Origin: Streptomyces sp. NBC_00513
GTDB lineage: Bacteria; Actinomycetota; Actinomycetes; Streptomycetales; Streptomycetaceae
Assembly: GCF_041431415.1 (NCBI RefSeq)
Contig: NZ_CP107845.1
Coordinates: 5,766,001-5,830,000, forward strand
Reading direction: 5' to 3'
DNA: 64,000 bases
Under the pieces are notes generated by a model. It did not search any database and was not told the origin of the DNA. It saw only the letters and a list, made by a program, of their open reading frames with translations. A program made the position numbers and the translations under genes. Positions 1 through 64,000 of this stretch are shown one piece after another; within the stretch, counting starts at the first letter, position 1; each line of letters opens with the position of its first letter.

Positions 1-1
1 C

Positions 2-1180
2 TGGGACGAGCCCGAGCCGCTGGACCTCGCCGGCGCCCCCGTCCCGCACTACGGCACCGGCTCGCTCGCCGACCTGCTGCCGACCCTGGCGGCCGGACAG
101 GGCGTTCCCGGCCTCGCCGCCGGGATCGCCGAACTGACCCCGGCCGACCGGAACTGCGTCTTCCTGGTCGACGGCATGGGCTGGGAGCAGATCAAGGCCC
201 ACCCGCAGGAGGCCCCGTACCTGGCCTCTCTGCTCGCCGGTTCGCGCGGCGGCACCGGCCGCCCGATCACCTCGGGCTTCCCGGCGACCACCGCCACCTC
301 GCTGGCCTCCGTCGGCACGGGACTGCCGCCCGCCCGACACGGCCTGCCCGGCTACGCCGTGCGCAACCCGGCCTCCGGCGAACTGATGAACCAGCTCCGC
401 TGGCAGCCGTGGACCCAGCCGAAGGTCTGGCAGCCGTACCCCACCGTCTTCCAGCTCGCGGACGCCGCCGGCGTGCACACCGCGCAGGTGTCCGCGCCGG
501 GCTTCCAGACCACCCCGCTCACCAAGATCGCGCTGAGCGGCGGCACCTTCCACGGCCGGATGACCGGCGAGGAGCGGATGGATCTCGCGGCCATCCAACT
601 CGCCGCCGGCGAACGCTCGCTCGTGTACACGTACTACAGCGAACTCGACGGAGCCGGCCACCGCCACGGCGTCGACTCCGACGTGTGGCGCGGTCAACTC
701 ATGTACGTCGACCGGCTGGTGCAGCGCCTGGCGGAGCAACTGCCGCCCCGTGCCGCCCTGTACGTGACCGCCGACCACGGCATGGTGGACGTGCCCTTCG
801 ACGAGGATTCGCGGATCGACTTCGACGAGGACTGGGAACTGGGCGCGGGTGTGGCCCTGCTGGGCGGCGAGGGACGGGCCCGACACGTCTACGCGGTGCC
901 GGGAGCCGAGGCCGACGTACTCACCGTGTGGCGCGAGGTGCTCGGGGACCGCTTCTGGATCGCGAGCCGCGAAGAGGCCCTGGAACTCGGCTGGTTCGGC
1001 GCCCCGGGGGAGTGCGACGAGCGCGTGCTGGGCCGGATCGGCGACGTCGTCGCCGCCGCCCACGCCGACGTCGCGATCACCGCGTCCCGCAAGGAGCCCA
1101 ACGAGTCGGCGCTCGTCGGCATGCACGGCTCCATGACCGCGGCCGAGCAACTGGTGCCGCTCCTCGAAGTCCGCACCTGA
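2..1180 (+). CDS. Alkaline phosphatase family / nucleotide pyrophosphatase-like protein (5' partial)
   Basis: The open frame runs in from the window edge, so the true start is upstream and at least 392 codons are visible. The protein looks like a type I phosphodiesterase/nucleotide pyrophosphatase of the alkaline phosphatase superfamily, which hydrolyses phosphate mono- or diesters using two metal ions. Visible metal-site motifs are FLVDGMGW near nucleotide 162 (first metal Asp), the nucleophile-type segment GFPATTATS near 276, HRHGVDSD near 661 and TADHGMVDVP near 769. It ends 67 bases before tdk on the same strand, so co-transcription is possible. The substrate cannot be deduced. An in-frame ATG at 176 lies after the first metal motif and would delete it, so it is not the start. 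Confidence 0.85.
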   Translation, partial: WDEPEPLDLAGAPVPHYGTGSLADLLPTLAAGQGVPGLAAGIAELTPADRNCVFLVDGMGWEQIKAHPQEAPYLASLLAGSRGGTGRPITSGFPATTATSLASVGTGLPPARHGLPGYAVRNPASGELMNQLRWQPWTQPKVWQPYPTVFQLADAAGVHTAQVSAPGFQTTPLTKIALSGGTFHGRMTGEERMDLAAIQLAAGERSLVYTYYSELDGAGHRHGVDSDVWRGQLMYVDRLVQRLAEQLPPRAALYVTADHGMVDVPFDEDSRIDFDEDWELGAGVALLGGEGRARHVYAVPGAEADVLTVWREVLGDRFWIASREEALELGWFGAPGECDERVLGRIGDVVAAAHADVAITASRKEPNESALVGMHGSMTAAEQLVPLLEVRT

Positions 1181-1247
1181 CCCCCACGCGCCACCCGACC
1201 GTCCCCGCCCACCCGTGTGCCCCGAACCGAAAGGTCCCGTACTTCCC

Positions 1248-1898
1248 ATGCCCGAGCTGGTGTTCTTCTCCGGAACGATGGACTGCGGAAAGAGCACACT
1301 GGCGCTCCAGATCGCGCACAACCGCGACGCGCGGGGGCTTCAGGGCGTCATCTTCACCCGTGACGACCGCGCGGGCGAGGGCAAGCTGTCGTCCCGGCTC
1401 GGCCTGGTGATGGAGGCGATCGAGGCGCCGGAGGGCATGGACCTCTATGCGTACCTGGTGGCCCAGCTCTCGAAGGGCGGCAAGGCGGACTACGTGATCG
1501 TGGACGAGGCGCAGTTCCTGGCCCCGGTCCAGATCGATCAGCTGGCCCGCATCGTGGACGACCTCGGCTTGGACGTCTTCGCCTTCGGCATCACGACGGA
1601 CTTCCGCACGAAGCTCTTCCCGGGCTCGCAGCGTCTGATCGAACTGGCGGACCGACTGGAGCAGCTCCAGGTCGAGGCCCTGTGCTGGTGCGGCGCCCGC
1701 GCTACGCACAACGCCCGCACGGTGGACGGCGAGATGGTCGTCGAGGGTGCCCAGGTGGTCGTCGGCGACGTGAACCGCCCGGCCGGGGAGATCGGCTACG
1801 AGGTCCTCTGCCGCCGCCACCACCTGCGCCGCATGACCAGCGCCGCAGCCCACGCGGGCGCCCTCTCCCCGGACGTCCTCCCGGTCAACCACGCCTGA
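1248..1898 (+). CDS. tdk: Thymidine kinase (TK1-like)
   Basis: This 216-residue enzyme phosphorylates thymidine to dTMP with ATP in the nucleotide salvage pathway. The Walker A loop is SGTMDCGKST close to the N terminus, the DEAQF motif that supplies the catalytic Glu lies mid-protein, and a C-terminal zinc ribbon is formed by CWCGARATHN and CRRHH. The length is normal for bacterial TK1-type enzymes. The ATG at 1248 is preferred because MPELVFFSG matches the family N terminus; an upstream in-frame GTG at 1215 would add an unconserved extension. A partial, decayed second copy lies at 8041-8645, on the far side of the toxin cassette. Identification is firm. Confidence 0.95.
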   Translation: MPELVFFSGTMDCGKSTLALQIAHNRDARGLQGVIFTRDDRAGEGKLSSRLGLVMEAIEAPEGMDLYAYLVAQLSKGGKADYVIVDEAQFLAPVQIDQLARIVDDLGLDVFAFGITTDFRTKLFPGSQRLIELADRLEQLQVEALCWCGARATHNARTVDGEMVVEGAQVVVGDVNRPAGEIGYEVLCRRHHLRRMTSAAAHAGALSPDVLPVNHA

Positions 1899-1990
1899 CA
1901 GGGCGCGCCCAGTGGGCCTGAGGGAACCGGTGGGGTTCCCGATAGCGTGCTCCTCCAGGACGCTGACCGGCGCTGGAGGGGACGTAGCCC

Positions 1991-2398
1991 ATGGAACTGA
2001 CCTCAGAGATCGCGGCGATACGGGACGGATCGGGTGATCCGGCACGCCTGGTGGGGGAGTTCCGGCGGGCTGTCCTGCTGGTGCCGCTCGCGGACGGGCC
2101 GGAGGGCGGTCTGATGTCGGCGGTGTCGGGCGGCATCCGGTGGATCTACGCGTTCACGGACGAGGAGGCGCTGGCCCGGTTCGCGGCGGCGCGCGGTGAG
2201 GCGGAGGCCGGCCGGGAGTGGGAGTTCCTCTCGGTGCTGGGTGCGCGTCTGGTCGATGCGGTGGTTCCGGCGGCGGGCGGTCCGGCGGGTGTGGTGCTGA
2301 ACGTGGCGGACGTGGACGGGTCGATGTTCTTCCCGCCGGTCGCGGGGATCGTGCCCGATGCCAGTGCGGTGGACCTGGCGGCCGGGGCGGTGGCCTGA
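1991..2398 (+). CDS. SseB-like protein of the RHS toxin operon
   Basis: This 135-residue protein resembles the SseB N-terminal domain family, with hydrophobic strands LVGEFRRAVLLVPL and IRWIYAFTDEEALARF and an acidic C-terminal part. In Streptomyces such proteins are commonly the first gene of T7SS-type polymorphic toxin operons, where they may act as chaperone or adaptor; that role is inferred here from position only. A GGAGGGG ribosome binding site lies about 9 bases before the ATG. Its TGA stop overlaps the next ATG by one base, indicating translational coupling with the 187-residue gene and then the RHS gene. No signal peptide or membrane segment is visible. Confidence 0.75.
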   Translation: MELTSEIAAIRDGSGDPARLVGEFRRAVLLVPLADGPEGGLMSAVSGGIRWIYAFTDEEALARFAAARGEAEAGREWEFLSVLGARLVDAVVPAAGGPAGVVLNVADVDGSMFFPPVAGIVPDASAVDLAAGAVA

Positions 2399-2961
2399 TG
2401 GCGGGTGACGGGGACCTGGAGGTCTCGCCGACGGCGGTCAAGAACATCCAGGACGGTCTGCGGGCGGCGATCGGGGAGTTGCGGGAGTCGGGGGACGCGG
2501 CCGGTGCTTCGCAGGGTGCGGGGTTCGAGAATCTGTCGATGACGGGGATGGAGGCCGGGCACGCGGGTCTGGCGACGGACTTCGAGGATTTCTGCGAGCG
2601 CTGGGAGTGGGGTGTGCGGAGTCTGGTGCAGAACGCGAGCACCCTCGCGCAGTCGTTGGGGATCGCGGCGGGGACGGTGTGGGAGGAGGAGCAGTACCTC
2701 CAGGGCTCGTTCAAGGTCGTGGCGAACGCCGCGTACGGCAATCCGCACGCCTCCGAGGACGAGATCGAGCAGAAGTCCTGGGGCGACATCTTCTCCGCGG
2801 ATGCCTACAAGCCCGATTACAGCCCGGAGTCCTTCCAGAAGAGTGCTGAGGACATCGAGAAGACCTGGTCGGACACCGGGGACCAGCTCACCTCCACCGG
2901 GAAGATCGGTTCGCTGAAGGACCTGTTGGAGCAGGCGGAGCGTGACGGGGGCGGTCGCTGA
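2398..2961 (+). CDS. Small helical protein, WXG100-like partner of the RHS toxin
   Basis: This 187-residue protein has no confident family match by eye. The first 100 residues look like a helical hairpin of WXG100/ESAT-6 type: it starts VSPTAVKNIQDGLRAAIGEL, and a helix containing WEWGVRSLVQNASTLAQSLG follows. The C-terminal half is acidic and rich in Asp, Ser and Lys. The start at 2398 overlaps the SseB-like stop by one base, and the stop overlaps the RHS start by one base, so the three genes behave as one translationally coupled unit. It is plausibly a secretion partner or chaperone for loading the RHS protein onto a type VII system. That is inference; no ESX core component is in the window. 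Confidence 0.7.
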   Translation: MAGDGDLEVSPTAVKNIQDGLRAAIGELRESGDAAGASQGAGFENLSMTGMEAGHAGLATDFEDFCERWEWGVRSLVQNASTLAQSLGIAAGTVWEEEQYLQGSFKVVANAAYGNPHASEDEIEQKSWGDIFSADAYKPDYSPESFQKSAEDIEKTWSDTGDQLTSTGKIGSLKDLLEQAERDGGGR

Positions 2962-5900
2962 TGGGCTGGCGGGATTTCGTGCCGGACGTCATCGAGGATG
3001 GTGTTGAGAAGGGCGCGGAGAAGGTCGGCGACGCGGTCGAGTGGGCCGGTGACAAGACGGCCGATCTTGCCGAGGACGTCGGTCTGGACGACGCGGGTGA
3101 CTGGATCCGTGACAAGAGCCGCTCGGCCGCCAACCAGCTCGGTGCGGACGTGGCGGAGCTGGAGCTGGGCCAGACCGAGGACCCGAGCAAGCTGGTTTAC
3201 GGCAGTGTCTCGAAGATCCGGGCGCAGGTTTCGCACCTGAACGACTTCAAGGCCTCCTTCGACAAGGTCGGCAACGGTCTGAAGGGGATGGGGGAGCCGG
3301 ACGGGCTCAAGGGCAAGGCGGCGGACGCCTTCCGCGAGTCGGTGGCGAAGGAGCCGCCGCGCTGGTTCAAGGCGGCGGAGGCCTTCGGGAAGGCCTCCGA
3401 GGCGATGGGTCGTTTCGCGGAGACGGTGGAGTGGGCGCAGGGCCAGGCGAAGGAGGCGTTGGAGGAGTACAACAACGCGAAGAAGGTTTCCACCGACGCC
3501 CGCAACGCCCACAACAAGCTGGTCAAGACTTACAACGACGCGTTGAAGGCGAAGAAGGACACGCTGCCGCCGCGCCCGTCCGAGGACTTCACCGATCCGG
3601 GCGTCGCGCTGGCAACGGCCGCGCAGGACAAGCTCGAGACGGCCCGCAAGCAGCGCAACGACGTCGCGGAGACCGTGCGTACCGCGGTGCGGGCGGCGCG
3701 GGACGCGGCTCCGCCTAAGCCCTCGTACGCCAAGCAGCTCGGCGACGGGATGGATTACCTGGACCTTGCCCAGACGCACCTGGCGGGTGGTGTCATCAAG
3801 GGCACGGCCGGGATCGTGAACTTCGCGCGGGCGCTGAACCCGACGGATCCGTACAACCTGACGCATCCGGCCGAGTACCTGACGAACCTGAACTCGACGG
3901 CCGCGGGCCTGGTCACGATGGCCAACGACCCGCTGGGTGCGGGCAAGCAGATGCTTGATGAGTTCATGAAGGATCCTTCCGAGGGCATCGGGAAGATGAT
4001 TCCGGAACTCGTCGGATCCAAGGGGCTCGGGGCGCTGAAGAAGGTCGGCTCGGCCGCCAAGCACGCCGACGACCTCAAGGGCCCCGGCCGCACCGGCCTC
4101 GACAAGGACGGCCCCCATGTGAGGGAAACGCCCGATGCGGCGAAGCGGTACGACAACACCGACCCGATCGACCTGGCCACCGGCCGGATGTTCCTCCCGC
4201 AGACCGACATCGTGCTGCCCGGAACGCTGCCGCTGGCCTTCGTCCGGCGCGCGGAATCGGGGTACACCGCCGGGCGCTGGTTCGGGCCGACCTGGGCGTC
4301 GAGCATCGACCAGCACCTGGAGGTCGACCCCGAGGGCGTCGTCCTGGTCACCGAGGACGGCCTGATCGTCGCCTACCCGCATGCCGCCCCGGGCGTCCCG
4401 GTCCTGCCGGTATCCGCCTCCGCGCCCCGCCACCCCCTCGAACGCACTCCGGACGGCGACTGGACACTCACCGACCCAGCCGCCGGCCAGGTCCGCCGCT
4501 TCACCCCGCCCGCCGGGGACCCGGACGGCGACGGCATCGCGCCGATCGCCCAGTTGGAGGACCGCAACGACAACCTCATCACCTTCGAGTTCGACGCTCA
4601 CGGCACCCCGCTCGGCATGGCCCACTCCGGCGGATACCGCCTTCGCTTCGACACCGCCGACGGCCGCATCACCGCCCTCCACCTCGACGGCGGCCCGCGC
4701 ATCCTCGCCTACGGCTACACAGCCGGAGATCTCACGGAGGTCGTCAACTCCTCCGGCCTGCCGCTCCGCTTCACCTATGACGACCGCGGCCGCATCACGT
4801 CCTGGACCGACACGAACAACCGCTCCTATGCCTACACCTACGACGAGCAGAACCGTTGCGTCGCGGAGGGCGGCGGCGAGGGACACATGGTGCTGCGCCT
4901 GGCCTACGACGCCCTGGACGAGGCGACGGGCCACCGCGTGACCGAGACCGTCACGGGTGAAGGGCACACTCGCCGCTACCTCGTTGACGACACGTACAAG
5001 ATCGTGGCCGACACCGATCCCCTCGGCAACACCACGCGCTACGTGCGCGACGGCCGCAGCCGTCTGCTCGCACAGACGGATCCGCTCGGCCGCACCACCT
5101 CCCATCGCCACGACGACGACGGCAACCTCGTCTCCGTGACACGCGCCGACGGGCGTGAGAGCACGGCCCGCCACAACGAGTTCGGCCAACCTGTCCAGGT
5201 CAAAAGGGTCGACGGTCATGTGGTCCGGTACGCCTACGACGAGCGGGGCAACCGAACATCGGCCACCGACTCCCTCGGCAGGGTCACCCGCTTCACCTAC
5301 GACGAGGCGGGCGGCCTCACCTCGGTCACCGACCCCCAGGGCGGCACGACCGCCATTCGCTGCGACCGGGTCGGTCTCCCCGCCGAAGTCACCGATCCGC
5401 TCGGTTCCACCACCCGCTTCGAGCGGGACGCCTTCGGCCGCCCCACCGCCGTCACCGACCCGACAGGCGCCACCACGCACCTGGAGTGGACGGTCGAGGG
5501 CCGGCCGGCCCTCCGCGTCCACGCGGACGGAGCCGTCGAGAGCTGGACCTGGGACGGTGAGGGCAACTGCACCAGCCACACCGACCGGCTCGGCGGGGTC
5601 ACCCGGTTCGAGTACACCGAATTCGACGTCCTCACTGCCCGCACGGGCCCTGACGGCGTCCGCTACGCCTTCGGGCACGACGCCGAACTGCGCCTTACCG
5701 AGGTGACCAGCCCCGAGGGCCTGACCTGGAACTACGCGTACGACCCCGCGGGACGTCTGACGTCAGAGACCGACTTCGACGGTCGCACGATCACCTACGT
5801 ACACGGGCCCACCGGCAGCCTCGTCTCCCGCACGAACGCACTGGGCCAGACCACCGCATTCGAGCGCAACGCACTCGACCAGATCGTTCGCAAGGATGCC

Positions 5901-7622
5901 GACGGCAACGTCACCACCTACGCCTACGACCTCACCGACCAGCTCGCCCACTCCCAAGGCCCCGACGGAACGACCGTCACCCTGCTGCGGGACCACGAGG
6001 GTCGCGTGCAGTCGGAGACCGTCGACGGACGCGCCCTCACCTACACCTACGACGAGCTGGGCCGCCGGACCGGCCGCACCACGCCGACCGGTGTGACGGC
6101 CACGTGGAGCTACGACGGCGCGGGCCGCCGCACAACCATGACGGCCTCCGGCCGCTCTCTCGGTTTCGCGTACGACGCCGCGGGCCGTGAGGTGACGCGC
6201 CGCGTCGGCGACGACGTCGTCCTGAGCCACGTCTTCGATCCTGTGGGGCGCCTCACAGACCAGACGGTCATCGGCTCGGGCGGGGCCCGGGTGCGGCACC
6301 GCAGCTACACCTACCGGGCGGACGGCCACCTCACCGCGGTCGATGACGCCGGCAGCGGCCGGCAGGAGTACGAGCTAGATCCTGTCGGTCGGGTCACCGC
6401 GGTCCGGGCAGCCGATTGGACCGAGAGCTACGCCTACGACCAGGCCGGGAACCAGACCTTCGCGTCGTGGCAGACGGGCCACGCCAGCCATGTGGCCAAC
6501 GGCGTGCGCGCCTACGAGAAGAACCGTATCGTCCGCGCGGGAGCCGTGCGCTATGAGCACGACGGGCTCGGCCGAGTCACCGTGCGGCGCAAGACGCGTC
6601 CGTCCCGCAAGCCGGACATCTGGCGCTACGAGTGGGACGTCGAGGACCGCCTCCTCTCCGCCACCACTCCGGACGGCACTGTGTGGCGCTACCGCTACGA
6701 CCCCCTCGGCCGCCGCACGGCGAAGCTTCGCCTGGCCGAGGACGGCCGGACCGTTACCGAGCGGATCGACTTCACCTGGGACGGGAACACCCTGTGCGAG
6801 CAGACCAGTAGCTCGAACGATCTACCTCACTTGGTCGCCATCACCTGGGACCACCAGGGCATTCGGCCGATAGCCCAGACGGAACGCATTCTCGACGCCT
6901 CCCGGGAAGAAATCGACTCCCGGTTCTTCGCGATCGTCACCGACCTGGTGGGCACCCCCACCGAGCTCATCGACGAGTCCGGCAACGTGGCGTGGCACGA
7001 ACGTTCCACGCTGTGGGGCATCACCACGTGGGCTGCGAAAAGCACTGCCTATACGCCTCTCCGCTTTCCGGGTCAGTACGCCGACCCGGAGACCGGCCTC
7101 CATTACAACTACTTCCGCCACTACGACCCCGAGAACGCCCGCTACCTCACCCCGGACCCCCTCGGCCTCACCCCGGCGCCGAACCCCTCCACCTACGTGA
7201 CGAATCCGCACGCGTGGACGGACTACCTGGGCCTGGCACCGGACTACTTTCCGATCTACCGCACACCGAAGGGGGCCCACGCGCAGTACGAGCTCGACCA
7301 CGGGCCGAACCCGGCCAACCATCAGCCCGGGGTGGACATCGGCGGCGGTATCATCTCGGACGGCAAGATCTACTTCGGCGAACGGGCGGTGGCTGCGGAG
7401 TACGCCGGACCGACGGGAGCGAACTTCGCGAAGGGAATGGTGAAGTACGAAATGCACCCGTCATTCCTCGAGGAGTTCGCCGACCACGCGAAGATCCACG
7501 ACAGGAACGGGCCGAACGGCGCGCCGCGGATCGAGTTCGAGATCCCGGTGGACAAGCTCGACCGGTTCAACGAGCTCACCCAGAACCGCAGCTGGGTCAA
7601 AATCTTTGGAGGGCCCAATTGA
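2961..7622 (+). CDS. RHS-repeat polymorphic toxin with T7SS-type N terminus
   Basis: This 1553-residue protein starts with MGWRDFVPDVIEDGVEKG, the pattern of the putative T7SS signal domain of Streptomyces toxins. A Lys/Glu-rich helical region follows at roughly residues 30-270. A DUF6531-type module begins near residue 400 (DPIDLATGRMFLP), and many YD repeats (YDERGNRT, YDPLGRRT and similar) fill about residues 590-1280; in known RHS proteins these form a cocoon around the toxin. The RHS core FPGQYADPETGLHYN and YLTPDPLGL lies at about 1369-1405. The last ~125 residues, from YFPIYRTPKG, are the variable toxin module, whose activity is unassigned; IYFGERAVAAEYAGP and FEIPVDKLDRFNELT are its clearest motifs. 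A mono-ADP-ribosyltransferase-like fold is possible but unproven. The stop overlaps the downstream putative immunity gene. Confidence 0.9.
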   Translation: MGWRDFVPDVIEDGVEKGAEKVGDAVEWAGDKTADLAEDVGLDDAGDWIRDKSRSAANQLGADVAELELGQTEDPSKLVYGSVSKIRAQVSHLNDFKASFDKVGNGLKGMGEPDGLKGKAADAFRESVAKEPPRWFKAAEAFGKASEAMGRFAETVEWAQGQAKEALEEYNNAKKVSTDARNAHNKLVKTYNDALKAKKDTLPPRPSEDFTDPGVALATAAQDKLETARKQRNDVAETVRTAVRAARDAAPPKPSYAKQLGDGMDYLDLAQTHLAGGVIKGTAGIVNFARALNPTDPYNLTHPAEYLTNLNSTAAGLVTMANDPLGAGKQMLDEFMKDPSEGIGKMIPELVGSKGLGALKKVGSAAKHADDLKGPGRTGLDKDGPHVRETPDAAKRYDNTDPIDLATGRMFLPQTDIVLPGTLPLAFVRRAESGYTAGRWFGPTWASSIDQHLEVDPEGVVLVTEDGLIVAYPHAAPGVPVLPVSASAPRHPLERTPDGDWTLTDPAAGQVRRFTPPAGDPDGDGIAPIAQLEDRNDNLITFEFDAHGTPLGMAHSGGYRLRFDTADGRITALHLDGGPRILAYGYTAGDLTEVVNSSGLPLRFTYDDRGRITSWTDTNNRSYAYTYDEQNRCVAEGGGEGHMVLRLAYDALDEATGHRVTETVTGEGHTRRYLVDDTYKIVADTDPLGNTTRYVRDGRSRLLAQTDPLGRTTSHRHDDDGNLVSVTRADGRESTARHNEFGQPVQVKRVDGHVVRYAYDERGNRTSATDSLGRVTRFTYDEAGGLTSVTDPQGGTTAIRCDRVGLPAEVTDPLGSTTRFERDAFGRPTAVTDPTGATTHLEWTVEGRPALRVHADGAVESWTWDGEGNCTSHTDRLGGVTRFEYTEFDVLTARTGPDGVRYAFGHDAELRLTEVTSPEGLTWNYAYDPAGRLTSETDFDGRTITYVHGPTGSLVSRTNALGQTTAFERNALDQIVRKDADGNVTTYAYDLTDQLAHSQGPDGTTVTLLRDHEGRVQSETVDGRALTYTYDELGRRTGRTTPTGVTATWSYDGAGRRTTMTASGRSLGFAYDAAGREVTRRVGDDVVLSHVFDPVGRLTDQTVIGSGGARVRHRSYTYRADGHLTAVDDAGSGRQEYELDPVGRVTAVRAADWTESYAYDQAGNQTFASWQTGHASHVANGVRAYEKNRIVRAGAVRYEHDGLGRVTVRRKTRPSRKPDIWRYEWDVEDRLLSATTPDGTVWRYRYDPLGRRTAKLRLAEDGRTVTERIDFTWDGNTLCEQTSSSNDLPHLVAITWDHQGIRPIAQTERILDASREEIDSRFFAIVTDLVGTPTELIDESGNVAWHERSTLWGITTWAAKSTAYTPLRFPGQYADPETGLHYNYFRHYDPENARYLTPDPLGLTPAPNPSTYVTNPHAWTDYLGLAPDYFPIYRTPKGAHAQYELDHGPNPANHQPGVDIGGGIISDGKIYFGERAVAAEYAGPTGANFAKGMVKYEMHPSFLEEFADHAKIHDRNGPNGAPRIEFEIPVDKLDRFNELTQNRSWVKIFGGPN

Positions 7623-7888
7623 GGTTCCGTGACCATCAAGAACTCGACGTCACGGTCGTCGCGGTCGCTCCCGTGGGCGCGAAGGTGGAAGTGGATGGAT
7701 CCGCCGGCCTCTTCGGATTCATCGACCAGGTGAAGCACCCGTCTTGGCGGGACGAGAACGTGGCGCCACCGCAGGCCGGCGACAAGCTCCACGTCTGCGT
7801 GCTGGACGCCACCCGCGAGCCGTTTCCCCGTCTCAGCGCACTCCAGAACGACATCGACATCGCCCGGCGGCTGAGAGGCGACGCCTGA
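7619..7888 (+). CDS. Putative immunity protein, S1/OB-fold-like
   Basis: This 89-residue protein has a TTG start that overlaps the RHS stop in TTGA, with a good GGAGGG ribosome binding site at 7608-7613; the next in-frame ATG would remove the first strands. The sequence follows the S1 RNA-binding pattern: strand VTVVAVAPVGAKVEV, then LFGFIDQVKHPSW, then GDKLHVCVLDATREPFPRLS and a C-terminal helix. Position immediately after a toxin module, small size and translational coupling all argue for the cognate immunity protein. Both the fold and the role are inferred from pattern and context. No signal peptide is seen, so it would act in the cytoplasm. Confidence 0.65.
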   Translation: MRFRDHQELDVTVVAVAPVGAKVEVDGSAGLFGFIDQVKHPSWRDENVAPPQAGDKLHVCVLDATREPFPRLSALQNDIDIARRLRGDA

Positions 7889-8040
7889 AACGGCAGCGGT
7901 GCCACGTCGCCCCACGGGTTGCCGTGTGCACACGACGCGGGTGGGCGGCAGTGCCTGACGTTGGTGACCCTCTCGCGGATCGCCAGGCCTGACTGCCTCG
8001 GTCGCGCTGAAACCTGGCGTGAGGTGGTGGATGGTCCCGT

Positions 8041-8645
8041 AAGAGCACACTGGCGCTCCAGATCGGGCACAACCGCTCCGCCCGGGGGCTCCAAGGCGTG
8101 ATCTTCAGGCGTGACGACCGGGCGGGCGAGGGCAAGTTGTCCTCGCGGCTGGGTCTGGTCACGGAGGCGGTCGAGGCCGGCGAGGGCATGGACCTCTACG
8201 CGTACCTGGTGGCCCAGTTGTCCCAGGGGGCCGGGCGGACTACGTGATCGTGGACGAGGCCCAGTTCCTGGAGCCCGACCAGATCGACCAGCCGGCCCGG
8301 ATCGTGGACGACCTCGGCATGGACGTCTTCGCCTTCGGCATCACCACCGACTTCCGCACCAAGCTCTTCCCCGGCTCGCAGCGCCTCATCGAGCCGGCCG
8401 ACCGGATCGAGCAGCTCCAGGTCGAGGCCCTGTGCTGGTGCGGCGCCCGCGCCACCCACAACGCCCGCACGGTGGGGGGCGTCATGGTCGTGGAGGGCGA
8501 GCAGGTCGTGGTCGGCGACGTGAACCGCCCGGCCGAGGAGATCGGCTACGAGGTCCTCTGCCGCCACCACCGCCGCCACATGACCTCCGCCGGGGCCCAC
8601 GCCGGCGCCCTCTCCCCGGACGTCCTCCCGGTCAACCACGCCTGA
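8041..8645 (+). pseudogene. tdk: Truncated, frameshifted second thymidine kinase
   Basis: This stretch aligns base by base with intact tdk from position 1290 to its stop at 1898. It lacks the start codon and Walker A loop. A one-base deletion near 8231-8240 shifts the frame (the intact gene encodes AQLSKGGKADYV there), and one codon is missing near the 3' end. DEAQF, FPGSQRLIE and CWCGARATHNA are still readable after the shift. Similarity stops right after the TGA. The bases GGTCCCGT directly before the homology (8033-8040) also precede the intact gene at 1233-1240, suggesting a 49-base deletion removed the 5' end. It cannot encode a working kinase. Confidence 0.85.
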
Positions 8646-8677
8646 GCGGCGCGTCGCGAACGCCGGCGCGACGAGGG

Positions 8678-9463
8678 TCAGTTCCGGGAGTGCACCAGGG
8701 TGAAGATCGCCCCCTCCGGGTCCGCGACGGTGGCCAGCCGGCCGTTGAAGCCCTCGCGGGGCGGTTGGACGACGTGCCCGCCGAGGTCGATCACCCGGGC
8801 CGCGGCCGCGTCGGTGTCCTCGACCTCGAAGTACGTCATCCAGTGCGGCCCGCGATCGTGCGGCAGCGAGCGGCCCACCCCGTGCACGGCGGCGACCGGG
8901 CGTCCGTCCAGGCGCAGGGTCAGGTAGTCGAAGTCGTCGGTCGCGTCGGGGTGTTGGCGGGCCTCGTGGCCGAAGACGTGCTCGTAGAACTTGCCGACCG
9001 TCGTGGTGTCCTGCGTGACCAACTCGTTCCAGACCGGGGTGCCGGGGGAACCGTGCAGCGCGGTGCCGAGGTGGCTGCCCGCTTGCCAGATGCCGAAGAT
9101 GGCGCCGAGCGGGTCGGAGCAGATCGCCACCCGGCCCGCGACGCCGGCGTCCAGCGGGCCCACCGCGACCGTGCCTCCGCAGGCGCGGATCGCCTCGGCC
9201 GTGGCGTCGGCGTCGTCCGTGGCGAGGTACGTGGTCCAGGCGACCGGGAGGTCCCGGTCCGGGGGCATCTCGCCGACGCCGGCCACCTCTCGGCCGTCGA
9301 GCACCGCTCTGACATAGGGGCCCAACTGCTCCGGGCCCGGTTGGTAGTCCCAGCCGAAGAGGTCGGCGTAGAACTCCTCGGTGGGGCCGAGGCCGTGCAC
9401 CATCAGGCTCACCCAGCACGGTGTACCGGGCTCACGCCTGGTTGCCTTCGCTGCCTCGGTCAT
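8678..9463 (-). CDS. VOC (glyoxalase/bleomycin-resistance fold) family protein with two domains
   Basis: This 261-residue protein has two tandem VOC domains. The first is around residues 15-125, with FYADLFGWDYQPG and VAICSDPLGAIFGIWQ. The second is around 140-258, with FYEHVFGHEA, WMTYFEVEDTDAAAARV and ATVADPEGAIFTLV. Each domain supplies paired beta-alpha-beta-beta-beta units that usually build a metal site. Streptomyces proteins of this layout are often called hydroxylases or glyoxalase-like, but the substrate is unknown. The ATG at 9463 is preceded by GAGGAG; a longer upstream frame has no family similarity. It is transcribed divergently from the sulfurtransferase and points toward the tdk pseudogene. 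Confidence 0.85.
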   Translation of the reverse strand: MTEAAKATRREPGTPCWVSLMVHGLGPTEEFYADLFGWDYQPGPEQLGPYVRAVLDGREVAGVGEMPPDRDLPVAWTTYLATDDADATAEAIRACGGTVAVGPLDAGVAGRVAICSDPLGAIFGIWQAGSHLGTALHGSPGTPVWNELVTQDTTTVGKFYEHVFGHEARQHPDATDDFDYLTLRLDGRPVAAVHGVGRSLPHDRGPHWMTYFEVEDTDAAAARVIDLGGHVVQPPREGFNGRLATVADPEGAIFTLVHSRN

Positions 9464-9652
9464 GTCAGCCGTCTCCTCAGTCGTGGGCCTGTCCTCGAAG
9501 TGATGCTTCCACTCCGAGGGGTTCGGCGCGCCTCGACCGGGCCGCGTTTCCCGGGAGCGGAGGAGAGATGACCGAATCAATGCGGCCCGTCGCGGCGCGT
9601 TGATGTCCGGCTTGTTACGGGGGGTGCCGGGGTGGGGAGGAAGATGTGCCCC

Positions 9653-10495
9653 ATGACTGCGATCCTTTCGGCTTCCGAACTGATGAGCGAAATGACCGGA
9701 AGTACCCCACCGGTGCTCCTGGACGTCCGCTGGCAACTGGGCGGCCCCGACCAGCGGCCCGCGTACGAGGCACGGCACCTGCCGGGTGCCGTGTACGTGG
9801 ACCTGGACCACGAACTGGCAGGTCCCGTGAGCGCGACGGGACTTGGCGGGCGCCATCCGCTGCCGGACCCCGAGGCGTTCGGCGCGGTGATGCGCCGGGC
9901 CGGGGTCCGCGCCGGCGTGCCGGTGGTCGCGTACGACGGCGGGCAGGGATGGGCCGCCGCCCGGGCGTGGTGGCTGCTGCGCTGGACGGGGCACACGGAC
10001 GTTCGGGTCCTGGACGGGGGTCTGAAGGCCTGGACGGCGGCCGGGGGCGCGGTGACGACCGACACACCCACCCCCGCCAAGGGTGATTTCAAGCCAAACC
10101 CGGGCGCGCTGGAGGTCCTCGACGCGGACGGGGCGGCCGCGCTGGCCCGTTCGGGTGTCCTCCTGGACGCCAGGGCGGGGGAGCGGTACCGGGGCGAGGT
10201 CGAGCCGATCGACCGGGTCGGCGGCCACGTACCGGGGGCGGTGTCCGCTCCGACCTCGGAGAACGTGGACGCGGGCGGACGCTTCCTGCCGGCGGCGTCC
10301 CTGCGCGCACGGTTCGAGGCGCTCGGCGCCGCGGGCCAGGCCCCGGTCGCGGTCTACTGCGGCTCGGGGGTCTCCGGCGCGCACGAGGTGCTGGCCCTGG
10401 ACGTCGCGGGCATCCCGTCCGCGCTGTACGCGGGCAGCTGGTCGGACTGGTCCTCGGACCCGGCCCGCCCGGTCGCCACGGGCCCGACGCCGTAG
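9653..10495 (+). CDS. Thiosulfate/3-mercaptopyruvate-type sulfurtransferase (two rhodanese domains)
   Basis: This 280-residue protein has two rhodanese domains. The N-terminal domain starts with VLLDVRWQLGG and includes HLPGAVYVDLDHEL. The C-terminal domain carries the active-site loop YCGSGVSGAHEVLALD, whose Cys accepts the sulfane sulfur. The CGSGV loop is typical of the mercaptopyruvate/thiosulfate sulfurtransferase group. The start is not certain: ATG 9644 and GTG 9632 are in frame, and GGGGAGG at 9634-9640 would fit best with 9644 or 9653. The gene converges with sepH across a structured terminator region. Confidence 0.9.
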   Translation: MTAILSASELMSEMTGSTPPVLLDVRWQLGGPDQRPAYEARHLPGAVYVDLDHELAGPVSATGLGGRHPLPDPEAFGAVMRRAGVRAGVPVVAYDGGQGWAAARAWWLLRWTGHTDVRVLDGGLKAWTAAGGAVTTDTPTPAKGDFKPNPGALEVLDADGAAALARSGVLLDARAGERYRGEVEPIDRVGGHVPGAVSAPTSENVDAGGRFLPAASLRARFEALGAAGQAPVAVYCGSGVSGAHEVLALDVAGIPSALYAGSWSDWSSDPARPVATGPTP

Positions 10496-10566
10496 AGCGG
10501 GCACACCGAAGGTCGGGAGCGCCGCGCATGCCGCGCCCCCGACCCTCTCATACGGGTGTTCCCGCT
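10496..10566. terminator. Bidirectional terminator between sulfurtransferase and sepH
   Basis: An outer stem AGCGGG (10496) pairs with CCCGCT (10561-10566), and an inner stem GGTCGGG (10511-10517) pairs with CCCGACC (10538-10544). It lies between two convergent genes, as expected for a shared terminator; there is no U-tract, which is common in Streptomyces. Confidence 0.6.
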
Positions 10567-11572
10567 ATTCCTGCTTTTTGCGCCGGGTGCCGAAGACGAT
10601 CTCGTCCCAGCTCGGCACCGCGGCGCGCCGGCCCGGGCGGACGCCGTCCGCCTCGGCCTGCCGGTCGGTGGTGCCGGTCAACCGGTCGCGGTGGCCCGCC
10701 ACGGTGCGCGGCATCAGGACGTCGGCGTACGCGCTGCCGGCTCCCGCGGAGGCGGCCGGAGCCTCCTCGGCCTCCGGCTCCTCGGCCGGCAGGTCGACGC
10801 GTTCCGGAACCACCATGTCGCCGCGGAAGCTGGGCACGGCTTCCAGCAGGCTGGTCAAGGTGTCCCGCTCCTCCTCCGGTTCCGGCGGCGGGGCGGGGCG
10901 TTCCATCTGGCGGTCGAGTGCGCGGTCGAGCGGCCGGTCGCGGGGCAGCCGCGCGATCCTCGGCACGAACGGGAAGCTCGGCTCGGGTGTCGCGGGCAGG
11001 TCGTCCGATTCGCCGATCAGGGAGCGGGCCTCGTCGTCCACGGCCACGACGAGTCGGCGGGGCGGGTCGTACGTCCAGCTCGCCGAGTGCGGTTCGCCCG
11101 CGACCCGGTAGACCAGCAGGACCTCCCAGGTGCCGTCGTCGCGGCGCCAGGAGTCCCATTGCACGGACTCCTTGTCGGCCCCGCGCAGCGTCAGCCGTTC
11201 CTGGACGGCCTCGCCGAGCTGGGGACCGGTGTTCTCGCCGGGGCGGCGCACGGGAGTCTTGCGGGCGCGTTCCGCCATGAACGCGCGCTCCGCGAGCACG
11301 GGGCCCTCGAACCGGCGCACCCGGTCGACGGGGATGCCCGCGAGTTGAGCGACCTCCTCCGCGGAGGCGCCGGCTCGTATGCGGGCCTGGATGTCGCGAG
11401 GGCGGAGATGGCTCTCCACCTCGATCTCGATCTGGTTCAGGCGCGCACGGTCGTTGCGTACGGCGGCCCGGAGACGCTCGTCGATCGGAAGCGTGTACTC
11501 CGTGCTGTCCGCAGCCTTGAGCACCAGTCGTGTGCCGTCATTGGAGACGGCCACGACACGCAGTTCGGGCAT
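10565..11572 (-). CDS. sepH: Cell division protein SepH
   Basis: This 335-residue protein matches SepH of Streptomyces, a DUF3071-type protein that binds FtsZ and promotes Z-ring assembly in sporulating hyphae. The conserved N-terminal domain begins MPELRVVAVSNDGTRLVL and includes the helix-turn-helix-like stretch IRAGASAEEVAQLAGIPV. A central WDSWRRDDGTWEV segment follows, then a long acidic, Pro-rich disordered linker, and the short conserved C terminus PSWDEIVFGTRRKK. The ATG at 11572 has a GGGAGGT ribosome binding site; an upstream in-frame start at 11659 adds unconserved sequence. The order sulfurtransferase-sepH is conserved in streptomycetes. Confidence 0.92.
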   Translation of the reverse strand: MPELRVVAVSNDGTRLVLKAADSTEYTLPIDERLRAAVRNDRARLNQIEIEVESHLRPRDIQARIRAGASAEEVAQLAGIPVDRVRRFEGPVLAERAFMAERARKTPVRRPGENTGPQLGEAVQERLTLRGADKESVQWDSWRRDDGTWEVLLVYRVAGEPHSASWTYDPPRRLVVAVDDEARSLIGESDDLPATPEPSFPFVPRIARLPRDRPLDRALDRQMERPAPPPEPEEERDTLTSLLEAVPSFRGDMVVPERVDLPAEEPEAEEAPAASAGAGSAYADVLMPRTVAGHRDRLTGTTDRQAEADGVRPGRRAAVPSWDEIVFGTRRKKQE

Positions 11573-12110
11573 GGGGACCTCCCGGGTGGTGCCTGCCGAC
11601 GTCACGTGCGTCGCTGCTTCCGCTAGTCGAGTGTGGCCTGCCCGGGTGCAGCCTGCCACAACCTTGCCGAGTTAAACCGGCGTGTCGGGCATGCGCCCTT
11701 GATCGCCGTTATGGCACGGTTACCTGTTGGGTACGCACAGTGACCGAACGATTACTGTGCGCAGCAGGAACCCGTGCAACACCGCGGCATCGCCGGTCTC
11801 GAGTGCCGTTTCTCCATTGTCCGGCCCCCTCTCCCGAGTCCGGACATCCGAAAGGAAGGACGGCCCCAGGGCTCGCCACAGTACTCCATTCGGGCCACGC
11901 AGGTGGACCGCCGCGCCGCCGAACTTGTCTCGGGCGGCGGGAGTTGAGCTGCCCTGAATGCGGTCGGTATCCGGCCGGACCTGCGCCCCGGTCGGTTTGA
12001 GGGTGTCTTGCTTCACAGAATCCCCCGAAATGGAACTTTCCGTTTCGCTCAGGTGTCAGTAACTGCTGGAAGAGGAGAAGCGCGAGAGGCAGGGCACGCA
12101 GGGGATGGCG
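11573..12110. other. Intergenic region between sepH and the Pro/Thr-rich membrane protein, with an 8-bp inverted repeat
   Basis: About 540 bases without a convincing gene. The clearest element is a perfect inverted repeat: CGCACAGT at 11734-11741 and ACTGTGCG at 11754-11761, separated by 12 bases. It could be an operator or an RNA hairpin. Divergent promoters for sepH and the downstream gene must lie here. A 98-codon GTG-started minus-strand frame (11720-12016) has no recognisable features and is not annotated as a gene. Confidence 0.5.
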
Positions 12111-12974
12111 ATGGGTCAGAAGACGACGCGGGACACGGTGGACGCGGAACCGGAGAAGAAGAAGCTCGATCTGAGCGTGGCGCAGATCGCGGGCACCTCC
12201 ACCGCCACCGTCGCGGCTGCCCTGCTCGCCTCACAGATGGGGGTCTACGGCACGATCCTCGGAGCCGGCGTGGTGAGCGTGGTCGCCACCGCGGGAGGGC
12301 CCGTCGTCCAGCACCTGTTCCGACGAACCGGCGACCAGCTGCGCGAGACCGCCCGCCCCAAGGCCCGTCAGGTGCCCGTGGTGCACAAGGACCAGGCGGC
12401 GGACGGCTCGCTGCTGCCGGGTGCGGCCCTGCCCTCCGAGGAGTTCGGCGACGCGACCGTGCACGGCACCCGGGTACGGGGCTGGAAGCGAACAGCCGTC
12501 GCCTCCGGAGCCGCCTTCGCCATCGCGCTCGGCGGACTCGGCACCTACGAGGCGATCGCCGGCACCTCCGTCAGCCAGGGTGGCGGCACCATCCTGTCCG
12601 GGGGCACCCGCAAGGCCGCCGACCACAAGCCGAGCGCGCCGCGGGAGGATCCCGGTCGGGGCACCGACGACGGCGACGGCGGCAAGGGCGGGCGGGACGG
12701 CAAGGGCGGCGAGAGCCCGGGGTCCGGGAAGGACTCCCCGGACCCCTCGACCTCCCCGGGCGGCGAAAGCCCCGGACCGGACCCCACGCCCTCACGTTCC
12801 GGGGAGTCGAGCCCGGACCCGACGCCGCCGAAGCCCGACCCGACCCCGACGCCCACTCCGACCCCGACCCCGACTCCGGGGAAGTCGACCGGTGGTTCGG
12901 GGTCCGGTTCCGGATCGGGCTCCGGTTCCGACGGGACGGGCACCGGTACCGGACCCGCGCCGAGCCCCTCCTGA
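12111..12974 (+). CDS. Membrane protein with Gly/Pro/Thr/Ser-rich C-terminal tail
   Basis: This 287-residue protein belongs to no family I recognise. Residues 1-25 are charged. A hydrophobic Ala/Gly-rich region at about 27-66 (AGTSTATVAAALLASQ, YGTILGAGVVSVVATA) and a second hydrophobic helix at about 126-146 (AVASGAAFAIALGGLG) suggest two membrane segments. The C-terminal ~130 residues are low complexity: Gly/Lys/Asp-rich, then tandem PT dipeptides, then SG repeats, which looks like an extracellular wall-spanning spacer. ATG 12105 is also in frame; 12111 was chosen because AGGGG sits 6 bases before it. It ends 7 bases before the convergent oxidase gene. Confidence 0.65.
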   Translation: MGQKTTRDTVDAEPEKKKLDLSVAQIAGTSTATVAAALLASQMGVYGTILGAGVVSVVATAGGPVVQHLFRRTGDQLRETARPKARQVPVVHKDQAADGSLLPGAALPSEEFGDATVHGTRVRGWKRTAVASGAAFAIALGGLGTYEAIAGTSVSQGGGTILSGGTRKAADHKPSAPREDPGRGTDDGDGGKGGRDGKGGESPGSGKDSPDPSTSPGGESPGPDPTPSRSGESSPDPTPPKPDPTPTPTPTPTPTPGKSTGGSGSGSGSGSGSDGTGTGTGPAPSPS

Positions 12975-12981
12975 ACCGGGG

Positions 12982-14328
12982 TCAGCTCCCGAGCACGCGC
13001 CGCAGGTAGTCGTTGCCGAACAGCCGGTCCGGGTCCAGCCGGTCCCGCAGCCCCGTGAACTCGGCGAAGCGCGGGTACACCCCGGCGAGGTACTCCGCGT
13101 CCCGCGTGTGCACCTTGCCCCAGTGCGGCCGTCCGCCGTGCGCGGTGAAGATGCGCTCCGCCGCCGTGAAGTAGGCCTGGTACGGGGTGCCCTTGTACAT
13201 GTGGACCGCCACGTAGGCCGTCTCCCGACCCGACGCCGTGGACAGGGTGACGTCGTCGGCCGGCGCGGTGCGGACCTCCACCGGGAAGCTGACGCGCAGG
13301 TCGGATCCGTCGACCATCGCCTTCAACTCGCGCAGCGCCTCCACGACGCGCTCACGGGGAAGCGCGTACTCCATCTCCACGAACCGGACCCGGCGCGGGC
13401 TGGTGAACACCTTGTACGGGATGTCCGTGTAGGTGCGCGCCGACAGGGCGCGGCTGGCGATCCGGGCGATGCCGGGGACGGTCGCCGGGACGGCGCGCCC
13501 CAGCGAGTTGACGGCCTGGAAGAGGCCGTTGGACAACAGTTCGTCCTCCACCCACGCGCTCACCGCCCCGGGCGGGGCGGCCGGCCCCTGGCTGCGGTTG
13601 TTCCGCTTGGTGTTGCAGTTCCCGGTGTGCGGGAACCAGTAGAACTCGAAGTGCTCGTTCTCCGCGAAGTGCTCGTCGAACTCGGCCGTCACCCGGTCGA
13701 AGGACATCGGCTCCTCACGGGCGGTCAGGAAGAAGATCGGCTCCACGGCGAGGGTGACCGAGGTGAGGATGCCGAGCGCGCCGATGCCGAGCCGGGCCGC
13801 CGCGAAGACCTCCGGGTTCTCCTTCTCCGAGCACGCCAGCAGCCTGCCGTCGGCCGTGACCAGCTCCAACCCGCGGATCTGCGCGGAGAGGGAGGCCGAG
13901 TCGCGGCCGGTGCCGTGGGTGCCGGTGCTGGTGGCGCCGGAGATCGTCTGCTCCATGATGTCGCCCATGTTGGTGAGCGACAGGCCCTCCCTGGCCAGGG
14001 CCTGGTTGAGGTCCTTGAGGACCGTCCCCGCCGCCACCGTGACGGTCCCGGCCGCGCGGTCCACCGACCGGATGCCGGCCAGGGACTGCGGACGGATCAG
14101 CACGCCGTCGGTGGCGGCGGCCGCCGTGAAGGAGTGGCCGGTGCCGACCGCCTTCACCCTCAACCCGTCCTCGGCGGCCCGACGGACCGCCTCCTGAAGC
14201 TCCCCGACCGAGGTCGGGGTCACCACGCGGGCGGGGGTGGCACTGACGTTCCCCGCCCAGTTACGCCACGTGCCCGGCGTCCTCGCCGCCCCGGCGTACC
14301 CGCTCTGCCCTGCTGTCGCCGTCCCCAT
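12982..14328 (-). CDS. FAD-linked sugar-1,4-lactone oxidase (D-arabinono-1,4-lactone oxidase family)
   Basis: This 448-residue flavoenzyme has the typical start TWRNWAGNVSATPARV, an FAD-binding PCMH domain with VGTGHSFT (the His is the usual covalent flavin site) and STGTHGTGRDSAS, and the C-terminal ALO domain with FYWFPHTGNC and GGRPHWGKVH. Enzymes of this family oxidise aldono-lactones, and sometimes polyols such as xylitol (alditol oxidase), using O2. The exact substrate cannot be read from sequence. The start at 14328 gives a 68-base overlap with the end of the upstream MFS gene, a large but plausible overlap. The two genes are probably co-transcribed. Confidence 0.88.
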   Translation of the reverse strand: MGTATAGQSGYAGAARTPGTWRNWAGNVSATPARVVTPTSVGELQEAVRRAAEDGLRVKAVGTGHSFTAAAATDGVLIRPQSLAGIRSVDRAAGTVTVAAGTVLKDLNQALAREGLSLTNMGDIMEQTISGATSTGTHGTGRDSASLSAQIRGLELVTADGRLLACSEKENPEVFAAARLGIGALGILTSVTLAVEPIFFLTAREEPMSFDRVTAEFDEHFAENEHFEFYWFPHTGNCNTKRNNRSQGPAAPPGAVSAWVEDELLSNGLFQAVNSLGRAVPATVPGIARIASRALSARTYTDIPYKVFTSPRRVRFVEMEYALPRERVVEALRELKAMVDGSDLRVSFPVEVRTAPADDVTLSTASGRETAYVAVHMYKGTPYQAYFTAAERIFTAHGGRPHWGKVHTRDAEYLAGVYPRFAEFTGLRDRLDPDRLFGNDYLRRVLGS

Positions 14329-15532
14329 CGGTGCCTGGCTCCTCCCCTTGCGCCGGCCTCGTCAGCCGGCGGAATCCCGCGAACGCCACCGCTGCCGCGG
14401 TCACCCCCGCCGAGAGCGAGACGACGTACCCGGTCCGCGCGCCGGCCGCGTCGACGACCCAGCCGGCCACGGAGGACCCGAGCGCGATGCCGACCGCGAG
14501 GCCGGTGCTGATCCAGGTCATGCCCTCGGTCAGCTTCGCGTGAGGTACGTGCGCCTCGATCAGGGCCATCGTGGTGATCATCGTGGGAGCGATGGCGAGG
14601 CCCGAGACGAAGAGCGCCACGGCCAGAAACGGAAGGTTCCCGGCCAGTAGGAGGGGGATCATACTCACGGCCATCGCACTGATGCCCAGCATCCATCGAG
14701 GTTCGGCCTTGCCCTTGAAGTGCAGCAGGCCGAAGACGATGCCCGCGAGGCAGGATCCGAAGGCCCAGATCGCCAGGAACACCCCGCCGAGGGACTTGTT
14801 GCCGTGTTCCTCGGCGAAGGCCAGCGTCGCCACGTCCACGGACCCGAAGATCGCGCCGGTGGCCGCGAAGGTGGCGACCAGGACCTGGAGGCCGGGGGAG
14901 CGCAGCGCCGAGGACCGGTCCGACTGCGGGTGACGGGGATGGGGCGCGGGCTCGGTGGCGGTGAGCGCGGTCAGCCACCACACGCCCGTCAGCAGGCAGA
15001 CGAGCGCGACCACCGGGCCGGCCTCCGGGAACCAGCTCGCGGACAAGGTCGCGGCGAGCGGCGGACCGACGATGAAGCACAGCTCGTCGAGGATCGACTC
15101 GAACGAGTAGGCGGTGTGCAGCTGCGGGGTGTCCCGGAAGAGCGCCGTCCACCGCGCGCGCACCATCGAACCGACGCTGGGCACGCAGCCCGCGACGACG
15201 GCGAAGACGAAGAGGGTCCAGCGGGGCCATTCGTTCGCCGCCGAGAGCAGCAGGCCCGTCACGGCCCCCGCCGCGACGAGCGTCGCCGGGCGCAGCACCC
15301 GCCGTTGTCCGTACTGGTCCACCAGCCGGGACACCTGGGGGCCCACGGCGGCGGCCGAGAGCGCGATGGTCGCCGTGATCCCGCCCGCGAGGGCGTAGCT
15401 GCCGCCGAGCTCGGTGATCATCGTCAGCACGCCGATGCCGACCATGGACAGGGGCATCCGACCGATGAGGCCGGCGGCCGTGAACCCCTTGGTGCCGGGG
15501 GCCGCGAAGATCGCGCGGTAGGGACTGGGCAC
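14261..15532 (-). CDS. MFS transporter
   Basis: This 423-residue protein has about 12 hydrophobic segments typical of the major facilitator superfamily, beginning with PLSMVGIGVLTMITEL and including the loop motif RLVDQYGQRRVLRP after TM2. A central hydrophilic loop is rich in Pro, His and Ser (about residues 185-205), and a hydrophilic Arg/Asp/Gly-rich tail overlaps the downstream oxidase start. The start codon is GTG at 15532. The substrate is unknown. Its promoter region contains a candidate DmdR/IdeR iron box (15618-15636) shared with divergent ferrochelatase, so control by iron and a role in metal, siderophore or porphyrin export are possible but unproven. Confidence 0.85.
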   Translation of the reverse strand: MPSPYRAIFAAPGTKGFTAAGLIGRMPLSMVGIGVLTMITELGGSYALAGGITATIALSAAAVGPQVSRLVDQYGQRRVLRPATLVAAGAVTGLLLSAANEWPRWTLFVFAVVAGCVPSVGSMVRARWTALFRDTPQLHTAYSFESILDELCFIVGPPLAATLSASWFPEAGPVVALVCLLTGVWWLTALTATEPAPHPRHPQSDRSSALRSPGLQVLVATFAATGAIFGSVDVATLAFAEEHGNKSLGGVFLAIWAFGSCLAGIVFGLLHFKGKAEPRWMLGISAMAVSMIPLLLAGNLPFLAVALFVSGLAIAPTMITTMALIEAHVPHAKLTEGMTWISTGLAVGIALGSSVAGWVVDAAGARTGYVVSLSAGVTAAAVAFAGFRRLTRPAQGEEPGTDGDGDSRAERVRRGGEDAGHVA

Positions 15533-15617
15533 GTTGCGCTCCGTAAGGGACGTCTGTGGCCCCCACAGGTCACGGTCGCCGACAAGGCGCCCGCATGGGG
15601 AAAATCCAGACAGGAAG

Positions 15618-15636
15618 TTAGGGTGACCTTACCTTT
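15618..15636. promoter_or_regulatory. Candidate iron box (DmdR/IdeR/DtxR-type operator)
   Basis: TTAGGGTGACCTTACCTTT matches 12 of 19 positions of the textbook actinobacterial iron box TTAGGTTAGGCTAACCTAA, including the outer TTAGG and the ACCT half. It lies 85 bases upstream of the MFS start and 66 bases upstream of ferrochelatase, so iron-loaded repressor could affect either gene. The match was judged by eye. Confidence 0.5.
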
Positions 15637-15702
15637 GATCTTCGGTCTCGGGCGCGCCGGGTCCGTTTCCCGGCCCGAGCCGGCGGGTGGCAGGATTCGA
15701 GC

Positions 15703-16863
15703 ATGTCTGACCAGCTCCGTGCCTGCGCCCCCCGAGCGGCCGAGGGCCTCGCCGCCCCCTACGACGCCCTCCTGTTGCTCTCCTTCGGCGGCCCCGAGGG
15801 CCCCGACGACGTCGTTCCGTTCCTGGAGAACGTGACGCGGGGGCGCGGCATCCCGCGCGAGCGGCTCAAGGAGGTCGGGCAGCACTACTTCGGTTTCGGC
15901 GGGGTCAGCCCCATCAACGGGCAGAACCGCGCGTTGCTGGACGCCCTGCGCAAGGACTTCGCGGAGCACGGGTTGGACCTGCCGGTCTACTGGGGCAACC
16001 GCAACTGGGCTCCGTACCTCACCGACGTGCTGCGCGAGATGGCCGCCGACGGCCGCCGCCGGATCGCGGTGCTCGCGACCAGCGCCTACGCCTCGTACTC
16101 GGGCTGCCGGCAGTACCGGGAGAACCTCGCCGACGCCTTGGCGCGGTTGGCCGAGGAGGGGGTGGAGGAGCTGCCTCGGGTGGACAAGCTGCGGCACTAC
16201 TTCAACCACCCGGGGTTCGTGCAGCCGATGATCGACGGGGTGCTCGCCTCCCTGGCCGAGCTGCCGCGGGACGTGCGGGCCGGGGCGCGCCTGGTGTTCA
16301 CCACGCACTCGATCCCGACCGCCTCGGCGGACACCTCCGGCCCGGTGGAGGGGCACGGCGAGGGCGGTGCGTACGTCCGCCAGCACCTGGACGTGGCCAC
16401 GGTGATCGCGGACGCGGTGCGCGCCGAGACGGGCACCGAACTGCCCTGGGACCTCGTCTACCAGTCGCGCAGCGGCGCCCCGCACATCCCGTGGCTGGAG
16501 CCGGACATCTGCGACCACCTGGAGGCCCTGCACGCGGAGGACACCCCGGCGGTCGTGATGGTGCCGATCGGGTTCGTCTCGGACCACATGGAGGTCCTCT
16601 ACGACCTCGACACGGAGGCCACGGCCAAGGCCGCCGAACTGGGCCTGCCGATCGCCCGCTCGGCGACGGTCGGCGCCGACCCGCGGTTCGCGGCGGCGGT
16701 ACGCGACCTGCTGCTGGAGCGGGCAGTGGCCGAGCGCGGCGAGCCGGTCGAACGGTGCGCGCTGGGGCTGCTCGGCCCGAGTCATGATCTGTGCGCGGCG
16801 GGCTGTTGCCCGGCGCGGGCCCCGCGGCCCGCCGCCGCGGGCGTGGACAGTCCGTACGCCTGA
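15703..16863 (+). CDS. hemH: Ferrochelatase (coproporphyrin III ferrochelatase type)
   Basis: This 386-residue enzyme inserts Fe2+ into the porphyrin; in actinobacteria the substrate is coproporphyrin III (CpfC) rather than protoporphyrin IX. Visible signatures are [20 protein letters not shown] at the N terminus, FGGVSPIN, the catalytic-His segment [11 protein letters not shown], and [17 protein letters not shown] with the conserved acidic residue. Actinobacterial [2Fe-2S] ligands are suggested by SGCRQY and the C-terminal [12 protein letters not shown]. Length fits the actinobacterial form with an extended C terminus. It lies 20 bases upstream of an inositol-monophosphatase-like gene and diverges from an MFS gene over a candidate iron box. 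Confidence 0.93.
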
Positions 16864-16883
16864 CCCCAGGGAGTGGCACGACC

Positions 16884-17687
16884 ATGATTTCCGCGGAACT
16901 GAAGGCCGAGCTGCTCGACGTGGGTCTGGAGGCGGCCCGGCGGGCGGGTGAACTGCTGCGCGACGGGCGACCGGCGGACCTCGCGGTGGCCGCGACCAAG
17001 TCCAGCCCGATCGACGTGGTGACCGAGATGGACATCGCGGCGGAGAAGCTGATCACCGAGATCCTCGGACGCAGGCGTCCCGAGGACGGGCTGCTGGGCG
17101 AGGAGGGCGCGGACACCCCCGGGACCAGCGGCGTGCGCTGGGTCGTGGACCCGCTCGACGGCACCGTGAACTACCTGTACGGGCTGCCGAGCTGGTCCGT
17201 GTCGGTCGCCGCCGAGTACCGGGGCGAGACCGTGGTCGGGGTCGTCGCGGCCCCGATGCGCGGGGAGACGTTCCACGCGGTGCTCGGGGACGGGGCGTGG
17301 CTGGGCGACACCCGTCTCGCGTGCCGGCCGCCGGCGCCGCTGGACCAGGCGCTGATCGCGACCGGATTCGCGTACGTGCAGGCGCGGCGGGCGCACCAGG
17401 CCGAGGTCGCCCGGCGGATCATCCCGCTGGTCCGGGACATCCGGCGGGGCGGCTCGGCGGCCGTGGACCTGTGCGACGTGGCCGCCGGGCGGCTGGACGG
17501 GTACTGGGAGCGGGGGCTGAACCCCTGGGACCTGGCGGCGGGCGAGTTGATCGCGCGCGAGGCGGGGGCGCTGACCGGAGGCCGCCCGGGGCGGCCCGCC
17601 TCGGGCGAACTGGCGCTGGCGGCCACCCCGGCCGTGTTCGCCTCGCTGCAACCACTGCTGGACGAGGCGGAGGCCTGGCGCGACTGA
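16884..17687 (+). CDS. Inositol monophosphatase family protein
   Basis: This 267-residue Mg2+-dependent phosphatase carries the IMPase metal-site motifs GEEG (near residue 73), WVVDPLDGTVNYLYG (residues ~88-102) and the C-terminal substrate motif GYWERGLNPWDLAAGELIA. The RRGGSAAVDLCDVAAGRLD segment is typical of the family. Members hydrolyse inositol phosphates, histidinol phosphate or related sugar phosphates; which one applies is not visible. The ATG at 16884 follows an AGGGA site, and a longer in-frame start lies within the ferrochelatase gene. The gene follows ferrochelatase by 20 bases, suggesting an operon, and ends before tandem hairpins. Confidence 0.9.
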   Translation: MISAELKAELLDVGLEAARRAGELLRDGRPADLAVAATKSSPIDVVTEMDIAAEKLITEILGRRRPEDGLLGEEGADTPGTSGVRWVVDPLDGTVNYLYGLPSWSVSVAAEYRGETVVGVVAAPMRGETFHAVLGDGAWLGDTRLACRPPAPLDQALIATGFAYVQARRAHQAEVARRIIPLVRDIRRGGSAAVDLCDVAAGRLDGYWERGLNPWDLAAGELIAREAGALTGGRPGRPASGELALAATPAVFASLQPLLDEAEAWRD

Positions 17688-17694
17688 GGTCCGT

Positions 17695-17758
17695 CCGTGG
17701 CCCGGTCCGGCGGCCGGGCCACGGAAAGACCCCGGGCGCCCTGTGGGCGGCCGGGGTC
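17695..17758. terminator. Tandem terminator hairpins after the inositol phosphatase gene
   Basis: The first stem is an 11-bp perfect pair, CCGTGGCCCGG (17695-17705) with its complement at 17714-17724. The second is an 8-bp pair, GACCCCGG (17728-17735) with CCGGGGTC (17751-17758). They separate two convergent genes. Confidence 0.7.
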
Positions 17759-17780
17759 GGGGGTCCGGGGCGGGGTGGGA

Positions 17781-17966
17781 TCAGGCGGCCGTGACGGATG
17801 CGCCGTGTTCCACGGGTACCCCGTGTTCGGCGGCCAGGCGCTGGAGGTCCTCCAACTCCGCCTGTTCCACATCGGCGAGGTGGTCGTCGCCCGTCTCACG
17901 GGCCTTGCTGAGGTCGGACTGGGTGGCCTCGATGCGCTGCAGAAGGCCTGCGGTGAATGCGTCCAT
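17781..17966 (-). CDS. Small conserved acidic helical protein
   Basis: This 61-residue protein has no assigned function. It is predicted to be mostly helical: IEATQSDLSKARETGDD and LADVEQAELEDLQRLAAEHG look like two amphipathic helices that could form a hairpin or short coiled coil. It has no membrane segment. A GAGGGGG ribosome binding site precedes the ATG at 17966. A small gene of this kind sits beside cutR in other streptomycetes, which supports it being real. It is divergent from cutR with about 250 bases between. Confidence 0.65.
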   Translation of the reverse strand: MDAFTAGLLQRIEATQSDLSKARETGDDHLADVEQAELEDLQRLAAEHGVPVEHGASVTAA

Positions 17967-18217
17967 GGTGGGTGCGCCCCCTCTTCATGGGTCGGCGACG
18001 GGTGAGCACGTGGCAATCCGCCGTCAGGGAGTGGTCGGGGTGTGCAGTCGTCCTCCCCGGCACCCCGGGCCCAGAAACCTCGCGAGGCCGGGGAATCCCC
18101 ACTTCCACCCGGGGGAAGGCGGCCGAGCGGCGCCTTACAGCCGGTTTACCGCCGAAACGTGCAGGATGGTCGACGCAATACAGGTGTGCCCGTCTGGGCT
18201 CTAAGGAAGGAAACGAC

Positions 18218-18871
18218 GTGCGCGTACTCGTCGTCGAGGACGAGCAGCTGCTCGCCGATGCGGTGGCCACCGGCCTGCGCCGGGAGGCCATGGCCGTGGA
18301 CGTCGTGTACGACGGCGCCGCGGCCCTTGAGCGCGTCGGAGTGAACGACTACGACGTGGTGGTGCTCGACCGGGACCTCCCGCTCGTGCACGGCGACGAC
18401 GTCTGCCGCAAGATCGTCGAGCTGGGCATGCCCACCCGCGTCCTGATGCTCACCGCCTCCGGCGACGTGAGCGACCGGGTCGAGGGGCTGGAGCTCGGGG
18501 CGGACGACTACCTGCCCAAGCCCTTCGCCTTCACCGAGCTCACCGCGCGGGTGCGGGCGCTCGGGCGGCGTACGACCGTGGCCCTGCCGCCCGTGCTGGA
18601 GCGGGCCGGCATCAAGCTGGACCCGAACCGCCGCGAGGTCTTCCGCGAGGGCAAGGAGGTGCAGCTGGCGCCGAAGGAGTTCGCGGTGCTGGAGGTCCTC
18701 ATGCGCAGCGAGGGCACGGTGGTCTCCGCCGAGCAGCTGCTGGAGAAGGCCTGGGACGAGAACACCGACCCCTTCACCAACGTGGTCCGGGTGACCGTCA
18801 TGACCCTGCGGCGCAAGCTCGGCGAGCCGCCCGTGATCGTCACCGTGCCGGGCTCCGGATACCGGATCTGA
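18218..18871 (+). CDS. cutR: Response regulator CutR
   Basis: This 217-residue OmpR/PhoB-type regulator has a receiver domain with acidic pocket VVEDE, phospho-acceptor Asp51 in VVLDRDLP and Lys in LPKPFAF, followed by a winged-helix DNA-binding domain (FAVLEVLM through VTVPGSGYRI). Together with the next gene it matches the CutRS pair of Streptomyces (SCO5862/5863 in S. coelicolor), linked to antibiotic control and more recently to secretion or disulfide stress. The GTG at 18218 is preferred because RVLVVEDE is the family N terminus and AAGGAAGG lies just upstream. The cutS start is 5 bases after its stop. Confidence 0.93.
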   Translation: MRVLVVEDEQLLADAVATGLRREAMAVDVVYDGAAALERVGVNDYDVVVLDRDLPLVHGDDVCRKIVELGMPTRVLMLTASGDVSDRVEGLELGADDYLPKPFAFTELTARVRALGRRTTVALPPVLERAGIKLDPNRREVFREGKEVQLAPKEFAVLEVLMRSEGTVVSAEQLLEKAWDENTDPFTNVVRVTVMTLRRKLGEPPVIVTVPGSGYRI

Positions 18872-18876
18872 CGGGG

Positions 18877-20124
18877 ATGGCAGCGACACCGGCGCCGCCC
18901 GCGGCGCCACCGAAACCCACCTGGGACCCCGGACCGCCCGAGGGTCCCTTCCCTTGGCTGCGGCCGACGATCCGGATACGGCTCACCCTGCTGTACGGCG
19001 GGATGTTCCTGATCGCGGGCATCCTGCTGCTGTCGATTATCTACCTGCTGGCGGCGCAGGCGCTGCGCGAGGGCAACGGCACGCCCTTCAAGATCGTGGA
19101 CGGGACCGACGTCACGGTCATCAGCAACACCTGCCCCGGGGTGGCCGGCAAGGGTCAGCCGCTCGACCAGTTCAACGCCGCCATCAACGCCTGCGTCCTG
19201 GAACAGCGCAGGCACGCACTGGACGACCTGCTCAGCCGGTCGCTGATGGCCCTGCTGGGCCTCAGCATCATCGCCTTCGCCTTCGGCTACGCGATGGCCG
19301 GCCGGGTGCTCTCGCCGCTGGGGAAGATCACCCGTACCGCCCGTCGGGTGGTCGGCTCCGACCTGACCCGGCGGATCGAGCTGGACGGGCCGGACGACGA
19401 GCTCAAGGAGCTGGCCGACACCTTCGACGAGATGCTCGACCGGCTGGAGCGGGCCTTCACGGCCCAGCAGCGGTTCGTGGCCAACGCCTCGCACGAGCTG
19501 CGGACGCCGCTCGCGATCAACAGGACGCTCCTGGAGGTGCACCTCTCCGACCCGGGGGCCCCGGTGGAGCTCCAGCAGCTCGGCAAGACGCTGCTCGCCA
19601 CCAACGAGCGCAGCGAGCAGCTCGTCGAAGGCCTGCTCCTGCTGGCCAGGAGCGACAACCAGATAATCGAACGCAAGCCCGTGGACCTGGCCGAGGTCGC
19701 CTCGCGGGCCATCGACCAGGCGCGCGGCGAGGCCGGTGCCAAGGGCGTGGAGATCCGCGGCGAACGTGCCCTGGCTGTCGTCCAGGGCAACGGCGTGCTG
19801 CTGGAGCGGATCGCCCTCAACCTGGTGCAGAACGGCGTCCGGTACAACGTCGCGGAGGGCGGCTGGGTGGAGGTCACCACCGAGGTCCAGCACGGTCACG
19901 CGGTGCTGCTCGTATCGAACACGGGTCCCGTTGTTCCCGCGTACGAGGTGGAGAACCTCTTCGAGCCCTTCAGGCGGCTGCGTACCGAACGAACGGGCAG
20001 TGACAAGGGTGTGGGGCTCGGTCTCTCGATCGCGCGCTCCGTGGCCCGCGCACACGGCGGCCGCATCCAGGCGACGCCCCGCGAGGGCGGTGGCCTCGTG
20101 ATGCGTGTCACGTTGCCCCTGTGA
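18877..20124 (+). CDS. cutS: Sensor histidine kinase CutS
   Basis: This 415-residue membrane kinase has a Pro-rich cytoplasmic N terminus (1-30), TM1 at about 36-60, an extracellular loop of about 60 residues with two cysteines (Cys86 and Cys106), TM2 at about 122-143, a HAMP region, a HisKA domain with NASHELRTPL (His208) and an HATPase domain with GVGLGLSIARS. The paired extracellular cysteines are the feature proposed to let CutS sense the redox state of secreted proteins. It is expected to phosphorylate CutR on Asp51. The short loop makes a small-molecule sensor domain unlikely. It is followed by a hairpin at 20131-20162. Confidence 0.93.
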   Translation: MAATPAPPAAPPKPTWDPGPPEGPFPWLRPTIRIRLTLLYGGMFLIAGILLLSIIYLLAAQALREGNGTPFKIVDGTDVTVISNTCPGVAGKGQPLDQFNAAINACVLEQRRHALDDLLSRSLMALLGLSIIAFAFGYAMAGRVLSPLGKITRTARRVVGSDLTRRIELDGPDDELKELADTFDEMLDRLERAFTAQQRFVANASHELRTPLAINRTLLEVHLSDPGAPVELQQLGKTLLATNERSEQLVEGLLLLARSDNQIIERKPVDLAEVASRAIDQARGEAGAKGVEIRGERALAVVQGNGVLLERIALNLVQNGVRYNVAEGGWVEVTTEVQHGHAVLLVSNTGPVVPAYEVENLFEPFRRLRTERTGSDKGVGLGLSIARSVARAHGGRIQATPREGGGLVMRVTLPL

Positions 20125-20130
20125 CCTGCG

Positions 20131-20162
20131 GTCCCGTGTGTTCGCTGTTGGCTGAACGGGAC
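20131..20162 (+). terminator. Hairpin after cutS
   Basis: GTCCCGT (20131-20137) pairs with ACGGGAC (20156-20162) over an 18-base loop, starting 7 bases after the cutS stop. It has no U-tract; a likely terminator or 3' stability element. Confidence 0.5.
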
Positions 20163-20185
20163 AATGGTCGTGGCCAGGGGGCCTG

Positions 20186-20199
20186 TGTGATCGATCACA
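20186..20199. promoter_or_regulatory. Perfect 14-bp palindrome, Crp-like site
   Basis: TGTGATCGATCACA is a perfect palindrome 309 bases upstream of the DUF4193 gene. It contains GTG-N6-CAC and resembles the Crp/Fnr operator class (TGTGA half-sites), with 4 rather than 6 bases between them. The regulator is not known. Confidence 0.4.
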
Positions 20200-20350
20200 T
20201 TGTCGAGTGTCGGGTCATGTGCGTTCAGTGACCCGGGGAAGGCCGGAACGCCCGGGAAGTCCGGGTTTCCGGCCCCCATGATGGCGGGAAATACACGGGG
20301 TGGCGTTTGTGCAAGACGGCCCCCGGACCGTGTACGGTCCCGGTCGTCAT

Positions 20351-20384
20351 CCCAGCCAAATGCGCCTTCGGGCGTGCGGCTGGG
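20351..20384 (+). ncRNA. Structured leader hairpin with UUCG loop upstream of the DUF4193 gene
   Basis: CCCAGCC (20351-20357) pairs with GGCTGGG (20378-20384), enclosing GCGCC-TTCG-GGCGT (20362-20375), a stem closed by a very stable UUCG tetraloop. It lies in the 383-base gap between cutS and DUF4193, 123 bases before the start codon, so it may be part of a structured 5' leader, or a terminator for upstream transcription. No known riboswitch was recognised. Confidence 0.4.
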
Positions 20385-20507
20385 TGTCGATTGAGTAACA
20401 GACCTTGATGTGAGGCAAAATCTCCGCCTCAGGTCGGGCACAAGTCCGGCCTCTCGCGCGTTACGTGCGCTGAGACACCGCTAAATCCCAGAGGGGGAGA
20501 GCGAACA

Positions 20508-20804
20508 ATGGCAACGGACTACGACACCCCACGCAAGACCGACGACGACGTTGACAACGACAGCATCGAAGAGCTGAAGGCCCGGCGCAACGAGAAGTCG
20601 TCGTCGAACGTCGATGTGGACGACTTCGACGCGGCCGAAGGCATGGAGCTTCCCGGTGCGGACCTCTCCAATGAGGAGCTTGCCGTACGGGTCCTGCCCA
20701 AGCAGGCCGACGAGTTCACCTGCATGAGCTGCTTCCTGGTGCACCACCGCAGCCAGCTGGCACGCGAGAAGAACGGTCAGCCGATCTGTCGCGACTGCGA
20801 CTGA
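20508..20804 (+). CDS. DUF4193 family small zinc-ribbon-like protein
   Basis: This 98-residue actinobacterial protein has an acidic N-terminal half (DDDVDNDSIEELKARR) and a C-terminal CxxC pair: FTCMSCFLVHHRSQLA and PICRDCD at the very end. The four cysteines probably bind zinc. The family is conserved throughout actinobacteria; its function is unknown, though the pattern recalls RNA-polymerase-associated or ribosomal zinc-ribbon proteins. A strong GAGGGGGAG site precedes the ATG. The long upstream region with a palindrome and a stable hairpin suggests its own regulated promoter. Confidence 0.9.
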   Translation: MATDYDTPRKTDDDVDNDSIEELKARRNEKSSSNVDVDDFDAAEGMELPGADLSNEELAVRVLPKQADEFTCMSCFLVHHRSQLAREKNGQPICRDCD

Positions 20805-20816
20805 GAGGCGTCGGCC

Positions 20817-21734
20817 GTGACAGGCTCGACGCCATTTCGGAAGCGACGCCTCCGAAAGTCTGGTGATCCGGCGGAGACGCAGGTGGGAACCACGGACCCG
20901 GCAACGGGCCCTGGAGCCCCCGGCGTACCCGCCGTGCCCTCCGACACCGCCGCGGCGGTGCCGTCGGCCACAGCGGCCGACGAGGAGTCCCGGCAGTGGT
21001 TCGGGGCTCGTCGGGTGCAAGCCGTCAAGAACGGTGTGCGCAAGGGCGGCGAAGGTGCGAAGGCCGCCGCCCTGTACATCACCGACCGAATCATCGAGAA
21101 CGCACCGCGCGTTCCGGTTCGGGACCTCGCGACCCTGCGCGCGCAGTTCCCGGACCTCGACCCCGATCGGCTCGCCGACAAACTGATCACCGGCGCCGCC
21201 AACGCCACGTCCGCCGTCGGCGCGGGCATCGGCGCGGCGGCGATGCTTCCGGTGCCGCCCGCGATGCCGGCCGAGATGGCCGCGGAGATCACCGGGGTCG
21301 CGCTGATCGAGCTGAAGCTCCTCGCCGAACTCCACGAGGTGTACGGGCTCCGGGCGCCCGGCAACCTCGGGGAACGCAGCTTCGCGTACCTGACGTCCTG
21401 GACGGAGGAACGCGGAGTCGACCTGACCAAGCCGACGACGCTGAACCTGGCGCTCGGCGGTCAGATGAAGCGCGAACTGCGCCAACAGATCATGAAGCGG
21501 ATGTTCCGCAACCTGCCCAACCTCATGCCGTTCATGGTGGGCGCCGCAGTCGGCGCCGTCATGAACCGCCGCGACACCCGCAAACTCGCCGAGAAGGTAC
21601 GTGCGGACCTGCAGACCCGCGCCGTGGCCTGGGACGCCCTCCCGCAGTTGCCGCCCCTTGAGCGGCCCACCCAGCCCCTTCCCGAGGCCACCAGGAGGGT
21701 CATCGAGGGCCCCGACGCGCAAGGGCGAGGCTGA
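20817..21734 (+). CDS. EcsC-like conserved protein
   Basis: This 305-residue protein starts at GTG 20817, 12 bases after the DUF4193 stop. The first 60 residues are Pro/Ala-rich and disordered. The rest is helical, with Ala/Gly-rich hydrophobic segments ANATSAVGAGIGAAAMLPVP, MAAEITGVALIELKLLAELH and NLMPFMVGAAVGAVMNRRDT. That pattern, especially a helix near a membrane surface followed by an avGavmN-type segment, resembles the EcsC family, whose biochemical role is unclear. Recognition is by pattern only. It is probably co-transcribed with DUF4193. Confidence 0.65.
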   Translation: MTGSTPFRKRRLRKSGDPAETQVGTTDPATGPGAPGVPAVPSDTAAAVPSATAADEESRQWFGARRVQAVKNGVRKGGEGAKAAALYITDRIIENAPRVPVRDLATLRAQFPDLDPDRLADKLITGAANATSAVGAGIGAAAMLPVPPAMPAEMAAEITGVALIELKLLAELHEVYGLRAPGNLGERSFAYLTSWTEERGVDLTKPTTLNLALGGQMKRELRQQIMKRMFRNLPNLMPFMVGAAVGAVMNRRDTRKLAEKVRADLQTRAVAWDALPQLPPLERPTQPLPEATRRVIEGPDAQGRG

Positions 21735-21771
21735 CGACCGCCCCCGGGGCGCCGCCCCCGACCTCCCGGAC

Positions 21772-22251
21772 TCAGCCGGCCGCCGGCGCGGCCGGGCTGT
21801 TCTTCGCCGCGCGAAGGGCCGCGACCAGGGCCTGCGGCTCACGGGTGGAGACGTACGCGTAGGGAGTCGGGTCGGCCGGATCGGTGATCTCGACGCGCAC
21901 GGCCGTCGGCACGTAGCTGCGCATCAGCATGAAGGCGCGGGTGTCCGCCTTGTACGTGCGCCAGGCGCGCGCCTCCTCGGCCTCCAGGATCTCGGGCTCG
22001 CCCAGGGCCGTCACCGGGATCCTCGCGTCACCCACCGCCAGCGCACCGTTCACCACGCGCACGCGCGCGGAGCCGTACGAACTCACCACCATCCCCGCCA
22101 GCACAGTGCCCCCGACCAGACCGAGCAGCATCGGCAGCGTGCCCAGCGGCAACAGCATCAGCGCGCACGCGACGCCGAGGAGCACGGCGATGCCCCACCA
22201 GGCGCGGGGAGCGGTCAGGCGTTCGTCGTGGTGCGCGGGGGAGGGATGCAT
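21772..22251 (-). CDS. DUF3093-type membrane protein
   Basis: This 159-residue protein has two adjacent transmembrane helices near the N terminus (WWGIAVLLGVACALMLLPLG, then MLLGLVGGTVLAGMVV). A soluble beta-rich C-terminal domain follows, with VRVVNGALAVGDARIPV, EEARAWRTYKADTRAF and VRVEITDPADPTPYAYVSTR. This matches actinobacterial DUF3093 proteins, which lie beside dut in many genomes; the function is unknown. The ATG at 22251 is chosen because it gives the family N terminus. It is divergent from the thioesterase gene with 58 bases between. Confidence 0.8.
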   Translation of the reverse strand: MHPSPAHHDERLTAPRAWWGIAVLLGVACALMLLPLGTLPMLLGLVGGTVLAGMVVSSYGSARVRVVNGALAVGDARIPVTALGEPEILEAEEARAWRTYKADTRAFMLMRSYVPTAVRVEITDPADPTPYAYVSTREPQALVAALRAAKNSPAAPAAG

Positions 22252-22309
22252 GGCTCCAAGCCTGCCACGAGGCGACCGTCGAACCGCCGCGCGGGTAAGG
22301 TCAGCGGCT

Positions 22310-22894
22310 GTGAGTGGACGAAACACAGCCTTGACGCCGCCGGCCGATGCCACGGCGCCGGTCCGGCACCCCGACGCCCCGGGGCCCGGCGAACTCCTCG
22401 GCGCGCACTACGAGCACTGTTTCGGCTGCGGCGAGGGGCAACCCCACGGGCTCCACCTGGAGGCACGGGCGGGCGAGGGCGTGCGCGTCACCGCCGAGTT
22501 CACCGTCAAGCAGGCCCACCAGGGCGCCCCCGGTCTCGCCCACGGAGGCGTCCTCGCCACCGCGCTCGACGAGACGCTCGGCTCCCTGAACTGGCTGCTG
22601 CGCGTCATCGCGGTGACCGGCCGGTTGGAGACCGACTACGTACGGCCCGTTCCCGTGGACACCGTGCTGCACCTGGAGGCGGAGGTGACCGCCGTGGCCG
22701 GGCGGAAGATCTACTGCTCCGCGGTCGGCCGAATAGGCGGTCCCGAGGGGCCGGTCGCCGTACGCGCCGACGCCCTCTTCATAGAGGTGAAGGTCGACCA
22801 CTTCATCGACAACGGACGGCCCGAGGAGATCCGGGCGGCGATGGCCGACCCGGACCAGGTCAGGCGCGCACGCGCCTTCGAGGTGAACCCCTGA
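22310..22894 (+). CDS. PaaI-family hotdog-fold thioesterase
   Basis: This 194-residue protein carries an HYEHCFGCGEGQPHGLHLE segment and the hotdog core GLAHGGVLATALDETLGSLN, where the conserved HGG lies at the start of the central helix. Family members hydrolyse acyl-CoA thioesters; the substrate here is unknown. The start is GTG 22310, with AAGG a little upstream; ORFs extending further 5' overlap the divergent gene. Its stop overlaps the dut ATG by one base, so the two are translationally coupled. Confidence 0.82.
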   Translation: MSGRNTALTPPADATAPVRHPDAPGPGELLGAHYEHCFGCGEGQPHGLHLEARAGEGVRVTAEFTVKQAHQGAPGLAHGGVLATALDETLGSLNWLLRVIAVTGRLETDYVRPVPVDTVLHLEAEVTAVAGRKIYCSAVGRIGGPEGPVAVRADALFIEVKVDHFIDNGRPEEIRAAMADPDQVRRARAFEVNP

Positions 22895-23439
22895 TGTCTC
22901 AGAACGACCACGACGCCCGCCGGGGCGTCGACGTGCTGATCCGCCGCGTCGACCCCGAGGTGCCCATGCCGGCCTACGGTCACCCCGGTGACGCGGGCTG
23001 CGACCTGGTGACCACGGAGGCCGCCGAGCTCGCGCCCGGCGAGCGGATCGTGCTGCCCACGGGCGTCTCCATCGCCCTGCCCGACGGGTACGCCGCCTTC
23101 GTGCACCCGCGCTCGGGCCTGGCCGCCCGTTGCGGCCTGGCACTGGTGAATGCCCCGGGGACGGTGGATGCCGGGTACCGTGGGGAAATCAAGGTGATCG
23201 TGGTCAATCTCGACCCGCGCGAGAGCGTCAGGTTCGAGCGTTTCGACCGCATTGCCCAGCTGGTTGTCCAGCGGGTCGAGAAGGTGCGCTTCCACGAGGT
23301 GGCGGAACTTCCCGGCTCGGCCCGGGCCGAGGGGGGTTTCGGCTCCACCGGCGGTCATGCGGCCGTGGCCGGATCCGAGGCTGGTCAGCAGGGTGGGAAT
23401 GGCTACGCTTCGGTCGTAACCGACCGGGAAGGACAGTGA
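22894..23439 (+). CDS. dut: dUTP diphosphatase
   Basis: This 181-residue enzyme cleaves dUTP to dUMP and PPi, keeping uracil out of DNA and supplying dUMP for dTMP synthesis. The trimeric dUTPase motifs are present: AYGHPGDAGCDLVT (motif 1), HPRSGLAARCGL (2), NAPGTVDAGYRGEIKVIVVN (3), RFDRIAQLVVQRV (4) and the C-terminal ARAEGGFGSTGGH P-loop-like arm (5). About 30 residues follow motif 5, a longer tail than in typical enzymes. ATG 22894 overlaps the thioesterase stop; DUF3710 follows after one base. Confidence 0.95.
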   Translation: MSQNDHDARRGVDVLIRRVDPEVPMPAYGHPGDAGCDLVTTEAAELAPGERIVLPTGVSIALPDGYAAFVHPRSGLAARCGLALVNAPGTVDAGYRGEIKVIVVNLDPRESVRFERFDRIAQLVVQRVEKVRFHEVAELPGSARAEGGFGSTGGHAAVAGSEAGQQGGNGYASVVTDREGQ

Positions 23440-23440
23440 C

Positions 23441-24229
23441 GTGTTCGGACGTCGCAAGAAGAACGACTCCGTCAGGGACGGCGGCGCGGCCGAGCAGGTC
23501 GTCGACGGCGCACGCGCCGATGAGCGGGACGACGCCGAGGCGCTCGACGACGACGCCAAGCCGCGTCGGATGAACCTGCCGCCGGCCCCCAGGCCGGACG
23601 GCCCCTGGGACGTTTCCGAGGTGATCGGCAATCCGGAGGACGGCCGCGTCGACCTCGGAGGCATCCTCGTACCCGGTGTCGAGGGCATGGAGCTGCGCGT
23701 CGAGGTCGCCGGTGACGCGATCGTGGCCGCGACCGTGGTCCTCGGCGACAGCGCCGTGCAGCTCCAGGCCTTCGCGGCGCCCAAGAAGGAAGGCATCTGG
23801 GGCGAGGTCCGCGACGAGATCGCCACGGGCATCACCCAACAGGGCGGCATCATCGACGAGGTCCAGGGCCCGCTGGGCTGGGAGCTGCGCGCGCAGGTCC
23901 CCGTACCGCTGCCCGACGGCCAGACCGGCGCCCAGCTGGTGCGGTTCGTCGGCGTCGACGGTCCCCGCTGGTTCCTGCGCGGTGTCATCTCCGGCCAGGG
24001 CGCGGTGCGCCCGGATTCGGCCGGCGTGCTGGAGCAGATCTTCCGGGACACCGTCGTCCTCCGCGGCGACGGCCCCATGGCCCCCCGTGACCCCATCGTC
24101 CTGAAGCTGCCGAACGACGCCCAGATGGTGCCGGACGGCGTGCAGACGACCGAGGAGCCGGAGGGCTCCCGCTTCGGCGGCGGCATGGGCCAGCTGGAAC
24201 GCGGTCCCGAGATCACCGAGGTCCGCTGA
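23441..24229 (+). CDS. DUF3710 family protein
   Basis: This 262-residue protein starts at GTG 23441, one base after the dut stop. The first 60 residues are charged (FGRRKKNDSVRD, then Asp/Glu/Arg-rich). The conserved part begins GPWDVSEVIGNPEDGRVDLG and includes VQLQAFAAPKKEGIWGEVRD and GPRWFLRGVISGQGAV, the hallmark of DUF3710. The function is unknown; the family is actinobacterial and closely linked to dut. No membrane segment is seen. A strong terminator follows at 24254-24289, so dut-DUF3710 is likely the end of a transcript. Confidence 0.9.
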   Translation: MFGRRKKNDSVRDGGAAEQVVDGARADERDDAEALDDDAKPRRMNLPPAPRPDGPWDVSEVIGNPEDGRVDLGGILVPGVEGMELRVEVAGDAIVAATVVLGDSAVQLQAFAAPKKEGIWGEVRDEIATGITQQGGIIDEVQGPLGWELRAQVPVPLPDGQTGAQLVRFVGVDGPRWFLRGVISGQGAVRPDSAGVLEQIFRDTVVLRGDGPMAPRDPIVLKLPNDAQMVPDGVQTTEEPEGSRFGGGMGQLERGPEITEVR

Positions 24230-24253
24230 CCTCGCTCGACGGTTGGTTCCGGT

Positions 24254-24289
24254 CGGTGGGCCGCACCCTCGCGGGGGTGCGGCCCACCG
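24254..24289 (+). terminator. Strong terminator hairpin after DUF3710
   Basis: A perfect 15-bp stem: CGGTGGGCCGCACCC (24254-24268) pairs with GGGTGCGGCCCACCG (24275-24289) around a 6-base loop, 25 bases after the DUF3710 stop and 95 bases before kdpD. Confidence 0.8.
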
Positions 24290-24383
24290 CCGTTCCCGGC
24301 GGACGCGTCAGGGATCCGTCAGGGATGCGCCCATCGCCGTACATCGGCGCGTGAACTGCGGGGACGTCCCTGAGAATGGGCGC

Positions 24384-27034
24384 ATGGCACGCGGCAAGCT
24401 ACGGATATACCTCGGCGCGGCACCCGGTGTGGGCAAGACGTACGCCATGCTCTCCGAGGGCCACCGTCGGGTGGAGCGCGGCGGCGACTGCGTCGTCGGC
24501 TTCGTCGAGCACCACGGACGGCCGCGCACCGAGGTCATGCTGCACGGACTGGAACAGGTGCCGCGCAGGGAGTTGACCCACCGGGGCGCCGGGTTCACGG
24601 AGATGGACGTGGACGCGCTGCTGGCCCGCGGACCCGCCGTGGCGCTGGTGGACGAGCTCGCGCACACCAATGTGCCGGGCTCGCGCAACGCCAAGCGCTG
24701 GCAGGACGTGGAGGAACTGCTCCGCGCGGGCATCGACGTCGTGTCCACCGTGAACATCCAGCACCTGGAATCACTAGGGGACGTGGTCGAGTCGATCACC
24801 GGCGTGCGGCAGCGGGAGACCGTACCGGACGAGGTGGTCCGGCGGGCCGATCAGATCGAGCTGGTCGACATGTCCCCGCAGGCCCTGCGCCGTCGGATGG
24901 CGCACGGCAACATATACAAGCCCGACAAGGTCGACGCGGCCCTGTCCAACTACTTCCGCCCCGGCAACCTCACCGCCCTGCGCGAGCTCGCGCTGCTGTG
25001 GGTGGCCGACCGGGCCGACGAGTACCTCCAGCAGTACCGGGGCGAGCACGACATCCGCTCCACCTGGCAGGCCCGCGAACGGATCGTCGTCGGTCTCACC
25101 GGCGGGCCGGAGGGCCGCACCCTGATCCGGCGCGCCTCCCGGATGGCGGCCAAGGGCTCGGGCAGCGAGATCCTGGCCGTCTACATCGCCCGCAGCGACG
25201 GCCTGACCGCGGCGTCCCCGAAGGAGCTCGCGGTCCAGCGGACCCTGGTGGAAGACCTCGGAGGAACGTTCCACCACGTCATCGGCGACAACGTCCCCGA
25301 CGCCCTGCTCGCGTTCGCGCGCGGGGTCAACGCCACCCAGATCGTCCTGGGCTCCAGCCGCCGCAAGACCTGGCAGTACGTCTTCGGGCCGGGCGTGGGC
25401 GTCACCGTGGCCCGGGAATCAGGGCCCGACCTCGATGTCCACATCGTCACCCACGAGGAGGTCGCCAAGGGGCGCGGGCTGCCCGTGGTGCGCACCGCCG
25501 CCCGCCTCGGACGACCCCGGATCGTGGCCGGCTGGGTGGTCGGCGTGCTCTTCCCCGCCCTCCTCGCCCTCGTCCTGGCCAACATCGACGGCGACCCCGG
25601 ACTCGCCAACGAGATGCTGCTGTTCCTGGCGCTCACCGTGGCCGCCGCGCTGCTCGGCGGACTCGTGCCCGCCCTGGCGTCGGCGGCCTTCGGCTCGCTG
25701 CTGCTGAACTACTTCTTCGCCCCACCGGTGCACCGGTTCACGGTCTCCGACCCCAAGAACATCGTCGCCATCTCGGTCTTCTTCGGGGTGGCCGTCGCCG
25801 TCGCGTCCGTCGTGGACGTCGCCGCCCGGCGGACCCAACAGGCCGCCCGCCTGCGCGCCGAGTCCGAGATCCTCTCCTTCCTCGCGGGCAGCGTCCTGCG
25901 CGGCGAGACCACCCTGGACGCGCTGCTGGAGAGGGTGCGCGAGACCTTCGCCATGGAGTCGGTGGCCCTGCTGGAGCGGGAGAGCGACGTCGAGCCCTGG
26001 TTCCCGGCCGGCAGCGTGGGCCCGCGTCCCGCGTCCCGGCCCGAGGACGCGGACGTGGACATGCCGATCGGAGACCACATGGCGCTGGCCCTGTCGGGGC
26101 GCGTGCTGCCCGCCGAGGACCGCCGCGTGCTCGGCGCCTTCGCCGCCCAGGCCGCCGTGGTCCTGGACCGGCAGCGGCTGGTCGGACAGGCCGAGGAGGC
26201 CCGCCGGATGGCCGAGGGCAACCGCATCCGGACCGCGCTGCTGGCCGCCGTCAGCCACGACCTGCGCACCCCCCTGGCCTCCATCAAGGCGTCGGTCAGC
26301 TCGCTGCGCTCCGACGACGTCGAATGGTCCGAGGAGGACCGGGCCGAACTCCTCGAAGGCATCGAGGACGGCGCCGACCGGCTCGACCACCTCGTCGGCA
26401 ACCTGCTCGACATGTCCCGCCTCCAGACCGGCACGGTCACCCCCCTGATCCGCGAGATCGACCTCGACGAGGTGGTCCCGATGGCGCTGGGCGGCGTACC
26501 GGAGGACAGCGTGGTGCTGGACATCCCCGAGACCCTGCCGATGGTGGCCGTGGACCCGGGGCTGCTGGAGCGGTCCGTCGCCAACGTGGTCGAGAACGCC
26601 GTCAAGTACAGCCCGGCGGGGGAACGGGTGCTGGTCGCGGCCAGCTTCCTCGGCGACCGCGTCGAGGTACGGGTCGTGGACCGCGGACCCGGGGTGCCCG
26701 ACGAGGCCAAGGACCGGATCTTCGCCCCCTTCCAACGACACGGCGACTCCCCCCGGGGCGCCGGGGTGGGCCTCGGCCTGGCCGTCGCCCGCGGGTTCGC
26801 GGAGGCCATGGACGGCACCCTCGACGTCGAGGACACCCCCGGCGGCGGGCTGACCATGGTGCTCACCCTGCGCGCGGTGACGGGGGAGCGCGACCCCTCA
26901 CGTGCCACGGTGGACGGCGAGGTCGGGACCGGTCCTCCCGCCGCCGCCTCGTACCCTCCCTCTGAATCGCTCTCTCCCTCTCACTCGTTCGATCGACCGG
27001 TCGACCCCTCCGTACGACAGAAGGCAGGCCCTCA

Positions 27035-27038
<4 letters not shown>
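24384..27038 (+). CDS. kdpD: KdpD-like sensor histidine kinase
   Basis: This 884-residue kinase has the KdpD N-terminal sensor domain (Walker A GAAPGVGKTYAM near residue 12, VDELAHTNVPGS near 90), a universal-stress-like domain with ERIVVGLTGGPEGRTLI around 235, a four-helix DUF4118 membrane domain at about 375-490, a GAF-like segment, HisKA with VSHDLRTPL (His625) and HATPase with GVGLGLAVARGF. KdpD senses potassium limitation or turgor and phosphorylates KdpE. The kdpFABC pump genes are not in this window. The start at 24384 gives the canonical short N terminus. Its stop overlaps the kdpE ATG by 4 bases. Confidence 0.92.
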
Positions 27039-27715
<677 letters not shown>

Positions 27716-27739
27716 CGGGAGCGCCGGTACGCTTCCTGT

Positions 27740-28159
27740 ATGAGTGCTGAACCGCGTCCCGAGAAGCCCGCGAAACCGGCCAGGCCGGCGGGCCGGTTCC
27801 GCCGGATGATAGAGCGGCTTTCCACCTCGCAGGAGGAGCTGCATTCGGCGGAGCTGCAGGAGGACGCAGAAGCCGCGGGATGCACGCGGATCTGCGACTG
27901 CGACGACCGCCAGATAGTCAAGGTGACCGGAACGCTGCGTACCGTGACCCTGCGGCCTCGCGCCGGGGTTCCCGCCCTGGAGGCGGAGCTGTTCGACGGC
28001 TCGGCCCCGCTGGACGTGGTGTGGCTCGGACGTCGCTCGATCGTGGGAATCGAGCCGGGACGGCGCATGATCGCCTCCGGCCGGATCTCGATGAGCCATG
28101 GGCGTCGGGTCCTCTTCAACCCGAAGTACGAACTCCGACCGCTCGGACAGGAGCAGTAA
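27740..28159 (+). CDS. OB-fold nucleic-acid-binding-domain protein
   Basis: This 139-residue protein has a basic, Pro-rich N terminus (residues 1-22), then RRMIERLSTSQEEL, and an OB-fold core: RQIVKVTGTLRTVTLRP, PALEAELFDGSAPLDVVWLG, RRSIVGIEPGRRMIASGRIS and HGRRVLFNPKYEL. Actinobacterial proteins of this layout are annotated as OB-fold nucleic-acid-binding proteins, related to the RecG/RecJ-type OB core. Ligand and process are unknown. It lies 24 bases after kdpE and 3 bases before DUF3159, probably in the same transcript. Confidence 0.82.
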   Translation: MSAEPRPEKPAKPARPAGRFRRMIERLSTSQEELHSAELQEDAEAAGCTRICDCDDRQIVKVTGTLRTVTLRPRAGVPALEAELFDGSAPLDVVWLGRRSIVGIEPGRRMIASGRISMSHGRRVLFNPKYELRPLGQEQ

Positions 28160-28162
28160 CCG

Positions 28163-28936
28163 GTGACGTCACTCGACAAACCGACCACGCCGGCGGATCC
28201 GCCGGGGCCCGCGGCGGACCAGAAGGCGGTGACGCAGGCGGCGCTCTTCGACGCCTTCGGCGGCATCCGCGGCACCGTGGAGACGATGCTCCCCGGCCTG
28301 CTCTTCGTGATGATCTACACGATCAACAAGGACGTGAAGAGCTCCGCCATCGCGGCGGGCGCCCTCGCGGTCCTGCTCGTGATCGTGCGGCTGCTGCGCA
28401 AGGACACCGTGAAGCACGCCTTCAGCGGGGTCTTCGGCGTGGGCGTGGGCGTGGCCTTCGCCCTCTTCACGGGCAGCGCGAAGGGCTTCTACCTGCCCGG
28501 CATGATCTACGGCGTCGGCCTGGGCTTCGCGTTCACGCTCTCGGCACTGGTCGGCTTCCCGCTGCTCGGCGTGATCCTCGGCCCGGTCTTCAAGGAGAAC
28601 CTGTCCTGGCGGACCCGCAACCCGGGCCGCAAGAAGGCCTACACCAAGGCCAGCCTGGCGTGGGGGCTCATCTTCCTCGCCAAGTACGCGATCCTCTTCC
28701 CGCTGTACTGGTGGGGGGACGCCACGCAGCTGGGGTGGGTGCTCATCGCGCTCAAGCTCCCGCCGATGGTGCTGGCCGTGTACTTCACGTGGGTGTTCCT
28801 CGCGAAGGCGCCGCCGCCGATCGACGTGATCGCGGAGTGGGAGGCCGAGGAGGTCGCCGAGAAGGAGGCCAAGGCGGCCGCCAAGGCGGCGAAGGCGGCC
28901 AACGCCTCCACCGAAGGACGCCACCGCGCGCCGTAG
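28163..28936 (+). CDS. DUF3159 multi-pass membrane protein
   Basis: This 257-residue protein starts at GTG 28163, 3 bases after the OB-fold gene. Six or so hydrophobic segments are visible: TMLPGLLFVMIYTIN, IAAGALAVLLVIVRLL, FSGVFGVGVGVAFALF, YGVGLGFAFTLSALVGFPLL, AYTKASLAWGLIFLAKYAIL and GWVLIALKLPPMVLAVYFTW. It ends in a charged Lys/Ala/Glu-rich tail. This is the DUF3159 pattern; homologues sit between OB-fold and trk genes in streptomycetes, and the function is unknown. A 48-bp perfect palindrome follows the stop. Confidence 0.87.
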   Translation: MTSLDKPTTPADPPGPAADQKAVTQAALFDAFGGIRGTVETMLPGLLFVMIYTINKDVKSSAIAAGALAVLLVIVRLLRKDTVKHAFSGVFGVGVGVAFALFTGSAKGFYLPGMIYGVGLGFAFTLSALVGFPLLGVILGPVFKENLSWRTRNPGRKKAYTKASLAWGLIFLAKYAILFPLYWWGDATQLGWVLIALKLPPMVLAVYFTWVFLAKAPPPIDVIAEWEAEEVAEKEAKAAAKAAKAANASTEGRHRAP

Positions 28937-28959
28937 CCGCCGGGACGCGCTGACGGGAA

Positions 28960-29007
28960 ACGTGTGAGGGGCGGGGCAGCCGATCGGCTGCCCCGCCCCT
29001 CACACGT
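28960..29007. terminator. 48-bp perfect palindrome, bidirectional terminator
   Basis: Positions 28960-28983 are the exact reverse complement of 28984-29007, centred on CGATCG. It lies between the convergent DUF3159 and trkA genes and would form a 24-bp stem, or about 22 bp plus a tight loop, in RNA of either strand. Confidence 0.85.
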
Positions 29008-29020
29008 CGTACGCCGAGAC

Positions 29021-29683
29021 CTAGTGACGGGCCTGGAGGAGGTCCTCCAGCTGCTCCTCGCGGGCCTGGGCGGCCACGAAGAGGAGCTCGTCGCCGGGCT
29101 CCAGGGTCTCCTCGCCGTGCGGGGTCAGGACCCGGTTGCCGCGGATGATCGTGACCAGCGAGGTGTCCTCGGGCCAGTTGATCTCGCTGATCTGGGTGCC
29201 CGCGACCGAGGAGTCGGGGGGCAGGGTCAGCTCGACGAGGTTGGCGTCGCCGTGGCTGAAGCGCAGCAGCCGCACGAGGTCGCCGACGCTGACGGCCTCC
29301 TCGACCAGGGCCGACATCAGACGCGGGGTGGAGACCGCGACGTCGACGCCCCAGGACTCGTTGAAGAGCCACTCGTTCTTCGGGTTGTTCACCCGCGCCA
29401 CGACCCGGGGAACCCCGTACTCGGTCTTGGCCAGGAGGGAGACGACCAGGTTGACCTTGTCGTCACCCGTGGCGGCGATGACCACGTTGCAGCGCTGCAA
29501 CGCGGCCTCGTCCAGCGAGGTGATCTCGCAGGCGTCGGCCAGCAGCCACTCCGCCTGCGGCACCCGCTCCACGGAGATGGCGGTGGGCGCCTTGTCGACC
29601 AGCAACACCTCGTGGCCGTTCTCCAGCAGCTCACCCGCGATGGAGCGGCCGACCGCGCCGGCTCCGGCAATCGCGACCCTCAT
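29021..29683 (-). CDS. trkA: TrkA-family potassium uptake regulator (second copy)
   Basis: This 220-residue cytosolic RCK protein has a Rossmann NAD-binding domain starting MRVAIAGAGAVGRSIAGELL, with VLLVDK closing the second strand and NVVIAATGDDKVNLVVSLLA at the fourth. A C-terminal RCK_C ligand-binding domain follows from about residue 140 (SLVTIIRGNRVLTPHGEETL). Such subunits gate Trk/Ktr potassium channels in response to NAD(H), ATP or c-di-AMP. Its ATG overlaps the stop of the upstream trkA paralogue by 4 bases, so the two probably form a heteromeric unit. No TrkH/KtrB pore is nearby; KimA is divergent. Confidence 0.9.
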   Translation of the reverse strand: MRVAIAGAGAVGRSIAGELLENGHEVLLVDKAPTAISVERVPQAEWLLADACEITSLDEAALQRCNVVIAATGDDKVNLVVSLLAKTEYGVPRVVARVNNPKNEWLFNESWGVDVAVSTPRLMSALVEEAVSVGDLVRLLRFSHGDANLVELTLPPDSSVAGTQISEINWPEDTSLVTIIRGNRVLTPHGEETLEPGDELLFVAAQAREEQLEDLLQARH

Positions 29684-30348
29684 GCGTGTGCCTCCTCAGG
29701 CCCCTCGGCGAAGGCCGCCTCGACTTTGTCGATCTCGTCCGTACGCATCATCACGTGGACGAGGTCGCCCTCCTGGAGGACGGTCGCCGACGTCGGCAGC
29801 GTGGCTTCACCCAGACGGGTGAGGAACGCGACACGTACGCCGGTCTCCTCCTGCAGCTTGCTGACCTTGTGGCCGATCCACGCCTCGGAGGTGTGCACCT
29901 CGGCGAGCTGGACACCGCCGCTCGGGTCGCGCCACAGCGGTTCCGCGCCCGAGGGCAGCAGCCGGCGGAGCATCTGGTCGGCGGTCCACCGCACGGTCGC
30001 GACAGTGGGGATGCCGAGGCGCTGGTAGACCTCGGCGCGCTTGGGGTCGTAGATGCGGGCGGCGACGTTCTCGACGCCGAACATCTCACGGGCCACCCGA
30101 GCCGCGATGATGTTGGAATTGTCACCACTGCTGACGGCGGCGAAGGCACCCGCCTCCTCGATGCCGGCCTCCCGCAGGGTGTCCTGGTCGAAGCCGACCC
30201 CCGTGACGCGGCGGCCGCCGAACGATGCCCCCAGTCGACGGAATGCGGTGGGGTCCTGGTCGACGACCGCGACCGTGTGCCCCTGCTGCTCCAGGGTCTG
30301 CGCGAGGGCGGAGCCCACTCTTCCGCAACCCATGATGACGATGTGCAC
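29680..30348 (-). CDS. trkA: TrkA-family potassium uptake regulator (first copy)
   Basis: This 222-residue RCK protein begins with a Rossmann fold, VHIVIMGCGRVGSALAQTLE, with VAVVDQDPTAFRRLG. The distal part (DLVHVMMRTDEIDKVEAAF) is the RCK_C domain. The GTG start at 30348 is supported by GGAAGGA 6 bases upstream; an in-frame start at 30393 would add sequence without similarity. It is coupled to the second trkA by an ATGA overlap. It diverges from the KimA-type transporter gene, with a 6-bp inverted repeat in the intervening 209 bases. Confidence 0.9.
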   Translation of the reverse strand: MHIVIMGCGRVGSALAQTLEQQGHTVAVVDQDPTAFRRLGASFGGRRVTGVGFDQDTLREAGIEEAGAFAAVSSGDNSNIIAARVAREMFGVENVAARIYDPKRAEVYQRLGIPTVATVRWTADQMLRRLLPSGAEPLWRDPSGGVQLAEVHTSEAWIGHKVSKLQEETGVRVAFLTRLGEATLPTSATVLQEGDLVHVMMRTDEIDKVEAAFAEGPEEAHA

Positions 30349-30446
30349 GGCCGTCCTTCCGGCTGACAGCGGCTCGCTGATTTCCAGCCTCATTGCATGC
30401 TCTGGCTAAACAGGGTCTCAGACCATGGCCCAAGCTACACACGGGC

Positions 30447-30462
30447 GGTCACCAGTGTGACC
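30447..30462. promoter_or_regulatory. Inverted repeat in the trkA-kimA divergent promoter region
   Basis: GGTCAC (30447-30452) and GTGACC (30457-30462) flank CAGT in the gap between trkA and the KimA-type gene. It is a plausible operator for coordinate control of both transcripts; the regulator is unknown. Confidence 0.35.
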
Positions 30463-30557
30463 ATTTGGGGTGCGGGGAGCCCCTCATTCGCCGCTCATTG
30501 CCTTGTAAAGGGGCCGGGGGTTCGTCAGGCGGATTTCGAACGCTTACGATCCTCTGC

Positions 30558-32609
30558 GTGTCCAAACTGACCGACGTGCCCAAACGGATCCTGATCGGCC
30601 GGGCGCTACGCAGCGACCGCCTCGGAGAAACACTCCTCCCCAAGCGGATCGCCCTTCCCGTCTTCGCGTCCGACCCGCTCTCGTCCGTGGCCTACGCCCC
30701 GGGCGAGGTCCTGCTGGTCCTCTCGATCGCGGGTGTGTCGGCGTACCACTTCAGCCCCTGGATCGCGGTCGCGGTCGTGGTGCTCATGTTCACCGTCGTC
30801 GCCTCCTACCGACAGAACGTCCACGCCTACCCGAGCGGCGGCGGCGACTACGAGGTCGCCAACACCAACCTCGGACCCAGAGCCGGCCTCACCGTGGCGA
30901 GCGCCCTGCTCGTCGACTACGTCCTCACGGTCGCCGTCTCCATCTCCTCCGGTGTGGAGAACCTGGGATCCGCCGTCGATTTCGTCATCGAGCACAAGGT
31001 GCTCTCGGCGATGATCATGATCATCCTTCTGACGCTGATGAATCTGCGCGGAGTCAAGGAATCCGGGAAACTCTTCGCGATCCCGACCTACGTGTTCGTC
31101 GGAGCCGTCTTCGTCCTCATCGCTTACGGCGCCTTCAAGGGCCTCGTACTCGGCGACGACATGAAGGCCCCCACCGCGGACCTGGAGATCAAACCCGAAC
31201 AGCAGGGGCTCGCCGGATTCGCCCTCGTCTTCCTGCTCCTGCGCGCCTTCTCCTCGGGCTGTGCCGCCCTCACCGGCGTCGAGGCCATCAGCAACGGCGT
31301 CCCCGCCTTCCGCAAGCCCAAGAGCAAGAACGCCGCCACCACCCTCGCCCTCATGGGCGGACTCGCGGTCACCATGTTCTGCGGGATCATCGGCCTGGCC
31401 ATGGCCACCGACGTGAAAATGGCGGAGAACCCCCCCGTCGACCTCCTGGACAACGGCGTCCCCGTCGGCGCCGACTACGTCCAGCACCCCGTGATCTCCC
31501 AGGTCGGCGAGGCCGTCTTCGGCAGTGGCAGCTTCCTCTTCATCATCCTGGCCATCGCCACCGCGCTCGTCCTCTTCCTGGCCGCCAACACCGCCTACAA
31601 CGGGTTCCCGCTGCTCGGCTCGATCCTCGCCCAGGACCGCTACCTGCCGCGCCAGCTGCACACCCGCGGCGACCGCCTCGCCTTCTCCAACGGCATCGTG
31701 CTCCTCGCGGGCGCCGCCATGCTGCTCGTGTGGCTGTACGACGCCGACTCGACGAAGCTGATCCAGCTCTACATCGTCGGCGTCTTCGTCTCCTTCACAC
31801 TCAGTCAGATCGGCATGGTCCGGCACTGGAACCGGCACCTGCGCTCCGAGCGCGACCAGGCCGCCCGCCGCCGCATGCACCGCTCGCGGGCGATCAACAC
31901 GTTCGGCGCGTTCTTCACCGGCATGGTGCTCGTCGTCGTCCTCGCCACCAAGTTCACGCACGGCGCCTGGGTCGCCCTGCTGGGCATGGTCATCTTCTAC
32001 GGAACGATGACCGCCATCCGCAAGCACTACGACCGCGTCTCCACCGAGATCGCCGCCGCCGAAGGTCCCAGCGACGACAGCGTGCGCCCCTCCCGGGTCC
32101 ACTCCATCGTCCTCGTCTCCAAGGTCCACAAGCCCACGCTGCGGGCCCTGGCCTTCGCGAAGCTGACCCGCTCGGACACCCTGGAAGCACTCAGCATCAG
32201 CGTCGACCCGGCCGAGACCAAGGCGCTGAAGGCCGACTGGGAGCAGCGCGGGATCAACGTCCCGCTCAAGATCCTCGACTCGCCCTACCGCGAGATCACC
32301 CGGCCGGTCGTCGAGTACGTCAAGGGACTGCGCAGCGAGAACCCGCGCGACGCCGTCAGCGTCTACATCCCCGAGTACGTCGTCGGCCGCTGGTACGAAC
32401 ACCTCCTGCACAACCAGAGCGCGCTGCGCCTCAAGGGCCGACTGCTCTTCACACCCGGCGTGATGGTCACCTCCGTGCCGTACCAGCTGGAGTCCTCGGA
32501 ACTCGCCAAGCGGCGGGCTAAGAAGCGCCAGGACTGGAACGCCCCCGGCGCGGTCCGCCGCGGGCCGGTGGACACCCCGCGGTCGCGGCCGAAGGACTCG
32601 GCGAAGTAG
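30558..32609 (+). CDS. kimA: KimA-type potassium/proton symporter (APC superfamily)
   Basis: This 683-residue membrane protein matches the APC-type potassium importer KimA through the start FASDPLSSVAYAPGEVLLVL, then SYRQNVHAYPSGGGDYEVAN, LVDYVLTVAVSISSGVEN, LLRAFSSGCAALTGVEAISN and HTRGDRLAFSNGI. About 12 transmembrane helices occupy residues 35-490. A soluble C-terminal domain of about 190 residues follows, corresponding to the region that binds c-di-AMP in characterised KimA proteins. GTG 30558 aligns with the family N terminus (KRILIGRALRS). It is divergent from two trkA genes and downstream of kdpDE, all pointing to potassium homeostasis. Assignment to KimA rather than a generic amino-acid permease rests on these motifs. 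Confidence 0.82.
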   Translation: MSKLTDVPKRILIGRALRSDRLGETLLPKRIALPVFASDPLSSVAYAPGEVLLVLSIAGVSAYHFSPWIAVAVVVLMFTVVASYRQNVHAYPSGGGDYEVANTNLGPRAGLTVASALLVDYVLTVAVSISSGVENLGSAVDFVIEHKVLSAMIMIILLTLMNLRGVKESGKLFAIPTYVFVGAVFVLIAYGAFKGLVLGDDMKAPTADLEIKPEQQGLAGFALVFLLLRAFSSGCAALTGVEAISNGVPAFRKPKSKNAATTLALMGGLAVTMFCGIIGLAMATDVKMAENPPVDLLDNGVPVGADYVQHPVISQVGEAVFGSGSFLFIILAIATALVLFLAANTAYNGFPLLGSILAQDRYLPRQLHTRGDRLAFSNGIVLLAGAAMLLVWLYDADSTKLIQLYIVGVFVSFTLSQIGMVRHWNRHLRSERDQAARRRMHRSRAINTFGAFFTGMVLVVVLATKFTHGAWVALLGMVIFYGTMTAIRKHYDRVSTEIAAAEGPSDDSVRPSRVHSIVLVSKVHKPTLRALAFAKLTRSDTLEALSISVDPAETKALKADWEQRGINVPLKILDSPYREITRPVVEYVKGLRSENPRDAVSVYIPEYVVGRWYEHLLHNQSALRLKGRLLFTPGVMVTSVPYQLESSELAKRRAKKRQDWNAPGAVRRGPVDTPRSRPKDSAK

Positions 32610-32706
32610 GGAGCCTGGGGCTGGGGGCGCCCGGGGGACTGGGCCAGGCGGGCCCCGGAGGCTCGGCCAAGCAGGGCCCCGGGCACTCGGCCGACCGGGG
32701 CCCGGG
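32595..32706 (+). repeat. Degenerate ~23-bp tandem repeats at the 3' end of the KimA gene
   Basis: Copies with a consensus near ACTCGGCCAAGCAGGGCCC occur at 32637-32659, 32660-32683 and 32684-32706. A more diverged first copy at about 32595-32617 covers the last KimA codons and its stop. They appear to be a tandem expansion of the gene end in the 206-base gap before the methyltransferase gene. Confidence 0.5.
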
Positions 32707-32815
32707 CGGCCGGGTCGCCCCGGGTTCGGGTTGGTGAACGGCCGGACGAGATCCACGTAAACTGGTGGGTCGGTCGTCCGGCCGTTCCCTTTTCAGCTTT
32801 TGGAGTCTCCCCACC

Positions 32816-34147
32816 ATGACCGAGCAGATCGAGAAGCAGTCACTGGTCGGGGAGGAGTACGAGGTCGAGGTCGGCCCCGTCGCGCACGGAGGCCACTGCA
32901 TCGCCCGCACCGCCGAGGGTCGGGTCCTGTTCGTCCGCCACACCCTGCCCGGCGAGAAGGTCGTCGCCAAGGTCACCGAAGGCGACGTCGACTCCCGCTT
33001 CCTGCGCGCCGACGCCATTACCGTCCTGGACCCCTCCAAGGACCGCGTCGAGGCCCCCTGCCCGTACGCCGGCCCCGGCAAGTGCGGCGGCTGCGACTGG
33101 CAGCACGCCAAGCCGGGCGCCCAGCGCCGGCTCAAGGGCGAGGTCGTCGCCGAACAGCTGAAGCGCCTCGCCGGCCTCACCCCGGAGGAAGCCGGCTGGG
33201 ACGGCACGGTCATGCCCGCCGAAGGCGACAAGCTGCCGGCCGGCCAGGTACCGCAGTGGCGCACCCGGGTCCAGTTCGCGATCGACGACGACGGCCGGGT
33301 GGGCCTGCGGAAGCACCGCTCGCACGACATCGAGCCGATCGACCACTGCATGATCGCCGCCCCCGGCGTCAGCGAACTCGGCATCGAACAGCAGGACTGG
33401 CCCCAGATGGCGTCGGTGGAGGCCATCGCCGCCTCCGGTTCGAACGACCGCCAGGTGGTCCTCACCCCCCGCCCCGGCGGCCGACTGCCGCTCGTCGAAC
33501 TCGACAAGCCCGTCTCGGTCCTGCGCGTCGAGGAGAAGGACGGCGGAGTCCACCGCGTCCACGGCCGCCCCTTCGTCCGCGAGCGCGCCGACGGCCGCAC
33601 CTACCGCGTCGGCATGGGCGGCTTCTGGCAGGTCCACCCGCAGGCCGCCGACACCCTGATCAAGGCCGTCATGCAGGGCCTGATGCCGCGCAAGGGCGAG
33701 ATGGCCCTCGACCTCTACTGCGGCGTCGGCATCTTCGCGGGCGCCCTCGCCGAACGCCTCGGCGACACCGGCGCGGTACTCGGCATCGAGTCGACGAAGC
33801 GCGCCGTCGAGGACGCCCGCCACAACCTGACCGACTTCCCGCGGGTCCGGATCGAGCAGGGCAAGGTCGAGCAGATCCTCCCGAAGACCGGCATCACCGA
33901 GTGCGACCTGGTCGTCCTCGACCCGCCCCGCGCCGGCGCCGGCAAGCAGACGGCCCGCCAGGTGGCCGGCCTCACCCCGCGCCGCATCGCATACGTGGCC
34001 TGCGACCCGGCGGCCCTGGCCCGCGACCTGGGCTACTTCAAGGAGAACGGCTACAAGGTGCGCACGCTGCGCGTCTTCGACCTCTTCCCGATGACCCACC
34101 ACGTGGAGTGCGTGGCGATCCTGGAGCCGGTGCGCGAGGACGCGTGA
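32816..34147 (+). CDS. TRAM-domain class I SAM-dependent RNA methyltransferase (RumA/TrmA type)
   Basis: This 443-residue enzyme has an N-terminal TRAM domain (residues ~8-65, including VAHGGHCIARTAEGRVLFVR), Cys ligands of the [4Fe-4S] type in PCPYAGPGKCGGCDWQH, the SAM-binding motif LDLYCGVGIFAGAL, and the m5U methyltransferase motifs DLVVLDPPRAGAG and YVACDPAALARDL. It is expected to form 5-methyluridine in rRNA or tRNA. The catalytic nucleophile is likely the Cys of YVACDPA. ATG 32816 is preceded by TTTTGGAG. It stands alone between KimA and the convergent LysR gene. Confidence 0.92.
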   Translation: MTEQIEKQSLVGEEYEVEVGPVAHGGHCIARTAEGRVLFVRHTLPGEKVVAKVTEGDVDSRFLRADAITVLDPSKDRVEAPCPYAGPGKCGGCDWQHAKPGAQRRLKGEVVAEQLKRLAGLTPEEAGWDGTVMPAEGDKLPAGQVPQWRTRVQFAIDDDGRVGLRKHRSHDIEPIDHCMIAAPGVSELGIEQQDWPQMASVEAIAASGSNDRQVVLTPRPGGRLPLVELDKPVSVLRVEEKDGGVHRVHGRPFVRERADGRTYRVGMGGFWQVHPQAADTLIKAVMQGLMPRKGEMALDLYCGVGIFAGALAERLGDTGAVLGIESTKRAVEDARHNLTDFPRVRIEQGKVEQILPKTGITECDLVVLDPPRAGAGKQTARQVAGLTPRRIAYVACDPAALARDLGYFKENGYKVRTLRVFDLFPMTHHVECVAILEPVREDA

Positions 34148-34247
34148 ATCTCTGCTCGTGGGGGCGACCGGATGGTCGGCGCCTTCGAGGAGGGTGCGGT
34201 GTTGCAGGACCCGACGTGAAGTCCATATGCCGGGCCGTGTGACCGAG

Positions 34248-34281
34248 CCACGGTTGCCTTGGTTTCGGCCGGCGACCGTGG
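34248..34281. terminator. Weak hairpin between convergent methyltransferase and LysR genes
   Basis: CCACGGT (34248-34254) pairs with ACCGTGG (34275-34281) across a 20-base loop that can fold further. Position between convergent genes suggests a terminator. Confidence 0.35.
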
Positions 34282-34315
34282 CCTCGTGTTTTCGGCGGGC
34301 CGTCCCGGTCGGCGG

Positions 34316-35215
34316 TCAGGGCGTGGTCGTCGTTCGGGTCAGGGCTTCGGCGAAGGCTTCCGATTGGGGGGACGGGCGGGCGCGGGGCCGGACCAGGCCG
34401 AGTTCGGAGTCGGGGAGGCCTTGGACGGGGACGAAGGTCAGGGAGTCGCGGCGGCCGTGGTAGTCGGCGGTGGAGCGGCACAGGAGCATCGCGCCGCGGT
34501 CGGCGGCGGTCAGGCTGAGGCCCTCCTGGAGGGTGTTGACGCTGGGGCCGGCGGGGACGGGGAGGCCGCCGGGGGTGTGGTCGGGGGCCTGGGCCTGGCG
34601 CCAGTACGCGGGGGCGTTGCCGTCGATGCCGATGAGTCGACAGTCGGCGAGTTCCTCGGCGGACAGGGTGTCGCGGGCGGCGAAGGGGTGGCGGACGGAG
34701 ACCGCGAGGGTCTGCGGCTGGCGGGAGAAGACGGGGCCGAGGACGAGGTCGTCCTCGGCGACGGGGAGGAGGACCACCGCGCAGTCGACCTCTTGGCGGC
34801 GCAGCGGTCCGAACGGGTCGGAGAGCGGGATCTCGACGATGTCGATCGCGCAGTCGGGGTAGCGGTCGCCGAAGCGGGCGATGGCTTGGCTGAGGTAGTC
34901 GTCGACGGTGCCCTGGAAGCCGATGCGCAGGGTGCCGCCCATGCCGCGGGCGGCGGCCCGGGCGTCGTCCACGGTGGCGCGCAGGGCGTCGTAGGCGGGT
35001 CGGAGCGCGGCCAGGAAGCTCTCGCCGAGGGGGGTCAGGCTGACCCGGCGGCTGGTGCGTTCGACGAGCGGGGCGCCGATGCGGCTCTCCAACGAGCGCA
35101 GCAGTTGGCTGACCCGGCTCTGTGAGACGTACAGGCGCTCGCCCGCCCGTCCGAAGTGCAACTCCTGTGCGAGGGCGAGGAACACCTCCAGCTCGCGTAT
35201 CTCCACACCGCTCAT
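34316..35215 (-). CDS. LysR-family transcriptional regulator
   Basis: This 299-residue regulator has the N-terminal winged helix-turn-helix (LEVFLALAQELHFGRAGERL, then VSQSRVSQLLRSLESRIG) and a periplasmic-binding-like effector domain from about residue 93 (GTLRIGFQGTVDDYL). GAAAGGAACACC precedes its ATG. It is divergent from an MFS transporter gene by 111 bases, the classic arrangement in which a LysR protein controls its neighbour. The effector is unknown. Confidence 0.93.
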   Translation of the reverse strand: MSGVEIRELEVFLALAQELHFGRAGERLYVSQSRVSQLLRSLESRIGAPLVERTSRRVSLTPLGESFLAALRPAYDALRATVDDARAAARGMGGTLRIGFQGTVDDYLSQAIARFGDRYPDCAIDIVEIPLSDPFGPLRRQEVDCAVVLLPVAEDDLVLGPVFSRQPQTLAVSVRHPFAARDTLSAEELADCRLIGIDGNAPAYWRQAQAPDHTPGGLPVPAGPSVNTLQEGLSLTAADRGAMLLCRSTADYHGRRDSLTFVPVQGLPDSELGLVRPRARPSPQSEAFAEALTRTTTTP

Positions 35216-35261
35216 GGTGTTCCTTTCTACACTGCCGCCGCTCGGCGGCCGATCGAGTAGT

Positions 35262-35283
35262 CCCGCTCATCGAAGGATGAGGG
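35262..35283. promoter_or_regulatory. Inverted repeat between the LysR and MFS genes
   Basis: CTCATC (35266-35271) and GATGAG (35276-35281) flank GAAG, and the arms extend to CCC and GG with one bulged base. It lies in the 111-base divergent region, 45 bases before the MFS start, where a LysR-type operator is expected. Confidence 0.45.
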
Positions 35284-35326
35284 ATCGGCCGTTGTTCCCG
35301 CAGGTCGCGACGGGTTTGCTGAGGGC

Positions 35327-36532
35327 ATGGCACAGACTGAGGAAATTGCAGACACCGCCGGGGTGTCGGAGCGCTCGGCGACCCGCGGTTGGTTGGGCGT
35401 CGTGGCGGTCGCCAGTGCGACCTTCACCGTGGTGACGTCCGAGATGCTGCCCGTGGGCCTGCTGACGCCCATCGGGGACGCGCTGCGGGTGACCGAGGGC
35501 ACCGCCGGGCTGACGCTGACCATCACCGGGCTCGTCGGCGCGTTGTCCGCGCCGCTGTTGACCCCGTTGTTGGGTCGGTTCGACCGGCGGACCGTGCTGT
35601 GCGCGTTGATGTTGGTGTTGACGGCGGGCAACCTGATCGCGGCCTGGGCCCCGAACTTCGCGGTGATGGTGGTGGCGCGCGTGCTCGTCGGCATCGGGAT
35701 GGGCGGCGTCTGGTCGATCGCGGCGGGCCTGGCGGTACGGCTGGTGCCGCCGAAGTCGATCGGTCCCGCGACCTCGCTGGTCTTCAGCGGTATCGCGGTG
35801 GCGTCCGTGCTCGGCGTCCCCGCGGGCACGTACATCGGTGAACTCGCCGACTGGCGGACCGCGTTCGTGGTGATCGCGGCCCTGGCCCTGGTGGTCCTGG
35901 TGGCGCTCGCGGCGTTGCTGCCGCGGCTCCCCGCGGAGCAGGAGGTCCGTCTGAGCGGGGTGATGCGGCTGTTCGGCCGGCCGCCGGTACGGACCGGGCT
36001 GATCGTGGTGGCCCTGTTGGTGACCGGACACTTCGCCGCCTACACGTACGTACGGCCCGTGCTGGAGGAGGTCTCCGGCGCGAGCGCGGGTCTGATCGGC
36101 ACGCTGCTCCTCGTGTACGGAGTCGCGGGCGTCATCGGCAACTTCGCCGCGGGCGCCGGCGCCGGGCGCTCTCCGCGCGCCACCCTGCTCGTGATCAGCG
36201 TGGTCCTGGCGGCGACGGTCGCCCTGGTGCCGGTGCTCGGTGGTTCCGTGCTGACGGCCGGTGTGCTGCTCGCGGTGTGGGGTCTGTCCTACGGCGGTGT
36301 GTCCGTCAGTACCCAGACCTGGCTGCTGGCCGCCGCGCCCGACGCGCGGGAGGCGGCGTCCTCACTGTTCGTCGGCGTGTTCAACGGGGCCATCGCCCTG
36401 GGCGCGTTGGTCGGCGGGCTCGCGGCGGACGGCGCCGGGGTCAGCGCGGTGATGTGGCTGGGCGGCGCCCTCGCGGCCGGCGCCCTGCTGGCCACGGTCC
36501 TGGGCCGGGCCCCCGACAGCGGCCGGCTGTGA
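35327..36532 (+). CDS. MFS transporter (DHA1-type drug efflux family)
   Basis: This 401-residue protein has twelve predicted membrane helices and a short polar N terminus. TM1 includes ATFTVVTSEMLPVGLLTPIG, TM2-3 has PLLTPLLGRFDRRTVL (family motif A), and TM5 carries GVPAGTYIGELADWRTAFVV (motif C-like). This matches DHA1-type sugar/drug exporters of the AraJ group. It is divergent from a LysR regulator that probably controls it. The substrate is unknown. Confidence 0.9.
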   Translation: MAQTEEIADTAGVSERSATRGWLGVVAVASATFTVVTSEMLPVGLLTPIGDALRVTEGTAGLTLTITGLVGALSAPLLTPLLGRFDRRTVLCALMLVLTAGNLIAAWAPNFAVMVVARVLVGIGMGGVWSIAAGLAVRLVPPKSIGPATSLVFSGIAVASVLGVPAGTYIGELADWRTAFVVIAALALVVLVALAALLPRLPAEQEVRLSGVMRLFGRPPVRTGLIVVALLVTGHFAAYTYVRPVLEEVSGASAGLIGTLLLVYGVAGVIGNFAAGAGAGRSPRATLLVISVVLAATVALVPVLGGSVLTAGVLLAVWGLSYGGVSVSTQTWLLAAAPDAREAASSLFVGVFNGAIALGALVGGLAADGAGVSAVMWLGGALAAGALLATVLGRAPDSGRL

Positions 36533-36836
36533 GTTGCGGGCTCCGGCCGGCGCCGATTCCAGGTCCGAGTCGAGGGGCCTGACTCGCCCGGCTCCGAGTC
36601 GGCCGGTCGCAGTCCGACCCGGCACCCGAGAACGTTCCGGCGCCCAACCCCTGGGTTCCCGCCGTCCCTCCGCTCCCCGCCGCCCGTGGCCGGGCGTCGG
36701 TGCGGGGCGGACGGCGGGGCCGGGCGCCGGGGCACGACCGGCGGGACCGCGCGACCGGGGCTCGGCCCCACCGCGCGGTCCCGCCATCCGACCCGCCGTG
36801 GCGCGGACGCGCCCGGCCGTCCCGCCCGGCTCTCGG
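36533..36836. other. Convergent intergenic region
   Basis: 304 bases of very G/C-rich sequence between the MFS gene and the alpha/beta hydrolase gene, both ending here. It contains a terminator hairpin at 36740-36785 and no convincing gene; frames crossing it on either strand have no recognisable features. Confidence 0.6.
36740..36785. terminator. Bidirectional terminator between MFS and alpha/beta hydrolase genes
   Basis: A perfect 14-bp stem: GGCGGGACCGCGCG (36740-36753) pairs with CGCGCGGTCCCGCC (36772-36785). The 18-base loop holds a further GGGGC-TCG-GCCCC hairpin. Confidence 0.8.
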
Positions 36837-37646
36837 TCAGCGGTCGGTCGCCGCCGCGCCCTCGGTCTCCGCGAGGAACGCGTCGATCAGTTCGGCCCAC
36901 TCGTCGGGCCGCTCCGCGGCGATGGCGTGACCGCAGTCGAGGGTGACCAGGCGGGCGCCCGGGATCGACTCGGCCAGTTCGCGGGAGTGAACGGGAGTGA
37001 TCAGGAGGTCCCCGGTCGGTGACACGACGAGGACCGGCACCGCGAGGCGGGCCAGGTCGTCCCGTACGTCGATGTCGTCGAACAGGGCGAGCTGCGCGTC
37101 GGTGCCCGGGGGCATTCCCGCCGCGAAAAGCGCGAGCTGCTCTTCGATCTCCTCGGCGGAACGCTCGTCGAGCCAGTCGGTGCCGCCGACGACCAGGGAG
37201 AGATAACCGGCCAGGACCCGGTCGTCCTGATCGGGCGCACCCAACTTCCGCCAGGTGTCCACGACCAATCTCAGGCGGGCATTCGGGTGGGCGAAGCCGG
37301 CGGACAGAACGAGTGCGGTAACCCGTTCCGGATGTCGGACGGCAGCCCGCACGGCCACGGCTGAACCCATCGAGAAGCCGGATATTGCAAAAGAATGTAC
37401 GCCGCATTGCACGGCGCTTTCCACAATGTGATCGGCCAGTCGATCAAGGGACAGTGGGCCATCCGGAAGGGGGGTGTCACCGGATCCCGGATAATCCGGT
37501 CCTATCACGGTGCGACGGCCGGCGAGCGTTTCGAGGATCGGGCCGTAACTGTCCTCGATGTCGCTGCCCGCACCGTGTGCGAGCAGCAGTCCTGGTCCTC
37601 TTCCGTGAACGAGGACGGATTTCCCGGAGGTGAGTCGAGAGGTCAT
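36837..37646 (-). CDS. Alpha/beta hydrolase
   Basis: This 269-residue protein has the alpha/beta hydrolase fold: oxyanion segment LLLAHGAGSD, nucleophile elbow SGFSMGSAVA, a catalytic Asp in VVSPTGDLLI and His in LDCGHAIAAE. No signal peptide is present. Such proteins act as esterases, thioesterases or C-C hydrolases. It is divergent from the NRPS with a 194-base shared promoter region, so it may belong to the same cluster, for instance as a type II thioesterase or a hydrolase acting on the product; this is inference. Its 5' half and the promoter region are less G/C-rich than the surroundings. Confidence 0.85.
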   Translation of the reverse strand: MTSRLTSGKSVLVHGRGPGLLLAHGAGSDIEDSYGPILETLAGRRTVIGPDYPGSGDTPLPDGPLSLDRLADHIVESAVQCGVHSFAISGFSMGSAVAVRAAVRHPERVTALVLSAGFAHPNARLRLVVDTWRKLGAPDQDDRVLAGYLSLVVGGTDWLDERSAEEIEEQLALFAAGMPPGTDAQLALFDDIDVRDDLARLAVPVLVVSPTGDLLITPVHSRELAESIPGARLVTLDCGHAIAAERPDEWAELIDAFLAETEGAAATDR

Positions 37647-37682
37647 GGCGAGATCCTAGCGAGGGCCCGACCTGATATCCGT

Positions 37683-37756
37683 GGAATATTGCGCGGATCA
37701 CAGTATTCCCGCACATCACTACCAGATCGAGTGGTGGACCTTTACTCACATGAGTA
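37683..37756. promoter_or_regulatory. Inverted repeats in the hydrolase-NRPS divergent promoter region
   Basis: Two palindromic elements lie in an unusually A/T-rich stretch. GGAATA (37683-37688) pairs with TATTCC (37704-37709). TACTCA (37743-37748) and TGAGTA (37751-37756) flank CA. Either could bind a cluster regulator; the second ends 85 bases upstream of the NRPS start. Confidence 0.4.
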
Positions 37757-37840
37757 GTGGTGCACCGGATTGGCGGAAACGTAGGCTCCTGAGCATCGGG
37801 CGGCAGACATTCGATGGCCCGAATTAGCGAAGGAAGGCCG

Positions 37841-40800
37841 ATGCTCGTAACACGCCAGCTCCCGTTGTCCGCCTATCAGCGAGACATTTGGGCTGCCGAG
37901 TCCACCGCGCCGGGTGACCCCCAGTTCAACGTGGTCATTCATGAGCGGCTGGTCGGCGTTGTCGACGTGGAACACCTGATGGAATCCTTGGAAGGGGTTC
38001 TCCGGAACAACGACGCGTTCTCCCTGCGCTTCGACGAGCAGGACGGTATTCCCTGCCAGTGGGTGGCCGGGGAGGCGGAGCGGGAGGAGTCGGGGCCCTG
38101 GGCCGAGTACGTCGACCTCTCCGACGAACCCGATCCCGCGGCGGCCTGTGCCGCGTGGCGCGAAAGCGCCCTCGGCCGCCCGTTCACGTTGCGTCGTTCG
38201 CGTCTGTTCACGGCCGTGGTGCTGCGGGAGGGCCCTTCGGTCGTGCACGTGCACCTGACCGCCCACCATCTGATCGCCGACGCCTGGGCCCTGAACCAGG
38301 TCACCCTTCAGCTCTGGGACCGTCACGGCCGCGGCGACGGGGCGGGCCCCGCCGCGCCCTCGGTGCTCTCGCTCCTGGCGGCCGACGACGCGTACCGCGC
38401 CTCCGCCGCGTTCGACGAGGACCGGGCCTGGTTCCGGCAGGCCCTGACCGGGGTGCGCCCCGCGCTGTTCACCCGCCGGGCCGCCGTGAAGGCGGGCGGT
38501 GAACGGGCCCGGGCCCGGTACGGCTTCACCGTGGACGCCGAGCTCGTCCGCCGGGTCCGCGAGCGGGGCGGATCGCCCTTCGCCTACCTCGCGGCCGCCT
38601 TCGCCGCCTACTTCACGCGCGTGCACCGTACCGAGGAACTGGTGCTCGGAGTCCCCTTCCTGAACCGCCACTCGGACGAGCAGCGCGCGACCGTCGGCCA
38701 GGTCGCCAACAGCCTCCCGCTGCGCGTGCCCGTCGGCTCCGCGGACACCCTGCACGCGCTGGCCGACACCGTTCGCCGCGGCACGCGGGAGATCCGCGCC
38801 CACGAACGGCTCGCGCTCGGCGACGTGTTGCGCGACCTGCCGGTCGCCGGTGGCGGGTCCCGGCAGCTCTTCGACATCACCCTGTCCTACCTGCGCCACC
38901 CGCGCCCCGCCGCTCCGGCGGACGGCGTCGCCCCCGTCTCGACCGTGCTGGCCCCCGTCCACCACCAGGACGCCCTGTCGGTGATGGTCCACGCCTTCGA
39001 CGACGACGCCGCGCTGCGCGTCGACCTCGACTACGCCCTCGACGTCTTCGACGAGGACCACCCCATCGCCGCCGTCGCCGGCCACCTGCTGCGACTGCTC
39101 GACGCCGCGCTCACCGAGCCGGAGCGGCCGGCGGTACTGCTGCCGCTGCTCGACAAGGTCGAGGCCGAGGAACTCGCCGAGCTCGAACAGGGGCCCCGGG
39201 TCCCGTACGCGAGTGACCGGACCGTGCATTCCCTGATCGCCGAGCAGGCCGCCCGCACCCCGGAGCGGATCGCCGTCACCGGCGCCGCCGGGGCTCCCGC
39301 GTTGACCTACGGCCGGCTCGACACCCGCGCCGATCAGGTGGCTCGAGCGCTGCGCGCGCACGGCGTGGAGGTCGGGGACCGGGTGGCCGTGCTCATGGAC
39401 CGTTCGCCGGACCTGATCGTCGCCCTGCTCGGCGTGCTGAAGGCCGGCGGGGCCTACGTACCGGTGGACCCCGGCTACCCGGCCGAACGCATCGCCTACC
39501 TGCTCGCGGACAGCCGGGCCAAGGTCGTCCTCGCCGACCGCGACACCGACACCGGCGCATACACGGACGCGTACACCGACCCGCACACGGGCACGGGCAC
39601 AGGTACGGACGGCGCCGGCGACCCCGTGCCCGTGCTGCGTCCGGCCGACCTGGCCGACGGTCCGGATCTGGCCGACGGTCCGCATCTGGCCGACGGTCCG
39701 GATCTGTCGGACGGTCCGGGGGAGCCCCTCCCCGACGCGGCCACCGCCCGCGACCTCGCGTACGTGATCTACACATCCGGTTCGACCGGCCGCCCCAAGG
39801 GCGTCATGGTCGAGCACCACTCGGTGGTCAACCGGCTCGCCTGGATGCAGCGCACGTACCCGGTCGGCGAGGGCGACGTCCTGCTCCAGAAGACACCCAT
39901 CTCCTTCGACGTCTCCGTGTGGGAACTGTTCTGGTGGGCGATCGAGGGCGCGACCCTCGCCCTGCTGCCCGTCGGCGGCCAGCGCGATCCCCGCGGGATC
40001 CTGCGTTCCATCGCCGAACAGGGCGTCACCACCCTGCACTTCGTCCCTTCCATGCTCGGCCCGTTCCTCGATCTGCTGGAGGACCGGCCGGAGCTGCGCG
40101 CCGAAGCGGCCTCCCTGCGCCAGGTGTTCTGCAGCGGCGAGGCGCTGCCCGCCGCCCGCGTCGAGCAGTTCCACCGCGTGTTCGGCGGCCTCGGCGACGG
40201 AGCACCGCGCCTGGTCAACCTGTACGGGCCCACCGAGGCCACCGTGGACGTCTCGTACCACGACTGCCGTGTCGCGACCGATGGCCGGGTCCGGCGCGTG
40301 CCGATCGGCCGGCCCGTGGACAACACCTCCCTGTACGTCCTGGACGCGCACGGCGCGCGGCAGCCCGTCGGGGTCCCGGGGGAGCTGTGCATCGGCGGTG
40401 TCCAGGTCGCCCGCGGCTATCTGGGGCGCCCGGACCTGACCGCCGAGAAGTTCACCGACGACCCCTTCGCCCCGGCCGGCGGCCGTCTGTACCGCACCGG
40501 TGACCTGGCCCGTTGGCTGGCCGACGGCACGCTGGAGTACCTGGGCCGAATCGACGGCCAGGTCAAGATCCGCGGCAACCGGGTCGAGCTCGGCGAGGTG
40601 CAGAACCGGCTGGCCTCGCTCACCGGGGTGCGGGACGCGGTCGTCGTCGACCACCGGTCCGGGAGCCGCGGGACCCTGCTGGTCGCCTACTACGTCGCGG
40701 ACTCGGACCTCAGCCCGGCCGCCCTGCGCTCCGAACTGGCCTCGGCCCTGCCGGAGTTCATGGTGCCCTCGCACTTCATCCGGATCGACGCGGTCCCGCT

Positions 40801-43800
40801 CACCCCGAACGGCAAGGCCGACCGTCGGGCCCTGCCGGCCCCTTCGGCCACCTCCGGGCGGCAGGAGTACACGGCCCCGCGCAATGCCACCGAGGAGACG
40901 ATCGCCGCCGTCTGGGCCGAGGTCCTGGAGGCGGAGCGGGTGGGGATCCACGACGACTACTTCGCGCTCGGCGGAGACTCCATCACGATGCTGCGCATCC
41001 GGGCCCGCGCCGAGAAGGCCGGGATCCTGTTCTCGTTGACCGACCTGGTGCAGCAGCCGACCGTCGCGCAGCTCGCCGCCCGGTCGGTGACCGGCGGGGC
41101 GAGCGCCGGGGCCACGCCCGCGCTCGAACCCTTCGCCCTGGTGTCCGGCGTGGACCGGGCCCGGCTGGAAGGCCGAGCCGACGCCTACCCGCTCACCCGG
41201 CTCCAGCTCGGCCTGCTCTACCACAGCCGGGCCGAACAGCACTCGGCCGTCTACCACGACGTGTTCCAGTACAGCCTCACGGCCCCGTGGGACGAGCAGG
41301 GGCTGAGGCGCGCGTTCGAGGCGCTCGTCGCCCGGCACCCGGTGCTGCGTTCCTCCTTCGACCTGGGTTCGTTCTCCGAGCCGCTCCAGATCGTCGACCA
41401 CCGGGTGACGGGCGGCTTCGACGTCGCGGACCTGCGTGGACGTCCCGAGACCGAGGCGCTCGCCGCGATCGAGGCCCACGTGGACGAACGCCGCTACCAC
41501 CGCTACGACTTCGAGAGCGCTCCGCTCTACCACCTGCGGGCCCACGTCCGTGACGAGACGCTGGAGCTGGTCCTCAGCTTCCACCACGCGATCCTCGACG
41601 GCGGCAGCGTGGCCACTCTGGTCGCCGAGCTGCTGCGGGACTACCTGCACGGGCTGGGGCTGCCCATTGGCGCGGTGGCCGAGACCGCCCTGCCCTCGGC
41701 GGCGCTCCACGTGCGCGCCGAGCGGGAGGCGTTGGAGTCGGACGCCGCGCGCACGTTCTGGCGCGAGCGGCTGAAGGACGCCCCGCTGCTGCGGCTGGAG
41801 GCGTTCCGCGGCCACGAGGCACCGGGGCCGGACGGCCAGATCACCCGGATCGTCGATCTGCCGGACGAACTCACGCTTCGACTGGGCGAGTTCGCCCGCG
41901 AGCGGTCCTTGCCGGTGAAGTCTGTGCTGTTCGCCGCGCACTGCCTGACCCTGAGCCTGTTTGCCGGCTCGGCGGACATCACCACCGGTCTCGTCACCCA
42001 CGGACGCCCCGAGGTCGAGGACGCCGACCGGATCGCCGGCCTGTTCCTCAACACCATGCCGGTGCGGCTCGGCACCGCCGCCGACAGCTGGGCCGACGTG
42101 GTCCGGGCCGCCTTCCGCCAGGAGCAGCAGAGCCACGCCCACCGGCGCTACCCGCTCAGCGCGATCCAGGAGGACCGGGGCGCCACCGTCCTGGAGACGG
42201 CCTTCAACTACATCCACTTTCGGCAGTTGGCCGCGGTCTTCGAGCTGCCCGGCGTCGAGTCGCTGTCCTTCCGCACCTGGGAGGAGACCAACTTCCAGTT
42301 GCTGGTCAACGCCATGACCGACCCGGTGGACGGGTCCGTGCGGCTGCGGCTGGACCATCACGGGCAGACCTTCACCCCGACCCAGGCGGACCTGTACGCC
42401 GAGCGGTTCACCGCGATCCTGGACCGGCTGGTCCATCACCCGGACGAGGCACCGGACTTCGGCTTCCTCGTACCGGCGGGCGCCGACCTCGAAGCCACGC
42501 CGGCGCTCGCCTCCACGGCCGCCCCGGCGATCAGCTCCACGGCCGCCCCGGCGGTCGACGGCGGGCCGCCGGACGTGGTGCGCGCCGTCGCGGCGCAGAG
42601 CGCCCGGACCCCGGACGCCACCGCCGTGGTCTTCGGCGAGCGCCGCTGGACCTACGCCGAACTCGTCGCGTCCGCCGACCGGGTGGCCCGCGAGCTGATC
42701 GCGCTCGGGTCGCGGCCCGGCGACCGGATCGGCATCGCGATGGACCGCTCGCCCGAGACGATCGCCGTCATCCTCGGCGTGATGAAGGCGGGGGCGGCGA
42801 CCGTTCCGCTGGACGTCAGCTACCCCGTGGACCGGCTGACCGCCATGGTCGAGCAGGCCCGCCCGTTCCGGATCATCGCGAACGCCGCCCACCGGTCGGT
42901 GCTCGGCTCGCCGGCATCGGTGCTGCTCGCCGAGGACGTGTTCGGCGAACCGGGGACGGACGGGACGGCCGGGACCGGCGGCTCGGGTGGCACGGACGGC
43001 GCCGGCAGCGCGGCCGAGGAGGCCGGGCGCCCCTACCTGCCCCGGATCCCGGCGGAGGTCACGGACGAGATCACCCCGGACTCGCTCGCCTACATCCTGT
43101 TCACCTCCGGCTCCACGGGCGCGCCCAAGGGCGTGGCCATGCCGCACCGTTCGCTGGCCCACCTGGTGGCCTGGCAGAACTCCGTCCCGAGCGGGGTGGT
43201 CGGCGGGGTCACCGCCCAGTACGCGCCACTCAGCTTCGACGTCTCCTTCCAGGAGATCTTCTCCACCCTCGCGGGCGGCGGCACCCTGCTCGTGCTGTCG
43301 GAGGAGGAACGGCGCGACATGCCGGGGCTGCTGCGCCTCCTGGACCGGGCCGGTGTCGAACGGATCTGCCTGCCCTACGTGGCGCTCCAGCAACTGGCCG
43401 AGACCGCCGACGCGCTCGGCCTGGCGCCCCGGGCGCTGAAGGCGCTGCTCTCCTCGGGCGAGCAGCTGCGCGTCACCGACGAGATACGCCGGCTGTGCGC
43501 GGCCCTGCCGGGGGTGATCCTGGAGAACCAGTACGGGCCCACCGAGTCCCACGTGATCACCGTGCACACGATGCAGGGCGACCCGGCGGCCTTCCCCGCC
43601 ATGCCCCCCATCGGCCGGGCCATCGCCGGTTCGGCGGTGCACGTCCTGGACTCCCGGCTGCGGCCGGTCCCCACCGGGGTGCGCGGCGAGCTGTACCTGG
43701 CCGGGGCCTGCCTGGCCGAGGGGTACGTGGGGCGCCCGGACCTGACCGAGGAGCGGTTCGTGCCGCACCCCTCGCCGGCCGCCGCGGCGGCGGGTGAGCG

Positions 43801-45295
43801 CCTCTACCGGACCGGCGACCTGGGCTTCGTCCTGCCCGGCGGCGACGTGGTGTGCCTGGGGCGGGCGGACGCGCAGGTCAAGGTGCGCGGGTACCGGGTG
43901 GAGCCGGCCGAGGTGGAACTCGCCATCACCCGCTTCGCGTCCGGTCACCCCGGTATCGCGGAGGCGGCCGTGGTGGCCCGTCGCCGCGAGGGCAACGACT
44001 CGTTCCTCGCCGCGTTCCTGACCGGTGAACCGGCGGGCGCGGACCTGAAGCTGCTGCGCAAGCAACTGCGGACGGTCCTGCCCGACTACATGATGCCCTC
44101 GCACTTCGAGTGGGTCGCGGACCTGCCGCTGACCCCGAGCGGCAAGCGCGACGACGCGGCCCTGCGCGGCGCCCCGCTGAGCGTCTCCGCGACGGCGGAC
44201 ACCTCGGCGGCGCCGCGCGACGCGTACGAGCAGACCCTGTCCGAGATCATCGGGGACCTGCTGCAACTGCCCGCGCCGGGCGTCCACGACAACATCTTCG
44301 ACCTCGGTGCGACCTCGCTGACGGCGATGCGTCTGGTGGTCCTGATCGAGCAGCGCTACGGGATCAACGTGCCGCTCTCGGAGTTCGTCTCTGCGCCGAC
44401 GGTCGCGGAGTTGGCTTCGCGGCTGCGTTCGGGCGAGGCGATGACCGCCTTCGACCCGCTGGTGCCGATCCGTCCGGCCGGCGCGAAGCGGCCGATGTTC
44501 TTCGTCCACCCGATGGGTGGGAACGTGCTCTGCTACGTCCGTTTCGCCAAGTACCTGCCGGACGACCAGCCGTTCTACGCCCTCCAGGCGGCGGGCGGCG
44601 ACCCGGGCACCGAGCCGCTGCGCAGCGTCGAGGAGATCGCCGCCAGTTACATCGAGGCGCTGCGCCGGGTCCAGCCGAGCGGCCCGTACGCGATCGGTGG
44701 CTGGTCGTTCGGCGGGTTCGTCGCCTTCGAGATCGCGCGCCAGTTGCGGGCGGCGGGCGAGGAGATCCAGCGGCTGGTGCTGCTGGACACCACCGCGCTG
44801 AACCCGGGGCGCCGGCTGACCACGAACGACGACGCGCTGCTCGGCTGGTTCTTCTGGGAGCTGCTGTGGCTGCGGCGCGGCGGTGACTCGCCCCTGGAGC
44901 TGATCCCGGACCGGCTGACGACGCTGGAGGAGAAGTTCGACTTCATCGCGCAGCTCGCCATCGACGAGGGCGTGCTGCCGGCGGGGAGCACGGGGGCCGT
45001 CGTACGGCGCCTGTTCCACGTGTACGAGGCCAACTGGAAGGCGGCGTTCGCCTATCGGCCCGAGGTGGTGGACCAGGACATGGTCCTCATCCACGCCGCC
45101 GAGCCGCTGCCGGGCGTACTGAACTCCATGCACACGGCGATCGAGAGCATGCACGCGGACCCCAGCAACGGCTGGCGCGAGCGCACCGGCGGTGAACTCG
45201 ACGTCGTGGACGTACCCGGTGACCACCTGACGATCATGGAGGAGCCGTACGTGGCCCACATGGTCCGGGTCGTCACCGATCTGATCGGACACTGA
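37841..45295 (+). CDS. Bimodular nonribosomal peptide synthetase, C-A(Ser)-PCP-C-A-PCP-TE
   Basis: This 2484-residue NRPS has C1 (about 5-430, motif HHLIADAW at 142-149), A1 (about 455-1000, TSGSTG near 645, FDVSVW at 689-694, Lys992), PCP1 (Ser1047), C2 (about 1115-1540, HHAILDGGS at 1248), A2 (about 1575-2110, FDVSFQ at 1799-1804, Lys2102), PCP2 (DLGATSL, Ser2159) and TE (GGWSFGG, Ser2289; late His in PGDHLTIME). Reading pocket positions against GrsA gives A1 = DVWHFSLVDK, the Ser code, and A2 = roughly DVQCLSQVIK, which shares DVQ with Pro codes. C1 has no upstream carrier, so it probably takes an acyl-CoA or acyl carrier donor. The expected product is an N-acyl-Ser-Pro-type dipeptide released by TE. 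ATG 37841 has AAGGAAGG upstream. The next start is one base after its stop. Confidence 0.93.
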   Translation: MLVTRQLPLSAYQRDIWAAESTAPGDPQFNVVIHERLVGVVDVEHLMESLEGVLRNNDAFSLRFDEQDGIPCQWVAGEAEREESGPWAEYVDLSDEPDPAAACAAWRESALGRPFTLRRSRLFTAVVLREGPSVVHVHLTAHHLIADAWALNQVTLQLWDRHGRGDGAGPAAPSVLSLLAADDAYRASAAFDEDRAWFRQALTGVRPALFTRRAAVKAGGERARARYGFTVDAELVRRVRERGGSPFAYLAAAFAAYFTRVHRTEELVLGVPFLNRHSDEQRATVGQVANSLPLRVPVGSADTLHALADTVRRGTREIRAHERLALGDVLRDLPVAGGGSRQLFDITLSYLRHPRPAAPADGVAPVSTVLAPVHHQDALSVMVHAFDDDAALRVDLDYALDVFDEDHPIAAVAGHLLRLLDAALTEPERPAVLLPLLDKVEAEELAELEQGPRVPYASDRTVHSLIAEQAARTPERIAVTGAAGAPALTYGRLDTRADQVARALRAHGVEVGDRVAVLMDRSPDLIVALLGVLKAGGAYVPVDPGYPAERIAYLLADSRAKVVLADRDTDTGAYTDAYTDPHTGTGTGTDGAGDPVPVLRPADLADGPDLADGPHLADGPDLSDGPGEPLPDAATARDLAYVIYTSGSTGRPKGVMVEHHSVVNRLAWMQRTYPVGEGDVLLQKTPISFDVSVWELFWWAIEGATLALLPVGGQRDPRGILRSIAEQGVTTLHFVPSMLGPFLDLLEDRPELRAEAASLRQVFCSGEALPAARVEQFHRVFGGLGDGAPRLVNLYGPTEATVDVSYHDCRVATDGRVRRVPIGRPVDNTSLYVLDAHGARQPVGVPGELCIGGVQVARGYLGRPDLTAEKFTDDPFAPAGGRLYRTGDLARWLADGTLEYLGRIDGQVKIRGNRVELGEVQNRLASLTGVRDAVVVDHRSGSRGTLLVAYYVADSDLSPAALRSELASALPEFMVPSHFIRIDAVPLTPNGKADRRALPAPSATSGRQEYTAPRNATEETIAAVWAEVLEAERVGIHDDYFALGGDSITMLRIRARAEKAGILFSLTDLVQQPTVAQLAARSVTGGASAGATPALEPFALVSGVDRARLEGRADAYPLTRLQLGLLYHSRAEQHSAVYHDVFQYSLTAPWDEQGLRRAFEALVARHPVLRSSFDLGSFSEPLQIVDHRVTGGFDVADLRGRPETEALAAIEAHVDERRYHRYDFESAPLYHLRAHVRDETLELVLSFHHAILDGGSVATLVAELLRDYLHGLGLPIGAVAETALPSAALHVRAEREALESDAARTFWRERLKDAPLLRLEAFRGHEAPGPDGQITRIVDLPDELTLRLGEFARERSLPVKSVLFAAHCLTLSLFAGSADITTGLVTHGRPEVEDADRIAGLFLNTMPVRLGTAADSWADVVRAAFRQEQQSHAHRRYPLSAIQEDRGATVLETAFNYIHFRQLAAVFELPGVESLSFRTWEETNFQLLVNAMTDPVDGSVRLRLDHHGQTFTPTQADLYAERFTAILDRLVHHPDEAPDFGFLVPAGADLEATPALASTAAPAISSTAAPAVDGGPPDVVRAVAAQSARTPDATAVVFGERRWTYAELVASADRVARELIALGSRPGDRIGIAMDRSPETIAVILGVMKAGAATVPLDVSYPVDRLTAMVEQARPFRIIANAAHRSVLGSPASVLLAEDVFGEPGTDGTAGTGGSGGTDGAGSAAEEAGRPYLPRIPAEVTDEITPDSLAYILFTSGSTGAPKGVAMPHRSLAHLVAWQNSVPSGVVGGVTAQYAPLSFDVSFQEIFSTLAGGGTLLVLSEEERRDMPGLLRLLDRAGVERICLPYVALQQLAETADALGLAPRALKALLSSGEQLRVTDEIRRLCAALPGVILENQYGPTESHVITVHTMQGDPAAFPAMPPIGRAIAGSAVHVLDSRLRPVPTGVRGELYLAGACLAEGYVGRPDLTEERFVPHPSPAAAAAGERLYRTGDLGFVLPGGDVVCLGRADAQVKVRGYRVEPAEVELAITRFASGHPGIAEAAVVARRREGNDSFLAAFLTGEPAGADLKLLRKQLRTVLPDYMMPSHFEWVADLPLTPSGKRDDAALRGAPLSVSATADTSAAPRDAYEQTLSEIIGDLLQLPAPGVHDNIFDLGATSLTAMRLVVLIEQRYGINVPLSEFVSAPTVAELASRLRSGEAMTAFDPLVPIRPAGAKRPMFFVHPMGGNVLCYVRFAKYLPDDQPFYALQAAGGDPGTEPLRSVEEIAASYIEALRRVQPSGPYAIGGWSFGGFVAFEIARQLRAAGEEIQRLVLLDTTALNPGRRLTTNDDALLGWFFWELLWLRRGGDSPLELIPDRLTTLEEKFDFIAQLAIDEGVLPAGSTGAVVRRLFHVYEANWKAAFAYRPEVVDQDMVLIHAAEPLPGVLNSMHTAIESMHADPSNGWRERTGGELDVVDVPGDHLTIMEEPYVAHMVRVVTDLIGH

Positions 45296-45296
45296 G

Positions 45297-46496
45297 ATGA
45301 CGCGGAAGGCGATGGCGCGGAACATGACGCGGAAGAAGAAGGCCCTGGTCGTCGGAGCGGGCATCGGCGGACTCACCGCCGCCGTGGCGCTGCGCGAGGC
45401 GGGTTTGGACGTCGAGGTGTACGAGCGGGCGGGCGAGCTGCGGGCCGCCGGTTCGGGGCTGTCGGTGATGAGCAACGCCATCGCCGCCCTGGACTCCCTG
45501 GGCGTGGGCATCGACCTGGCCAAACGCGGCCGGGTGCTGCGCTCCTATCACGTGAAGACGGCCACCGGCCGGCTCATCCGGGAGTTCCCCTTCCCGGAGA
45601 TCATCGAACGCCTGGGCGTGCCCAGCGTGCTGATCACCCGGGCGGAACTCCAACACGCCCTGCTGGAGGCGGCGCAGGGCATCCCGCTGCACCTGGGCGC
45701 GGCGGCGACCGGATTCACCGCGGAGGGGGAGCCCGGCGAGGGGGTCGAGATCACCTTCGACGACGGCACCTCCGCGCACGGGGACGTGCTGATCGGGGCC
45801 GACGGCTTCAACTCGGTGGTGCGCCGGCAACTGGTGGGGCCCGAGGACTCGCAGGACAGCGGATACGTGTGCTGGCTCGCGGTGATCCCCTTCGAGCACC
45901 CGCGGTTCACCCCGGGGTCGGTGACCCACTTCTGGGGCAGCGGGAAGCGGTTCGGGCTCGTGGACATGGGCGCGGGGCGACTGTACTGGTGGGGCACGAA
46001 GAACATGCCGGCCGAGCTGTCGCGGGACTGGAAGGGCGGCAAGGCGGAGGTCCTGCACGCCTACGACGGCTGGGCCGACGAGGTGCGCCAGGCGATCCTC
46101 GCCACCCCCGAGGAGTCGATCATCGCGGTGCCCTCCCGGGACCGGGCGTTCCTGGAGCGCTGGGGCCGGGGGCCGGTGACCCTGCTCGGCGACGCGGCGC
46201 ACCCCATGCTCACCAGCCTGGGCCAGGGATCGGGCATGGCGATCGAGGACGCGGTGGTGCTGGGCAGGGCGCTGGCGGGTGCGGGTGACCTGCCGCGAGC
46301 GCTGCGCCGGTACGAGGACGAGCGCCGCGAACGGACCCGGGGCATGGTCGCCGCCTCGCGTGGCATCAGCTCCTTCGAGCAGTCGGAGGACCCGATCCGC
46401 CGGCCGGTCCGGGACGCCTACTTCCGGTTCATGCCGCAGCGCAGGCTGACGCGCACGCTGGAGGACTCCCTGACCTTCCCGGCGGTGGCCGGATGA
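45297..46496 (+). CDS. FAD-dependent monooxygenase (PHBH-type, Baeyer-Villiger candidate)
   Basis: This 399-residue flavoprotein has the dinucleotide-binding motif LVVGAGIGGLTAAVALREAG (residues ~17-36), the middle DG motif region DVLIGADGFNSVVR, and the FAD ribityl motif LLGDAAHPMLTSLGQGSGMA. No signal peptide is seen. It starts one base after the NRPS stop and overlaps the SDR gene by 4 bases, so it is part of the pathway. In legonmycin, pyrrolizixenamide and brabantamide pathways a monooxygenase of this class follows the bimodular NRPS and performs Baeyer-Villiger oxidation that leads to the pyrrolizidine or an oxidised bicycle. That assignment is inferred from architecture. Confidence 0.88.
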   Translation: MTRKAMARNMTRKKKALVVGAGIGGLTAAVALREAGLDVEVYERAGELRAAGSGLSVMSNAIAALDSLGVGIDLAKRGRVLRSYHVKTATGRLIREFPFPEIIERLGVPSVLITRAELQHALLEAAQGIPLHLGAAATGFTAEGEPGEGVEITFDDGTSAHGDVLIGADGFNSVVRRQLVGPEDSQDSGYVCWLAVIPFEHPRFTPGSVTHFWGSGKRFGLVDMGAGRLYWWGTKNMPAELSRDWKGGKAEVLHAYDGWADEVRQAILATPEESIIAVPSRDRAFLERWGRGPVTLLGDAAHPMLTSLGQGSGMAIEDAVVLGRALAGAGDLPRALRRYEDERRERTRGMVAASRGISSFEQSEDPIRRPVRDAYFRFMPQRRLTRTLEDSLTFPAVAG

Positions 46497-47410
46497 GTAC
46501 CGCCGATCGCAGGAGGAAGACCGTGTCCGTCGTTCCCTTCCGTGCCCCACTGTCCCCGCGCGGCCGGTCCGTGCTCGTCACCGGGGCCTCCTCGGGGCTG
46601 GGCCGGGCCTGTGCGCTGGGCCTGGCGGAGGCCGGGTTCCGGGTGTTCGCCGGCGTCCGCAAGGAGGCCGACGGCCCGGAGTCGACCGGTTCGGCGGGGG
46701 CGTTCGGCGCCATCACGCCGGTGCGGGTGGACGTGACCGACGAGGCGTCGGTGGCCGAGGCCGCCGAGCGGATCTCGGGCCTGGTGGGCGAGGACGGGCT
46801 GTGGGGGCTGGTGAACAACGCGGGCATCTGCGTCTCCGCGCCCCTGGAGTGCGTCTCGCCGCAGCGGCTGCGCGAGCAGTTGGACACGAACGTGGTGGGA
46901 CAACTCGCCGTCACCCAGGCGTTCCTGCCGATGCTGCGGCGTACCCGGGGCCGGGTGGTCAACGTGACCTCGGGGCTGGGCAGCGTGGCGATCCCCTTCC
47001 TCGGGGCCTACGCGTCGGCGCAGTTCGCCAAGGAGGCGCTGACGGACGTGCTGCGTCGTGAGCTGCGCCCGCTGGGCGTGGACGTGGCCCTGGTGCAGCC
47101 GGGCGCGATCATGACGCCGATCTGGGGCAAGGTGTCCGTGGCCGCCCGGTCGGCCATGGACGGGGTGCCCGAGCACATCGCGGAGTTGTACCGGATCCCG
47201 TTCAACCGGTTCCTGCACCACAACGAACAGCAGGCCCGTGCGAGCGAGACCCGTCCCGAGGACTTCGCGGAGACGGTCCGACAGGCGTTGACGGCCGCCC
47301 GCCCGCGGTCGCGCTACCGGGTGGGCTCCGACGCCCGCAAGGTCAGCGTCCTGGCGCGGGTGCTGCCCGATGCCGCGCTCGACCGCTACCTGCGTCCGAT
47401 CACGGAGTGA
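46493..47410 (+). CDS. SDR-fold protein with substituted catalytic lysine
   Basis: This 305-residue protein has the classical SDR Rossmann start LVTGASSGLGRACA (residues 29-41), the NNAG motif at 108-111, catalytic-type Ser160 in VNVTSGLG and Tyr173. In the YxxxK motif the lysine is replaced by glutamine: the sequence is YASAQFAKEA, with Gln177 where Lys is expected. Unless Lys180 compensates, normal oxidoreductase activity is doubtful and the protein may bind cofactor or substrate only. It overlaps the monooxygenase gene in ATGA, so it is expected to act in the same pathway. A terminator-like hairpin lies about 200 bases downstream. Confidence 0.85.
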   Translation: MSTADRRRKTVSVVPFRAPLSPRGRSVLVTGASSGLGRACALGLAEAGFRVFAGVRKEADGPESTGSAGAFGAITPVRVDVTDEASVAEAAERISGLVGEDGLWGLVNNAGICVSAPLECVSPQRLREQLDTNVVGQLAVTQAFLPMLRRTRGRVVNVTSGLGSVAIPFLGAYASAQFAKEALTDVLRRELRPLGVDVALVQPGAIMTPIWGKVSVAARSAMDGVPEHIAELYRIPFNRFLHHNEQQARASETRPEDFAETVRQALTAARPRSRYRVGSDARKVSVLARVLPDAALDRYLRPITE

Positions 47411-47799
47411 CGGACCGCCGGTAAGGGTCCATAGGGCCCTGGAAGTCGTACAGATCCGGCCAGTTGGCACACCCGTCGGAGCCCGTCCGGCGATCGGTTC
47501 ACGCCATGTCGTGGCCGAGAGTATCGAGTTGGGCGGCATGTGAGCATCGTCATGGTTTGCTCGCGGCTCCGGCGGGTGGGTGCGGCTTCCCGGGCCTGGG
47601 CCGGGATTCGTCCCGCGGAGTGGAGCGCGGCGCTCCGCCCACCCCGCGGGTTTCGGCCCCACCCCTGTGAAGGGGCCGTTAATTCCGTACATGACCGGAC
47701 TGCGCCGTGGCCGCAAACGGCCGATTTAGTGTGATCGCCGAGGCCTTCCGAATCGGCGGTCCGGACCGGACACCGACCCGTGAGACAAGGATGAGGATC
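47411..47799. other. Intergenic region between the NRPS operon and the paaN operon
   Basis: 389 bases without a supported gene. It holds a nested hairpin at 47612-47650 that may end the NRPS operon. A small hairpin GGCCG-CAAA-CGGCC lies at 47709-47722, just before the A/T-rich GATTTAGT, and the paaN promoter presumably lies around there. Confidence 0.5.
47612..47650 (+). terminator. Nested hairpin, probable terminator of the NRPS operon
   Basis: The outer stem is CCCGCGG (47612-47618) with CCGCGGG (47644-47650). The inner stem is GGAGCG (47622-47627) with CGCTCC (47631-47636). TTT follows the right arm. It is 200 bases after the SDR stop. Confidence 0.55.
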
Positions 47800-49575
47800 A
47801 TGGCGCCCATCGTGCGGCCCGTCCCCGACCTCCGCGACGCGACAGCCCAACCGGCTGGACCGAGCGCGGTGAACCAGTTCCTCGCCCGGCACGGCGCCAC
47901 CCTCGACCGTGCCCGCGAGGCCGTCCGCACCCGTGAACACTGGTCGCCCTACTCCGAGGACCCGCAGGACCCGGCGGCCTACGGACCGGGGGCGGTCGCC
48001 GCCGGGGAGGCGGCCCACCGCGCGCTGCTCGGCCGACCGCTGGAACTCGGCCAACCCGGCCGGGACGGCACGGTGGGCCCGGACCCGGAGAGCGGCGGTG
48101 AACGCTCTCCGTTCGGCGGCCTGTTGGGGATCTCCTACGCGCACTGCGACCCCGACGTCCTGCTGCCCGCCATGACCGCCGCCCTCCCGGCCTGGCGCGA
48201 CGCCGGCCCCGAGGCGCGCGCGGCCGTCTGCGCGGAGATCCTCCACCGGATCAACGCGCAGAGCTCCGCCTTCGCGTACGCCGCCGTCCACACCAGCGGC
48301 CACAACTTCCTCATGGCCTTCCACGCGGGCGCCGTGCACGCGCAGGACCGCGGCCTGGAGGCGGTGGCCCGCGCCCTGGAGGAGCAGACGCGGCTGCCCG
48401 CCCGCGCGACCTGGCGCAAACCCCTCGGCGACGGGCGCACCATCACCTTGGACAAGACCTTCACCGTGGTGCCCAGGGGCGTCTCCCTGGTGATCGCCAA
48501 CAGCGTCTTCCCCACCTGGAACAGCTATCCGGCCCTCTTCGCCTCCTTGGCCACCGGGAACCCCGTCCTGGTCAAACCGCACCCGGCGGCCGTGCTCCCG
48601 CTCGCCCTCACCGTGCGCACGGCCCGCGAGGTGCTCGCCGAGGCCGGCTTCCCCCCGGACCTGGTGTGCCTGGCGCCCGAGCATCCCGGCGAGGGCTCGG
48701 CGCGACACCTGGCCCTGCGTCCGGAGGTCCGCCTCGTCGACTACGCGGGCGGCACCGGCTTCGGGACCTGGCTGGAGACGCACGCCCGCCAGGCCCGTGT
48801 CCTCACCGCCGGCTCCGCGGTCAACAGCCTGCTCGTGGAGTCGACCGCCGACTACCGGGACATGCTGGCGAACCTGGCCTTCTCGGTCTCCCTGTACAGC
48901 GGTCAACTGTGCACCAGCCCGCAGAACCTGCTCGTCCCGCGCGCCGGCATCACCACCGACGAGGGCCACAAGACCTTCGAGGAGGTCGTCCGTGACCTGG
49001 GGGGCGCGCTCGACACGCTGCTCGCCGACGACGCCGAGGCCTGCGCCGTCCTGGGCGCGCTCCTCTCGCCCGCCGTGCGGGGCCGCCTGGAGCGCGTGAT
49101 GGCCGGGGAGGCCGGCCCGGTCGCGGTCCCCTCCCGCCCGGTGCGCGACCCTGACCACCCCGAAGCGGTCGTGCGCACCCCGGCCGTGGTGACCCTCGAC
49201 GCCGCCCGAGCCGCCGACCTGTCGACGCTGCTCACCGAGTGGTTCGGCCCGGTCGTGCTGGTCGTCGCGGTGGACTCCGTCGCCGACGGCGTCGAGCTGG
49301 TCGCCCGGACCACCCGCGAGTGCGGCGCGCTGTCCGTCGGGCTGTACTCGACCTCGCCCGAGGTCGAGACCGCGATGGCCGGGGCCTGCGCCGAGGTCGG
49401 GGTGATGCTGTCGGCGAACCTGATGGGCGACTGGTACATCTCCCAGTCGGCCGTCTACTCCGACCTGCACGGGACGGGCATGAACCCGTCGGGGAACGCG
49501 GTGTACTGCGACACCACCTTCGTGACGGAACGTTTCCGCACGGTCGGGGTCCGGCGCTACGGCGGTTCGTCGTGA
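47800..49575 (+). CDS. paaN: PaaN-type aldehyde dehydrogenase
   Basis: This 591-residue aldehyde dehydrogenase has an N-terminal region typical of PaaN and the ALDH fold with VVPRGVSLVIANSVFPTWNS, GNPVLVKPHP, and catalytic Cys371 in SGQLCTSPQN. In phenylacetate degradation related proteins oxidise the ring-opened aldehyde, but no other paa genes are visible here, so the substrate may instead be an amine-derived aldehyde made by the DAO-family oxidase downstream. In-frame ATG 47791 is possible; 47800 has the better spaced purine tract. Its stop overlaps the LuxR-type regulator start in GTGA. Confidence 0.82.
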   Translation: MAPIVRPVPDLRDATAQPAGPSAVNQFLARHGATLDRAREAVRTREHWSPYSEDPQDPAAYGPGAVAAGEAAHRALLGRPLELGQPGRDGTVGPDPESGGERSPFGGLLGISYAHCDPDVLLPAMTAALPAWRDAGPEARAAVCAEILHRINAQSSAFAYAAVHTSGHNFLMAFHAGAVHAQDRGLEAVARALEEQTRLPARATWRKPLGDGRTITLDKTFTVVPRGVSLVIANSVFPTWNSYPALFASLATGNPVLVKPHPAAVLPLALTVRTAREVLAEAGFPPDLVCLAPEHPGEGSARHLALRPEVRLVDYAGGTGFGTWLETHARQARVLTAGSAVNSLLVESTADYRDMLANLAFSVSLYSGQLCTSPQNLLVPRAGITTDEGHKTFEEVVRDLGGALDTLLADDAEACAVLGALLSPAVRGRLERVMAGEAGPVAVPSRPVRDPDHPEAVVRTPAVVTLDAARAADLSTLLTEWFGPVVLVVAVDSVADGVELVARTTRECGALSVGLYSTSPEVETAMAGACAEVGVMLSANLMGDWYISQSAVYSDLHGTGMNPSGNAVYCDTTFVTERFRTVGVRRYGGSS

Positions 49576-50885
49576 ACTCCACCCTCACCGGCACGCCCCT
49601 GCGCGGCCGCGAGCGCGAGATGCGGCTGATCCGCGAGGTCCTGGAGCGCGGCCTGCGCGGCGGCTCCGCCGTCGTGGCCGTCGAGGGCATGCCGGGCATC
49701 GGCAAGACCCGGCTGCTCCAGGAAGCCGCCGCCCTCGCCGCCCGCCTCGGCTACATCGGCGGGAACCGCCCCGACGCCGGCCGGCGCGCCGCACCCCACA
49801 CACCGCCCGCGCCGGCGCGCCGTGTCCGCGGCCGGGCCGGGAAGTGCCACGCGCCCGCCGGCCCCACCCTCGTCCTCCTCGACGATCCGCGCCGGACCCC
49901 GCACGGGGCACACGCGCCGGGCGTCCTTCCCGAACCGCTCCCGGCCGGACCCACCCGCGAACGACCCGGCGGCGACCCCGTGGTGTGGCTGGTGACCCAC
50001 CGGCCGGGCGAGGGACCGCTGCTGCCGGGCGCTCTCGCCGGGCGCAGCGAGCGGTTGCCGCTCGGCCCGCTCGGGCCCTCGTCGACGCTGGCGCTCGCAA
50101 GGGACCTGCTGGGCGCGACGCCCTCACCCTCCCTGGTCCAGCTCGTCGACCGGGTGGGCGGCCACCCCCGGCTGCTGATCGAACTGCTGACCGGGCTCGG
50201 GGAGGAGGGCGGCCTGGAGTTCGTCGACGACGAGGTCCGACTGCGGACCCAGCGGCTCCCGGCCCGCCTGGTCACCCGGGTACGCGCCACCCTGGGGCGC
50301 TTCTCGCCGGCCTGCCGCCAACTGCTGCACGTGGCGGCGGTGTTGGGTGACGAGGTGGTGTACGAGGACGTCGCGTTGATGCTGCGGACCTCGGTCGCGG
50401 CCCTGCTGCCCGCGCTGGAGGAGGTCGAGGCGACCGGCGTCGTGCGCAACGACGGCGTCCGCGCCGCCTTCGCCAACCCGCTGCTGCGCCGGGTCATCAC
50501 CGACTCGATGCCCGACTCGCTGAGACTGTCCCTCCAGCGGGAGGCGGTCGCGCTGCGGGCCGCGTACCGCGAACGGCGCGAGCCGCACCTCGGCATCTGG
50601 CCGGCGCCGCCGGTCGTGCCCACGGCGGCGGAGGGGCTGCGCGAGGCCCCGGCCGCCGCCGGCTCCGGGCTGAACGAGCAGCAGCGGATCCTCGTCGGGC
50701 TGGTGGGGGAGGGGCTGACCAACCAGCAGATCGCCCGGCGCCTGGCCCTGTCCCCGCACACCGTCAACTACCACCTGCGCAAGCTGTACAAGGCCTTCGG
50801 CGTGAGTTCCCGGATCGACCTGCTGTCGGCGGTCGAGCAGCCCGGCGCCGCTCCGGGCCGCGGCGCCCACGCCCACCGGAACTGA
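49572..50885 (+). CDS. Compact LuxR-family regulator with AAA-type ATPase domain (LAL-like)
   Basis: This 437-residue protein has Walker A GMPGIGKTRLL near residue 43, a degraded Pro/Arg-rich stretch after it, a Walker-B-like TLVLLDD, an ATPase lid region around residues 160-300, and a C-terminal LuxR HTH with LNEQQRILVGLVGEG and LSPHTVNYHLRKLYKAFG. Large ATP-binding LuxR regulators are normally about 900 residues with a TPR region; this one is roughly half that length, with shortened ATPase and no TPR part. The GTG start at 49572 overlaps the paaN stop. It may control its own operon or the adjacent NRPS cluster. Confidence 0.8.
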   Translation: MNSTLTGTPLRGREREMRLIREVLERGLRGGSAVVAVEGMPGIGKTRLLQEAAALAARLGYIGGNRPDAGRRAAPHTPPAPARRVRGRAGKCHAPAGPTLVLLDDPRRTPHGAHAPGVLPEPLPAGPTRERPGGDPVVWLVTHRPGEGPLLPGALAGRSERLPLGPLGPSSTLALARDLLGATPSPSLVQLVDRVGGHPRLLIELLTGLGEEGGLEFVDDEVRLRTQRLPARLVTRVRATLGRFSPACRQLLHVAAVLGDEVVYEDVALMLRTSVAALLPALEEVEATGVVRNDGVRAAFANPLLRRVITDSMPDSLRLSLQREAVALRAAYRERREPHLGIWPAPPVVPTAAEGLREAPAAAGSGLNEQQRILVGLVGEGLTNQQIARRLALSPHTVNYHLRKLYKAFGVSSRIDLLSAVEQPGAAPGRGAHAHRN

Positions 50886-50997
50886 CCGCCCGCCCCGGCG
50901 CCCGGGCCCGTACCGGCCGCCCGTCCACCGGGCCGCCCGCCCGTACCGGACGGCCGCCACCCCCACCGCACCGCACCGACCGTGGAGACCCGTACCC

Positions 50998-52443
50998 GTG
51001 AGCGATCTCGTCCTCTCCCGCACCTGGCCCGCGACCGACACCCCCGCCCCGACCCGCCGCACCCCCTGGCTGCGCGACGCCCTGCGGGCCGAACCCGACG
51101 ACGGCCGCTCCCCGCACCTGCTCGACGAGGTGCGCTGCGACGTCCTGGTGGTCGGCGGAGGCTTCACCGGTCTGTGGACCGCCCTGGAGATCCTGCGACG
51201 CGCCCCCGGCACGGACATCGTGCTGATCGAGGCCGATGTGTGCGGCGGCGGCGCCAGCGGGGCCAACGCCGGTTACCTGATGCCGATGTGGGCCCGGTTC
51301 AGCAGCCTCGTCGCCATCGGCGGGTACGAGGAGGCCCGCCGGCTGGGCGAGGCCTCCGCCGAGGCCGTCGACGACATCCTGGACTTCGCCGACACCCACG
51401 GCATCGACATCGAGCACCGACGCGGGCCGTGGATGTGGGCCGCCTCCTCGCCCGCCCAACACGGCGCCTGGCGGCAGACGTTGGCGGACCTCGCCCGCGC
51501 CGGCACGGAGCCGCTGCACGAGGTGTCCGCCGCCGAGTCCCGCCGGGCCGTCGGCACCCGCAACCACTTCGGCGCCGTTCTCGACCCGGGTTGTGCCACC
51601 CTGCAACCCGCGAAGCTGACCCGGGGCATGCGCCGGGTCGCCCTCGACGCCGGGGTGCGCGTGCACGAGCGCACCCCGCTGACCGCGCTGCGCAACGCGC
51701 CCGGTCGCACCACCGTGGCGCACACCCCGTACGGCCGGGTGCACGCCGACCGGGTGGTGCTGGCCGTGAACGCCTGGGCCGGGCAGTTGGAGGACCTCGG
51801 CCGGCGCATGGTGACGGTGGCCAGCGACACCGTGCTCACCGAGCCGGTGGCCGACCGGCTCGCGGCCATCGGCTGGCAGGACGCCACCTCGGTCTGCGAC
51901 TCCCGCCGGCGCCTCAACTACTACCGCACGACGCCGGACGGCCGACTGCTCTTCGGCAAGGGCGGCTCCGGGGTGGCCTTCGGCAAGAGCGGCCCGGACA
52001 CCCTGTGGGGCGGGGCGCTGCGCCGGCGTGAACTGGAGCGCCAACTCGCCCGGCTCTTCCCGGAACTCGCCGACGCGCCCGTGGACGCGGCCTGGACCGC
52101 GCCGGTCGAGTACTCCACCACCTCGCTGCCCTTCGCCGGGTGGCTGCGGACGGTGCCCGGGGTCTGTTACGCCACCGGCTACTCCGGGGACGGGGTGGGC
52201 CCCTCGCGGCTGATGGCGAAGGTGCTCGCCTCCCTCGTCCTGGGCACCGACGACGAGTGGGCGCGGTCGGCCTTCACCCGCCCGCCGGGCGGCTGGATCC
52301 CGCCGGAGCCCGTGCGTTACCCGGGCGCCCGGGTGGTGATGCCCGCGCTGCGGGCCGTGGAGTACCGCGAGGACCGGGGGCGCGGGGTGCCGGCGCTCGT
52401 CAAGCGGCTGGCCTCGATCGACCCGTCGGACTTCCGTCGCTGA
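50998..52443 (+). CDS. FAD-dependent oxidoreductase, DAO family (amine-oxidase-like)
   Basis: This 481-residue flavoenzyme has an N-terminal FAD-binding motif VLVVGGGFTGLWTALEIL at about residues 43-60, GGGASGANAGYLMPMW near 83, and a C-terminal EYSTTSLPFAGWLRTVPGV and YATGYSGDGVGPSRL that close the flavin site. This is the DAO family, which includes gamma-glutamylputrescine and sarcosine oxidases producing an aldehyde and H2O2. With paaN upstream it suggests an amine-to-aldehyde-to-acid route; the substrate is not known. The start is GTG at 50998, 112 bases after the regulator. Confidence 0.85.
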   Translation: MSDLVLSRTWPATDTPAPTRRTPWLRDALRAEPDDGRSPHLLDEVRCDVLVVGGGFTGLWTALEILRRAPGTDIVLIEADVCGGGASGANAGYLMPMWARFSSLVAIGGYEEARRLGEASAEAVDDILDFADTHGIDIEHRRGPWMWAASSPAQHGAWRQTLADLARAGTEPLHEVSAAESRRAVGTRNHFGAVLDPGCATLQPAKLTRGMRRVALDAGVRVHERTPLTALRNAPGRTTVAHTPYGRVHADRVVLAVNAWAGQLEDLGRRMVTVASDTVLTEPVADRLAAIGWQDATSVCDSRRRLNYYRTTPDGRLLFGKGGSGVAFGKSGPDTLWGGALRRRELERQLARLFPELADAPVDAAWTAPVEYSTTSLPFAGWLRTVPGVCYATGYSGDGVGPSRLMAKVLASLVLGTDDEWARSAFTRPPGGWIPPEPVRYPGARVVMPALRAVEYREDRGRGVPALVKRLASIDPSDFRR

Positions 52444-52470
52444 CCGCGGCGGCCGGCCCGGCGTCCGCGG

Positions 52471-52926
52471 TCACAGGTCCACGGGCAGGCCCGTGTGGTC
52501 CTTGATGCGCTTCATGATGATCTGCGAGTTGACCTCGGTGACCCCGGACAGCGCGGTGAGCTGTTCGATCCACAGGCGCTCGTAGGCGCGCAGGTCGGCG
52601 ACGGCGATGCGCAGCAGGCAGCCGGGACTGCCGAACAGGCGGTAGGCCTCGATGACGTCGGGGATGTCCTGGAGGGCCGCCTCGAAGGCCTCGACCGCCT
52701 CGCGGTCGCGCCGCACCTCGACGGAGACCAGCACCTCGAAGCCGCGGCCCACTGCCTCCGGGTCGATCACCGCGCGGTAGCCCTGGATCACCCCGTCCTG
52801 TTCGAGTTGGCGGACCCGGCGCATGCAGGGGGAGGGGGTCAGGCCGACGCGCTGGGCCAGCTCCTGGTTGCTGAGGCGGCCGTCCTGCTGAAGCTCGCGC
52901 AAGATTTCGCGATCGATGGCATCCAT
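52471..52926 (-). CDS. Lrp/AsnC-family transcriptional regulator
   Basis: This 151-residue regulator has the N-terminal HTH (MDAIDREILRELQQDGRLSN, then ELAQRVGLTPSPCMRRVRQL) and a C-terminal RAM/AsnC ligand domain with VLVSVEVRRDREAVEAFEAA and GSPGCLLRIAVADLRAYERL. Such proteins bind amino acids and form octamers on DNA. The start at 52926 gives the conserved MDxIDREIL N terminus; an in-frame GTG at 52944 would extend it by six residues. It is divergent from an asparaginase gene, with GCAAT/ATTGC repeats between. Confidence 0.9.
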   Translation of the reverse strand: MDAIDREILRELQQDGRLSNQELAQRVGLTPSPCMRRVRQLEQDGVIQGYRAVIDPEAVGRGFEVLVSVEVRRDREAVEAFEAALQDIPDVIEAYRLFGSPGCLLRIAVADLRAYERLWIEQLTALSGVTEVNSQIIMKRIKDHTGLPVDL

Positions 52927-52929
52927 GGC

Positions 52930-53005
52930 GCAATCATCCACCACCCAATGTAACGCCGGGGCCTAAAGTGGCAATCTCATTGCGCGTAGATCTTACTATC
53001 ATTGC
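52930..53005. promoter_or_regulatory. GCAAT/ATTGC half-sites between AsnC-type regulator and asparaginase
   Basis: GCAAT occurs at 52930-52934 and 52971-52975, and ATTGC at 52979-52983 and 53001-53005. The middle pair forms the dyad GCAAT-CTC-ATTGC. Repeated short dyads in a divergent AsnC promoter fit the multi-site binding of Lrp-type octamers. Confidence 0.5.
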
Positions 53006-53049
53006 CTTTATCGGAATTGTGTGCGATCAGGCGTGAGGGAAGGGCGGGC

Positions 53050-54051
53050 ATGGGACGCATCGTCGTCATCAGCACCGGCGGAACGATAGCCAGCCGCTGG
53101 CAGGGGTCCGGCTTCGCGGCCGACGCCGACGGCAGCGAGGTGATGGCCACCGCCCCGCTCCCCGAGGGCATCACCGTCGAGGTCGTGGACCTGTTCAGCG
53201 TCAACAGCCCCCGGCTCACCACCGCCCACCAGCTGACCCTGCTCCGCACCGTCCACGAGGTCCTCGCCGACCCCGACGTCGACGGCATCGTCGTCACCCA
53301 CGGCACCGACACCCTGGAGGAGTCGGCCTTCCTCGTCGACCTCCACCACCACGACCCGCGCACCGTCGTCTTCACCGGCTCGCAACTGCCCATGGGCTCC
53401 GCGGACGGCGACGGCCCGGGCAACCTGTACGACGCGCTGCTCACCGCCGCCTCCACCCGCGGGCTCGGCGTCCTGATCACCTTCGCCGGACGGGTGCACG
53501 CCGCGCGCGGGACCGTGAAGACCCAGGCCGTGGCCCTGGACGCGTTCGCCGACCCCTCGAAGGAACTGCTCGGGAAGATCGGCTTCGGCAAGGTCACCAT
53601 GCTGCGCACCCCGCAGCGACCGACCCCGCTCGCCCTGCCCTCCATGCCGGAACTGCCGCCCCGCGTGGACATGGTGATGCACCACGCCGACGGCGACCCG
53701 GTGCTCCTGAACGCCGCCGTCGAGGCGGGCGCGCGCGGCATCGTCCTCGTCGGCACCGGGGCCGGCAACGCCACCCCCGAGATCGTCGACGCGGTACGGG
53801 ACGCCGTCGAGCGGGGCGTGCTGGTCGCCCTGACCACGCGGGTCGCCGCCGGGCCGGTCACGGAGATCTACACGCACGGCGGGGCGGTCGACCTGGTCGC
53901 CGCCGGGGCCGTCCCCTCCGGCACGCTGCGCGCGGGTCAGGTGCGCATCGCCGTACTGTCCGCGCTGCTCGCGGACGTCGAGCCCGGCGAACGGGTGCGG
54001 GTCCTGCGCGACGCCCTGGCCTCCGGCGGGCCGGTGCTGGTCGAGGCCTGA
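53050..54051 (+). CDS. L-asparaginase (type I/II asparaginase family)
   Basis: This 333-residue enzyme hydrolyses L-asparagine to aspartate and ammonia. Both threonine motifs are present: ISTGGTIASRWQ at residues ~7-18, with nucleophile Thr12, and VVTHGTDTLEESAF near 85. No signal peptide is visible, so it should be cytoplasmic. ATG 53050 is preceded by GAAGGG; an in-frame start at 53002 would add 16 unconserved residues. It is divergent from an AsnC-type regulator and ends before a strong terminator. Confidence 0.93.
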   Translation: MGRIVVISTGGTIASRWQGSGFAADADGSEVMATAPLPEGITVEVVDLFSVNSPRLTTAHQLTLLRTVHEVLADPDVDGIVVTHGTDTLEESAFLVDLHHHDPRTVVFTGSQLPMGSADGDGPGNLYDALLTAASTRGLGVLITFAGRVHAARGTVKTQAVALDAFADPSKELLGKIGFGKVTMLRTPQRPTPLALPSMPELPPRVDMVMHHADGDPVLLNAAVEAGARGIVLVGTGAGNATPEIVDAVRDAVERGVLVALTTRVAAGPVTEIYTHGGAVDLVAAGAVPSGTLRAGQVRIAVLSALLADVEPGERVRVLRDALASGGPVLVEA

Positions 54052-54067
54052 CCTCCGCGACCTCGCG

Positions 54068-54112
54068 CGAGGGCGGGGCGGGCACGGGAATCCCCGGCCC
54101 GCCCCGCCCTCG
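54068..54112. terminator. Bidirectional terminator between asparaginase and meaB
   Basis: A perfect 16-bp stem: CGAGGGCGGGGCGGGC (54068-54083) pairs with GCCCGCCCCGCCCTCG (54097-54112) around a 13-base loop, between convergent genes. Confidence 0.85.
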
Positions 54113-54165
54113 TCGTACACCCCCGTGTTCGCCCCGCACCCCGCGCCCCGCCGGATCCGGGCCCG

Positions 54166-55149
54166 TCAGGAGGCGTGGAAGGCCTTCAGGATCCGGTCCG
54201 CCGCCAGGGTCGGCGTCAGGGTGCCCTCCCGCACCGAGGCCTCCAGCGCGGGAGCGAGATCGCGTACGGCCGGATCGGCGCGCAGCCGCTCCAACAGCTC
54301 CTCGCGCACCATCGACCAGGTCCACTCCACCTGCTGCGCGGCCCGCTTCGCGGCCAGCCGCCCGCCCGCCTCCAGCAGCCGGCGATGCTGCTCCAGGCGG
54401 TTCCAGATCTCGTCCAGACCCGCCGACTCCCGCGCGCTGCACGTCAGGACCGGCGGGGTCCAGGCCGCGTCGGCCGGATGCATCAACCGCAGCGCGCCCG
54501 CCAGTTCACGCGCCGCCGACTTCGCCTCGCGTTCGTGCGGGCCGTCGGCCTTGTTCACGGCCAGCACGTCGGCCAGTTCCAGGACGCCCTTCTTGATGCC
54601 CTGGAGCTGATCGCCCGTACGGGCCAGCGAGAGCAGGAGGAAGGAGTCGACCATGCCGGCCACGGTCGTCTCCGACTGGCCGACCCCGACCGTCTCGACG
54701 AGGACCACGTCGTAGCCCGCCGCCTCCATCACGATCATCGACTCACGGGTGGCCTTGGCGACCCCGCCCAGCGTGCCCGCCGAGGGGGAGGGCCGGACGA
54801 AGGCCGCCGGGTCCACCGCGAGGCGTTCCATCCGGGTCTTGTCGCCGAGGATGGAGCCGCCCGTGCGGGTGGAGGACGGGTCCACGGCCAGGACCGCCAC
54901 CCGGTGGCCCAGCGCCGTGAGCATCGTGCCGAAGGCGTCGATGAAGGTGGACTTGCCCACCCCCGGGACGCCGCTGATGCCGATCCGGCGCGCGCGCCCC
55001 GAGTGCGGGAGCAGCTCCGTCAGGAGCTGCTGGGCCAACGCCCGGTGGGCGGGCAGGGTGGACTCGACGAGCGTGATGGCGCGCGCGACGAACGCGCGCT
55101 TACCGTCGAGGACCCCCTTCGCGTACGCCTCGATGTCGATCTTCGGCAT
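54166..55149 (-). CDS. meaB: Methylmalonyl-CoA mutase-associated GTPase MeaB
   Basis: This 327-residue G3E GTPase protects and reactivates B12-dependent methylmalonyl-CoA mutase. Walker A is GVPGVGKST (residues 60-68), switch-type residues lie in VDPSSTRTGGSILGDKTRM, VETVGVGQSE is the family motif and NKAD the base-specificity motif. It starts 10 bases after the mutB stop and belongs to the mutA-mutB-meaB operon, as in many actinobacteria. Confidence 0.95.
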   Translation of the reverse strand: MPKIDIEAYAKGVLDGKRAFVARAITLVESTLPAHRALAQQLLTELLPHSGRARRIGISGVPGVGKSTFIDAFGTMLTALGHRVAVLAVDPSSTRTGGSILGDKTRMERLAVDPAAFVRPSPSAGTLGGVAKATRESMIVMEAAGYDVVLVETVGVGQSETTVAGMVDSFLLLSLARTGDQLQGIKKGVLELADVLAVNKADGPHEREAKSAARELAGALRLMHPADAAWTPPVLTCSARESAGLDEIWNRLEQHRRLLEAGGRLAAKRAAQQVEWTWSMVREELLERLRADPAVRDLAPALEASVREGTLTPTLAADRILKAFHAS

Positions 55150-55159
55150 CGACGCCCGC

Positions 55160-57345
<2,186 letters not shown>

Positions 57346-57349
<4 letters not shown>

Positions 57350-59205
57350 GGGGCCACTCCCATCCGGTCGAGTACGGAGGACAGTACGGCGACCGCGTCG
57401 CAGCCGGCGAAGACGTACTCGTCCACGGCCTGCCCGGCGGTACCGGGCCTGCCGGCGAGGAACACGGTCGTGGCGCCGGCCGAGCGCAGGGCCGCGGCCA
57501 CCGCCTCGGCCTGCTCCTCGTACAGCGCGTCGCTGGAGCACAGCACCGCCATGCCGTCCGCGCCGCTCGCGGCGTAGGCGGCGGCGGCCGTCTCCGGGGT
57601 CACCGACACCGGGTCGTGCACCGGCTCGACGCCGCCCGCCTGGAAGAGGTTCGAGGCGAAGGTGGCGCGGCCGGTGTGCGCGGCCGCCGGCCCCAGGGCC
57701 GCCAGGAAGATCCGCGGCCGGGCCCCGGTCGCCGCGAGGTGCGCGTCACCGCGGGCGCGCAGGGCCTCGTACGCCTCGTCGCGCCGGACGCGGGGCAGCC
57801 CGCCGGTCGGTCCCTCGGGCGCGGGTTCGCGTACGACGGGCTTCTCCGACAGGTTCGGGAACTCGCTGACGCCGGTGATCGGTTCGCGGCGCTTGGCGAG
57901 CTTCTTGGAACGCTCGGCCCAGGTGGCCGCCAGGCGCTCGGCGACCAGGCCGGAGCGCAGGGCCTCGGGAAGACCGCCCGCCTTCTCCACCGTACGGAAG
58001 AACTCCCAGGCGGCAGCGGCGAGTTCGGTGGTGAGCTGCTCGACGTAGTAGGAACCGCCGGCCGGGTCGATCACCCGGGCCAGGTGCGACTCCTCCAACA
58101 GGATCGTGGAGGTGTTGCGGGCGATGCGGCGTGCGAACGCGTCGGGCAGGCCCAGGTCGTGGTCGAAGGGGAGCACGGTGACGGAGTCCGCGCCGGCCAC
58201 GCCCGCCGCCATGCAGGCGACGGTGGTGCGCAGCATGTTCACCCACGGGTCGCGCCGGGTCATCATCACCGGTGAGGTGACCGCGTGTTGACGCTGCGCG
58301 GCGGCCTCCGGGACCCCGCAGGCCTCGCCGATCCGGGCCCAGAGCCGGCGGGCGGCGCGCAGCTTGGCGATGGTGAGGAACTGGTCGGCGGTGGCCGCGT
58401 AGCGGAACTCCAGCTGCCCGAAGGCCTCTTCGGTGCTCACGCCGGCGTCCGTGAGGGCGCGGAGGTAGGCGACGCCGGTGGCCAGGGACAACCCCAGCTC
58501 CTCGGCCGCGCTGCCGCCCGCCTCGTGGTAGGGCAGGGCGTCCGCGACCAGGGTGCGTACGTGGGGCCAGTCGGCGGCCGTCTCCCGGGCGAGCGCGGCG
58601 GCCTCGGCGAGGTCGAGCGGCTCACCCGTACGGGCCTCGTGTCCCAGCGGGTCGACACCGAGCGAGGCACGGGCGGCCTCGGGGGCCACCCCGCGGTCGG
58701 CGTACAGGTCCAGCAGCGCGCGGGCGGCGTCGGCGTACGCGGCGCCCGCGTCGAGCGTGATCGGGGCGAGGTCGAGGTAGACGCCCTCCAGGGCGCGGGC
58801 GAGACCGTCCACCGGGAGCCCGGTGGGGCCCAGGGTGAGCCAGAGGGAGGTGGTGCCGTTCTCCAGGTCCGCCAGGGCCGCCTCGTTCACCCGAACGGGG
58901 TCGCTGCCGGCGAGCCGCTGGCGTACGTCCCAGCCCGACGCGCTGGTGCCCTCGGGCGTGCCGCCGCGGACGAAGGGGGCGAACCCGGGGAAGCCGGTGT
59001 CCTCCGCGTCGGGGCGTGCGGTGTACAGGGGGCGGGTGCGGAGCCCGTCCTCAAGCGTGGTGGACAACGCGTCTTCAGCTGCCTCGCCGGAGGCTTCCTT
59101 GCCCGACTTGCGCAGTACGCCTTCAACCAGGCGCTGCCACTGCTCATGTGTCGCGTCAGGAAACTCGGCGGCCAGGGAGAGCCCGTCGTCAGGCAGGACC
59201 GTCAT
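57346..59205 (-). CDS. mutA: Methylmalonyl-CoA mutase small subunit
   Basis: This 619-residue subunit is homologous to MutB but lacks the cobalamin-ligand motif: the C-terminal region ([20 protein letters not shown]) has no DxHxxG, as expected for the non-catalytic subunit. The mutase-like barrel is marked by [20 protein letters not shown] and [19 protein letters not shown] 59205 was chosen because [16 protein letters not shown] is the plausible N terminus; the open frame extends upstream but without similarity. Its stop overlaps mutB, so both subunits are made in a coupled way. A ROK regulator gene ends 79 bases upstream on the same strand. Confidence 0.93.
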
Positions 59206-59284
59206 GGCTCGAATGCTAGGGGGGTCGCTCAATCGAGACCAGGACCGCCGGATGTGATCTCGCACTCGCAGGTCAGCGGGTGAG

Positions 59285-60610
59285 TTACCCGCGAGTAGGG
59301 GTATGGGGGGCGATGTCGGGCAGGCCGGTGGGCGCGGTGGCGGCGGCGAGGGCGGGCGCGGCGGCGGGGTCCTGGAACAGCGGGCCGAGCAGGACCGTCG
59401 CCGACGCCTGGGTGAGGACCGCCGGACCCGCGTACGGGCCGATGATCCGGGCCGGGTCGTCGCAGACGTGCGACTGGGCCGTCGCCGCCTCGCGGATCTC
59501 GTCGAGATAGCCCTCGTGCAGGATGCTCGACAGCTCCGAGACCAGCAGCACCGCCGGGTTGAACACGTCCAGCAACAGGGCCGCGGCCCGCCCCACCGCA
59601 CGGGCCCGCCCGCGCAGCAGCCGGTCGGCGCGGGGATCGCCGGTGGCGGCCGCGTCCACGATCAGCCCGATGGCCGGCTCCGGAACGATCCCGAGGCGCA
59701 CGGCCTCGGCGCCCAGGGCCGTGTCGGAGGCGGTGGCCTGGAGGCACCCCGTACGGCCGCACGCGCACCGGACCGCCGATCCGGGGACGGGAAGGTGGGC
59801 GACGTCGCCCGCGGCCGCACCCGGGCCCTGGTGGACGGTGCCCTCGATGCCGAACGCGGCGTCCACCACGTTGCCGATGAACAGGTGCACGAGGCTGCGG
59901 CGGGCCGACGGGTGCCCGAACAGCATCTCGGCGCGGGCCACGGCCCGGGCGTGGTTGTCCAGGTGCACCGGCAACCCCAGGGCGGCCGAGAGCTCGGCCG
60001 CGAGCGGCTTGTCGTACCAGCCGAGCGCCTCGTGCCGTACGACGGTCCCCTCGGCGGGGCGGATCCAGCCGCCGAGCGCGGCGCCGATGCCCAGGAGGGG
60101 GCGGTGGGCGGTCTTCGCCGCCGGCCCGGTGGCGGTTCCGGTGTGGCTGTGCGTGGCGTGGCCGTGCTCGCGGAGGAAGCGGCCCAGTTCCGTCGCGAGG
60201 CGGGCGGATGTCGGCGGTCCGTCCGTGTGCGGGAGGGTGCGTCGGGCCACCACCTGGCCGCGGAGGTCGACCAGGCTGAAGTTCGAGGCGGGCACGCCGA
60301 TGTGCAGTCCGGCGGCGAGCGGACCGCCCACGGCCCCCGTGTGCAGGTCCAGCGGGATCCGGGGGCGGCCGGCGGTGCCGGGCCCACCCGTCTCACCCGT
60401 CTCACCCGTCCCGCCCGTCCCGGTCGGATGCGGGAGTTCGCGCAGCAGGCCGCTGCGGAGCAGGCCGGTGGTCTGGCGGGAGACGGCGGCCTGGCTGAGA
60501 CCGCTCAGCGCCGAGATGCCGCTGCGGGCGACGGGGCCGTGCGCGAGGACGGTCCGCAGGACGGTGGCGGCGTTGGCGGCCGCGCGGCTGTCGCCGGGGG
60601 TGGGGGGCAT
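59285..60610 (-). CDS. ROK-family transcriptional regulator
   Basis: This 441-residue protein has an N-terminal winged-helix domain (VLRTVLAHGPVARSGISALS, GLSQAAVSRQTTGLLRSGLL) and a ROK sugar-kinase-like domain. The zinc-site motif appears as CACGRTGCLQATAS, with Gln where Glu is common. The ATP-binding signature near GLHIGVPASNFSLVDLRG is degenerate, as in repressors rather than kinases. A short Gly/Thr/Glu repeat linker (TGGTGETGETGG) separates the domains. It is upstream of and co-directional with mutA, but may instead control a sugar operon elsewhere. The ligand is unknown. Confidence 0.88.
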   Translation of the reverse strand: MPPTPGDSRAAANAATVLRTVLAHGPVARSGISALSGLSQAAVSRQTTGLLRSGLLRELPHPTGTGGTGETGETGGPGTAGRPRIPLDLHTGAVGGPLAAGLHIGVPASNFSLVDLRGQVVARRTLPHTDGPPTSARLATELGRFLREHGHATHSHTGTATGPAAKTAHRPLLGIGAALGGWIRPAEGTVVRHEALGWYDKPLAAELSAALGLPVHLDNHARAVARAEMLFGHPSARRSLVHLFIGNVVDAAFGIEGTVHQGPGAAAGDVAHLPVPGSAVRCACGRTGCLQATASDTALGAEAVRLGIVPEPAIGLIVDAAATGDPRADRLLRGRARAVGRAAALLLDVFNPAVLLVSELSSILHEGYLDEIREAATAQSHVCDDPARIIGPYAGPAVLTQASATVLLGPLFQDPAAAPALAAATAPTGLPDIAPHTPTRG

Positions 60611-60980
60611 GGGGCGACCGTAGCCCTGGCCGGGCGGGGGTGTGTGTCGGGGTCGGTGCGTTCAGCCCCGTCGGCCGGTCCGGCCCATCCAGCCTCGCCG
60701 GCGTTTGAGGCGCGGGGTACGGGGCGGAGCCCCGAAAGCCCGGCGGAGCCGGGGCCGCTTCGCGCGACGGTGGCGCGGACTCCGGCAACCCCGGCCCCGC
60801 CGGTGAGGCGTGGGCCCGGGCCCGGTGACGTGGCGGCCGCGTTGCGGGGGCGTGAAATCCGGCCATGGTTTTCGGCCGTGGCCCGGGGTGGGCCGGGGGG
60901 TTTCCGGCGGGGGGAACGGGCAGGTCAGGGGTGCTGTGCGGGGTTTTGGCGCCGGGCGCCGGCGGGGGCTGCGGTGGGGG
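60611..60980. other. Intergenic region upstream of the Cys leader ORF
   Basis: About 370 bases of G/C-rich sequence between the ROK gene start and the leader promoter. Apart from the repeat at 60683-60757 no gene is supported. The ROK promoter, pointing left, should lie close to 60611. Confidence 0.5.
60683..60757. repeat. Streptomyces-type palindromic intergenic repeat
   Basis: The sequence around CAGCCTCGCCGGCGTTTGAG, followed by GCGGGG and the hairpin CGGGGC-GGA-GCCCCG (60720-60734), matches a repeat I recognise as frequent in Streptomyces intergenic DNA. The AAAGCCCGGCGGAGCC continuation is also typical. Such repeats usually mark non-coding gaps. Confidence 0.6.
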
Positions 60981-61009
60981 TTGACCCCGGCGGGGGGCGC
61001 TGACAGTCT
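60981..61009 (+). promoter_or_regulatory. Promoter for the leaderless short ORF
   Basis: A -35 box TTGACC (60981-60986) is followed after 17 bases by CAGTCT (61004-61009) as a -10 box, which fits the vegetative actinobacterial consensus. The expected transcription start, about 7 bases further on, falls at the ATG at 61017, implying a leaderless mRNA. Confidence 0.5.
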
Positions 61010-61016
61010 CCGAGCC

Positions 61017-61118
61017 ATGTCCGCGATCGAGCACCTCGCCCCGCGGCTCCACACCCCCGGCTCCTGTACCGCGCCGGGCGAGTGTCAGGGCCGCCTCCCG
61101 GCCCCGCGCCGCGCCTGA
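61017..61118 (+). CDS. Leaderless short ORF with two Cys codons (putative attenuator leader peptide)
   Basis: This 33-codon ORF encodes a peptide with Cys17 (PGSCTAPG) and Cys23 (GECQGR) and an Arg-rich end. No ribosome binding site precedes the ATG, but a well-spaced promoter places transcription start at or next to it. Two partly exclusive hairpins follow it at 61132-61161, before a sulfonate-type operon. Cys-containing leaderless ORFs upstream of sulfur genes act as cysteine-responsive attenuators in mycobacteria; this could be an equivalent. The two Cys codons are not adjacent, so evidence is moderate. Confidence 0.5.
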   Translation: MSAIEHLAPRLHTPGSCTAPGECQGRLPAPRRA

Positions 61119-61131
61119 GCGACGCCGCTCC

Positions 61132-61161
61132 GGGGTCCTGTGACCCCTCGGTGCCCCGAGG
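61132..61161 (+). promoter_or_regulatory. Overlapping hairpins downstream of the Cys leader ORF
   Basis: GGGGTC (61132-61137) can pair with GACCCC (61142-61147), and CCTCGG (61146-61151) with CCGAGG (61156-61161). The two stems share bases 61146-61147, so full formation of one limits the other, as in attenuators. They begin 13 bases after the leader stop and lie 120 bases before the TauD-like gene. Confidence 0.4.
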
Positions 61162-61280
61162 CCGCTTCCGCCCCCGCCCCCGCCCCGCCCCGTGTGCGTG
61201 CCGTTCGCCGCGCATCGCGCCCCGTTCGCGTACCGGCATTTCTTCCCCTGCGGAAATAAATCTCTGACCCGGGAGTTCCC

Positions 61281-62213
61281 ATGACCACTGTCACCTCTGT
61301 CTCCGTCGCCAAGATCGGCGGCCGCATCGGCGCCGAGATCGGCGGCGTCCGCCTCGGCGGCGACCTGCCCGCCGAGACCGTCGCCGAGATCCGTGCCGCC
61401 CTCCTCGCCCACAAGGTGGTCTTCTTCCGCGGCCAGGACCACCTCGACGAGGCCGGACACGAGGAGTTCGCCCGGCTGCTCGGCGCGCCGGTCGCCCACC
61501 CGACCGTGCCCTCCGCCGACGGCCGGTACGCCCTCGGCATCGACTCCGACCACGGCGCCCGCGCCAACCAGTGGCACACCGACGTCACCTTCGTCCCCGC
61601 CTACCCCGCCTTCTCCATCCTCCGCGCCGTCACCATCCCCCCGTACGGCGGCAACACGCTCTGGGCCAACACCGCCACCGCCTACGCGGGCCTCCCGGAG
61701 CCGTTGCGGGTCCTGGCCGACGGCCTGCGCGCCGTGCACTCCAACGAGTACGACTACGCCGCCCTGCGGCCCGACGCGCTCCCCGAGGCCCTCGCCCAGT
61801 ACCGCGAGGTGTTCACCTCCACCACGTTCCTCACCGAGCACCCGGTGGTCCGCGTCCACCCCGAGACGGGCGAACGCACCCTGCTCCTCGGCAACTTCGT
61901 CCAGCGGATCACCGGCCTCACCGGCCGGGACTCCCGCGTCCTCCAGGACCTGTTCCAGGCGCACGTCGAGAGCCCCGAGAACACCGTCCGTTGGCAGTGG
62001 CGCGCCGGCGACGTCGCGATCTGGGACAACCGCGCCACCCAGCACTACGGCGTCGACGACTCCGACGACCACGAGCGCACCCTGCGCCGCGTCACCGTCG
62101 ACGGCGACGTGCCCGTCGGCCCCGACGGACGCCCGTCCCGCCTGATCAGCCCGGAGACCGTGCCCGACCCGGAGTTCGGCATCGCCTCCGGCGCCTCCTC
62201 CGCCTCCGTCTGA
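61281..62213 (+). CDS. TauD/TfdA-family 2-oxoglutarate-dependent dioxygenase
   Basis: This 310-residue Fe(II)/2-oxoglutarate enzyme carries the facial triad HxD motif NQWHTDVTF (His99, Asp101), the distal His in [11 protein letters not shown] and the 2-oxoglutarate-binding Arg in [12 protein letters not shown]. The overall pattern is that of alpha-ketoglutarate-dependent taurine or alkylsulfonate/sulfate-ester dioxygenases, which release sulfite. GGGAG precedes the ATG. It opens an operon with an FMN reductase, a substrate-binding protein and an ABC ATPase, which supports a role in organosulfur use. Confidence 0.9.
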
Positions 62214-62240
62214 CCCCCCCCGCCGCACAAGGAGAGCCCC

Positions 62241-62798
62241 GTGCCCAAGCTGCTCGCCGTCACCGGCAGCCCCTCCGTCCACTCCCGTACCGCCGTGGTC
62301 GTCGACCAGGTGCTGCGTCGTCTGTCCCACTCCGGGTACGAGACCGCGCACCTCGCCGTACGGGAACTGCCCGCCGCCGACCTGCTCTCCGCCCGCCGCG
62401 GCGAGCCCGAGATCCGCCGCGCGGTGGAGGCCGTGGCCGAGGCGGACGGCCTGATCATCGCCACCCCGATCTACAAGGCCTCGTACACCGGCCTGCTCAA
62501 GGCCTTCCTCGACCTGCTCCCGCAGGACGGCCTGGCCGGCAAGACGGTCCTGCCGATCGCCACCGGCGGCAGCCTCGCCCACGTCCTGACCATCGACTAC
62601 GCCCTGCGCCCGGTCCTCTCCGCGCTCGGCGCCCGACACGTCACCGCCGGCCGGTTCGTCCTGGACTCCGCCGTCGAGCGCGGGGACGGCCCGGACCGGC
62701 TCCGGCCCGAGGCGGAGCTGGACCTGTACCAGGCCGTCGACGAGTTCGCCGACGCGCTGCGCATCGCCCCCGCGGGCGCCCTCACCACCGCTCACTGA
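62241..62798 (+). CDS. ssuE: NADPH-dependent FMN reductase (SsuE type)
   Basis: This 185-residue flavodoxin-like protein begins KLLAVTGSPSVHSRT (phosphate-binding loop) and carries ADGLIIATPIYKASYTGLLK and VLPIATGGSLAHVL, typical of SsuE/MsuE reductases that supply FMNH2 to two-component sulfonate monooxygenases. The start is GTG 62241 with AAGGAGAG upstream. No SsuD/MsuD partner is visible before the window ends; it may lie downstream. The gene lies 27 bases after the TauD-like gene. Confidence 0.88.
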   Translation: MPKLLAVTGSPSVHSRTAVVVDQVLRRLSHSGYETAHLAVRELPAADLLSARRGEPEIRRAVEAVAEADGLIIATPIYKASYTGLLKAFLDLLPQDGLAGKTVLPIATGGSLAHVLTIDYALRPVLSALGARHVTAGRFVLDSAVERGDGPDRLRPEAELDLYQAVDEFADALRIAPAGALTTAH

Positions 62799-62825
62799 CC
62801 CCGTACGCACCGACAAGGACCCGTC

Positions 62826-63857
62826 ATGCCCGCAGCCTTCACCACGTCCTCCACCTCCCGACGTCAGTTCCTCACCCTGCTCGGCATCTCGGCGGCCGCG
62901 GTGAGCTGCGGCACGGCCACCGCCACCGGCGGCTCCGGCAAGCAGGTCACGTCCCTGAAGTACCAGGGCTCGGTGGGCGCGGTCACGCTCCCCGAACTGG
63001 CCGCCGATCTCGGGTACCTCGGCAACCTCACCCTGGACTGGGTCGGCAACACCATCAGCGGCCCCCAGGACATCCAGTCCGCGGCCACCGGCCAGACCCA
63101 CTTCGGCGGCGCCTTCAACGGCGCGATCGTCAAACTCGCCGCGAGCAAGGCGCAGATCCAGGCCGTCATCTCCTACTACGGCTCCGACAAGGACACCTAC
63201 CTCGGCTACTACGTCCTGGAGGACAGCCCGATCCGGTCGGCCCGCGACCTGATCGGCAAGAAGGTCGGCATGAACACCCTGGGCGCCCACGCGCAGGCCC
63301 TGCTCGACATCTACCTGGAGCGCAACGGCCTCTCCAAGGGTGACGCCGGCAAGGTCGAGTCCCTCGTCGTCCCGCCCGTCAACACCGAACAGGCCCTGCG
63401 CCAGAAGCAGATCGAGGTGGGCGTCCTCAGCGGTGTGCTGCGCGACAAGGCCCTCGCGGCCGGCGGGATACGCCCGCTGTTCAAGGACTTCGAGCTGTTG
63501 GGGGCGTTCAGCGCCGGCAGTTACGTGATGACCCGGCGCTTCATCAAGGAGAACCCCGACACCGTCAGGACGTTCACCACCGGCGTCGGCAAGGCCATCG
63601 ATTGGTCGCGCACCACCCCGCGCGAGCAGGTCATCGCGCGGCTGACCGACATCGTGAAGAAGCGCGGCCGCAACGAGGACACCTCGACGCTGCGCTACTG
63701 GCGCTCGTACGGGGTCGCGGAGCCGGGGGGCCGGATCGCCGACAAGGAGTTCCAGCTCTGGATCGACTGGCTGGGCGAGCGCGGCGAGATCAAGAAGGGG
63801 CAGCTCAAGGCCGCCGACCTCTACACCAACCAGTTCAACGGGAACGGGAAGGGCTGA
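62826..63857 (+). CDS. ABC transporter substrate-binding lipoprotein (SsuA/TauA type)
   Basis: This 343-residue protein has an export signal with both a twin-arginine stretch (SRRQFLTLLG) and a lipobox (AAVSC, Cys28), so it is probably a Tat- or Sec-exported lipoprotein. The mature part has periplasmic-binding-protein features of the nitrate/sulfonate group: LKYQGSVGAVTLPELAADLG, FGGAFNGAIVKLAASKA, IRSARDLIGKKVGMNTLGAH and TEQALRQKQIEVGVLSG. It should bind a sulfonate or similar anion outside the cell and deliver it to the transporter encoded just downstream. Confidence 0.88.
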   Translation: MPAAFTTSSTSRRQFLTLLGISAAAVSCGTATATGGSGKQVTSLKYQGSVGAVTLPELAADLGYLGNLTLDWVGNTISGPQDIQSAATGQTHFGGAFNGAIVKLAASKAQIQAVISYYGSDKDTYLGYYVLEDSPIRSARDLIGKKVGMNTLGAHAQALLDIYLERNGLSKGDAGKVESLVVPPVNTEQALRQKQIEVGVLSGVLRDKALAAGGIRPLFKDFELLGAFSAGSYVMTRRFIKENPDTVRTFTTGVGKAIDWSRTTPREQVIARLTDIVKKRGRNEDTSTLRYWRSYGVAEPGGRIADKEFQLWIDWLGERGEIKKGQLKAADLYTNQFNGNGKG

Positions 63858-63866
63858 CCGACTGCC

Positions 63867-64000
63867 ATGGCGAAGATCGTGTTCGACTCCGTGACGAAGA
63901 CCTTCCCGACGAAGGACAGGAAGAACAGGAGGAACAAGCAGGAGTTCACCGCCCTCGACGGCATCGACCTGGAGATCGAGGCGGGGGAGTTCGTGGTCGT
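63867..64000 (+). CDS. ABC transporter ATP-binding protein (3' partial)
   Basis: Only the first 44 codons are inside the window. The start MAKIVFDSVTKTFPTK, a Lys/Arg/Asn-rich insert and LDGIDLEIEAGEFVVV are the N-terminal strands before a Walker A loop, typical of SsuB/TauB-type ATPases. It begins 9 bases after the substrate-binding protein stop and is expected to power that importer. The Walker motifs themselves lie beyond the window. Confidence 0.85.
   Translation, partial: MAKIVFDSVTKTFPTKDRKNRRNKQEFTALDGIDLEIEAGEFVV

Follow-up and report, generated by a model that had tools for sequence, protein, structure and literature searches.

The window, a stretch of 64,000 nucleotides of Streptomyces DNA, carries the genes for a nonribosomal peptide synthetase (NRPS), a FAD monooxygenase and a short-chain dehydrogenase/reductase (SDR), all on the + strand and together spanning positions 37841-47410 (Table 1). 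The longest ORF for the NRPS runs from 37814 to 45295 (+, 2493 aa). We placed the start at 37841, Met10 of this ORF, because a ribosome-binding-like GAAGGAAGG lies just upstream. Pfam detected Condensation, AMP-binding and PP-binding domains, two of each, and a single Thioesterase domain, in agreement with an initial annotation that had read C-A-PCP-C-A-PCP-TE in one protein. The coordinates also confirmed its description of the gene junctions: the TGA of the NRPS gene ends at 45295 and the ATG of the monooxygenase gene begins at 45297, leaving a 1-base gap, and the SDR gene overlaps the monooxygenase gene by ATGA. Later Met codons at 45312 or 45324 are alternative starts for the monooxygenase. 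Third-position GC was 0.94-0.95 in all three genes. The order thioesterase (TE), monooxygenase, SDR recurred in 4 other Streptomyces genomes, with 66-95% protein identity across these three, and therefore the arrangement is not due to chance.

Table 1. Features of the locus and their positions in the window
Feature	Position	Strand	Evidence
Bimodular NRPS, C1-A1-T1-C2-A2-T2-TE	37841..45295	+	Pfam domains; GAAGGAAGG before start; codes, motifs
LgnC/PxaB-type Baeyer-Villiger FAD monooxygenase, 399 aa	45297..46496	+	FAD_binding_3; motifs; Xenorhabdus clade
SDR, 305 aa, classical fold, lysine-shifted active-site helix	46493..47410	+	adh_short; motif; structure model
PaaN-family aldehyde dehydrogenase (ALDH) paralogue, specific to cluster subtype	47707..49575	+	TIGR02288 PaaN_2; Cys402 kept
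LuxR-type regulator ORF	49239..50885	+	GerE and AAA_16
DAO-type FAD oxidoreductase (DAO), 481 aa, dedicated to cluster subtype	50998..52443	+	PF01266

The cluster limits first assigned, 37841 to 47410, proved too short on the right side. The ALDH scored 710.7 bits against TIGR02288 PaaN_2 (cut-off 578.75), and among the matches listed an identity of at least 61% was found in only 5 of 199 genomes, all of them cluster-bearing. The possibility that this is the plain core PaaN was ruled out, since the genome encodes the core PaaN as a separate copy, 58% identical to the cluster ALDH. The nearest NCBIfam model for the DAO was TIGR03329, at 422.6 bits and under the cut-off of 632.8; at 1e-60 the protein occurred in 4/199 genomes, again all cluster-bearing, and a 67% identical DAO stretch adjoins the SDR in Marinactinospora thermotolerans (L121). 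With these two genes as members, the cluster reaches approximately position 52443. The LuxR-type ORF overlaps the ALDH gene by 337 bases, so its true start must lie downstream of 49239. A similar stretch separates the ALDH and DAO genes at two other loci (L025 and L026), and the position of the regulator suggests that it may belong to the pathway. To the left of the core, an MFS gene and a hydrolase gene were considered and rejected as members: the MFS gene occurred at 1e-150 in 14/199 genomes, 7 of which lacked the monooxygenase, and the two genes are adjacent in a genome (G056) that has no monooxygenase.

Substrate codes of the NRPS

The code read from the A1 sequence was DVWHFSLVDK, which we take to be a serine code. 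It was present in 25 of the 26 A1 domains compared (26 NRPSs from 25 strains, L031 and L058 being one strain), the remaining domain reading DVWHFSLIDK. The textbook proline code is DVQ-x-IAHVVK, and the A2 code of the window, DVQCLSQVIK, departs from it by S at position 301 and Q at position 322. At the Xenorhabdus hominickii locus (L061), A1 also reads DVWHFSLVDK and A2 reads DVQYISQVIK, only two positions apart from the window code. A2 thus appears to carry a near-proline variant of the same type as that of X. hominickii. The motifs HHLIADA, HHAILDG, LGGDS, LGATS and GWSFGG of the NRPS were intact. Hence, of the Ser and Pro specificities first proposed, the Ser code stands, and the A2 code appears to be a variant of the Pro code rather than its textbook form; it did not prove to be clearly foreign to Pro or a Pro analogue, the result that had been expected to speak against the annotation. 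Plasmids were also searched with A2 and TE for a proteobacterial relative; among the 40 matches shown from 174 and 83 records, a Streptomyces plasmid alone stood out (59% and 64%, next matches 43% and 38%).

The departure of A2 from the standard code raises the alternative that it takes a proline analogue, such as azetidine-2-carboxylate or methylproline, and that the product is a ClpP-directed bicyclic carbamate of the azabicyclene/clipibicyclene type instead of a pyrrolizidine. Besides its NRPS and FAD monooxygenase genes, the azetidomonamide cluster is reported to contain an SDR gene (PMC9040856), the mta cluster is described as similar to it (PMC13386464), and a 59% identical relative of the window SDR was found in Pseudomonas sp. 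ICBG1301. Against it, the pyrrolizixenamide pathway of X. stockiae is described as using Pro and lacking an AzeJ homologue (PMC11794875), and the X. hominickii A2 code is close to that of the window. The Pro domain of PxaA is itself reported to accept azetidine-2-carboxylate, so the A2 code alone cannot decide between Pro and an analogue. Furthermore, a scan of 34 of the 43 window ORFs, among them all those selected between 28163 and the end of the window (the other 9 lie left of 28160), gave no match to an azetidine-synthase-like methyltransferase, clpP or FabH; the sole methyltransferase match was RNA-methyltransferase-like (32765-34147). This absence sets the locus apart from the aze, clipibicyclene and metaze (mta) clusters, with which it shares the bimodular NRPS and FAD monooxygenase and, in the case of aze, a short-chain dehydrogenase gene (PMC13386464, PMC9040856). 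We regard an azabicyclene/clipibicyclene-type product from an analogue as improbable, and proline, or a close analogue, as the probable substrate of A2.

The monooxygenase and its link to the NRPS

The monooxygenase matched FAD_binding_3 (4e-24) and contained YWWGTKN at 230 and GDAAH at 298, which fit the motifs YWWxTKN and GDAAH published for LgnC-like monooxygenases (PMC7820566). Its H211, Y230 and W232 are spaced as are H200, Y219 and W221, the His-Tyr-Trp set reported for LgnC (PMC11457151). Exact YWWxTKN was absent from 34 of the first 120 homologues. All 9 proteobacterial enzymes with the motif read (from Xenorhabdus, Photobacterium, Vibrio, Pseudomonas and Chromobacterium) had YWWGTAN, and the published motif is thus too narrow. 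A low-GC motif pattern run over the genome contigs for proteobacterial relatives gave no match.

In a 164-tip tree, in which 20 of the first 120 homologues and then 41 of 57 new proteins were used, with P0244 in place of the L061 protein, the window enzyme fell into a clade of 87 tips (support 1.0) that also includes those of X. szentirmaii and X. hominickii; the known pathway enzymes compared in this way were those of Xenorhabdus. The reference cluster for pyrrolizixenamide A, BGC0001873, is listed as coming from X. szentirmaii, and the enzyme of this species in the clade is presumably its PxaB. The triad was present in 86 of the 87 tips (P0113 lacks the Trp), and 77 triad-less relatives (5/25 in one set, 72/80 in another) fell outside. 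Thus, the tree does not separate the enzyme from the Baeyer-Villiger group, and the triad, motifs and clade are consistent with the Baeyer-Villiger-type function first assigned to it.

General profiles and solved structures could suggest instead an ordinary aromatic hydroxylase, of the HpxO or 3-hydroxybenzoate 6-hydroxylase type, that merely adjoins an NRPS gene. When PDB and NCBIfam were searched for a direct counterpart, general class A hydroxylases only were returned, the best being the urate hydroxylase HpxO, presumably the identity of the PDB entries titled flavoprotein monooxygenase. However, the HpxO score was 237 bits against a profile cut-off of 500, and the enzyme likewise fell far under the cut-offs of the other models, and the LgnC triad and the exclusion of triad-less relatives from the clade are difficult to reconcile with this assignment. 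An NRPS was also nearby in 16 of the 17 Streptomyces regions examined. The hydroxylase reading is consequently highly improbable, and we retain the LgnC/PxaB-type assignment. In a scan of 80 loci, the triad was found in 8, exactly those with this whole NRPS directly upstream, an NRPS absent from each of the other 72 (Fisher p 3e-11), some of which are short contig loci; isolated A- or C-domain-like matches (24-35%) occurred at 4 of the 72 (L071, L112, L120 and L125).

Two loci differed in arrangement. In genome G004 (L038) the NRPS and monooxygenase genes lie on opposite strands. In G048, which is counted as one of the 19 genomes that encode a triad monooxygenase, only a monooxygenase piece of 146 residues is present (L041), with the triad and without the NRPS order.

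A shifted lysine in the SDR

The initial annotation had regarded the SDR as a non-standard coupled gene. Of 199 Streptomyces genomes, 13 gave a match to it at 1e-60, and all 13 belong to the 19 that encode a triad monooxygenase; in addition, an SDR gene, azeE, is listed in the azetidomonamide cluster of P. aeruginosa (PMC9040856). The SDR is therefore a recurring partner of the pathway and not an oddity.

The active-site helix of this protein reads Y173-A-S-A-Q177-F-A-K180, so that the lysine of YxxxK is absent and a lysine stands at Tyr+7. Among 17 SDRs from cluster-bearing strains, from which an SDR-like match of 32% (L040) was left out, Tyr+4 was Gln in 16 and Met in 1. Gln at Tyr+4 and Lys at Tyr+7 were present in 120 of the 120 best homologues, and the Y-x6-K spacing was invariant in a 26-sequence alignment. 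Other SDRs of the same genome (best 30 of 79 matches, 26 readable) kept the Tyr+4 lysine in 26/26 cases. In one of them the Tyr column is occupied by Ser.

Loss of the YxxxK lysine throughout these homologues, and its retention elsewhere in the genome, would be expected of a dead pseudoenzyme or of a protein with a non-redox role, such as a scaffold or a carbamate-handling lyase. Yet TGxxxGxG, NNAG, Ser160 and Tyr173 are retained, and the Tyr+7 lysine, found in all, is predicted to share a helix (168-194) with Y173 and Q177 in a model of mean pLDDT 87. Tyr and Lys are likewise six residues apart in InhA. The same YX6K arrangement is reported to be used by FabI and FabL (PMC5006077). These enoyl reductases are divergent SDRs, whereas the window SDR is classical by sequence and predicted fold, with DHRS9 and 17beta-HSD1 nearest, and keeps the classical Ser. 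A FabI-like fold was ruled out on these grounds, and the 50 fold matches listed contained no enoyl reductase. We consider a dead or non-redox protein unlikely, though not strongly so, and proceed with a reductase.

Proposed pathway and relation to known clusters

By analogy with the literature on its relatives, C1 would N-acylate the Ser loaded by A1, and C2 would convert acyl-Ser to acyl-dehydroalanine and join it to the Pro (or close analogue) loaded by A2. Ring closure by TE would give a [5+6] dihydroindolizinone, into which the LgnC-type enzyme would insert oxygen in a Baeyer-Villiger reaction to form a [5+7] 1,3-oxazepine carbamate, which may be kept or may lose CO2 and collapse to a [5+5] pyrrolizidine. 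A C=C or C=O, in the core or in the acyl chain, might then be reduced by the SDR through its Tyr/Lys pair in FabI-like spacing, and the DAO and PaaN-like dehydrogenase could provide added oxidation or supply the acyl group. The cluster is of a known, widespread kind and very probably makes a small two-ring alkaloid, and we hold with good confidence that it is a Streptomyces member of the bacterial pyrrolizidine/bicyclic-carbamate family following this route. The bimodular Ser/Pro-like NRPS and LgnC/PxaB-type enzyme thus support the related pyrrolizidine-type cluster at the core of the initial annotation.

Like the PxaA/PxaB system of Xenorhabdus, the window combines one C-A-T-C-A-T-TE NRPS for Ser and Pro with a triad monooxygenase directly after it. 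It differs in adding the SDR, PaaN-like ALDH and DAO (at the X. hominickii locus no SDR was detected within 10 kb) and in its monooxygenase, which is only 49% identical to the Xenorhabdus enzymes, so that a carbamate or a pyrrolizidine outcome is not readable from its sequence. With the reported legonmycin pathway of Streptomyces sp. MA37 (LgnA-D) it shares the LgnC-type motifs and triad and the NRPS-made indolizidine intermediate; that pathway, however, uses Thr, split LgnB/LgnD and a standalone TEII-like LgnA, in contrast to Ser and one intact bimodular NRPS here. The earlier statement that the legonmycin, pyrrolizixenamide, bohemamine and brabantamide pathways use exactly a bimodular NRPS is inexact for legonmycin, whose assembly line is described as LgnB (A-T), LgnD (C-T-C-A-T-TE) and LgnA (PMC8748450, PMC11457151).

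Taken together, a tentative reading is that the SDR represents a new pathway-dedicated, 17beta-HSD-like family in which the lysine has moved by one helical turn (YxxxK to YxxxQxxK), and which might catalyze an undescribed step on the indolizinone/oxazepine core, be it a reduction of enoyl type or a rearrangement without redox chemistry, in actinomycete and pseudomonad clusters; here, with a dedicated DAO and PaaN-like ALDH, it might lead to a further oxidised, undescribed alkaloid.

Members of the family are reported to make reactive pyrrolizidines and bicyclic carbamates, and some of these compounds inhibit ClpP, a bacterial protease (PMC11457151, PMC13386464); the bicyclic carbamates are also described as unstable (PMC13386464). 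The presence of the DAO and PaaN-like genes defines a subtype, and its product may well be distinct from those known. The dedicated SDR, in which the lysine has been displaced alike in all 120 of its best homologues, is a concrete enzyme for assay. It would reveal either that FabI-like active-site spacing arose a second time or that the SDR fold can serve a non-redox purpose.

Monooxygenase triad and NRPS codes

The motifs YWWxTKN and GDAAH are named for LgnC-like enzymes in a part of PMC7820566, and mutation showed that LgnC requires residues H200, Y219 and W221 (PMC11457151, in part). The window monooxygenase contains YWWGTKN, GDAAH and the His/Tyr/Trp triad (H211/Y230/W232), with the triad spacing of LgnC. 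When the window locus and the plasmid hit were counted together with the genus set, the triad was present at 20 of 25 loci; the monooxygenases of the five triad-less loci were 37-39% identical to that of the window, and no TE or T2 stretch was found in their 1.5-kb flanks. In a scan of genome contigs, for which 80 loci were kept out of more, the triad was found at 8, and exactly those 8 had a whole NRPS directly upstream (p 3e-11). A whole NRPS occupied this position at 0 of the 72 triad-less contig loci, four of which had isolated A- or C-domain-like matches of 24-35% identity.

A tree with 164 tips joined 86 triad proteins, together with P0113 as the single exception, in one clade with a support of 1.0. 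As expected from the kinship proposed in the initial annotation, this clade holds the enzymes of Xenorhabdus szentirmaii and X. hominickii. The pyrrolizixenamide A reference cluster comes from X. szentirmaii (PMC13208338, in part), and we infer that the homologue P0254 is PxaB of that strain. Each of the 57 proteins added by the final homologue search kept the triad, and the motif was YWWGTAN in all 9 proteobacterial proteins among them for which it was read. Six of the 27 triad monooxygenases examined (loci L007, L009, L012, L013, L042 and L062) are extended by ~300-470 residues. A stand-alone gene family of ~450-480 aa lies near the cluster in L031, L033 and L034, and the L033 gene gives two Pfam matches identical to those of the L042 extension.

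The A1 code of the window NRPS is DVWHFSLVDK, which we take to be a serine code, and the A2 code is DVQCLSQVIK. These were compared across 26 NRPSs from 25 strains, with L031 and L058 belonging to the same strain: besides the window NRPS, 16 came from Streptomyces regions, one from a plasmid and 8 from named genome contigs. A1 was DVWHFSLVDK in 25 and DVWHFSLIDK in one. A2 fitted D[VI]Qx[LVIC][SC][QH][VLA][VILA]K in 26/26, and that of X. hominickii (DVQYISQVIK) differs from the window code at two positions. The window A2 thus departs from the textbook Pro code and has the version shared within its lineage. In L031/L058 and L057 (3/26 NRPSs, two of them from the same strain), A2 reads DVQHCSHAAK, and the second amino acid of this group may differ from that of the others.

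The SDR as a cluster partner

The SDR was matched at 1e-60 in 13 of the 199 Streptomyces genomes, all of which fall within the 19 triad-monooxygenase genomes (chance 3e-16, relatedness uncorrected; G048 is counted among the 19 on a monooxygenase fragment). Both genes lay in the window or within one fetched region in 11 of the 13, and on different contigs in the draft assemblies G119 and G130. At the eight named loci, the SDR was seen near the cluster in four and not seen there in the other four, X. hominickii among them. In the aze cluster, azeE, a probable short-chain dehydrogenase, is listed beside azeB (NRPS) and azeC (FAD monooxygenase) in a part of PMC9040856. Thus, the SDR is usual, yet not universal, in clusters of this kind, and its initial description as non-standard was not borne out.

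PDB alignments placed Q177 on the YxxxK lysine of DHRS9 and 17beta-HSD1, to which the SDR model is nearest. Among 17 SDRs of cluster-bearing strains (15 in the cluster's region, 2 on other contigs), 16 had Gln at Tyr+4 and the remaining one had Met; Tyr+7 was Lys in all. The Q and K positions were the same throughout the best 120 of 6782 SDR matches (114 by pattern, 6 by eye), which include Saccharothrix, Actinosynnema and Pseudomonas sp. ICBG1301. As background, the best-scoring 30 of 79 SDR matches in the window's genome were used; all 26 readable ones had Lys at Tyr+4 and none had Lys at Tyr+7. In the model (mean pLDDT 87, pTM 0.85), a single helix (168-194) carries Y173, Q177 and K180. YX6K is used by FabI and FabL (PMC5006077, in part). 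Judging from sequence and model, the predicted SDR is likeliest to be a reductase with its lysine supplied by the next helical turn, and the main rival reading is a dead or non-redox protein. Neither the lysine shift in SDRs of such pathways nor the ALDH/DAO subtype of such clusters was found in the open-access literature searched.

Gene layout and borders

The window's host genome is 8.6 Mb, and its best-matching named homologues come from Streptomyces. The NRPS start of the initial annotation, 37841, has a better ribosome-binding-like stretch than the ORF start. In agreement with that annotation, the monooxygenase start lies one base past the NRPS stop and the SDR gene overlaps the monooxygenase gene, the two sharing ATGA.

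Features of the window and of the compared plasmid
Feature	Location	Strand	Details
T7SS signal domain (putative) + RHS repeats protein	window 2961-7622	+	1553 aa
NRPS ORF	window 37814-45295	+	2493 aa; Pfam 2x Condensation, 2x AMP-binding, 2x PP-binding, 1x Thioesterase
TauD-type dioxygenase, FMN reductase, NMT1/THI5-like binding protein in a row	window 61281-63857	+	arrangement as in sulfonate uptake
Extended monooxygenase, Streptomyces sp. YIM 121038 plasmid	L042 13956-16514		extension: condensation / PapA-like acyltransferase domain

On the left, the MFS gene was found at 1e-150 in 14/199 genomes, 7 of them without the monooxygenase; in G066, G119 and G127 it was distant from the cluster or sat on a separate contig. 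The hydrolase was matched at 1e-40 in 48/199 genomes, and the two genes adjoin each other without the cluster in G056. Because both also occur without it, the left cluster border is probably between 37646 and 37814. Similar to the window's left flank, LysR and MFS genes lie downstream of the NRPS-monooxygenase pair in X. hominickii (L061:11662-13892), with an MFS protein 43% identical to that of the window. In Streptomyces, however, this left flank seems separable from the cluster.

On the right, the DAO-type gene was matched at 1e-60 in 4/199 genomes, all carrying the cluster, and a 67% DAO stretch adjoins the SDR in Marinactinospora. The aldehyde dehydrogenase, a PaaN-family protein (score above the family cut-off) with a conserved Cys402, was matched at 1e-60 in 198/199 genomes; among the matches listed, identity of at least 61% occurred only in five, all cluster carriers. 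G066, at 61% in one comparison and 59% in another, is a weak case. A second copy with 58% identity occurs in the genome of the window. We infer cluster roles for the SDR, the aldehyde dehydrogenase and the DAO.

Distribution and possible mobility

Pathways of this kind are known, and are reportedly described by Culp (2022; cited in PMC11794875) as widely distributed. The abstract of PMC7820566 likewise presents them as widely distributed. The same NRPS-monooxygenase-SDR set is carried by L042 (NZ_CP030772.1), a 968-kb linear plasmid, where it is surrounded by genes for a group II intron maturase, transposases and an integrase. This plasmid location among mobile-element genes suggests movement of the set.
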